Shown piece by piece: positions 1 through 33,832 of a stretch of DNA of 33,832 bases. The position numbers and the translations under genes are program-made. Under the pieces are notes generated by a model. It saw nothing but the letters and a program-made list of their open reading frames with translations, ran no database searches and was not told the DNA's origin. Source of the DNA: Oceanotoga teriensis. Its GTDB lineage: Bacteria > Thermotogota > Thermotogae > Petrotogales > Petrotogaceae. How positions within the stretch are numbered: the stretch's first letter is position 1; the number at the start of each line of letters is the position of its first letter. The DNA lies in NCBI RefSeq assembly GCF_003148465.1, contig NZ_QGGI01000025.1, positions 1-33,832 of the forward strand, read 5' to 3'.

Positions 1-269
1 CCTTCTAATTGTCCTCTTCATAGGTCTAACTGTTATCGTTATTTTGATTTTTCTAAGGATAATTTTAGAATGTTTTTGGATAGAAATTCTTCAAATTTTA
101 TTCCTTTTTTTACTTGTTTTTATTTTTGTTGCTTTTCGTTTACTTGTTTTTTATTTCATATCCCTTTTTTATTGCTCTATTTTTCAAGTCACTATGTTTG
201 AAACAATAGTATCTTTCTATTTAAAGTTTCATATATCATATATATCTTACAATATAATTATAACATTTC

Positions 270-299
270 TTGGTATAAAATATAAAAAAATTATATAAC
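270..299 (+). promoter_or_regulatory. Candidate promoter of the lipoprotein operon
   Basis: TTGGTA (270-275) and TATAAC (294-299) are separated by 18 bases, a fair sigma-A match about 105 bases ahead of the first lipoprotein ATG. The region is so AT-rich that other -10-like hexamers exist (for example TATAAA at 274 with an upstream TGG), so the exact start is uncertain. Confidence 0.35.
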
Positions 300-327
300 A
301 GGAATTTGAACATGTCATATAGAAAAA

Positions 328-369
328 TTAATCGTATAAATTAAAAAAAATAAAAATTCAGACGATTAA
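328..369. repeat. Inverted repeat in the lipoprotein operon leader
   Basis: TTAATCGT (328-335) and ACGATTAA (362-369) are perfect 8-bp inverted complements separated by 26 A-rich bases. The repeat lies between the candidate promoter and the ribosome binding site, so it could be a leader hairpin or an operator. Chance occurrence is possible in such AT-rich DNA, although the CG-containing core makes it less likely. Confidence 0.3.
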
Positions 370-405
370 ATAATAGAAAAAAAATAAAAATTTGGAGGGG
401 TAAAA

Positions 406-2292
406 ATGAAAAAAATAAAAATCTTGATAGCTATATTAATATCATTAACCTTTATTTTAACTGCCTGTACGAATGGTGTTGGAAAGGAGAGCCTTTTTTT
501 AACATTATCTATAAAACAACCCGATGCAACTAAATCTTTACAAACCAATCAAGAGTTAGAGTTTATACTTTCATTGAACCTTCCTCTTGCCAACAATGAA
601 TTGAGTAGTTTTAGTTTAGAGGTTAATTCAAAAAATGGTATTGATTATACTCTTACCCCAGACTCAACAGATGGTAAATTCGAAGTATTGAATAACAAAT
701 CTGTTAGTATAAAATATACACCAACCAAGAGTGGAGAATATACTTTTATTGGAAAGTATAGACTTGCAAATTCAGAAGAAATAAAAGCATCCAAGAATTT
801 AAAGATAGAATCAGTTAAAAATAATAATTATATAAAAGATATAAGGGTTTTAAATGGAACAGAAAAAAATATAGAAAATCAAGAGGGTAAAACATATGTT
901 ATAAAAAAAAGCGAAAAAAACTCTGCTTCTATAAAACTTGATATAGAGTTGAATGATCTCGGAGATCCTTCTTTAATAATATTTGATGAGGATGGAACTG
1001 TAGTAAAAAAAATAACTGATAAAGAAGATTTGTTTAATGCATTTCCAATTTCTGGTAAAGAAGATGATTTAAAAAAATTTATATTTGTACTTTATGATTC
1101 CAATAATCCAAATACAAACTTTGAAAATGAAGATTTTAAAGAAAAAATGTTTTTGAATTTGATAGTGTCTGATGATAATTATAATCCAGAGATAACTTAT
1201 ATGGAAAATACAGGTTCTCTTGAAATTGTTTCTGGAAATGATATTAAAGTTGAAACTATTGCAGATACTTATAATTTAAACTTTAAAGTTAAAGATCTGA
1301 AAGAATTTGGAAATACTGGCGTTTATAAAATAAAAGCATCTGTTGTTACAGATGCGAGTACAGAACAGATATTAGTTGATAAAGTATTTAACTATGGTGA
1401 ACGTTATGAGGATACCATAAGTTTAAACCTGGATACAAATATTTCTGATCAAAATATAAAAATAATAGCTGAAGATTTCATAGGAAATACTACAATAGAA
1501 AATTATAAGATCAAAATAAGTAAAACCTCATATGAAGTGAAATTACAGCCTAAATATCTTGATGGAAGAGCTTTAGAAGTTCAATCTAATAGATATGTAT
1601 ATGAGGATGATGAATCCAATAATAAATTTATAAATCTCATAGCTGAGATGAGAACTAATAAAAATATTGAACAAGATTATACATACTCTTTTGAAATATT
1701 TGATGGAGTGGATGATAAATCTTTGATGAAAGAAGACTTATTATATCAAAATAGATACACATTTCCAGCTGTTTCCTTGAAGGAAGGAGAAAATGTATTC
1801 AATTTAAAAGCAGAAATAAAAGATTCAGAAAATATTGTAAAAGCTACAGATAATGATACGATAAGGGTTTATCTTGAAGATAAAACACCTCCAAAGATAA
1901 AAAATGCAATAATAACTTTGAACAATTCTGGAAAAAATTTTGAAATCAATCCACCTAATAGAGGAAATGTGGAATATGAGACCAATACATCATGGAATTT
2001 TGATATAAATATAGAGGATACTTCTGAAATAATTTTAAATACAGATACAATTTTGGGTGAAATACTTTATGAAGGACAAAGTGTTGTTAATGATCCTACT
2101 TTTAATTATGTTTTGAGTGAAAATACACTTAGAATATCTGCACCATCTGGATTTAATGATACCTTGAAAAAAGGTAGATATATAATAAAGATTTATAGAG
2201 ATTCTTTTGGTGGAAATATTCAGATACAAGATGAAAATGGAAATTATTTAAAAGAAGGACAAGATTATATAATAGAATTTGAGGTGAGATGA
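406..2292 (+). CDS. Large lipoprotein with beta-sandwich (Ig-like) repeats, first of three
   Basis: The 628-aa product begins with a type II signal peptide: basic Lys residues at 2, 3 and 5, a hydrophobic core, and lipobox LTAC with Cys21 as the expected lipidation site. The remainder has no membrane segment and is beta-rich. Stretches such as 'KIIAEDFIGNTTIENYKI' and 'DKTPPKIKNAIITL' resemble the strand-turn pattern of bacterial Ig-like domains. No catalytic motif is recognised. Start ATG 406 has GGAGGGG five bases upstream. The stop is one base before the next lipoprotein ATG, with that gene's ribosome binding site inside this gene, so the two are translationally linked. It probably acts at the cell envelope (periplasm or toga). 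Function is unknown; it is less similar to the two following genes than they are to each other. Confidence 0.8.
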   Translation: MKKIKILIAILISLTFILTACTNGVGKESLFLTLSIKQPDATKSLQTNQELEFILSLNLPLANNELSSFSLEVNSKNGIDYTLTPDSTDGKFEVLNNKSVSIKYTPTKSGEYTFIGKYRLANSEEIKASKNLKIESVKNNNYIKDIRVLNGTEKNIENQEGKTYVIKKSEKNSASIKLDIELNDLGDPSLIIFDEDGTVVKKITDKEDLFNAFPISGKEDDLKKFIFVLYDSNNPNTNFENEDFKEKMFLNLIVSDDNYNPEITYMENTGSLEIVSGNDIKVETIADTYNLNFKVKDLKEFGNTGVYKIKASVVTDASTEQILVDKVFNYGERYEDTISLNLDTNISDQNIKIIAEDFIGNTTIENYKIKISKTSYEVKLQPKYLDGRALEVQSNRYVYEDDESNNKFINLIAEMRTNKNIEQDYTYSFEIFDGVDDKSLMKEDLLYQNRYTFPAVSLKEGENVFNLKAEIKDSENIVKATDNDTIRVYLEDKTPPKIKNAIITLNNSGKNFEINPPNRGNVEYETNTSWNFDINIEDTSEIILNTDTILGEILYEGQSVVNDPTFNYVLSENTLRISAPSGFNDTLKKGRYIIKIYRDSFGGNIQIQDENGNYLKEGQDYIIEFEVR

Positions 2293-2293
2293 G

Positions 2294-5200
2294 ATGAAAA
2301 AAACTCTTCTATTCACCATACTTTTGTTGCTATTGATGAGTTTGAGCAGTTGTATGTTTCTCGAAGATAATATTAATCCTAAGTTCAACAAGGCACCCAC
2401 TATAGAGGGGGAAAATAAGGGAATATATTCAAAGAAACTTGGTGACATCATAACTATAAATATAGATGTCGAAGATAATCAAGGAATTCAGGAGATATCT
2501 GTTTATAAAAGTGGTGATACTGTTCCTTTCACGAAATTAGTAGAAAAATCAAATAATAAAGAAATAAAGCGTTCGGAATCCATATATCTACCGCCATCTA
2601 AGGGATTTTATAGTTTGAATATAAAAGTTATAGATACAAATGGAAATGCAGTGACAGCTCCAGTTAAAAGCGGAAAAGATATAGCAAAATTTATGACTGA
2701 GGATGATATAAAACCAACTCTTCTTGAAGGTTTTGAAAAAAATGTAGAACTGGGAGAAGATTTTTCTTTTAAATTTCAAGATAAAGGTGAAGGAATAGAG
2801 AGTATTAAAATATTTGTAAACGGTGAATTACAAGAAGGAAATTATGTTATAGAATCTAAAAATTATTGGCAAGAAACTGGAACTTATTATATAAAGAATA
2901 AGTTTACTCCTGGAACATATGAATTTGTAATAAAAGTTAAAGATAAATTTGATAATGAAAAACAATGGACTAAAAATATTACTGTTGTACAAAGAGGTGA
3001 AGGGTTAGATGATTTACAGCTGAACTTAGACTATCCAAATAATATAGTTCCAAATACTCCGTACACAATAACTATAGATGCAACCAGCAATAATTATATA
3101 GAAGATGTGCTTTTTGATGGCATATCTAAGTATGGCAATTCAAAAACAAAAGAGTTTAAGGATAATGTATACAGAAACGGAGTAGATAGAACATCTGGAA
3201 TTATAGAGCATGAAATAAAATTAATTGGATGTTCGAGTGAAAAAACTGAGAAGATAAAAATAAATATAAAACAGGATGAAAATCCTGATTTTGAATATTT
3301 TGATATATATAAAATAAATGGAGAACAATTGATACCCATTGAAAAAGCGGATATATGTCCAAATGATCAGGTGATGGTTAAGTTTAAAGTAGTCGATGAT
3401 ATAGCGCTTGATAAAGTTGTTTTGAATTATGGAAGAGATGGGATTAAATCTTTTAATAATTTTAAAAATTATAAAGATTCCAATGAATATAATGAATACT
3501 ATGAAGGCGAAGAAATAATAACTGTTGATTCTAATAATTTTAATATATCTTTATATGTTAAAGATAAAAAAGGTAATTATATAGATTATAAATCAAATTC
3601 TTTATTAAAAAAGACTATAATGCTTAAAGATACGAGTACACCTGTCATAAGCTCTATTTCTTTAATACATAATAATAGGGAGATAAACGGTGTAAAAACT
3701 TTTAAAGTTGTTCAAAATGCTGATATATTTTTTAATATCAAGATAGAAAGAAAACAAACAAAAATAAAAAATGTTGAAATAAGAGTAAATAGAAAAACAT
3801 TGGCTGCAAAATCGAGTGCAAATCCTTTTATTTTTAAGACTGATACAGGGTATCCTATACCTTCTTATGATATGTCGAAGAATAGAATTAATTTTGATAT
3901 TTTTGTTGAAGATGAAGAAGGAAATACAGAGCTTAAAACAGGATATGAAATAATAATATTTGAAAATGAAAGTGATATATATATACCTAATATAAAGACA
4001 AATATAATAGATAAAATAATAATACCTGAGAATATACCTGAATTTACGGGAGTTTTTTCTGATGAAGGATTGTTGAAATTAATTTCGATACAGATCTTTA
4101 AACTTAGTGAGGGAACTATACAAGAAATAAAGAATGAGGATGGAACTTTAGATAGTTCAACATTTGTTCAAAGTGGTTCAAATGATTCTCCGCTCAATTT
4201 AAAGAATGCAACTCTATCATTATTGAATTGGACTCCAAAAGAAGATGGGTATTATAGAATAAGATTCAAAGCTATAAATACATTAAACTATTCCAATACC
4301 CTTGATATAGATGTTGAAGTTAGAAATATATCTATAAAATTAGTTCAACCACCTAATGAAAATACTTATTTTTATGGTGGTGAGATATCTATGGAAATAA
4401 GCACATTATCAGATTCTGAAAATAATTTAAAAATTTATTATGATTCTAATAATGATGGAACTTATTCTGTTGATGAAAAAACATTTGAAAAATCTTATGC
4501 CAAAGAAAATATAAGTCCAGATGGAATAATAAAGGATAGTATTAAAATAAATAATTATGATATATTTCCCAATATCGGAAGATATAAAATTGAAGTTCAA
4601 AGAGAATTTAATGGAAAGATTACAAATGATTATATACTTTTCCAACTCGAAGATGGTAATAAGTTTGAAATTTATTCTGAAAAAGGTTTAATAATAATGA
4701 GCGATACATCTATAAATGAACTTGTGGATAATGGCTTTTATTCTGATAGATATTATATACCTGTGAAAACAGAAGAAGGAAAAAATATATCAGATTTAAA
4801 TTTACAGTTGAAACTTCTGAATTATAGTGATATAAATAATGCGAAAATAAGAATAAATAATTCTAAAGATTATGAATTGGATTTAATATCCCAAGAAATA
4901 GATGATAAATCTAAGAAAAGATTGTATACTTTCAAAACAAAGATATTGGCAGAAGATGTAAATTTAAAAGGTAATACTATATCTGTATATATAAATGATA
5001 AATCAAGTCCTTCAGATATGATAGATATAAACCTATTTACAATAGGGTTAAATAATCCAGATATAAATTATTTCAAATTAAATATAGAAAATTCGAATAA
5101 TAATCAAAGTTATTCTTTGGACAAAGATAATTATGAATCTTCGGATCCAAATATAGAAATTATAAAAGATGAAGATTATAGCTTTAGTTTTTCTCAGGGA

Positions 5201-7027
5201 AGTTTCTTAGATCCTTTGGGAGTTTCTGAGATTGAAATGTATATCATAAATACATTGAATGGAAGTACCGAAACTATATTTAAAAGAGCATTTGATCAAG
5301 TAAGTGTTGATAATTGGGGATATAATTTCAACTATAATTTTATGAATAATCAGGGGAATTATAAATTAGTTATAGAACTAAGAAATTCTAGCTATAAATA
5401 CTTAGAAAATAATAATTTTCCGGATTATATGATGGGTTTAAAAGAATATACTTCAAAGAAGATAGTTAAAGATATAAGAATATTGGAAGTTCTTGATATA
5501 CTTGGTAGTATAGTTTTTAATCAAGAAGATATAAACAATAAAGGCTATGGGGTTATAAGCTCTAAATTCCCTACTTTGAATATGATAATTCAAAATGTTG
5601 ATTCTTTGAATAAATCTAAAGACAGTTTCAATGCTTATATAACTCAGAATGGTATTGATAATAAATTAAGTATCACAGAAGTTAATTTTGCACAAAAAAA
5701 TGAAATAAATAGAAACTTCTATTTGAATGTTGAAATGCCAGATTCTGTATACGATGGTGAAGCCAAACTTTCCATAGAATTCGAAAATGTTCAAGGGAAA
5801 GATTTTAAAGCTGAGACACAGATAATAATAGATAGAGAATCAAGCTATGCTTTACCTGAATTAGAATATGATACAGATAAAAATGAAATATACTTAGAGA
5901 TAATTGAAAAATTTAAATATGATATAGAAAATATATACTTTGAAATTAGAGGAAAAGGTATAGTACAGAGTAATATACTTCAAAAAGAAAATATAAAATA
6001 TTTTTATTCTTTAAATGATTTTTATCCGGGAATATACGAGATTAGACCCGTTATAGTAGATAAAAATAACAATATTTTCATAAGAAATAATTTTAAACAA
6101 ATAGAGATTAGAGGTAATATGACAGTAATAAATAATGTGAATAATTATGGTTTATATAGAGGAATTATGGCTTTAAATGATGGAGATACTTTCAAATTCT
6201 ATAATTCAAACTCTTTTAAAAGTGTTTTAATCGAAATCGATGATCAAGAGATAACTCTTCCAGCAACATCGAATAAAGAATATGCATATGATATATTTTC
6301 TAAAACAAATCCAGATGAAATCAACTCATCCTTTATAAGGATTTCTACTACAAATGGATTGGATGAAAGGGATATAATCAATTTGGATCTTTTTAAGTAT
6401 GATAGTACAAAAGAAGCGGATATAGATTCATACAATGAATTACAAATTTATTCGAATAAAAATACTGGCTTAAATCCTTTAAATATTAAATTGAAAAAAG
6501 ATATAAAAGTGAGAGCAATTTCTATAGAGGATGATGGTAGTTTATTTGAAAATCTTTCGGATCATATATTTATGAGTAAAACAAGTTTTGATAATGAATT
6601 TAGATTAAACTTACCTGATTTGAGAAAGGATATATCAGAAGATAAAAATATAAATATAACTTTATATGATATCTCTGGAAGAACTAAAGAAATTACAAAA
6701 GCGATAAAAATAGATACTAAAAAACCAGAAATCAATAATGTGAATATAATCAATGCCACTCTAAAAGACGGAGTTTATGAGATATCTAAATCAGATATAA
6801 GTTCTTTAAAAATTGAGTACAGTGTTTTTGATGATAATATTAGTGGTGGTAAGGTTAGCATAATAGTTAATGATAAGATAATTGATGTTGATGTTTCAAG
6901 TACTGAATATGATTTCAGAGATTTTGATTTTATGCCAAAAAATGAATATGAAATATATGTTTATGCAGAAGATTCTGTTAAAAACTTTGTTATGAGTGAA
7001 AAAAAGACTTTAAAAATAATAGATTAG
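2294..7027 (+). CDS. Giant multi-Ig-like-domain lipoprotein, second of three
   Basis: The 1577-aa protein has a type II signal peptide with lipobox LSSC (Cys20), then a C-M-x4-D-N sequence and a 'P-x-F-x3-P-x-IEG' linker. Beta-sandwich units follow: one at about 50-120 (starts 'VEDNQGIQEISVY', ends 'IKVIDTNGNAV'), another at about 139-232 ('DKGEGIESIKIFVNG', ends 'VIKVKDKFDNEK'), then roughly a dozen more divergent ones to the C-terminus. This 'D(N/K)-x-G(I/L)-x3-I-hydrophobic' opening and 'Y-x-hydrophobic-x-V-x-A/V-x-D-x2-GN' closing are typical of bacterial Ig-like folds. There is no C-terminal anchor, LPxTG or enzyme motif. The N-terminus aligns with that of the next gene, showing duplication. 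The ribosome binding site GAGGTGA (2281-2287) lies inside the upstream gene. A structural or adhesive envelope role is inference only. Confidence 0.8.
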   Translation: MKKTLLFTILLLLLMSLSSCMFLEDNINPKFNKAPTIEGENKGIYSKKLGDIITINIDVEDNQGIQEISVYKSGDTVPFTKLVEKSNNKEIKRSESIYLPPSKGFYSLNIKVIDTNGNAVTAPVKSGKDIAKFMTEDDIKPTLLEGFEKNVELGEDFSFKFQDKGEGIESIKIFVNGELQEGNYVIESKNYWQETGTYYIKNKFTPGTYEFVIKVKDKFDNEKQWTKNITVVQRGEGLDDLQLNLDYPNNIVPNTPYTITIDATSNNYIEDVLFDGISKYGNSKTKEFKDNVYRNGVDRTSGIIEHEIKLIGCSSEKTEKIKINIKQDENPDFEYFDIYKINGEQLIPIEKADICPNDQVMVKFKVVDDIALDKVVLNYGRDGIKSFNNFKNYKDSNEYNEYYEGEEIITVDSNNFNISLYVKDKKGNYIDYKSNSLLKKTIMLKDTSTPVISSISLIHNNREINGVKTFKVVQNADIFFNIKIERKQTKIKNVEIRVNRKTLAAKSSANPFIFKTDTGYPIPSYDMSKNRINFDIFVEDEEGNTELKTGYEIIIFENESDIYIPNIKTNIIDKIIIPENIPEFTGVFSDEGLLKLISIQIFKLSEGTIQEIKNEDGTLDSSTFVQSGSNDSPLNLKNATLSLLNWTPKEDGYYRIRFKAINTLNYSNTLDIDVEVRNISIKLVQPPNENTYFYGGEISMEISTLSDSENNLKIYYDSNNDGTYSVDEKTFEKSYAKENISPDGIIKDSIKINNYDIFPNIGRYKIEVQREFNGKITNDYILFQLEDGNKFEIYSEKGLIIMSDTSINELVDNGFYSDRYYIPVKTEEGKNISDLNLQLKLLNYSDINNAKIRINNSKDYELDLISQEIDDKSKKRLYTFKTKILAEDVNLKGNTISVYINDKSSPSDMIDINLFTIGLNNPDINYFKLNIENSNNNQSYSLDKDNYESSDPNIEIIKDEDYSFSFSQGSFLDPLGVSEIEMYIINTLNGSTETIFKRAFDQVSVDNWGYNFNYNFMNNQGNYKLVIELRNSSYKYLENNNFPDYMMGLKEYTSKKIVKDIRILEVLDILGSIVFNQEDINNKGYGVISSKFPTLNMIIQNVDSLNKSKDSFNAYITQNGIDNKLSITEVNFAQKNEINRNFYLNVEMPDSVYDGEAKLSIEFENVQGKDFKAETQIIIDRESSYALPELEYDTDKNEIYLEIIEKFKYDIENIYFEIRGKGIVQSNILQKENIKYFYSLNDFYPGIYEIRPVIVDKNNNIFIRNNFKQIEIRGNMTVINNVNNYGLYRGIMALNDGDTFKFYNSNSFKSVLIEIDDQEITLPATSNKEYAYDIFSKTNPDEINSSFIRISTTNGLDERDIINLDLFKYDSTKEADIDSYNELQIYSNKNTGLNPLNIKLKKDIKVRAISIEDDGSLFENLSDHIFMSKTSFDNEFRLNLPDLRKDISEDKNINITLYDISGRTKEITKAIKIDTKKPEINNVNIINATLKDGVYEISKSDISSLKIEYSVFDDNISGGKVSIIVNDKIIDVDVSSTEYDFRDFDFMPKNEYEIYVYAEDSVKNFVMSEKKTLKIID

Positions 7028-7037
7028 GAGGTGCTGT

Positions 7038-10000
7038 ATGAAAAATAGATTATACTTTATTATTATGCTTTTAATTTCTATGTTTTTGTTGACGAGTTGT
7101 ATGATGTTTCAAGATAATCAGCCTCCTGAATTCTATGAAAAACCATTTATTGAAGGATTTCAAAGTTCTAAAGGGGTTATAACAAAACTTTATAAGGCTA
7201 ATGATGAAATAATAATCAATTTTAAGGTTAGAGATAATCAAGCTATAAATTATGTCCAAGTTTTTAAAAGTACAGATTTGACTAAACCTATAAGGACTTT
7301 GGTCAACAATTATGGGAGAAATGATTATAAAGCTGAAGGTATAAGATTGAATTTACCTTATGATGATAGTTCATACAGAATTTTTATAGTTGTGGCAGAT
7401 ACATCTGGAAATAAAACAAGTCAAATATTAGAGGGCATAAGTTTTAATGTATCTGATGATCAGAAACCAAAAATGATTTCAGATAAAGAAAAAAGTAAAA
7501 GTGATTTATACCAAAAAATAAATGATGAAAATCTTTATAAAATGAAATTTTATTTTGAAGAAGTTGGAAGTGGAATTAAAAATTTCATAATCAATGGTTT
7601 TACGATAAATTCTAAATATGATAAAGATCCAAATAGTGTTTTAACTAGCAAAAATGGATATTATGTTGTAGAAGAAGATGATGGAATAACTCAAAGTGGG
7701 TATTTGGTATTTTTTGATAATTTGATTGTTGGAGATAATGATTTTAAAGTTTCGGTTTCAGATAATTTAAATAATAAATCTGAAAATAATCCATATTCAA
7801 TAAAAATTGAATCACCAAATCCTGAATCTGAAATAACTCTAGATCTTGATTATAAAAGGTATTATGTGATAGATGATATAACTGGTAAAACTGATAATAT
7901 AATATTAGGTATTAAAGCTGAAGATGAAATTTCACTTATAGAAAAAATCGAAATATTTATAAATGGAGTTAGAAAAGAAATAAAACTTCAAAGACCTTTA
8001 GAAAAATATTCTTATGAATTTAAAGAGATAGGACAAAAATCTTCTGAGCAGACTATAAATGTAAGGGTTGTTGCTTATAATACAGTTGGAAATAAAATTG
8101 AAAAAAATATAGAAATAAAAGTTGGAAAGAAAAAAGATCCTGTTTTGAGTTTAACACCTAAAAGTATATATAAAAATGGAATTGAAGAAGAATGGAATAA
8201 ATATACTGTAAATGACAATATATTTATAGAAGATGGAGATAAAGTATTATTTGATGTTTCAGCAGAGTCCTTTTTAGGTGCTGAAATAAAGAGCTTGGAA
8301 TTATTTGCAAGAAAAGATTTCATAAATACAACTCTTTTTAAAAAAGAATTTTCGAGAACAGAAGAAATAGTGTCTTATAAGGAAATTGTAGAAACAGAAT
8401 TTTTAGAAAAAGGAGTTTATGAAATATATTTGAAGGTTGAAACATTTGAAGATGGGATAAATAATACAGTTAAATTAAAACAAAATATAGTGTACAGTGA
8501 TGAACTATACACAGCTTCAAATTTGAAATTAAATGTAAACTTTTTTTATAATTCTAAAGAAATTTCTCAAGATATATATTATAAAACAGTTTCAGCAAAA
8601 AAAACATTTAAAATATCTAAAAATACTAATTTAAGTGTTATTTCTGAAATTAATTCTAAATTTCAAAATATTCAGAATGTAACATATATAATAAATGGAC
8701 AGGATTTTGAAGCTGATAGATATGATGCAAAGAAGAATATTTGGCAAACTAAAGAAAGATATAAGGCTTTAAATATAGGTGAGTACGAATTAAAAATTAA
8801 AATTACAGATACTTTTGATAAGGCCTATATATTGGAAGATATTTATTATATAAAAGTTGTTGAAACTGTTGAAGAAGCTTATGGATCAAGATTGAAATTA
8901 TTTCCAGATAATTATGAACCTGGAATAGGAGATCCTATAAATATAAATTATGAAATAGATGACGATTTTGGTATAGATACTTTTAAAGTTGAGGTATTTG
9001 AAAGAATCACCCCTGATAGTTCTAAGTCTATAAGTAGTAATCCTTTTATAGATAAAAAACTTGATGAAAGCAAATTAGAAAAAAATAGTAAAGAGTGGAT
9101 ATCTTATAGAACTACTGATTATGTTTTTAAATTAAGTACTATTAATATACTTGGTATAAAAACAGAACTTGAAGCTGATAAGGTTTCTATAAAGAATTTA
9201 CATCTTGAAGTTATTGAACCATCTATAGAAAATATAACTGTTAGAAGATCTCAAGACTTTATAAATTTTAAGGTTGATACTTCTGGTGGTGCGAGTTTAA
9301 CTGTTTTTGCAAAAAAAATTAAAGATGGTTCTCAAGAACTCAAATTGAGAGATGAATTGAGAGAAAACAAAGATAATACATTTACAAGATATGAATTTCC
9401 TATATTTTTGAATGCAATAACAGAAGATAAAAAATTGATATTTGATGAGCCTGGAGATTATGAAATAATCTTTAGAAGTAAGTATGGTGATTATGATAAA
9501 CAAGTTAAAAAAATTTTAACTATAAGAGATGATAGTGAAATCATATTTGAAAAACCATCATTAAAGGTCATTACTGATATAGCGACTCCAAGTGAATTAA
9601 AGTTTGAGACTTTTTTCAGAGAAGGTTATAGGGAAGATAAAGAATATGAAAATACAGAATATTTTATCCCTATAAATTATGATATATCCAATAAAACAAA
9701 TATAGATATTAGTTTTAATCTAATAGACTATAATAAACCTGAAAAGGTTGATGTATATATAAATGATAAAATTGTTTCAGAAATAATAAATCCAGAAGAT
9801 ATAAATCCTTCAACAGAATATGAAGGTAAAAATGTTTTTTCATATAAGTCTAATATATCAAAAGAAGATTTTAATATAGGAACAAATAATGTGAAAATAT
9901 ATGTGAAGAAACCTATATATGATGAATCGAAAAATATATATGAATTTAATTTAAATACTCTTGATTTTAAGAAACCAGAATTAAATGATTATGAATTTGA

Positions 10001-12326
10001 AATATCTAATATAAGAATAAAAAAAGATGAAGTATCTCAAAAATATTTTACAATAGGTAATCATGATTTGAACTTCATAAATATAGATATGCAGGATAAT
10101 CATTATATAGGAGGATTTGATATAGAACTCTATCAAAGAAACTCTGAGAATTCATATACTTTTAAAAAATCACTGTATAATGGAATGAAAGAAACTATAG
10201 AGAATAAATCTATAATAAATATTGAAAATATTAGGTCTGTTTTTGGAAGCACTGGTTTAAATATATCTAATTTTGATTTTAAAGAAGGTATAGGGCATTA
10301 TAAACTCGATATAATATCTTATGATAAATCTTATATTTTAGGACTTAAAGCAAAGACTAATTCAATAGTTAGAGATTTTATAAACTTTTATAATAAAACA
10401 GAAGATCCTATATATATTTATTTAACTGAAAATGCCAAAGCTAAAAGATTGAGTATAAATAATGACACAAATATTATAAATGATAATGAATTTAGAGCTT
10501 TGCTCGAAATAGAGATGTCTGAAGGTTTGGATGTAACAAATGTTATAAATAAAGATTCTATACAATTAAAACTTGAAGGTCCAAAAATAATACAACCAAG
10601 TATAGTTGTTGATTATTCGGGAAATAATAAATACACAATAATAGCAAAAATAAATGATTCTATAATAGATGGGAATTATACAGCAAGACTTAATTTTAAA
10701 ACTAAATACAGTGATAAATTAGAAGAAATTTCTCAGAAAATACTCATAGATGCAGATGGAACTAGAACTATTGGTAAGATTGAGAGAGTTTTTAAAAATG
10801 GTTATGGAAGAGCTTCATTTGATGTAAATATAAACACAAATAATTCTGAAAATCTTATTTGGGATGTTGATGATTATTATTTTGAGTATAATTTAAAGGG
10901 TTCATCTGATAAAAAGAAAGAAAGTGGATTTTTAATTCCATATGAGAGTAAAGCTTCATTGGATTTAGATTATTTGAAAGATGGAGAGTATGAAGTTAAA
11001 TACTATTTAAAAGATAAAGCTGAAAATTTGATTCAAAGCCAGATTACTTCATTTATAATAGAAAAGAATTTGCCAGTATTAGAAGATTTAATAATAGATG
11101 AAAATGATAGAAATAGAAATGTGTTGGCTTATAACGATCTTAGCGATGATTTTAGTAATTCCATATTATCTATTTATGATGATAATAAGCTTTATAAAAC
11201 AGTATTTTATTTATTAAATGAGAGTTATGTTTTTACAGATAGTAAAAAGTATCATAGTTTTAATTTAGGAAATATTTTATTAGAACTTAATGATACTACG
11301 AGTTATTCAGATGGAGATAAAGTTACTTTAAAAATAGATTCTACAGATATGAATTCTAATTTTATTTTAAAAGAAGTTGATATTTATAAAGATAATACTG
11401 CTCCAAATAATATATCTAAAAAGAATATTCCAGATATCATAACTAATACTGATAAAATAGTAGATTTATTCGTTGAAGATAATGTTGCCACTGAAAAAGT
11501 AGAAATAACCTTTATAGATAAAGAATTAAAAGAAAAGTATAAGGGATTTATGGAAAAACTTTCTAATGATTTTTCTATTCAAGATTGGACTTATACTTTG
11601 CCAGATCTTGGTATAGTAGAAGGAGAGTACACTTTAAAAGTAAAGGCAACGGATTTAGCCGGAAATATATCTCAATTAACTCTGCCCGATAAAGTCAAGA
11701 TAGATAATAAAAAGCCAGTAGTTAAATTTGAAATAAAAGATTTGAACCCTATAGACAATAATAGATATTATCTTAATGATTCTACTAAAAAGATATTGAG
11801 TTGGGAAGTAGAGGATTTTACAATTGATGCAACTCAAGGAACTGTAGAGATTGGTTTTAATACTTCTAAAAAGAGTGTAGTTGGAGATGAAAAGAATATA
11901 GCTTTAAAATCATTAGATGATATAGGAATTAGTTCTGATGGTGTATATGATATATATTTGAAAGCAGTTGATGAAGCTGATTTACAGATTATAACGGGAT
12001 CATATACAATAGTTCTAGATACTAATCCGCCGATAATAAATTCCGTGACTTCTGATTCTACGCCATTGATTGAAAATACAGAAGTAGCCCTTGGAGAAGA
12101 TATAGTTGAAGTTAATGTTAATTTTTCGGAGAATAATTATAGTAGTGTTTTAATTACTTATAATGGAATTCAGAAGATTGGTACTGTTGATTATAATGAA
12201 ACAGCTGGAACTGGAAATATCAGTATAAAAAATTTGGACCTTTTAAGTACATCAAAAGATTTAGTGATTAAGATAAAAGATAAATCAGGAAATGAAATCA
12301 CAAAAACATATAAAATAAAGAAATAA
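7038..12326 (+). CDS. Giant multi-Ig-like-domain lipoprotein, third of three
   Basis: At 1762 aa this is the longest gene in the window. The lipobox is LTSC (Cys21), followed by C-M-x4-D-N and 'PPEFYEKPFIEG', matching the second lipoprotein in order and spacing. The first Ig-like unit (about 56-138: 'VRDNQAINYVQVFKS' to 'VVADTSGNKT') is the counterpart of the first unit there. The C-terminal units are the most canonical: 'VEDNVATEKVEITF', 'LKVKATDLAGNISQ', 'DTNPPIINSV', 'IKDKSGNEITK'. No transmembrane segment follows the signal peptide and no catalytic motif is seen. The ribosome binding site AGGAGGTG overlaps the upstream stop codon. A strong terminator sits 9 bases after the stop. Likely an elongated rod-like envelope protein; function unknown. 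Confidence 0.8.
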   Translation: MKNRLYFIIMLLISMFLLTSCMMFQDNQPPEFYEKPFIEGFQSSKGVITKLYKANDEIIINFKVRDNQAINYVQVFKSTDLTKPIRTLVNNYGRNDYKAEGIRLNLPYDDSSYRIFIVVADTSGNKTSQILEGISFNVSDDQKPKMISDKEKSKSDLYQKINDENLYKMKFYFEEVGSGIKNFIINGFTINSKYDKDPNSVLTSKNGYYVVEEDDGITQSGYLVFFDNLIVGDNDFKVSVSDNLNNKSENNPYSIKIESPNPESEITLDLDYKRYYVIDDITGKTDNIILGIKAEDEISLIEKIEIFINGVRKEIKLQRPLEKYSYEFKEIGQKSSEQTINVRVVAYNTVGNKIEKNIEIKVGKKKDPVLSLTPKSIYKNGIEEEWNKYTVNDNIFIEDGDKVLFDVSAESFLGAEIKSLELFARKDFINTTLFKKEFSRTEEIVSYKEIVETEFLEKGVYEIYLKVETFEDGINNTVKLKQNIVYSDELYTASNLKLNVNFFYNSKEISQDIYYKTVSAKKTFKISKNTNLSVISEINSKFQNIQNVTYIINGQDFEADRYDAKKNIWQTKERYKALNIGEYELKIKITDTFDKAYILEDIYYIKVVETVEEAYGSRLKLFPDNYEPGIGDPININYEIDDDFGIDTFKVEVFERITPDSSKSISSNPFIDKKLDESKLEKNSKEWISYRTTDYVFKLSTINILGIKTELEADKVSIKNLHLEVIEPSIENITVRRSQDFINFKVDTSGGASLTVFAKKIKDGSQELKLRDELRENKDNTFTRYEFPIFLNAITEDKKLIFDEPGDYEIIFRSKYGDYDKQVKKILTIRDDSEIIFEKPSLKVITDIATPSELKFETFFREGYREDKEYENTEYFIPINYDISNKTNIDISFNLIDYNKPEKVDVYINDKIVSEIINPEDINPSTEYEGKNVFSYKSNISKEDFNIGTNNVKIYVKKPIYDESKNIYEFNLNTLDFKKPELNDYEFEISNIRIKKDEVSQKYFTIGNHDLNFINIDMQDNHYIGGFDIELYQRNSENSYTFKKSLYNGMKETIENKSIINIENIRSVFGSTGLNISNFDFKEGIGHYKLDIISYDKSYILGLKAKTNSIVRDFINFYNKTEDPIYIYLTENAKAKRLSINNDTNIINDNEFRALLEIEMSEGLDVTNVINKDSIQLKLEGPKIIQPSIVVDYSGNNKYTIIAKINDSIIDGNYTARLNFKTKYSDKLEEISQKILIDADGTRTIGKIERVFKNGYGRASFDVNINTNNSENLIWDVDDYYFEYNLKGSSDKKKESGFLIPYESKASLDLDYLKDGEYEVKYYLKDKAENLIQSQITSFIIEKNLPVLEDLIIDENDRNRNVLAYNDLSDDFSNSILSIYDDNKLYKTVFYLLNESYVFTDSKKYHSFNLGNILLELNDTTSYSDGDKVTLKIDSTDMNSNFILKEVDIYKDNTAPNNISKKNIPDIITNTDKIVDLFVEDNVATEKVEITFIDKELKEKYKGFMEKLSNDFSIQDWTYTLPDLGIVEGEYTLKVKATDLAGNISQLTLPDKVKIDNKKPVVKFEIKDLNPIDNNRYYLNDSTKKILSWEVEDFTIDATQGTVEIGFNTSKKSVVGDEKNIALKSLDDIGISSDGVYDIYLKAVDEADLQIITGSYTIVLDTNPPIINSVTSDSTPLIENTEVALGEDIVEVNVNFSENNYSSVLITYNGIQKIGTVDYNETAGTGNISIKNLDLLSTSKDLVIKIKDKSGNEITKTYKIKK

Positions 12327-12334
12327 AAAGATAA

Positions 12335-12375
12335 AAAATACTCGGTTTCTATACAATTTAGAAACCGAGTATTTT
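12335..12375. terminator. Bidirectional intrinsic terminator
   Basis: A perfect 17-bp stem (12335-12351 with 12359-12375) encloses a 7-nt loop. The stem core is ATACTCGGTTTCTA, flanked by A-runs on the left and T-runs on the right, so it can end transcription both from the lipoprotein operon (plus) and from ackA (minus), which converge here. Confidence 0.92.
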
Positions 12376-12396
12376 AAATTATAAAATTATTATTTT

Positions 12397-13614
12397 TTAA
12401 TTCAATTCTTCTAATTTATTTTCAACTATTTCTTTTGTATCTCTTGCAATCATCAATTCTTCATTTGTAGGAACTACCACTACAGTTACTTTAGAATCTG
12501 GAGTAGAGATTATTTTTTCTTCTCCTTTGAAATCATTTATATTTTTATCTATTTTTACACCTAGATATCCAAGATATTGTTCACAAATTTCTTCTCTTAA
12601 TATAGGAGAGTTCTCTCCAACTCCAGCTGTGAATACAAGAACATCAACACCATTCATCGCTGCAGCATATCCCCCTATATATTTTGCTATACTATATTCA
12701 TATATATCAAAAGCAAGTCTTGAAACTTTTTCACCTTCGATGGCATTGTCTTCTATATCCCTCATATCAGAAGAAAATCCTTTTGTAACTCCATACATAC
12801 CTGATTTTTTATTTAGAATATTTATAACTTCTTTAGCTGTGATTCCTTCTTCTTGAGCTATAAAACCAACTATTGCTGGATCTATATCTCCAGATCTTGT
12901 TCCCATTACTAATCCTGCAAGAGGCGTAAAACCCATAGATGTATCTATTGATTTTCCTTCCTTTACTGCTGCAACAGATGCACCATTACCAATATGTGCA
13001 GTGATTATTTTTAAATCTTCTATATTTTTTCCAAGTATATCTGCAACTCTTTTTGATACATATCTATGAGAAGTTCCGTGAAAGCCGTATCTTCTAACTT
13101 TATATTTTTCATAGTATTCATATGGAAGTCCATATAGATATGATTTTTCTGGCATTGTTTGATGGAATGAAGTATCAAATACTGCAACTTGAGGTGCTTC
13201 TGGTAATAATTCCATAGCAGCCTTTATTCCCATAGCATTTGCTGGATTGTGCAAAGGTGCTAAGAAAGAAAGCATTTCTATATCAGATAATTTGTTTTTA
13301 TCAATTCTTACAGATGTCTTGAATCTTTCGCCGCCATGCACTATTCTATGTCCACAAGCATCTATTTCATTTAGTGAATTAAGAACACCTTTATCTTTTG
13401 AAACTAAAATATCTAAAACCAATTTTAGTCCGATTTCATGATCTTTTATTTCTTTTTCAATAACATGTTTTTCTCCATTAACTTTATGAACTATTCTTGA
13501 ACCATCTATTCCTATTCTTTCTACAAGTCCTTTAGCGAGTACGGATTCATCTTCCATATTTAATAATTGATATTTTATAGAAGAACTTCCAGAGTTAATA
13601 ACAAGTACTTTCAT
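12397..13614 (-). CDS. ackA: Acetate kinase
   Basis: The 405-aa product catalyses acetyl phosphate + ADP to acetate + ATP, the energy-yielding last step of acetate fermentation in the cytoplasm. ASKHA-fold motifs are all visible: N-terminal 'INSGSSSIKY', 'GHRIVHGGE', 'FDTSFHQTMP', 'YGFHGTSH', 'HIGNGAS', 'GTRSGDIDP' and 'FTAGVGENS'. Length is normal for the family. I place the start at ATG 13614 because AGGAGGT (13621-13627) lies 6 bases upstream; the longer frame to 13635 would put the ribosome binding site inside the gene. It stands alone with its own promoter and shares a terminator with the lipoprotein operon. No phosphotransacetylase is present in the window. It is distinct from the two butyrate kinases further on. 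Confidence 0.97.
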   Translation of the reverse strand: MKVLVINSGSSSIKYQLLNMEDESVLAKGLVERIGIDGSRIVHKVNGEKHVIEKEIKDHEIGLKLVLDILVSKDKGVLNSLNEIDACGHRIVHGGERFKTSVRIDKNKLSDIEMLSFLAPLHNPANAMGIKAAMELLPEAPQVAVFDTSFHQTMPEKSYLYGLPYEYYEKYKVRRYGFHGTSHRYVSKRVADILGKNIEDLKIITAHIGNGASVAAVKEGKSIDTSMGFTPLAGLVMGTRSGDIDPAIVGFIAQEEGITAKEVINILNKKSGMYGVTKGFSSDMRDIEDNAIEGEKVSRLAFDIYEYSIAKYIGGYAAAMNGVDVLVFTAGVGENSPILREEICEQYLGYLGVKIDKNINDFKGEEKIISTPDSKVTVVVVPTNEELMIARDTKEIVENKLEELN

Positions 13615-13700
13615 CATCCAACCTCCTGTTTTCATTGTTTAATTGTTTTGTATATCTATTTTATTCTATATTATAATATCATATTGTGAGATATTTTTTC

Positions 13701-13729
13701 AATACAAAAATATGAAAGGAATGTGTCAA
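13701..13729 (-). promoter_or_regulatory. ackA promoter
   Basis: On the minus strand TTGACA (13729-13724) is followed after 17 bases by TGTATT (13706-13701), giving an mRNA leader of about 80 nt ahead of ackA. A second TATAAT lies closer to the gene (around 13670) but lacks a -35 at the right distance. Confidence 0.6.
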
Positions 13730-13735
13730 AAAAAC

Positions 13736-13768
13736 AAAAAGGTTGCTTTATGATTATCATAAGCAACC
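13736..13768 (-). terminator. glyA terminator
   Basis: Arms GGTTGCTT and AAGCAACC extended by TATGA/TCAT (one bulged base) form a hairpin with a short loop. On the minus strand the stem is followed by a U-run (complement of AAAAA at 13736-13740). It ends the glyA transcript just ahead of the ackA promoter; the plus-strand side also has a T-run. Confidence 0.85.
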
Positions 13769-13784
13769 TTTTTATATCTTTGGT

Positions 13785-15053
13785 TTATATAAGTTCTTTA
13801 TAAAGAGGGTGTTTTTGGCATAATGATTTAACTTTTGAAGTAACTTCTTCAATTATAGAATCATCTATAGTTCCTTCTTCATCTTTTATATTTTTTGCAA
13901 CTTTTGATATTAATTCTGCAATTATTATCATATCTTCTTCTTTCATACCCCTTGTAGTTAAAGCGGGTGTTCCAATTCTGATTCCGCTTGTGACAAAAGG
14001 TGATCTCTTTTCTTTTGGAACTGTATTTTTATTTACAGTTATGTGACATTTGCCTAGAGCTTCTTCAAGAGCTTTTCCTGTTATATTTATATTGTTTAAA
14101 TCTATTAGTAATAGGTGTGAGTCTGTTCCTCCTGATACTATATCTAAACCTTGTTTTTGTAATTCTTCACCAAGTTTTTTAGCATTTTTTACTACTTGTT
14201 TTTGATAATCCTTAAAAGATTCACTCAATGCTTCTTTAAAAGCAACAGCTTTTGATGCTATGACATGTTCAAGAGGTCCGCCTTGTATTCCTGGGAATAT
14301 GGATTTATTAACAGCTTTATATATATCAGAATCATTTGTTAATATAATTCCACCTCTTGGACCTCTCAAAGTTTTATGTGTTGTTGAAGTAACTACATGT
14401 GCATATTCAAGAGGATTTGGGTATATTTTAGCTGCAACAAGTCCGGCAAAATGAGCCATGTCTACCATCAAATAAGCATTTATTTCATCTGCTATTTCTC
14501 TGAATTTTTTAAAGTCTATTATTCTTGCATAAGCACTTCCGCCTGCAACTATTAATTTAGGTTTATGTTCAAGAGCAATTTTTCTGACATTATCATAATC
14601 TATTATTCCAGTTTCTTCATTTACTCCATATGAAACGACATTATAAAGTTTACCAGAGAAATTAACAGGAGAACCATGAGTTAAATGACCACCATGACTC
14701 AAAGCCATTCCCATTATAGTATCTCCAGGTTTTAATAATGCGAAGTATACTCCCATATTGGCTTGTGATCCAGAATGAGGTTGTACATTTGCGTATTTTG
14801 CATCGAATAACTCTTTTAATCTATTTCTTGCTATTGTTTCTATTTCATCAACAAATTCACAACCACCATAATATCTTTTTTTTGGATAGCCTTCTGCATA
14901 TTTGTTGGTTAAGATACTTCCCATTGCTTCCATAACTGGTACTGAAGCAAAATTTTCAGAGGCTATAAGTTCTAATCCAAATTCTTGTCTTTTTAATTCT
15001 TTCATCATTATTTCATGAATATCGATATCAGAATTTTTTAGGTTTTCCCACAT
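13785..15053 (-). CDS. glyA: Serine hydroxymethyltransferase
   Basis: The 422-aa PLP enzyme interconverts serine + tetrahydrofolate with glycine + 5,10-methylene-tetrahydrofolate, supplying one-carbon units. Diagnostic sequences are 'LIASENFAS' near the N-terminus, '[13 protein letters not shown]', '[13 protein letters not shown]', '[12 protein letters not shown]' (PLP-contacting Asp/His), and '[14 protein letters not shown]', where Lys227 is the Schiff-base lysine. '[15 protein letters not shown]' near the C-terminus is also canonical. ATG 15053 is preceded by GGGGTGG. The gene is monocistronic, with a terminator directly downstream and a divergent promoter region shared with the amino-acid fermentation operon, so the two units may be regulated through the same intergenic sites. 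Confidence 0.97.
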
Positions 15054-15086
15054 TCTCTTCCACCCCTTTATTATGATTTCTATTCT

Positions 15087-15115
15087 ATTATAAACTATTT
15101 TATAAAAAAATGAAA
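15087..15115 (-). promoter_or_regulatory. Probable glyA promoter
   Basis: A consensus TATAAT lies at 15092-15087 on the minus strand, about 34 bases before the glyA ATG. The -35 position 17 bases upstream (TTTCAT, 15115-15110) matches poorly and coincides with a TGAAAT-type half-site, which would suit a regulated promoter. Confidence 0.5.
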
Positions 15116-15134
15116 TCCATGATATAATATAATT

Positions 15135-15164
15135 ATGAAATCTATTTCATGAAATTTTTTTCAT
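15135..15164. promoter_or_regulatory. Tandem palindromic operator-like sites between divergent genes
   Basis: Two copies of ATGAAA-N4-TTTCAT overlap by two bases (15135-15150 and 15149-15164), giving a 14-bp period, with the perfect ATTTCATGAAAT palindrome at their junction. A further ATGAAAT half-site is at 15110-15116 over the glyA -35. They lie between the glyA promoter and the operon promoter at 15222. The binding protein is not identifiable from sequence. Confidence 0.5.
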
Positions 15165-15221
15165 ATCGTCTATAATTCACTCTAATTCAAATTATTTGAC
15201 TATATATAACTTATATGGGTT

Positions 15222-15250
15222 TTGTTTAAAAATGTTAAATTGAATATAAT
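15222..15250 (+). promoter_or_regulatory. Promoter of the amino-acid fermentation operon
   Basis: TTGTTT (15222-15227) and a consensus TATAAT (15245-15250) are spaced 17 bases apart, 45 bases before the aminotransferase ATG. A TTGACT further upstream (15196) has no -10 at a suitable distance. Confidence 0.6.
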
Positions 15251-15295
15251 TGAAAGTGAAAATGGGATATAAAAAAATACAAGGGGGTAGTTTAT

Positions 15296-16531
15296 ATGAA
15301 TTTTGAAAGTAAACTTTCTGAGGTTTCAAAAAGAATTAAGTCAAGTATTATAAGAGAATTATTAAAAGTAGCAAATAATCCAGGTATGATTTCTTTTGGT
15401 GGCGGAGTACCAGATCCTGATACTTTTCCAAGAAATAAACTTGCAGAAATATCTAAAGAAATTCTTGAAAATGAACATCGCTTTGTTTTACAGTATGGTA
15501 CAACAGAAGGAGATGTAGAATTAAAAAAAGGATATATAAATTTATTGAAAAAATATGATGGTATTGACTGGGTTAAAGATGAAAATATGGTTATAACTGT
15601 TGGTTCTCAACAAGCACTTTATTTAGTAGGAATGACATTGCTCGATAAAAATTCTTATTGTGGAGTTAGTAGACCAATATATCTTGGTGCTGCAAGTGCA
15701 TTTTCTCAAAGGGCTCCTAAATTTATAAATATACCATTGACTAAAGATGGTTTGGATTTGGAGTATTTAGAGAGAGAACTTGAAAAACTTTATGAAATTG
15801 GTGAAATAGATAAATTTAAATTTGTGTATGCAATATCAAATTTCCACAATCCTGGTGGAGTTACAATGAATCTTGAAAAGAGAAAAAAATTAGTTGAGTT
15901 AGCAGAAAAATATGATTTTCTAATAGTTGAAGATGATCCTTATGGAGCCTTGAGATTTGAAGGGAATAAAGTTCCAAGTATATATTCTCTTGCACCTAAT
16001 AGAACTATATTGTTGAATACTTTTTCGAAAGTTTTAGCTCCTGGATTGAGACTTGGTGTCATCATAGGAGATGAATTCTTAATAAGAAAGATTACCATGA
16101 CTAAACAGGCCGCAGATTTGTGTTCTCCTTCATTGACTCAAAGACTTGCTGCAAGATACATTCAAAGATATGATTTATACGATGAAATAGCTCCTACAAT
16201 TAAGTTATATGGAGAGAAAAAAGATACTATGATGAAAGCTATAGAAGAAAATCTTGGAGATATAAAAGATATAGATTGGACAAGACCTGAAGGTGGACTT
16301 TTTACTTGGATAACTTTACCAAAAGGAATAGATACAATGGAAATGTTTGAGATGGCTAAAATGGAAAAAGTGTTGTATATTCCTGGAGAAGCATTTTATG
16401 TTGATGAACCTGATAGAAATACTATGAGAATATCTTTCTGTTTACCATCACATGAAGAAATACATGAGGGTATGAGAAGACTTAGAAGAGTAATAGATAA
16501 ATATGCAAAAGAAAAAGGTATTGAGATATAA
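15296..16531 (+). CDS. PLP-dependent aminotransferase, class I/II (LysN/Aro8-like)
   Basis: The 411-aa fold-type I aminotransferase converts an amino acid to its 2-oxoacid. Visible signatures are 'MISFGGGVPDPDTFP' near the N-terminus, 'YGTTEGDVELKKG', 'SNFHNPGGVT' (Asn185), 'VEDDPYGALRF' (Asp213/Asp214, Tyr216) and 'NTFSKVLAPGLRLG' with Lys245 as the PLP lysine. The family includes 2-aminoadipate, aromatic and branched-chain aminotransferases, so substrate cannot be read from sequence. Being first in an operon with acyl kinases and a valine-type oxidoreductase, it probably starts the fermentation of branched-chain or aromatic amino acids. AAGGGGGT stands just upstream of ATG 15296. The next gene starts 14 bases after the stop. 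Confidence 0.9.
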   Translation: MNFESKLSEVSKRIKSSIIRELLKVANNPGMISFGGGVPDPDTFPRNKLAEISKEILENEHRFVLQYGTTEGDVELKKGYINLLKKYDGIDWVKDENMVITVGSQQALYLVGMTLLDKNSYCGVSRPIYLGAASAFSQRAPKFINIPLTKDGLDLEYLERELEKLYEIGEIDKFKFVYAISNFHNPGGVTMNLEKRKKLVELAEKYDFLIVEDDPYGALRFEGNKVPSIYSLAPNRTILLNTFSKVLAPGLRLGVIIGDEFLIRKITMTKQAADLCSPSLTQRLAARYIQRYDLYDEIAPTIKLYGEKKDTMMKAIEENLGDIKDIDWTRPEGGLFTWITLPKGIDTMEMFEMAKMEKVLYIPGEAFYVDEPDRNTMRISFCLPSHEEIHEGMRRLRRVIDKYAKEKGIEI

Positions 16532-16545
16532 ATAGGAGGGGAGTA

Positions 16546-17613
16546 ATGTATAAAATACTTACGATAAATCCTGGATCAACATCTACTAAAGTAGCTGTTT
16601 TTGAAGATGAGAAGATGATATCTTCTGAAACTATAGAACATAAAAGTTCTGAACTAAAGAAACATGAAAATATAATGGATCAAATTGGTTTTAGAAAAGA
16701 AGCGATTCTAAAATTTTTGGATAAAAATGGACTTAAAATCAATGATATTCATTCAATAGCTGCAAGAGGGGGGATTCTCCCCCCATTAAAGAGTGGAACT
16801 TATTTAGTAAATGAAGATATGGTTCATTATTTAAAATTTGAAACTAAGACAGAACATGCTTCGAATCTTGCGGCAGTTATAGGCTATGAATTATCTGATA
16901 ATAAAATACCTGTTTATGTAACAGATCCTGTGTCTGTAGATGAATTTTGTGAAGAAGCACGTATTTCTGGAATTAAAGAACTTAAAAGAAAAAGTTTATT
17001 ACATGCTTTGAATATGAAGATAGTTGCAAGAAAAGCTTCTGAAGAAATAGGAAAAGAATATAATTCTTGTAATTTTGTAATAGCACATCTCGGTGGTGGA
17101 ATTTCAGTTGGAGCTCAAAAAGAAGGAAAAATGATAGATGTAAATAATGCAAATGATGAAGGTCCTTTTAGTCCTGAAAGGGCTGGAGAATTGCCTATGG
17201 GGGATTTGTTGAAAATAATATTCTCTGATTTATACAATCATAAAGAGTTAAAAAAGAGACTCATCGGTCATGGTGGATTGGTAGGATATCTTGGTACTAA
17301 TGATTTAAGAGAAGCTTTTAAAATGGCTCAAAAAGATGAAAAAGCTGAACTTGTAATAGAAGCTATGGCATATCAAATTGCGAAAGAAATAGGTGCAATG
17401 ACTGTTGTTTTAAATGGAGAGGTTGATGCGATAATAATAACTGGAGGTCTTGCAAATTCTGAACCTTTCATAAATTTAATAAAAGAAAGAGTTTCTAAAT
17501 TAGGATTAATAATGGTTTATCCAGGATCTTTTGAAATGGAAGCACTTGCCTTAGGAGCTTTTAGGATACTTAATAATTCCGAAAGTCCTTTGAATTGGAG
17601 TAAGGAGGTTTGA
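16546..17613 (+). CDS. buk: Butyrate/branched-chain acyl kinase, copy 1
   Basis: The 355-aa ASKHA-fold kinase transfers phosphate from an acyl phosphate (butyryl, isobutyryl, isovaleryl) to ADP. Family motifs are 'INPGSTSTKVAVFED', 'RGGILPP', 'TDPVSVDEF', 'SLLHALNMK', 'HLGGGISVGAQ', 'GPFSPERAGELP' and 'ITGGLANSE'. The length is standard for butyrate kinase and shorter than acetate kinase. AGGAGGGG lies just before ATG 16546. The stop lies a few bases from the start of ptb, whose ribosome binding site is inside this gene. The 'RGGILPP' codons form an unusual G6/C6 hairpin (see findings). A second paralogue flanks the other side of ptb. Confidence 0.94.
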   Translation: MYKILTINPGSTSTKVAVFEDEKMISSETIEHKSSELKKHENIMDQIGFRKEAILKFLDKNGLKINDIHSIAARGGILPPLKSGTYLVNEDMVHYLKFETKTEHASNLAAVIGYELSDNKIPVYVTDPVSVDEFCEEARISGIKELKRKSLLHALNMKIVARKASEEIGKEYNSCNFVIAHLGGGISVGAQKEGKMIDVNNANDEGPFSPERAGELPMGDLLKIIFSDLYNHKELKKRLIGHGGLVGYLGTNDLREAFKMAQKDEKAELVIEAMAYQIAKEIGAMTVVLNGEVDAIIITGGLANSEPFINLIKERVSKLGLIMVYPGSFEMEALALGAFRILNNSESPLNWSKEV

Positions 17614-17615
17614 AT

Positions 17616-18518
17616 GTGAGTTTAACTAAATTATCAGATCTTATAGATATGAACAAAAGCATAACACCCAAAAAGAAAGTCGCTGTAGCAGTTGCCGAAG
17701 ATGATGTTGTATTAGAAGCTTTGAACAAAGCTGTAGATCTTGGCATTTGTGAAGCTGTTTTATTTGGGAATGAAGATGAAATAAAGAAAATTTCTACAGG
17801 ATTAAATATCGATTATAAAAAATTTGAGATAAGAGATTTTAAAAATAAAAATGATGCGATTAAAGCTACTATAAAATCAGTATCTGATGGAGAAACAGAT
17901 CTGCCAATGAAAGGTAAGATAACCACTGGGGAACTTTTATCTGTTTTTTTAAAAGAGGAGTATGGATTGAGAACTAAATCTACTATGAATCTTATAAGTG
18001 TTTTTGAAATTAATAAATATCATAAACCTTTGATAATGACAGATGGTGGAATGGTTATTGCTCCAGATTTAAATCAAAAGATTGATTCCATAAATAATGC
18101 GGTTAAAATTTCAAAAAAAATAGGTGTTGAATTACCAAAAGTTGCCATAGTGGCAGCACTTGAAAAAGTTAATCCCAAAATGCAACCCACTGTTGATGCA
18201 GCTATAATTTCACAGATGAATAGAAGAGGCCAAATAAAAGATTGTATTGTTGATGGACCTTTTGCAATGGATAATGCTGTTTCAAAAGAAGCGGCTAAAC
18301 ATAAAGGTATTGAATCTGAAGTTGCCGGAGATGCAGATATAATAATAATGCCAGATATAGAAGCTGGGAATATCTTTTATAAATCTATGGTATTTTTATC
18401 AGATGCCAAGATTGCAAGTACTATACTTGGAGGTAAAAAACCAATAGTTTTAACTTCAAGAGCCGACTCTAATGAAGCAAAATTATATTCGATTGCATTA
18501 TCGGTTTTAATGTCATAG
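17616..18518 (+). CDS. ptb: Phosphate butyryltransferase
   Basis: This 300-aa enzyme of the PTA/PTB family converts acyl-CoA + phosphate to acyl phosphate + CoA, supplying the neighbouring kinases. It shows 'VAVAVAEDDVVLEAL' near the N-terminus, 'LPMKGKITTGELL', 'NLISVFEI', 'MTDGGMVIAPDL', 'VDGPFAMDNAVS', 'GDADIIIMPDIEAGN' and the C-terminal 'ILGGKKPIVLTSRADS' that binds phosphate/CoA. I chose GTG 17616 because AAGGAGG (17602-17608) is 7 bases upstream. A TTG at 17610, overlapping the buk stop, is also in frame but leaves only one base of spacing. It sits between two butyrate kinases, forming a complete acyl-CoA to acid + ATP module. Confidence 0.95.
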   Translation: MSLTKLSDLIDMNKSITPKKKVAVAVAEDDVVLEALNKAVDLGICEAVLFGNEDEIKKISTGLNIDYKKFEIRDFKNKNDAIKATIKSVSDGETDLPMKGKITTGELLSVFLKEEYGLRTKSTMNLISVFEINKYHKPLIMTDGGMVIAPDLNQKIDSINNAVKISKKIGVELPKVAIVAALEKVNPKMQPTVDAAIISQMNRRGQIKDCIVDGPFAMDNAVSKEAAKHKGIESEVAGDADIIIMPDIEAGNIFYKSMVFLSDAKIASTILGGKKPIVLTSRADSNEAKLYSIALSVLMS

Positions 18519-18528
18519 GGGTGATGAG

Positions 18529-19596
18529 ATGTTTAGAATACTCGTTATAAATCCAGGATCTACTTCTACTAAATTGGCCATATATGAAGATGAAAATGAA
18601 GTTTTAAATCAAACTGTTAGACATAAAACAGAAGAAATAGCTAAATATGACACTATAACTCATCAATATGAGTTTAGAAAAAATGTGATAGAAGAATTTT
18701 TGAATAAAAGTGGATTTCCACTTGCAAGTTTTTCAGCAATAATAGGAAGGGGAGGACTTTTAAAACCTATTCCTGGTGGAGTATATAAAGTCAATGATAA
18801 TATGATTGATGACTTAAAAAAAGCGATATATGGAGAACATGCATCAAATCTTGGGGCAATAATTGCTAAAGAATTGGCAAAATCTGTAAACATAGAAGCT
18901 TTTATCGCTGATCCTGTTGTTGTCGATGAAATGATGGCTGTTGCAAGAATATCTGGACATCCAGATTTTGAAAGGAAATCTATTTTTCATGCTTTAAATC
19001 AAAAAGCTATTGCAAGACAGCTGGCTGAAAAGCTTGGGAAAAATTATGAAGATATGAATATCATAGTTGTACATATGGGCGGAGGTATATCAATAGGTGC
19101 TCATTATAAGGGAAGAGTTGTAGATGTTAATAATGCACTTGATGGAGATGGACCTTTTACTCCTGAAAGATCTGGTACATTACCTTTAACAGGTGTTTTA
19201 GAACTTGGATTTAGTGGTGAATATACTTTATCTGATATGAAAAAACTGATAAAAGGTAATGGAGGTATGACCTCTTATTTAAATACGAATGATGCTCAAA
19301 TGGTTCAAAAAATGATAAAAGATGGAGATGAGAACGCCTTATTGATTTATAAATCTATGGCATATCAAATATCTAAATGGATAGGAAAAATTTCAGCAGC
19401 TCTTGATTTTGAAATAGATGCAATAGCTTTAACTGGTGGTATTGCATATGATGATAATTATATAAATAAATGGATAAGAGAAAAAGTGGAATTTCTTGCT
19501 CCAATCTATGTTTTTCCAGGTGGAGATGAAGAACTCGCACTTGCTTTATCGGCTTTAAGGGCTTTAAGAGGTGTGCAAGAAATTAAAGTTTATTGA
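18529..19596 (+). CDS. buk: Butyrate/branched-chain acyl kinase, copy 2
   Basis: The 355-aa kinase has the same length as copy 1 and the same motifs: 'INPGSTSTKLAIYED', 'GRGGLLKPIPGG', 'ADPVVVDEMM', 'SIFHALNQKAIAR', 'HMGGGISIGAH', 'GPFTPERSGTLP' and 'LTGGIAYDDN'. Most catalytic-region positions agree between copies but the rest has diverged clearly, so this is an old duplication and the two may prefer different acyl chains. GGGGTGATG stands upstream of ATG 18529, 10 bases after ptb. As I recall, Thermotoga maritima also has two buk genes flanking ptb, which supports both the annotation and the organism assignment. Confidence 0.94.
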   Translation: MFRILVINPGSTSTKLAIYEDENEVLNQTVRHKTEEIAKYDTITHQYEFRKNVIEEFLNKSGFPLASFSAIIGRGGLLKPIPGGVYKVNDNMIDDLKKAIYGEHASNLGAIIAKELAKSVNIEAFIADPVVVDEMMAVARISGHPDFERKSIFHALNQKAIARQLAEKLGKNYEDMNIIVVHMGGGISIGAHYKGRVVDVNNALDGDGPFTPERSGTLPLTGVLELGFSGEYTLSDMKKLIKGNGGMTSYLNTNDAQMVQKMIKDGDENALLIYKSMAYQISKWIGKISAALDFEIDAIALTGGIAYDDNYINKWIREKVEFLAPIYVFPGGDEELALALSALRALRGVQEIKVY

Positions 19597-19606
19597 GGTG
19601 TTTTAA

Positions 19607-20272
19607 ATGATTGAAAAATATAAGAATAATATATTCATAGGAATGTTTGGATCAGGAAAAACAGAAATTGCTATAAATACATCTTTAAAGTTAAGGGAAA
19701 AGTTTGAAAATGTTGCTATTGCCGATATAGATACAATAAGTCCTTATTTTAGAACGAGAGATGTTATTTCTGAATTAAAAGAAAAAAATATAAAGGTTGT
19801 AACGCCTCCTGAAAAATATATGCATGCAGATGTTCCCATAATTCCCCCATCTGTAGGAGGTTATATTACTAATCCTGACTATAGACTTGTTATAGATGTT
19901 GGTGGAAATGATGATGGTGCTGTAGTCTTAGGATCTTTAAATAACTTTGTTAAAAAGGCTGATTTTGCTTTATACTTTGTTATAAATACAAATAGGCCTT
20001 TTACTGATACGGAAGAAAAAATAATAAAAAATATACAAAATTTATCAGCTAAAGCAAGGTTGAGTATAGATTATCTGGTATGTAATTCAAATATTATGGA
20101 AGAAACGACACAAGAAATAATTACAAATGGTGAAAATATATTAAAAAATGTTTCTGAAAAATTAGGAATTCCTGTTGCTTTTACAGTTGTTGAAGAAAGT
20201 ATAGAAAAAAACATTAAAACTAATTATGAAAAATTTATTTTAAAAAGATACATGTTAAAAGCCTGGGATTGA
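19607..20272 (+). CDS. P-loop ATPase of the MinD/SIMIBI type, function unknown
   Basis: The 221-aa protein has a P-loop at 12-19 (GMFGSGKT), then 'VAIADIDTISPYFRTRD' (a Switch-I-like Asp region as in MinD/CobQ proteins) and 'LVIDVGGNDDGAVVLG' in the Walker B/Switch II position. There are no membrane segments, no Fe-S cysteine set and no DNA-binding domain. It lies 10 bases after buk copy 2 and directly before the ferredoxin gene, well inside the operon, so it is co-expressed with the oxidoreductase. A role in assembly, cofactor loading or regulation of the 2-oxoacid oxidoreductase is plausible from position only. I do not recognise a characterised family member. Confidence 0.8.
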   Translation: MIEKYKNNIFIGMFGSGKTEIAINTSLKLREKFENVAIADIDTISPYFRTRDVISELKEKNIKVVTPPEKYMHADVPIIPPSVGGYITNPDYRLVIDVGGNDDGAVVLGSLNNFVKKADFALYFVINTNRPFTDTEEKIIKNIQNLSAKARLSIDYLVCNSNIMEETTQEIITNGENILKNVSEKLGIPVAFTVVEESIEKNIKTNYEKFILKRYMLKAWD

Positions 20273-20287
20273 TAAGGAGGGAATGGA

Positions 20288-20509
20288 ATGGAATTTAAAA
20301 ACCTTGTGGAGATAGACCAAGAGAGATGTAAAGGTTGTGGATTATGTATAAATGCATGCCCTAAAAAGGTTCTTGGTTTTTCTGAAGGATATAACTCTAA
20401 AGGTTATCACCCATCCGAAGTACAGAGACAGGAAGATTGTATAGCCTGCGGATTCTGTTATCAGATGTGTCCTGATGTATGTATAACAGTTAAAACACTT
20501 GCTAAATAA
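20288..20509 (+). CDS. 2x[4Fe-4S] ferredoxin, delta subunit of 2-oxoacid oxidoreductase
   Basis: The 73-aa bacterial-type ferredoxin has two complete C-x2-C-x2-C-x3-C-P motifs: Cys14/17/20/24 and Cys51/54/57/61, with one extra Cys65. It is the electron-transferring subunit (VorD/KorD-like), passing electrons from the TPP active site in the beta subunit to free ferredoxin. AAGGAGGGA precedes two closely spaced ATGs; the in-frame one is at 20288. The stop is 14 bases before the alpha subunit start. Confidence 0.92.
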   Translation: MEFKNLVEIDQERCKGCGLCINACPKKVLGFSEGYNSKGYHPSEVQRQEDCIACGFCYQMCPDVCITVKTLAK

Positions 20510-20523
20510 AGGGAGGGAAGTTC

Positions 20524-21585
20524 ATGTCAGAAAAAGTAATGGTAAAAGGCACGGAGGCTATTGGAGAAGCTGCTTTAAGGGCGGGATGTAGACATTATTT
20601 TGGATATCCAATAACACCTCAAAGTGAACTTACTGAATATATGGCAAGAAGATTGCCGGAACTAGAAGGAGTATTTTTACAAGCTGAAAGTGAAGTTTCA
20701 GCAGTTAATATGATATATGGTGGAGCATGTACAGGGAAAAGAGTTATGACTTCTACATCGTCTCCTGGTTTTTCACTTATGCAGGAAGGTATGTCTTATA
20801 TTGCTGGAGCAGAATTGCCATCGGTTTTTGTTAATGTTGTTAGAGGTGGCCCTGGTCTTGGAGATATACAACCGGCTCAATGTGATTATTTCCAGGCTAC
20901 AAAAGGTGGAGGACATGGAGATTATAGACTTGTTGTTTATGGACCAGAATCTTTACAAGAAGCGGTAGAGTTGACTATAAAATCTTTTGATATTGCAGAT
21001 AAATATAGAAATCCTGTTTTAATACTTGCAGACGGTATGCTTGGTCAGATGATGGAACCGGTAAGTTTCCCAGAATTTAAAGATTTAAATTCATTTGTTG
21101 ATCATTCTGATTGGGCAATGGTTGGTACAAAGATGGAAAGAGATGCTCATAGGGTTACTTCTTTTAATATAGATCCTTATGGACTTGAAAAGATGAATAT
21201 AAAATTTCAAAAGAAATATAAAGAGATAGTTGAAAATGAAAAGATGTATGAAGAATATATGCTTGATGATGCTGAAGTTGTTATTGTTGCGTATGGCACA
21301 ATAGGAAGAATAGCTAAATCTGTTGCTAAAATGGCAAGAGAAAAAGGTATCAAAGCAGGAGTTTTTAGACCGATAACATTATGGCCATATCCATACGAAG
21401 CATTGGCTAAACATACAGATAAAGCAAATATGTTTTTTACAGTTGAAATGAGTGCTGGTCAAATGATAGAAGATGTAAAACTCGCTGTAAATGGTAAAAA
21501 ACCAGTTGAGTTTTATGGGAGAATGGGTGGAGTTGTACCAACACCAGGAGAAATATTTGCTAAATTAATGGAATTAGTTAAATAA
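20524..21585 (+). CDS. vorB: 2-oxoacid:ferredoxin oxidoreductase alpha subunit (VorB-like)
   Basis: The 353-aa protein holds the pyrimidine-binding and transketolase C-terminal-like domains of a 2-oxoacid:ferredoxin oxidoreductase, which oxidatively decarboxylates 2-oxoacids to acyl-CoA. Visible: 'HYFGYPITPQSELTEYM', 'QAESEVSAVNMIYGGA', 'TSTSSPGFSLMQEG', 'VVRGGPGLGDIQPAQ', and a second domain beginning 'AEVVIVAYGTIGRIAK' near 260. Length and layout match the separate alpha subunits of VOR/KOR rather than pyruvate enzymes with fused subunits. VOR (branched-chain) versus KOR (2-oxoglutarate) cannot be settled from motifs; the butyrate kinase neighbours favour branched-chain substrates. Confidence 0.93.
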   Translation: MSEKVMVKGTEAIGEAALRAGCRHYFGYPITPQSELTEYMARRLPELEGVFLQAESEVSAVNMIYGGACTGKRVMTSTSSPGFSLMQEGMSYIAGAELPSVFVNVVRGGPGLGDIQPAQCDYFQATKGGGHGDYRLVVYGPESLQEAVELTIKSFDIADKYRNPVLILADGMLGQMMEPVSFPEFKDLNSFVDHSDWAMVGTKMERDAHRVTSFNIDPYGLEKMNIKFQKKYKEIVENEKMYEEYMLDDAEVVIVAYGTIGRIAKSVAKMAREKGIKAGVFRPITLWPYPYEALAKHTDKANMFFTVEMSAGQMIEDVKLAVNGKKPVEFYGRMGGVVPTPGEIFAKLMELVK

Positions 21586-21597
21586 GGAGGGAATAAT

Positions 21598-22353
21598 ATG
21601 GCATATGTAGAAAAATTCAAAGGCCCTCATGCTCTAAGTGGAAAAGAATTTACATATTGTCCGGGATGTCATCACGGAATTGTACATAGATTAGTTGCTG
21701 AAGTAATAGATGAGTTGGGGATAGAAGGAAAAACATTGATGGTTGCTCCTGTAGGATGTTCTGTTTTTGCATATGAATTTTTTAATGTTGATGGTACTGT
21801 TGCTGCTCATGGTAGAGCACCAGCTGTTGCAACAGGATTGAAGAGAACAACACCAGATAAAGTTGTATTTACTTATCAGGGAGATGGTGATTTAGCAGCA
21901 ATAGGGACTGCAGAAATAATTCATGCTGCTAACAGGGGAGAAAAAATAACAACAATATTTGTAAATAATGCAATTTATGGTATGACTGGAGGTCAGATGG
22001 CTCCTACTACATTACTTGGAATGAAGACAACTACTTCTCCTTATGGTAGAGATGTTAATAAAGAAGGTCATCCATTACATGTTTCAGAGGTATTAAAAGA
22101 ATTGAGAGGAGTTGCATATTTATCAAGAAATAAAGTAGATACTCCTCAGGATGTTATAAAAACAAAAAAAGCGATCAAAAAAGCCTTTTTAGCTCAAATG
22201 AATAATATAGGTTTTGGTATAGTTGAAATATTATCGACATGCCCTACTAATTGGGGATTAACGCCTATAGAGTCTATGAAATGGCTTGAAGAGAATTTAG
22301 TAAAAGAATATCCACTTGGTACATTTATCGATAAGGTGGGTGATGATAAATGA
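21598..22353 (+). CDS. vorA: 2-oxoacid:ferredoxin oxidoreductase beta subunit, TPP-binding
   Basis: The 251-aa subunit binds thiamine pyrophosphate: '[12 protein letters not shown]' followed by '[15 protein letters not shown]' is the GDG...NN signature. Cys21 and Cys24 (CPGC), Cys54 (VGCS) and Cys215 (STCPTNWG) match the four cysteines that hold the active-site-proximal [4Fe-4S] cluster. '[13 protein letters not shown]' is typical of the family. AAGGAGGGA precedes ATG 21598. The last codon overlaps the gamma subunit start by ATGA, indicating translational coupling. The symbol follows common VOR usage and is less certain than the family. Confidence 0.93.
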
Positions 22354-22892
22354 GTTATCATGGAGTAATTGCTGCAGGATTTGGTGGTCAAGGAGTCATG
22401 TTGTTTGGTCAAATTTTATCTTATTCAGCTATGATGGATTCTAAATATACTACTTGGCTTCCTTCTTATGGACCAGAGATGAGAGGTGGAACTGCAAATT
22501 GTACAATTGTTGTTTCTGATGAGTATATTGCATCTCCAGTTATAGATAAACCTGGTGAAGTAGTAGCTTTTAATATACCATCTATGACAAAGTTTGAAAA
22601 ACAAATGGCTGAAAATGGAGTTATGATAATAAATTCTTCTGTTATAGATAGAGAATTGACCAGAAAAGATATAAAATTGATAAAAGTACCAGCAAATGAA
22701 ATTGCTGAAAATCTCGGTAATATAAAAATTCAGAATATGGTTATGTTGGGTGCATATATAGGAGCAACAAAAGCTGTTTCTATAGAAGCAATTAAAAAAG
22801 CACTTGAAAAGAAACTTACTGGTAAAAAAGCAGCACTCATAGATCTAAATCTAAGGGCAATAGAAGAAGGTATGAGCGCTGCTACAAAATAA
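22350..22892 (+). CDS. vorC: 2-oxoacid:ferredoxin oxidoreductase gamma subunit
   Basis: The 180-aa subunit binds coenzyme A in the complete enzyme. '[16 protein letters not shown]' at the N-terminus and '[16 protein letters not shown]' are the family signatures, followed by '[16 protein letters not shown]'. It overlaps the beta subunit by four bases (ATGA) and is the last gene of the operon, with a strong terminator 12 bases after the stop. All four subunits (delta, alpha, beta, gamma) are thus present and intact. Confidence 0.93.
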
Positions 22893-22904
22893 AAAAGTAT
22901 TAAT

Positions 22905-22938
22905 AAAAAAGATGTGCATGATATGCACATCTTTTTTT
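22905..22938. terminator. Bidirectional terminator, vor operon and tRNA-Ser
   Basis: GATGTGCAT (22911-22919) pairs perfectly with ATGCACATC (22923-22931) around a 3-nt loop, extended by an A-run on the left and seven Ts on the right. It ends the plus-strand operon and, read on the minus strand, begins a few bases after the CCA of tRNA-Ser. Confidence 0.92.
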
Positions 22939-22939
22939 A

Positions 22940-23028
22940 TGGCGGAGAGAGTGGGATTTGAACCCACGAATGGGGTTGCCATTACACGCGTTCCAGGCGT
23001 GCGCCTTCGGCCGCTCGGCCATCTCTCC
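22940..23028 (-). tRNA. tRNA-Ser (anticodon GGA)
   Basis: The 89-nt class II tRNA has acceptor stem GGAGAGA/UCUCUCC, discriminator G and an encoded CCA. The anticodon stem CACGC/GCGUG carries loop CUGGAAC (anticodon GGA, reading UCC/UCU). A long variable arm (AAUGG...CCAUU) and T-loop GGUUCAAAUCC complete it. The long variable arm confirms serine. Confidence 0.97.
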
Positions 23029-23041
23029 ATAACCAGAAAAT

Positions 23042-23070
23042 ATTATAACATAAAAAGCTTTATTAGTCAA
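23042..23070 (-). promoter_or_regulatory. tRNA-Ser promoter
   Basis: TTGACT (23070-23065) and TATAAT (23047-23042) with 17-base spacing on the minus strand place the start about 7 bases before the mature tRNA 5' end. This is one of the best promoter matches in the window. Confidence 0.85.
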
Positions 23071-23111
23071 TTTTTGACTGTATATTTGATGAGATTTTTT
23101 GTTAAAAAGGT

Positions 23112-23200
23112 AAAAAAAGGTGGGTATGCTTAGATCAATTAGGCATACCCATATAAGATCCCCAAATTCCCCCTGTTTCATTTTTTATATACATTTCCTT
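23112..23200 (-). ncRNA. Predicted small RNA of about 89 nt, G-rich, GGA motifs
   Basis: An isolated minus-strand unit is bounded by a near-perfect promoter (23205-23233) and a hairpin plus U-run (23112-23150). The body is strikingly G-rich for this genome, with GGA motifs in AAGGAAA, ACAGGGGGAA and TTGGGGATC within about 45 nt. A 19-codon frame (ATG 23194 to TGA 23135) exists, but its leader would be only 4-6 nt, so a coding role is doubtful. It does not match tRNA, SRP RNA, 6S, tmRNA or a riboswitch class I know. A CsrA-binding RNA is one possibility, given csrA about 1.4 kb away; that is inference. Confidence 0.5.
23122..23150 (-). terminator. Terminator of the predicted small RNA
   Basis: GGGTATGCTTA (23122-23132) and TAGGCATACCC (23140-23150) form an 11-bp stem with one U.G pair and a 7-nt loop. 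Seven Us follow shortly after on the minus strand (complement of the A-run at 23112-23118). There is no U-run on the plus strand, so it serves only the minus strand. Confidence 0.75.
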
Positions 23201-23204
23201 AAAG

Positions 23205-23233
23205 ATTTTAACATTTTTTGTTATTTTTGTCAA
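23205..23233 (-). promoter_or_regulatory. Promoter of the predicted small RNA
   Basis: TTGACA (23233-23228), 17 bases, then TAAAAT (23210-23205) on the minus strand: a perfect -35, optimal spacing and a 5/6 -10. No annotated gene lies between it and the terminator at 23122-23150. Confidence 0.8.
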
Positions 23234-23308
23234 CTGTTTTTGAACATTATGTTTATTTTTAGTAAGTTTTAAAAGTTTGACGGCTTATTTTAGCATATAA
23301 AAAAGAAA

Positions 23309-23336
23309 AATGTGTTTATTTTGTAATAAACACATT
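23309..23336 (-). terminator. Terminator of the flagellar operon
   Basis: AATGTGTTTATT (23309-23320) pairs perfectly with AATAAACACATT (23325-23336) around TTGT. On the minus strand it is followed by a U-rich tail (complement of the A-rich 23299-23308). It lies 17 bases after the last gene of the flagellar operon. Confidence 0.8.
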
Positions 23337-23352
23337 CAATTACCAGAGAATA

Positions 23353-23835
23353 CTAAAAAGTTAAGTTAAAGCCTAACATGAAATTGGGTTGAAAACCTTT
23401 TTTATTTAAATCTTGTAGAGATTCTTTTATTCCAATTTGAATTAAAAAATCTTTATTTATATAAAATCCAGTTCCAATTGTAAATATATATTTTTCAAAA
23501 TTTGAAAAATATTTTATCGGTGTTTCTACTGCAAATCTCAATTCTAAATTGTTTATTTTTTCTTTTAGAACATTCAATCCAAGATGAATTTCATTAAGAT
23601 TAAACTCTTTATAAGGTGTGAATACAATTTTTTCTATATCTTTTTCTATATAGTTATCCAATGCTATTGGAACATTTGCGAACATGAATAAAAAATCAAC
23701 TCTTGTAAAATTATCGAAATAAAATCTTTCAGAATTTTCAAAATTATTACTTGAAAATTCTAAAGTTAATCCTATACTTTTTGAGAATGTCAGTAAAGAT
23801 AAAAGAATAATAAATAAAATAAGAGTTTTTTTCAT
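23353..23835 (-). CDS. Small exported beta-rich protein, possible outer-membrane barrel
   Basis: The 160-aa product starts 'MKKTLILFIILLSLLTFS', a type I signal peptide without lipobox Cys. The mature part alternates polar and hydrophobic residues in several amphipathic strands ('LELRFAVETPI', 'YIFTIGTGFYI', 'FLIQIGIKES') and ends '...MLGFNLTF' with a terminal Phe, as in beta-barrel outer-membrane proteins. About eight strands would fit. I chose ATG 23835 because AGGAGGA lies 5 bases upstream; an upstream TTG at 23850 would sit inside that site. It is the last gene of the flagellar operon, 11 bases after the PfkB-like gene. Function unknown; a toga/outer-sheath location is inference. Confidence 0.7.
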   Translation of the reverse strand: MKKTLILFIILLSLLTFSKSIGLTLEFSSNNFENSERFYFDNFTRVDFLFMFANVPIALDNYIEKDIEKIVFTPYKEFNLNEIHLGLNVLKEKINNLELRFAVETPIKYFSNFEKYIFTIGTGFYINKDFLIQIGIKESLQDLNKKGFQPNFMLGFNLTF

Positions 23836-23846
23836 ATTTTTCCTCC

Positions 23847-24644
23847 TCAAATTTTTCCGTCTTTATAAGTTTTGTTAAAAGCTTCTAAAGCCAGTTCATT
23901 TGCTTTTTCAATAGTTCTTTTTGTCATTATATAATATATAAATACATTTTCATAGGCACTTATTGCTTCATCAAAAAATAAATTGTTTTCATGATCTTTT
24001 ATCTTTATTTCTAAGCCATTTTGAATTATTTTATCTTCATAAAATGATATATAATAATCACAAGTTATATTTTGAAGGTTTTTTCTATCTAAATTTCTTA
24101 TAAAGAGATAATTGGTTGTAAATGAAGCATTTTCATAATCATAAAATTCATCTATATCTGTGAAAATTTTTCTTCCTTTTATATAATTAAAGTCTATTAT
24201 TTTTGAGTTCCATTCTTCATATTTTATAAATATATGATTTATATTACATAAGGCTTCTTCAAGAAGTATAGGGTTTATTTCTTCATGAACTTTATTGATC
24301 TCAAAAAATTTTCTTTTTTCATCGATTATTCTTATTATATGATTATTTCCATTTTTATTTACACCCCAAGTCAGAGGTATTCCATTTTTATCAAAAGTTT
24401 TTAAAATCATGTTTAAATATACATCATCTCCTAAAAAAGTGAAAACTGTTGGAGTTAATTTATATTTTTTTAAATAAAAAGCAATTCTACCACCACTATC
24501 TCCAATTATTGTTTTTATTTTGGGGTTTTTTTTATTAAATATTAAATTTTCTATTGCAACACCACCAATAATAGCAATATCAGGTTGTGTTCTATTTGTA
24601 AAAATTGATAATGCTTGTTCTCGATATTCATACTCAATTCTCAC
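23847..24644 (-). CDS. Degenerate PfkB-fold (ribokinase-like) protein
   Basis: About 265 aa. The N-terminal half follows the PfkB carbohydrate-kinase pattern: 'PDIAIIGGVAIENL', then 'GDSGGRIAFYLKKY' (the GG-x-N-x-A position), 'TVFTFLGDD' and 'FDKNGIPLTWGV'. The C-terminal catalytic GAGD motif, whose Asp is the base, is missing: 'FFDEAISAYENVFIYYI' occupies that place, followed by a normal-looking terminal helix. It is therefore probably not a sugar kinase but a binding or regulatory protein. The start is uncertain: GTG 24644 has GGGAG 8 bases upstream, while ATG 24659 is longer but has no ribosome binding site. Both overlap the end of csrA, so translation is coupled to it. It lies in the flagellar operon. 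Confidence 0.75.
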   Translation of the reverse strand: MRIEYEYREQALSIFTNRTQPDIAIIGGVAIENLIFNKKNPKIKTIIGDSGGRIAFYLKKYKLTPTVFTFLGDDVYLNMILKTFDKNGIPLTWGVNKNGNNHIIRIIDEKRKFFEINKVHEEINPILLEEALCNINHIFIKYEEWNSKIIDFNYIKGRKIFTDIDEFYDYENASFTTNYLFIRNLDRKNLQNITCDYYISFYEDKIIQNGLEIKIKDHENNLFFDEAISAYENVFIYYIMTKRTIEKANELALEAFNKTYKDGKI

Positions 24645-24888
24645 TTTCAAGACTCCCATAAATATGTTTGCTTATATCTTTGATTTTTTCTATATTTATA
24701 TTTATAGAATTTTTATTTTCTTTGACTATTTCTTCATACAATTCTCCTCTGTATATTTTGAATTCAGGTGGACCATCAAAACCAATTTTTATATTGCCTG
24801 GACCATCTTCCACTATTTTTATTTTTAATAGTTCTTTTCCAACTTTTATGATCAAAGTTTCACCTTTTTTTCTGGAAAGTATAAGCAT
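24634..24888 (-). CDS. csrA: Carbon storage regulator / translational repressor CsrA
   Basis: The 84-aa RNA-binding dimer recognises GGA in hairpin loops and controls translation, classically of flagellin. 'MLILSRKKGETLII' is the canonical N-terminal strand, and 'NIKIGFDGPPEFKIYRGELYEEI' covers the second strand set and the Arg-containing RNA-binding segment in two adjoining pieces. It is longer than the usual ~60 aa because of an Asn/Lys-rich helical tail. The start is one base after the fliW stop codon, the conserved partner arrangement in which FliW antagonises CsrA. The 3' end overlaps the PfkB-like gene. Confidence 0.95.
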   Translation of the reverse strand: MLILSRKKGETLIIKVGKELLKIKIVEDGPGNIKIGFDGPPEFKIYRGELYEEIVKENKNSININIEKIKDISKHIYGSLESEN

Positions 24889-24889
24889 G

Positions 24890-25354
24890 TTATTTCACAT
24901 CCTTATTTGAATTGGATAAGTCCTTACTTCTTTTTATTTCAGTATTTAGATTATGTTTTATATTATAATCTGATTTTTCTATTAATACTTGAGCCCCTTT
25001 TTTTGTTTTATTGGAGATTAAAATTGGTGCAGCTAAGTTTATTGTTATATCTCCATTTTGTGGAATTGTTAAAATTGATAATAATACTAAATCTTCTTTA
25101 TCTTCTATGTTTAAGTATTCTATGATATCTTCTGGAATATAAATATCATAATCAATTCTCACCATATTTGGTGGTAATACTGGTAAAGCAACATTTTCAT
25201 CTTCTAAAGAAGCTAACCACATTATAGGTTTAGTTTCTTCTGGATTTAGGAGAGTAAATTTGTTAAGATTTTCGAATCCAGGAAGACCGTATTCAAAATT
25301 TATAATTCTATTAGTATCTATAGAAATTTTTCCGAGTTTTGTATTAAATTCCAT
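24890..25354 (-). CDS. fliW: Flagellar assembly factor FliW
   Basis: The 154-aa protein binds flagellin and CsrA, releasing flagellin mRNA from repression as flagellin is secreted. Recognisable: 'FEYGLPGFENLNKFTLL', 'PIMWLASLEDENVALPVL', 'DYDIYIPEDI' and 'INLAAPILISNKTKKGAQV'. The C-terminal ~20 residues are Lys/Asn/Ser-rich. AAGGAGGGA precedes the ATG, with a 10-bp hairpin just upstream whose arms resemble the ribosome binding site. It is followed directly by csrA. Confidence 0.93.
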   Translation of the reverse strand: MEFNTKLGKISIDTNRIINFEYGLPGFENLNKFTLLNPEETKPIMWLASLEDENVALPVLPPNMVRIDYDIYIPEDIIEYLNIEDKEDLVLLSILTIPQNGDITINLAAPILISNKTKKGAQVLIEKSDYNIKHNLNTEIKRSKDLSNSNKDVK

Positions 25355-25383
25355 AAAGTTCCCTCCTTGATTTTTATAAATTT

Positions 25384-25409
25384 AAAGGGAGGATTTTTCT
25401 CCTCCCTTT
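25384..25409 (-). promoter_or_regulatory. Leader hairpin ahead of fliW
   Basis: AAAGGGAGGA and TCCTCCCTTT form a perfect 10-bp stem with a 6-nt loop between flgL and fliW, about 30 bases before the fliW start. The U-tail on the minus strand is poor (TTTAAATTT), so it is a weak terminator at best. The downstream arm can also pair with GGAGG of the fliW ribosome binding site, so it may act as an attenuator, processing site or CsrA target. Confidence 0.5.
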
Positions 25410-25425
25410 ATTATACTTTAAATTA

Positions 25426-26310
25426 CTATATAAAATCAATAAGACTTTTTGGTAGTATATTTGCAGCAGTTTTTAAGGCATTGTTTAAAATAACCTGCTG
25501 CATAGATAAATTCATTTGTGTTTCGGCAAGGTCGGCATCAGCCTCTTTTGAGAGAAATTCAGTATTAAAATATTTGAATTCTTCTATTCTTTTGGCTGAA
25601 AGATCTAAAAGTCTATCAACTGCACCAATTGAAGATAGATTTCCTAAAGCGGCATGTTGAATTTCTTCTATTGCTCCGAGTTCATTTTGTATGGCATCAT
25701 GATCTTCATTTTCAATGGCATCTGCGAGTCTATCGATTAATTTAAAAGCTGAAGTACCACTTTTAGTAGTAAAAACATCGTATACAGTTTTTCCATATTC
25801 TACATCATAACCTCCAACTGATACTTTTTGATTTATGTTAGATATAGCTGGAGTTTGTATTTCTCCTGTTGGACTAACTGGAGCTGTATCAGAAGCAGCA
25901 CCACCAAATATGTAACTTCCGCTTACTTTTGTATTTGCTATTGAAATTACATGATCTTTCATTTTTTTTAATTCTTGAACTATGGCTCCGCGATCCTCTT
26001 GGCTTAGAGAATCACTTGATCCTCTTACAGAAAGTTCTTTCATTCTTAAAAATACATTATTTAATTCTTGAACAGATTGATCATACATATTATTATAGCT
26101 TTTTGCAAGTTCTATGGATGATTTATATCTTTCCATCTGTCTTATTCTACTATCTAAATTTGATACTCTTGAGGCTATTGCAGCGTTGTCTGAAGGGTAT
26201 AATACTTTTTTACCAGATGTCATCTGTTTATTTAATTTTGTGTATTTTTGTAATACTTTTTGCATATCAGCAAGAGCTGTACTCGACATATATTTTTCAG
26301 TTACTCTCAT
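25426..26310 (-). CDS. flgL: Flagellar hook-associated protein 3 (HAP3)
   Basis: The 294-aa protein forms, with FlgK, the junction between hook and filament. The flagellin-like N-terminal helices are clear ('MRVTEKYMSSTALADMQK', 'TSGKKVLYPSDNAAIASR'), with 'SGSYIFGGAASDTAPVSP' opening the variable central domain near residues 129-146. The C-terminal flagellin-like helix ('DLAETQMNLSMQQVILNNAL') is also typical. The length is normal. AAGGAGG stands upstream of ATG 26310, 12 bases after flgK. Confidence 0.93.
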   Translation of the reverse strand: MRVTEKYMSSTALADMQKVLQKYTKLNKQMTSGKKVLYPSDNAAIASRVSNLDSRIRQMERYKSSIELAKSYNNMYDQSVQELNNVFLRMKELSVRGSSDSLSQEDRGAIVQELKKMKDHVISIANTKVSGSYIFGGAASDTAPVSPTGEIQTPAISNINQKVSVGGYDVEYGKTVYDVFTTKSGTSAFKLIDRLADAIENEDHDAIQNELGAIEEIQHAALGNLSSIGAVDRLLDLSAKRIEEFKYFNTEFLSKEADADLAETQMNLSMQQVILNNALKTAANILPKSLIDFI

Positions 26311-26322
26311 ATTTTATCCTCC

Positions 26323-28776
26323 TTATCTTCCAACTGTTCCAAGGCTATTAACTATCTTTTCCATCATTTGATCTATTGCCGTTATAAATCTTGCAGATGC
26401 ATTGAAAGCTTTTTGATATTTGATCATATTACTAACTTCTTCATCTATTGAAACACCTTGAACTCTATCTCTTTCTCCATCAATTTGTGAATGTAAAGCT
26501 TCTGCATTTCCTTTCATTTTTTCAGCAGTTTCTCCTTCTATACCCATTTCAGCTATTGTATTGGCTAAGAATCCACTAAATCCATCTTTTCCATCATTTA
26601 AAACTGCTAAATCTTTTATACCAGACAGTACATCCCATACTGATACATTTTTAGGCCCTACTGGTACATATTTATTAGAGTTAGTTAATATACCAAGATC
26701 TACTGAAAGGTTAGAAGGATTATCTTTTAATCCATCAGTTACTTCCATTCTATTCACAAGACCGATTTCATTATCTAATCTTAATATATCAGCTTTGTTG
26801 AACATATTGTTTATATCTTCCCATTTGGAGTCTGTAGATACCAATGTCATTTCATTTTCAGTTATTGGGGTTTTATCTATTAATCCAAGAGATTGAAATA
26901 TGTTATCTTTACCAGAAATCTTTGAATTTTTCAAGTCAAAGTTTAAAGAAGCACCTGCTCTTAAAACAAATTTTCCATGAGGAGTTATAAAGGCCGTTAC
27001 CCCAGTATTGGATTTATTTATTTTTTCTGCGAGATCTTTTAATGAATCTGTTCTCGTATCAAATTCTATTTTTATTCCATTTATCTCAATGCTTTCAGTT
27101 CCATTTACAGGATCACCATTTTTGTCTTTTATAAAGTTATTTAAAGTTGGATTTGAAGTATCTAAAACATCTACACTCACTTTTTCACCATTTGATAAAA
27201 CACCTTTATCATCTTTTATTACAAGATTTTGCATAGATTTTTTGGCTACTTTATCTGTTGCAACTATATAAACATTATCTCCTTTTACTATAGCTCTTAT
27301 ATAATCATTTCCTGATGAATTGTTTATTGAATTTGCAAAGGTATTCAAATCTGTTCCATCTATACTGTTTATACTTATATTAGTTCCGCCAACTTCGAAA
27401 GAAATATCTCCACTTTTTAATCCTTCTTTATTTATTTTTATAGCTTGTACTGAAGATGTATTTAATCCCATTTTGCTGAGATAACTTCCATCAACATCAT
27501 ATATTGTCTTATTGACATCGCCATCAGATTCTATATAAAATTTTCCATTTTCATATTTTCCAGATAATCCAACAGAAGATAAATTACCGGCTGTTGAATT
27601 GGTTATTGTATTAGAATTAGAATCTATTAAATATAAATCATTATCTTTTATATTTGTTGAAGGATCTGAAGTGAAAGTGTTTTTTGAATAAAAATACTTT
27701 ATAGGATTTGTAAATAAATCTTTAAATCCTGCCACTCTAAAAAATCTTGCATCTTCACCAGATTTTACAGCCTCAATACTTTTGAAAAAAGATGAGCCTG
27801 TTATCGTACCTGTTTTATCCCATCCCTCTTTGTGAATTAAATTTACTGTATCTACTAAATTTACAGCAAACTCATCCAATTTCCCCCTATATTTTGGTAT
27901 GATTTCATCACGAAGTTCGAATAGAGCCTTCATTTTTCCATCGGCAAACTCTACTTGAGAATTATTAGAAAAAATTCCATAAGTTTCACCTTTTCCTGGT
28001 ATCATCTCAGCATATAATTCTTCATAAACTCCACCATGAAGAATTGTCCTGTCTCCAAGACCAAGTGAAATTTCTCCTGAAGGCATTTGAGTTACTTTTA
28101 TATTTGTTAAATTAGATAATTGATCTATAACTCTATCTCTTTCATCCAATAAATCATTTGGAGTTGAACCAGATATTTCAACAGATCTTATTTTATTGTT
28201 TAAATCAGCCACTCTTTTTAGATAGTTATTCATTTCATTTACTCTTGTTGCAATTTCATTGTTTATATCTTCTTGAAGTTGATCTAATCTGTAATCAAGA
28301 TCTTTCATAGTATTTCCAAGTTCATCAGCTCTTGCAACTATCTGACCTTTAGCGGCTTCATTATTTGGATCTGATTTTAATTCTTCCATTGCAGACCAAA
28401 AATTGTCGAATAAAACTCTGATGCCATTTTCTCCAGGTTCACCAAATAATTGTTCAATGTAATGCATATTTCCATATATATTATCCCAATAATTTTTTCT
28501 ATTATTGGTATTTCTATATTGTACATCTAAAAAAGCATCTCTAACTCTCTTTATATCAGCTACTTTAGAGCCGGTACCCATTTGTAATGGAATACTTGGT
28601 TGTGCAAGCGTAGGTATACCAAGAGGTGGTGTTGTCACTATAACTGCTCTTTGTCTTGAATATCCTTCAGTGTTGACATTGGACATATTATGACCTACTA
28701 CATTCATAGCAATTTTATGAGTATAAACTCCAAGTAAACCCGTGTTTAAAAGTCCATGTAATGATATCCCACTCAT
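26323..28776 (-). CDS. flgK: Flagellar hook-associated protein 1 (HAP1)
   Basis: The 817-aa protein caps the hook before filament growth. The N-terminal rod/hook motif is 'GHNMSNVNTEGYSRQR', and the C-terminal helix 'VSIDEEVSNMIKYQKAFNA' ending near 'IVNSLGTVGR' is the matching rod-family tail. It is much longer than the roughly 550 residues of enteric FlgK; the extra sequence is a beta-rich central region (about 340-690) with repeated 'FSLGGT/SINGID'-like strands. Start ATG 28776 is chosen for the GGAGGGG upstream; an in-frame TTG at 28791 overlaps that site. The flgN stop is two bases before the start. Confidence 0.93.
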   Translation of the reverse strand: MSGISLHGLLNTGLLGVYTHKIAMNVVGHNMSNVNTEGYSRQRAVIVTTPPLGIPTLAQPSIPLQMGTGSKVADIKRVRDAFLDVQYRNTNNRKNYWDNIYGNMHYIEQLFGEPGENGIRVLFDNFWSAMEELKSDPNNEAAKGQIVARADELGNTMKDLDYRLDQLQEDINNEIATRVNEMNNYLKRVADLNNKIRSVEISGSTPNDLLDERDRVIDQLSNLTNIKVTQMPSGEISLGLGDRTILHGGVYEELYAEMIPGKGETYGIFSNNSQVEFADGKMKALFELRDEIIPKYRGKLDEFAVNLVDTVNLIHKEGWDKTGTITGSSFFKSIEAVKSGEDARFFRVAGFKDLFTNPIKYFYSKNTFTSDPSTNIKDNDLYLIDSNSNTITNSTAGNLSSVGLSGKYENGKFYIESDGDVNKTIYDVDGSYLSKMGLNTSSVQAIKINKEGLKSGDISFEVGGTNISINSIDGTDLNTFANSINNSSGNDYIRAIVKGDNVYIVATDKVAKKSMQNLVIKDDKGVLSNGEKVSVDVLDTSNPTLNNFIKDKNGDPVNGTESIEINGIKIEFDTRTDSLKDLAEKINKSNTGVTAFITPHGKFVLRAGASLNFDLKNSKISGKDNIFQSLGLIDKTPITENEMTLVSTDSKWEDINNMFNKADILRLDNEIGLVNRMEVTDGLKDNPSNLSVDLGILTNSNKYVPVGPKNVSVWDVLSGIKDLAVLNDGKDGFSGFLANTIAEMGIEGETAEKMKGNAEALHSQIDGERDRVQGVSIDEEVSNMIKYQKAFNASARFITAIDQMMEKIVNSLGTVGR

Positions 28777-28778
28777 TA

Positions 28779-29261
28779 TTAACCCCTCCAAGTATTATTG
28801 GAACTATTAAAATTATTTTGATTATATCCTTTTTTACCATAAGTTGTTTTTCCAGTTTTTTCAATATTTGTCAATTTCATAAAAAGATTATTGAAGTTCA
28901 TTTGAAAATTTATAACTTCATTTAACATATCTATATTCATCATAAAATCGTTTATTTTCTGGAAAAAATTAGCAAAAACAATAGCAGTTTCTGAATCTTT
29001 TACTTCCATGAACTCTACTATTGTTTTTATATTTTTATCTATATTATTTTCTTTTGAAAATATATCGATTAATTCATTTCTTTTTGAGTCTATTTTTTGA
29101 AATTCAAATGCAAGATCTTCAATTTCTTTTATTTTGGGAGATACATCATCAATTTTTTCTTTATCTGAAAGCAAATCTCTGAGTTCTTGAACACTTTTAG
29201 TCATATCATCTAGTAATATATTTTCTTTTTCTATTATTGAGTATATATTTTTATATATCAA
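28779..29261 (-). CDS. flgN: FlgN-like export chaperone
   Basis: The 160-aa protein is predicted to be almost wholly helical, with Lys/Glu/Asp-rich amphipathic heptads in residues 1-135 and an Asn/Gly-rich tail, the pattern of FlgN chaperones that escort FlgK and FlgL to the flagellar export gate. Primary sequence similarity is weak and the call rests on position between flgM and flgK. The start appears to be TTG 29261, with GGGGGT 9 bases upstream inside the end of flgM; no in-frame ATG is nearby. Confidence 0.75.
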   Translation of the reverse strand: MIYKNIYSIIEKENILLDDMTKSVQELRDLLSDKEKIDDVSPKIKEIEDLAFEFQKIDSKRNELIDIFSKENNIDKNIKTIVEFMEVKDSETAIVFANFFQKINDFMMNIDMLNEVINFQMNFNNLFMKLTNIEKTGKTTYGKKGYNQNNFNSSNNTWRG

Positions 29262-29263
29262 AA

Positions 29264-29533
29264 TTATTTACCCCCAAACATTTTGTTGACTATATTATTA
29301 TGGTTTATTTCATAATTATTATTTTCTATTTGTTTTTTGTATTCTTCAACAAGATTTGTCCTAACATTTGGAAGTTTTTTTGCAAGTTCAATATATTGCA
29401 TCGATTCGCCTGAAACATTTAAGGCATTTTTTTGATTTTCAAATTCATTATTAAAATTAGAATTTTCAGCTTTATATTTTTTATTGATCTTTTGATAGTT
29501 TAAATTATTATGACCTATTTTGTTTATATCCAT
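29264..29533 (-). CDS. flgM: Anti-sigma-28 factor FlgM
   Basis: The 89-aa protein holds the flagellar sigma factor FliA inactive until the hook is complete, then is exported. The disordered Asn/Lys-rich first half begins 'MDINKIGHNN'. The conserved C-terminal half is 'VSGESMQYIELAKKLPNVR' followed by 'VEEYKKQIENNNYEINHNNI', matching the FlgM pattern of 'lS-x-a...vR-x-ek-v...i-x2-G-x-Y-x-v'. AGGAGG is 9 bases before ATG 29533. It is the first gene of the operon, under a sigma-28-like promoter, so its own target sigma factor would drive it. Confidence 0.88.
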   Translation of the reverse strand: MDINKIGHNNLNYQKINKKYKAENSNFNNEFENQKNALNVSGESMQYIELAKKLPNVRTNLVEEYKKQIENNNYEINHNNIVNKMFGGK

Positions 29534-29568
29534 TTCAATAACCTCCTCATAATTTCTTTTTCATAATA

Positions 29569-29594
29569 TTATCGGACAAATTTTCAATACATTA
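29569..29594 (-). promoter_or_regulatory. Sigma-28 (FliA)-type promoter of the flagellar operon
   Basis: On the minus strand TAAT (29594-29591) is followed after 14 bases by TCCGATAA (29576-29569), close to the sigma-28 form TAAA-N14-16-GCCGATAW. It lies about 36 bases ahead of flgM, as expected for a late flagellar operon. No sigma-A promoter of comparable quality is present. Confidence 0.7.
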
Positions 29595-29604
29595 AATAAA
29601 TAAA

Positions 29605-29628
29605 AGGAGATGCATTTATGCATCTCCT
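29605..29628 (-). terminator. Terminator of the peroxiredoxin gene
   Basis: AGGAGATGCAT (29605-29615) pairs perfectly with ATGCATCTCCT (29618-29628). On the minus strand the stem is followed by TTTTATTTATTT. It separates the peroxiredoxin transcript from the flagellar promoter directly downstream. Confidence 0.85.
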
Positions 29629-29648
29629 AAAATAGGGATATAACTTTA

Positions 29649-30296
29649 TTATAGCTTTTTAACTTTAAACCACCAATCATAGCCTTCAATTGTATCATCA
29701 TTTCTTCTTTCTTGAGCAGTTTTATAATCTGCTGCTGGAGGAATTATTACTTTATCTCCCAATATTGAATTATTAGGCCAATTTTCTGGCATTGCAACTT
29801 TACTCTTATCGGCAACTTGTAAAGCTTTAACGGCTCTATATATTTCATCTATACTTCTTCCAGCTTCTTGTGGATAATACATCATTAATCTCATTATTCC
29901 ATCAGGATCTATTATAAAAACGGCTCTTACAGTATTTGTACCTTTTGCCGGATGTAACATACCTAATTGAGAAGACACTCTGCCAAGTTCATCTGCAATG
30001 ACAGGGAATGGTATTTCAATATTTAGATTATCTTTTATCCATTCAACCCATTTTATATGAGAGAAAACCTGATCAACTGATAATCCGATTAATTCAACAT
30101 TTATATTTTTAAAATCTTCGGCTCTTTTTGCAAAACCAGCAAATTCTGTTGTACAAACAGGTGTGAAATCTCCTGGATGACTGAATAATATAAACCATTT
30201 TCCTTTAAAATCTTCTGGCAATTTCATTTTTCCAAAAGTTGTTGTTACTTCCATTTCAGGGAATTTTTCCCCTAATAAAGGCATCTTATTTTCCAT
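29649..30296 (-). CDS. Peroxiredoxin, Prx6 type, single cysteine
   Basis: The 215-aa thiol peroxidase reduces H2O2 and organic hydroperoxides. The active-site segment is '[15 protein letters not shown]' with peroxidatic Cys48; '[13 protein letters not shown]' and '[16 protein letters not shown]' (catalytic Arg) are also conserved. The C-terminal extension ends '[11 protein letters not shown]'. Archaeal relatives usually have Cys residues around this DWW, but here there are none: Cys48 is the only cysteine in the protein. So it must rely on an external thiol for recycling. ATG 30296 has GGAGGGAG upstream. It is monocistronic with its own consensus promoter and terminator. Confidence 0.94.
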
Positions 30297-30352
30297 TTTA
30301 ATATCTCCCTCCTGATTTTGTTAATTTTTAAAATGATTTCAATTTCAATTAA

Positions 30353-30381
30353 ATTATATAATCAAAACAGAAATAAGTCAA
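30353..30381 (-). promoter_or_regulatory. Peroxiredoxin promoter
   Basis: TTGACT (30381-30376), 17 bases, TATAAT (30358-30353) on the minus strand, about 57 bases before the ATG. Just downstream is a direct repeat of TGAAAT followed by CATTTTA, loosely like the half-sites near glyA but not a clear operator. Confidence 0.85.
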
Positions 30382-30459
30382 GTAACAAAACGATAATAAT
30401 TTTTAAATTATGAAAAATAAAAAGATAATATTGTATTAATAGAAAAATGGTTTTCTTCT

Positions 30460-30488
30460 TTAAAAATATATTTAAATTATGTTATAAT
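30460..30488 (+). promoter_or_regulatory. Promoter of the GAF-like gene
   Basis: TTAAAA (30460-30465), 17 bases, TATAAT (30483-30488), with an extended -10 (TGT immediately before TATAAT). The start would be about 33 bases before the ATG. Confidence 0.6.
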
Positions 30489-30526
30489 ATAAAAAAGAAA
30501 GTAACCAATAAAAGGTAGGTGAAATA

Positions 30527-31711
30527 ATGCAGTATATAAAAAAAATATTGGAATTGGTCAGTAGTTTGGGGACTCCTTCTTTTCATAGCCAGCTTGGAGA
30601 ATTAATTAAAACAGAAACCAAAAGTACAAAAGTAGTTTTTATAAGATATATAGAAGATATGTTTATAATTTTTGATGCTCAAGGTGTTGTTCCTAAAAAA
30701 CTTGAGTATATTAATTTAGATGAAGCTGTTCAAGAATTTGATCAGCTGAATATGTTTGAATTTTCTTTCAACACTTATATACTATGTGATGGTGAGTTTG
30801 AAGATTATGAAGTTATAGAACTTTTGAATAGATCTTTTGAAAAAGAAGAAGATCTGTATGAAAAAAACAGATTGGAAACAGTTATAGATAGATTATCTTA
30901 TCAATTATCAGCTATTAAAGAACTTGTTTTAAGCCTTTCAGAACCTCTAAATGAAGAATCTTTTATAGAAATAGTTCAAAGTACTATTTCAGAACTTCTT
31001 TTTTCTTCAGCCATTACATATAAAGTAAATGCTATGAAAGCAAATAAAATATCCAATATAGGATATATAGATCTAGATATTGATAGTATTAAAATGGATG
31101 AAATACTTATTTCAAGTATTGAAATGAAATATGCTCTGATAATGGAAGATATTCAAGAATTAGAATATTTAAAAGAAAAGAAAGTAAAATCTATAATTCC
31201 TATAGGGGAACTTGATAATGAAGCTTATTTAATAATGGTAATAAGAGATACTAAAATAGATCCTGAAGAAAAATTATTTGTAGAAGCTATATTTAGAATA
31301 ATACAACATTTTTATATAAAACAATTTGTAGAATTAATAGATTTTAAAGAACAAATAACTATGAAAACTCTGAGAATTTTACAAGTTTTCGATAATCTAT
31401 TAGATATAGTTAAAAATCCTGTGAATTTAGAGAAAAAATTTATAGAAACTATAAATTATCTTTCAGAAGTTCATAATGTATCTTCAAGAAAATTAGCTCA
31501 TGATTTACCAGTTGGAGTATATTCGAATAGAGAAATAAATGATATAGATTGTGATATGATGATCGTTTATACCTGTGAAGAAAATAGTTCGAATATGAAA
31601 GAGATATGTATAAATATAAGTGAAAATCATAAAGAAAATTATTTAGAGCTTTTAAATATAATGACTTTAATTCTTGAAAGCTATGAAACTGTTTTAGAAT
31701 CAAAAAAATGA
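30527..31711 (+). CDS. Cytoplasmic protein with GAF-like domain, function unknown
   Basis: The 394-aa soluble protein has no signal peptide or membrane segment. Residues about 130-265 have the profile of a GAF sensor domain: 'LSEPLNEESFIEIVQSTI', a central variable part, 'IIPIGELDNEAYLIMVIRD', then 'DPEEKLFVEAIFRIIQHF' as the closing helix. Residues 1-115 may be a second, weaker alpha/beta domain, and 265-394 are mostly helical. No kinase, GGDEF or helix-turn-helix motif is visible. AGGTGA precedes ATG 30527. It is monocistronic, with its own promoter and a terminator beginning at the stop codon. The GAF call is by pattern only. Confidence 0.6.
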   Translation: MQYIKKILELVSSLGTPSFHSQLGELIKTETKSTKVVFIRYIEDMFIIFDAQGVVPKKLEYINLDEAVQEFDQLNMFEFSFNTYILCDGEFEDYEVIELLNRSFEKEEDLYEKNRLETVIDRLSYQLSAIKELVLSLSEPLNEESFIEIVQSTISELLFSSAITYKVNAMKANKISNIGYIDLDIDSIKMDEILISSIEMKYALIMEDIQELEYLKEKKVKSIIPIGELDNEAYLIMVIRDTKIDPEEKLFVEAIFRIIQHFYIKQFVELIDFKEQITMKTLRILQVFDNLLDIVKNPVNLEKKFIETINYLSEVHNVSSRKLAHDLPVGVYSNREINDIDCDMMIVYTCEENSSNMKEICINISENHKENYLELLNIMTLILESYETVLESKK

Positions 31712-31734
31712 AAGGGGGAAAATCCCCCTTTTTT
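31711..31734. terminator. Bidirectional terminator
   Basis: AAAGGGGGA (31711-31719) pairs perfectly with TCCCCCTTT (31723-31731) around AAA, with a run of six Ts from 31729. The left side is A-rich, so it can also end the minus-strand spoVS transcript arriving from the right. Confidence 0.9.
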
Positions 31735-31736
31735 AT

Positions 31737-32009
31737 TTATGGTTTTGGTTTAACGACAAATTTTATGGCTGTTCTTTCTTCCCCTTCGATGCTTACATCT
31801 GAAAAGGCTGGTACACAAACTAAGTCCACCCCACTTGGTGCGACATAACCCCTAGCAATAGCTACAGCTTTAACTGCCTGATTTACAGCACCAGCACCAA
31901 TAGCTTGCAATTCAGCTTGACCTTTGTCTCTTATTATAGCTGCTAAAGCTCCTGCGACTGCTATAGGTTTTGAATTTGCTGCAACTTTAAGTATTTCAAG
32001 TTCTGCCAT
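31737..32009 (-). CDS. spoVS: Stage V sporulation protein S family (SpoVS)
   Basis: The 90-aa protein is very highly conserved: 'LKVAANSKPIAVAGALAAII', 'QAIGAGAVNQAVKAVAIARG', 'VAPSGVDLVCVPAFSDV' and 'GEERTAIKF' track the Bacillus SpoVS sequence nearly end to end. The family has an Alba-like fold and is thought to bind nucleic acid. It occurs in non-sporulating bacteria, including Thermotogota, so a sporulation role is not implied. ATG 32009 is chosen because GGGGG lies 8 bases upstream; ATG 32015 would leave only 2. No promoter or terminator is evident between it and tRNA-Arg, so it may be read through from the tRNA promoter. Confidence 0.95.
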   Translation of the reverse strand: MAELEILKVAANSKPIAVAGALAAIIRDKGQAELQAIGAGAVNQAVKAVAIARGYVAPSGVDLVCVPAFSDVSIEGEERTAIKFVVKPKP

Positions 32010-32061
32010 GAACATTACCCCCTTTTATACTCGTGTTGTGCAATATAGTATATCGTATACA

Positions 32062-32138
32062 TGGCGCGTCTGGCGGGATTTGAACCCACAGCACTCGGAT
32101 CCGAAGTCCGACGCTCTATCCATTTGAGCTACAGACGC
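32062..32138 (-). tRNA. tRNA-Arg (anticodon UCG)
   Basis: The 77-nt tRNA has acceptor GCGUCUG/CAGACGC, discriminator G, encoded CCA, D-arm GCUC...GAGC and T-loop GGUUCAAAUCC. The anticodon stem UCGGA/UCCGA holds loop CUUCGGA, giving anticodon UCG (reads CGA, and CGN by wobble). CGN codons are rare in these genes, where Arg is almost always AGA. Confidence 0.96.
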
Positions 32139-32150
32139 AAATCATTATAA

Positions 32151-32179
32151 ATTATACATTAAATAATGCTTTAAATCAA
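32151..32179 (-). promoter_or_regulatory. tRNA-Arg (and possibly spoVS) promoter
   Basis: TTGATT (32179-32174), 17 bases, TATAAT (32156-32151) on the minus strand, with an extended -10 TG one base upstream of TATAAT. Start about 6 bases before the mature tRNA. Confidence 0.8.
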
Positions 32180-32285
32180 GTACTAATAGTTATCAAAGGC
32201 TTTTTGAATATTTTTTTGACTATCACATATAAAAAGATTTTTTCATTTATTTAATTTTTATTGCTTGTTTTATGATAATTCTAAG

Positions 32286-32301
32286 TATAATATGATATAA
32301 T
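32286..32301 (+). promoter_or_regulatory. Promoter of the zapA-murI cluster
   Basis: Two overlapping -10 candidates, TATAAT at 32286-32291 and TATAAT at 32296-32301; the second has an extended -10 TGA. TTGCTT/TTGTTT at 32261-32270 may serve as -35 for the first, at non-optimal spacing. The ATG is at 32339 behind GAGGGGG. Confidence 0.5.
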
Positions 32302-32338
32302 AAAATTGTTGATTATTATATTATGAGGGGGAATAAGA

Positions 32339-32638
32339 ATGGAAGTTTTAAGAGAATTAGAAAAAATGATATCAAGCCTTGTAGAAAAGTATAATAGGGT
32401 TAAATTGGAAAAAGCAGATTTACAAAAACAGTATGATGAATTATTTGAAGAATTTGAAAAAATCTCAGAAGAAAAAGAAAATTTAAATCATGAATTATCA
32501 GAAATGAGAGAAAAACAAAGAGAAGTTGAAACATCTCTAACTCAAATAAAATCAGATTTGATCAATAAAATAGGTGAAGAATTTGAAAATAAATCTGAAA
32601 CAAATGAGTATTCTCAAAATGCTGATATTCATAATTAA
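32339..32638 (+). CDS. Small coiled-coil protein (ZapB-like in form)
   Basis: The 99-aa protein is almost one continuous coiled coil: residues 1-78 are Leu/Ile heptads rich in Glu and Lys ('LEKMISSLVEKYNRVKLEKA', 'LFEEFEKISEEKENLNHEL'), then a short polar Asn/Glu/Ser tail. There is no signal peptide. It lies directly ahead of a ZapA-like gene, 16 bases before its start. The small cytoplasmic coiled-coil ZapB works with ZapA at the division ring in enterobacteria, so an analogous role is suggested by form and position, but homology cannot be shown because coiled coils look alike. Confidence 0.7.
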   Translation: MEVLRELEKMISSLVEKYNRVKLEKADLQKQYDELFEEFEKISEEKENLNHELSEMREKQREVETSLTQIKSDLINKIGEEFENKSETNEYSQNADIHN

Positions 32639-32654
32639 TCGGTAGGTGATAAAA

Positions 32655-32957
32655 TTGGCCGATTATAGAAGTGTAGAGATAGAAATTCTGGGAGAAACTT
32701 ATAAATATAAAGTTGATGAACCAGAAGAGGTTATAAATAAAATTTTAGAAGCCATAAAAGTTGATGTTGAAGATTATTCCAAAAGTTTTGGAAAGTCTAA
32801 GGTTAATCATATTTTACTTTTGATGCTTTTAAATGAAAAATTAAATACTATAAAGGCTAAAAATCAGATTAAAGAGATTATTAAAAAGTTTGACTCTTTA
32901 GTAGAACCTCCAAAAAATGAAGATCAAACTAATGAAACTGTATTCTATTGGGAGTGA
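32655..32957 (+). CDS. zapA: ZapA-like cell division protein
   Basis: The 100-aa protein fits the ZapA layout: an N-terminal beta part 'SVEIEILGETYKYKVDEPEE', then a helix 'VINKILEAIKVDVEDYSKSF' and a long helix from 'KVNHILLLMLLNEKLNTIKA' onward. ZapA bundles FtsZ filaments at the division site. I chose TTG 32655 because AGGTG is 6 bases upstream; a GTG at 32646 lies inside that site. A coiled-coil gene precedes it and murI follows after 7 bases, so all three are probably one transcript. Confidence 0.75.
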   Translation: MADYRSVEIEILGETYKYKVDEPEEVINKILEAIKVDVEDYSKSFGKSKVNHILLLMLLNEKLNTIKAKNQIKEIIKKFDSLVEPPKNEDQTNETVFYWE

Positions 32958-32964
32958 AATATAA

Positions 32965-33738
32965 ATGAGAATAGGCTTTTTTGACTCGGGAATTGGGGGA
33001 CTTACCGTATTAAAAAAAGTGGTTAAATTTTTTAATAACCACAATTATTTTTATTTTGGAGATACATTAAATGTGCCTTATGGTTCAAAACCAGAAAACT
33101 TTTTAATAGAAAATCTTGAAAAAACATTTGATTTTTTTGAAGATTTGAAAATTGATTTAGTTATATCTGCATGCAATACCTCTGATTCTATGGTTAAAAA
33201 AGGTCTTGTAAAGTTGAATAATAGATCTTTTGATTATATAAGTATAATAGATAGTGGAATAAAACAAGTAAAGAATGGAGAAAAAATATTATTGCTTGCA
33301 ACTGAAAATACCATAAAAAGTGGAAGTTACAGAGAAGGTTGTATAAAAAATGGTGTCAAAAAAATAAAAGAAGTTCCTTGTCCTTTATTTGTACCTTTGA
33401 TAGAAGAAGGATATTGGTATGGTGCCATGTCAGATTCAATAACGAGATATTATCTTCAAGATAGTGAAAATAAATATGATAAGGTCATACTTGGCTGTAC
33501 TCATTATCCTATTTTAAAGAATCATATAAATAAAGTTCTAAATACTGATATAATAGATCCTGCAGATGGAGTTATTAATAGCTTAATAGTGGATAAAAAA
33601 ATTCCATATATAAAGGGAAAAGCACATATAGAATTTTTTATAACTGGAAATGTGGAAAAATTTAGAATTCTTTCAAGAAGGTTTATGAAGAACATTAGAT
33701 ATTCTGCAAATTATTCTAAAATAGATACAAAAAAATAG
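32965..33738 (+). CDS. murI: Glutamate racemase
   Basis: The 257-aa cofactor-independent racemase converts L- to D-glutamate for peptidoglycan. Key sequences: 'FFDSGIGGLTVL' (Asp7, Ser8), 'FGDTLNVPYGSK', 'ISACNTSDSM' with catalytic Cys70 and 'ILGCTHYPIL' with catalytic Cys178 followed by His180. The length is normal. There is no strong Shine-Dalgarno (GGGAG overlaps the end of zapA about 11 bases upstream), and the start is only 7 bases after zapA, so translation is probably coupled. No terminator is visible after the stop within the window. Confidence 0.94.
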   Translation: MRIGFFDSGIGGLTVLKKVVKFFNNHNYFYFGDTLNVPYGSKPENFLIENLEKTFDFFEDLKIDLVISACNTSDSMVKKGLVKLNNRSFDYISIIDSGIKQVKNGEKILLLATENTIKSGSYREGCIKNGVKKIKEVPCPLFVPLIEEGYWYGAMSDSITRYYLQDSENKYDKVILGCTHYPILKNHINKVLNTDIIDPADGVINSLIVDKKIPYIKGKAHIEFFITGNVEKFRILSRRFMKNIRYSANYSKIDTKK

Positions 33739-33832
33739 GGTCTTCGGATTTTATAGTGGAATTATCTTTTTAAAGTTTAAAAATAATTAGTGTTCAAATC
33801 GGAATATCTGGTGGAATACTAAGTGTCATAAA
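33739..33832. other. Downstream end of window, no gene seen
   Basis: The last 94 bases have no open frame with a start codon and ribosome binding site. Two imperfect copies of a TCGGA-N8-GTGGAAT sequence occur (starting at about 33745 and 33799). No terminator hairpin is visible, so murI may continue into a further gene outside the window. Confidence 0.4.

Follow-up and report, generated by a model that had tools for sequence, protein, structure and literature searches.

Bacterial proteins that combine Ig-like domains with a lipid anchor are well known. Among the described systems closest to the three-gene operon analysed here are the SiiE-type giant adhesins (2yn3 and 2yn5), which also consist of tandem bacterial Ig-like domains. 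A profile of the giant proteins of the operon family matches 2yn3 (E 1.6e-6), and the model of the gene 3 product superposes on SiiE with a VIA Z score of 9.9 over 267 residues at 6.4 Å. However, the giants of the operon are lipid-anchored at the N terminus, are made together with a small five-Ig lipoprotein and share only ~15% identity with SiiE in the structural alignment. Type I secretion genes were not recognised in the window (the whole stretch of Oceanotoga teriensis DNA analysed, 33,832 nucleotides) or beside those homologues whose neighbourhoods were listed. The extender region of a large adhesion protein (6xi3) also matches the gene 3 model (VIA Z 10.1), a likeness that is only loose because the r.m.s.d. 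is 21 Å.

The OmpL47-type proteins of spirochaetes (NCBIfam NF047446 and NF047441) are likewise surface proteins of tandem β domains. The OmpL47 domain model matched six of ten giants of the family and the Leptospira OmpL47 protein model matched two of the ten, but gene 3 scores 33.5 bits against NF047446, under the curated cut-off of 40, and that model has no such operon partner. Bacterial alpha-2-macroglobulins are giant lipoproteins of β-sandwich domains too, and differ from the operon proteins in their thioester motif and domain (see below).

Known proteins of the toga, the outer sheath of Thermotogota, are very few: Omp-alpha, Omp-beta and some attached hydrolases. Omp-alpha (OmpA1) and SlpA offer a precedent for periplasmic rods in an envelope of this kind: they are coiled coils fastened both to the cell wall and to the outer membrane, in SlpA through an SLH domain and a β-barrel (PMC9388160, PMC3387000). 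The operon proteins, by contrast, are predicted to be lipid-anchored Ig-like rods, and neither the Pfam and NCBIfam scans nor the all-β models revealed a coiled-coil rod with a cell-wall-binding SLH domain.

Operon layout and lipid anchors

The window is an entire contig, and gene 1 is preceded by 405 bases only. The features of the operon are as follows.

394..400, plus strand: ribosome-binding site GGAGGGG of gene 1, from the sequence
406..2292, plus strand: gene 1, 628-residue lipoprotein with five predicted Ig-like domains (ORF, AlphaFold model, homologues)
406..468, plus strand: signal peptide II and lipobox LTA-C21 of gene 1; the cysteine is invariant in the homologue alignment
2294..7027, plus strand: gene 2, 1577-residue giant Ig-like lipoprotein, lipobox LSS-C20 (ORF, homology to gene 3)
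7027..7032, plus strand: ribosome-binding site GGAGGT of gene 3, from the sequence, overlapping the gene 2 stop codon by 1 base
7038..12326, plus strand: gene 3, 1762-residue giant Ig-like lipoprotein, lipobox LTS-C21, predicted ~15–16 Ig-like units
8724..12323, plus strand: AlphaFold-modelled part of gene 3 (residues 563–1762), all-β, mean pLDDT 77
11580..11705, plus strand: Big_13 match in gene 3 (residues 1515–1556), above cut-off in the Pfam scan
12335..12375, both strands: 17-bp hairpin with T-rich flank, putative terminator common to the operon and a convergent acetate kinase gene

The three genes are co-directional, with intergenic gaps of 1 base and 10 bases, and the original prediction, made from the sequence alone, had their lengths and spacing exactly right; its placement of the DNA in Thermotogota is likewise supported. 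It had also proposed a single transcript. The coupling of the genes and the strong, bidirectional hairpin, which starts 9 bases 3′ of gene 3, back this proposal and support the view that the three genes form one operon ending at the hairpin.

Lipoboxes had been predicted for all three proteins, and they are clear (LTAC, LSSC and LTSC) and retained across homologues. An N-terminal positive stretch, a hydrophobic core and a lipobox cysteine are present in the three window proteins and in all 40 homologues checked (28 of 28 small, 12 of 12 giant); the lipobox is therefore not a product of chance.

Predicted structures of the three proteins

Searches of Pfam, NCBIfam and PDB sequences with the single window proteins returned almost nothing: Big_13, in gene 3, is the sole Pfam match above cut-off, and none of the three proteins is described along its whole length by a model in Pfam or NCBIfam. 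Across the homologues, 8 of 10 giants match Big_13, and Big_7 matches 11 of the 15 small proteins. The enrichment of simple Ig-like sequence motifs over shuffled sequences is only modest.

AlphaFold models cover the whole gene 1 protein and residues 563–1762 of gene 3; gene 2 and residues 1–562 of gene 3 were assessed by homology. The input alignments held 11 and 14 homologues, and confidence in the models is moderate. Gene 1 is predicted to form five Ig-like β-sandwiches (mean pLDDT 70), with borders, taken from the strand pattern of the model, at residues ~30–138, 139–257, 260–373, 376–491 and 494–628. The modelled part of gene 3 is predicted to be an unbroken series of such sandwiches, its domain borders read in the same way. 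Foldseek matches for both models are strings of Ig-like domains of all sorts (titin, contactin, cilium proteins, macroglobulins). The VIA-align and Foldseek lists barely cover some parts of the models, where other folds may occur.

Structure prediction, which had been suggested as a check on the original prediction, thus gave all-β Ig-like strings, with no enzyme or transporter fold in the models of gene 1 and gene 3 residues 563–1762. The claim that the proteins contain little but tandem β-sandwich units is borne out by the models for these parts; for the rest it is a judgement from homology. Taken with the lipoboxes and the Foldseek matches, the models agree with the expectation of rod-like lipoproteins that lack a catalytic domain, both rod shape and lipid anchoring being predicted properties.

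The two giants are related to each other. BLAST aligns the first 280 residues of gene 2 and gene 3 at 30% identity, and a gene 3 profile finds the gene 2 homologue of another genus (G007) over positions 3–1657 (E 9e-113). Judged by these alignments, the two giants are paralogous over their whole length, being alignable end to end via relatives.

Distribution of the small–giant pair

All three genes occur in the same order in two other Petrotogaceae genera, represented by the nearest relative, G004 (43, 42 and 44% identity), and by G007 (22–28%), where the flanks of the operon differ from those of the window. In a fourth Petrotogaceae genus (G001), the small gene is accompanied by a single giant. 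A profile search found the same pair in a second, Pseudothermotoga-like family (G038, G058, G067, G069, G072 and G044), in several genomes of which the small and giant genes share a 4-base overlap. Phylogenetic spread had also been suggested as a check, and the pair proves to extend over four Petrotogaceae genera and this second family.

Of the 11 genomes whose giant is full length or nearly so, 10 have the small and giant genes side by side, amid unrelated flanks; the count includes G044, although its small gene is broken, and in the eleventh genome (G011) the locus is cut by a contig end. Many partial matches in the genome searches were generic Ig or propeller hits and were left out of the counts. 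Where present, the giants are mostly intact reading frames of 1600–1840 residues. No giant-type protein occurs in 92 of the 103 Thermotogota genomes, among them most Petrotogaceae, and in G070 the small gene is retained and the giant absent. In G044 (L087, 11547–13042), the small gene is interrupted by in-frame stops and the giant is still open.

The operon proteins diverge fast, as surface proteins do. They are 40–43% identical to their G004 relatives, compared with 69–87% for ten neighbouring metabolic genes in the same two genomes; this divergence is in the range of that of the flagellar hook proteins FlgK (51% identity) and FlgL (60%) between these genomes.

A pair of lipoproteins of 616 and 1812 residues was also seen in a different family (G039, L094, 3251–10647, minus strand). 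It matches the giants over ~400 columns only, and may be a distant relative or an independent look-alike.

A second partner of the small lipoprotein

The small lipoprotein is far more widespread than the giants. A 15-sequence profile, with a counting threshold of E below 1e-40, finds a complete or almost complete copy in 34 of the 103 Thermotogota genomes, and two types of partner are found beside it. In type A the partner is the giant Ig lipoprotein. In type B it is a secreted protein of ~840–935 residues with an N-terminal PQQ-type β-propeller and a dockerin-like C terminus, present in 19 genomes of three other families and usually followed by a gene for a lipoprotein of ~200 residues (example loci: L083, 10037–12562; L085, 6112–8853; L120, 4016–6697). 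At E below 1e-180 the propeller is found in those 19 genomes only, always beside the small gene. None of the 103 genomes has both a giant and a propeller partner, and the small gene stands without either in G043, G053, G091 and G070. In G074, the small lipoprotein gene and the propeller gene are separated by a transposase-like gene (L130, 6908–8155).

We call the C terminus dockerin-like because of its paired D-x-N-x-D-G motifs, together with profile matches that are weak (2y3n, E 0.0026; in one member, Pfam Dockerin_1, E 0.09). A search of 14 genomes for a cohesin partner gave no match above cut-off.

The tree of the small protein follows the taxonomic families. Its deep forks lack resolution; one or two changes of partner both fit, and a single origin of the giant-partner type is compatible with it (AU p 0.38). 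By sequence, gene 1 is the constant member, with the same five-domain plan throughout, and the large second gene appears to be the lineage-variable part. A broader reading, which we offer as a possibility and with some doubt, is that these genes form a Thermotogota-specific surface module that is part of the surface equipment of the toga: a constant five-Ig, lipid-anchored base would carry a large partner that can be exchanged. In Petrotogaceae and the Pseudothermotoga-like family this partner would be the giant Ig rods, and in a Fervidobacteriaceae-like family and two further families a β-propeller protein with a dockerin-like tail, together with a small lipoprotein.

We found no paper on these proteins in the literature searched, which left out most subscription journals, and the phylum-wide family of small lipoproteins with its exclusive partner types seems to be undescribed. 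Full length in a third of the genomes of the phylum and mostly accompanied by an exclusive partner, the small lipoprotein offers an entry point to the envelope proteins of the toga, and comparing its two partner types could test the role of the base.

Proposed assembly and alternatives

The pairing of the small lipoprotein with one or the other large partner suggests an assembly of the cell envelope or surface that is as yet undescribed. Our leading reading, to which we give somewhat less than an even chance, is a lipid-anchored envelope assembly with gene 1 as its base and the giant Ig rods extended from it, most likely at the outer face of the toga. The five-Ig lipoprotein would act as base or adaptor. 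The duplicated giants would fold as chains of ~14–16 Ig-like units and, at ~4 nm per unit, project as rods of ~50–65 nm. Coupled translation would co-produce the three proteins for assembly at the membrane, and the gene order suggests that small and large proteins may form a physical complex. The rods would most likely reach the outer toga face and serve there as a stalk or as a scaffold for adhesion. Other families of Thermotogota would use this base to carry the β-propeller protein with its dockerin-like tail.

We infer the outward orientation and the adhesive or scaffold job. With moderate confidence, we place the giants at the outer envelope face, because they diverge faster than their metabolic neighbours, come and go between genera and have adhesin stalks among their nearest structural relatives. 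An N-terminal lipid anchor alone fits a periplasmic place equally well, and strings of Ig-like domains fit many jobs. To our knowledge, it is not established that Thermotogota export lipoproteins to their surface.

The main rival, which we consider unlikely but worth weighing, is a periplasmic spacer or tether: anchored in the cytoplasmic or outer membrane, the rods would span the wide periplasm and hold or space the toga. Their predicted length suits this job, the lipobox comes without a recognisable surface-export signal, and proteins of this sort exist in deep-branching diderms (SlpA, Omp-alpha; PMC9388160, PMC3387000). However, togas are described as general in Thermotogota (PMC3387000), yet the giant type is missing from all but 11 of the 103 genomes, which weakens the case for a spacer. 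The loss of the giant next to a retained small gene in G070, the broken small gene in G044 and the fast divergence of the operon proteins also argue against it. The original prediction had named both toga spacers and surface adhesins as plausible jobs; patchy presence, gene loss and fast divergence disfavour an essential spacer, and we favour a non-essential, probably surface-facing role.

It is improbable, in our estimate, that the proteins are instead glycan-binding or substrate-capturing surface lipoproteins, with Ig-like units acting as carbohydrate-binding modules that feed uptake or degradation nearby. Polysaccharide hydrolases are attached to togas (PMC3387000), a GH9 cellulase and a chitodextrinase have fibronectin-like modules that the profile of the small family matches, gene 2 has a weak CBM77 match, and the partner in other families ends in a dockerin-like tail. 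However, Pfam scans of the window proteins and homologues gave no carbohydrate-binding module above cut-off, and no hydrolase or sugar transporter gene was recognised adjoining the operon, whether in the window, in G004 or in the Pseudothermotoga-like genomes, the one exception being an ABC-transporter fragment at the G007 contig end.

A protease trap of the alpha-2-macroglobulin type, built of macroglobulin-like β-sandwiches, is largely refuted and was rejected: size and lipid anchor are similar, many alpha-2-macroglobulins and complement proteins are among the Foldseek matches and one small homologue has a weak A2M_BRD match, but those matches are generic β-sandwich strings (TM ~0.1–0.2), the CxEQ thioester motif is absent from all three window proteins, the modelled part of gene 3 has no helical thioester domain and no penicillin-binding protein gene adjoins. 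Decaying or selfish surface genes without present function, to which patchy presence and one broken copy might point, are hardly credible given intact frames of the giants in most genomes that carry them and a gene order conserved over two families.

Flanking genes

Genes for acetate kinase and serine hydroxymethyltransferase directly follow the operon on the opposite strand (Pfam and NCBIfam scan). The original statement that no enzyme lies nearby was thus wrong as worded, although the two genes belong to a separate, unrelated unit. In G004, aldolase-like and acetate-kinase-like genes lie upstream of the operon and point away from it. A functional tie between the operon and adjoining metabolic or flagellar genes was considered and rejected because the flanks differ between genera.

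Elsewhere in the window, positions 31737–32015 (minus strand) hold a SpoVS gene (Pfam E 1.5e-37); we know of no sporulation in Thermotogota. An amino-acid fermentation cluster (15296–22892, plus strand) has the same order in G004, at 69–87% identity. It comprises an aminotransferase, a butyrate kinase–phosphate butyryltransferase–second butyrate kinase series, a P-loop protein, a short ferredoxin-like protein and three genes that resemble 2-oxoacid oxidoreductase, named by eye. Finally, two fast-evolving ORFs of 165 and 270 residues (23353–24659, minus strand), 34% and 45% identical to their G004 counterparts and with no Pfam match, adjoin csrA-, fliW-, flgL- and flgK-like flagellar genes.
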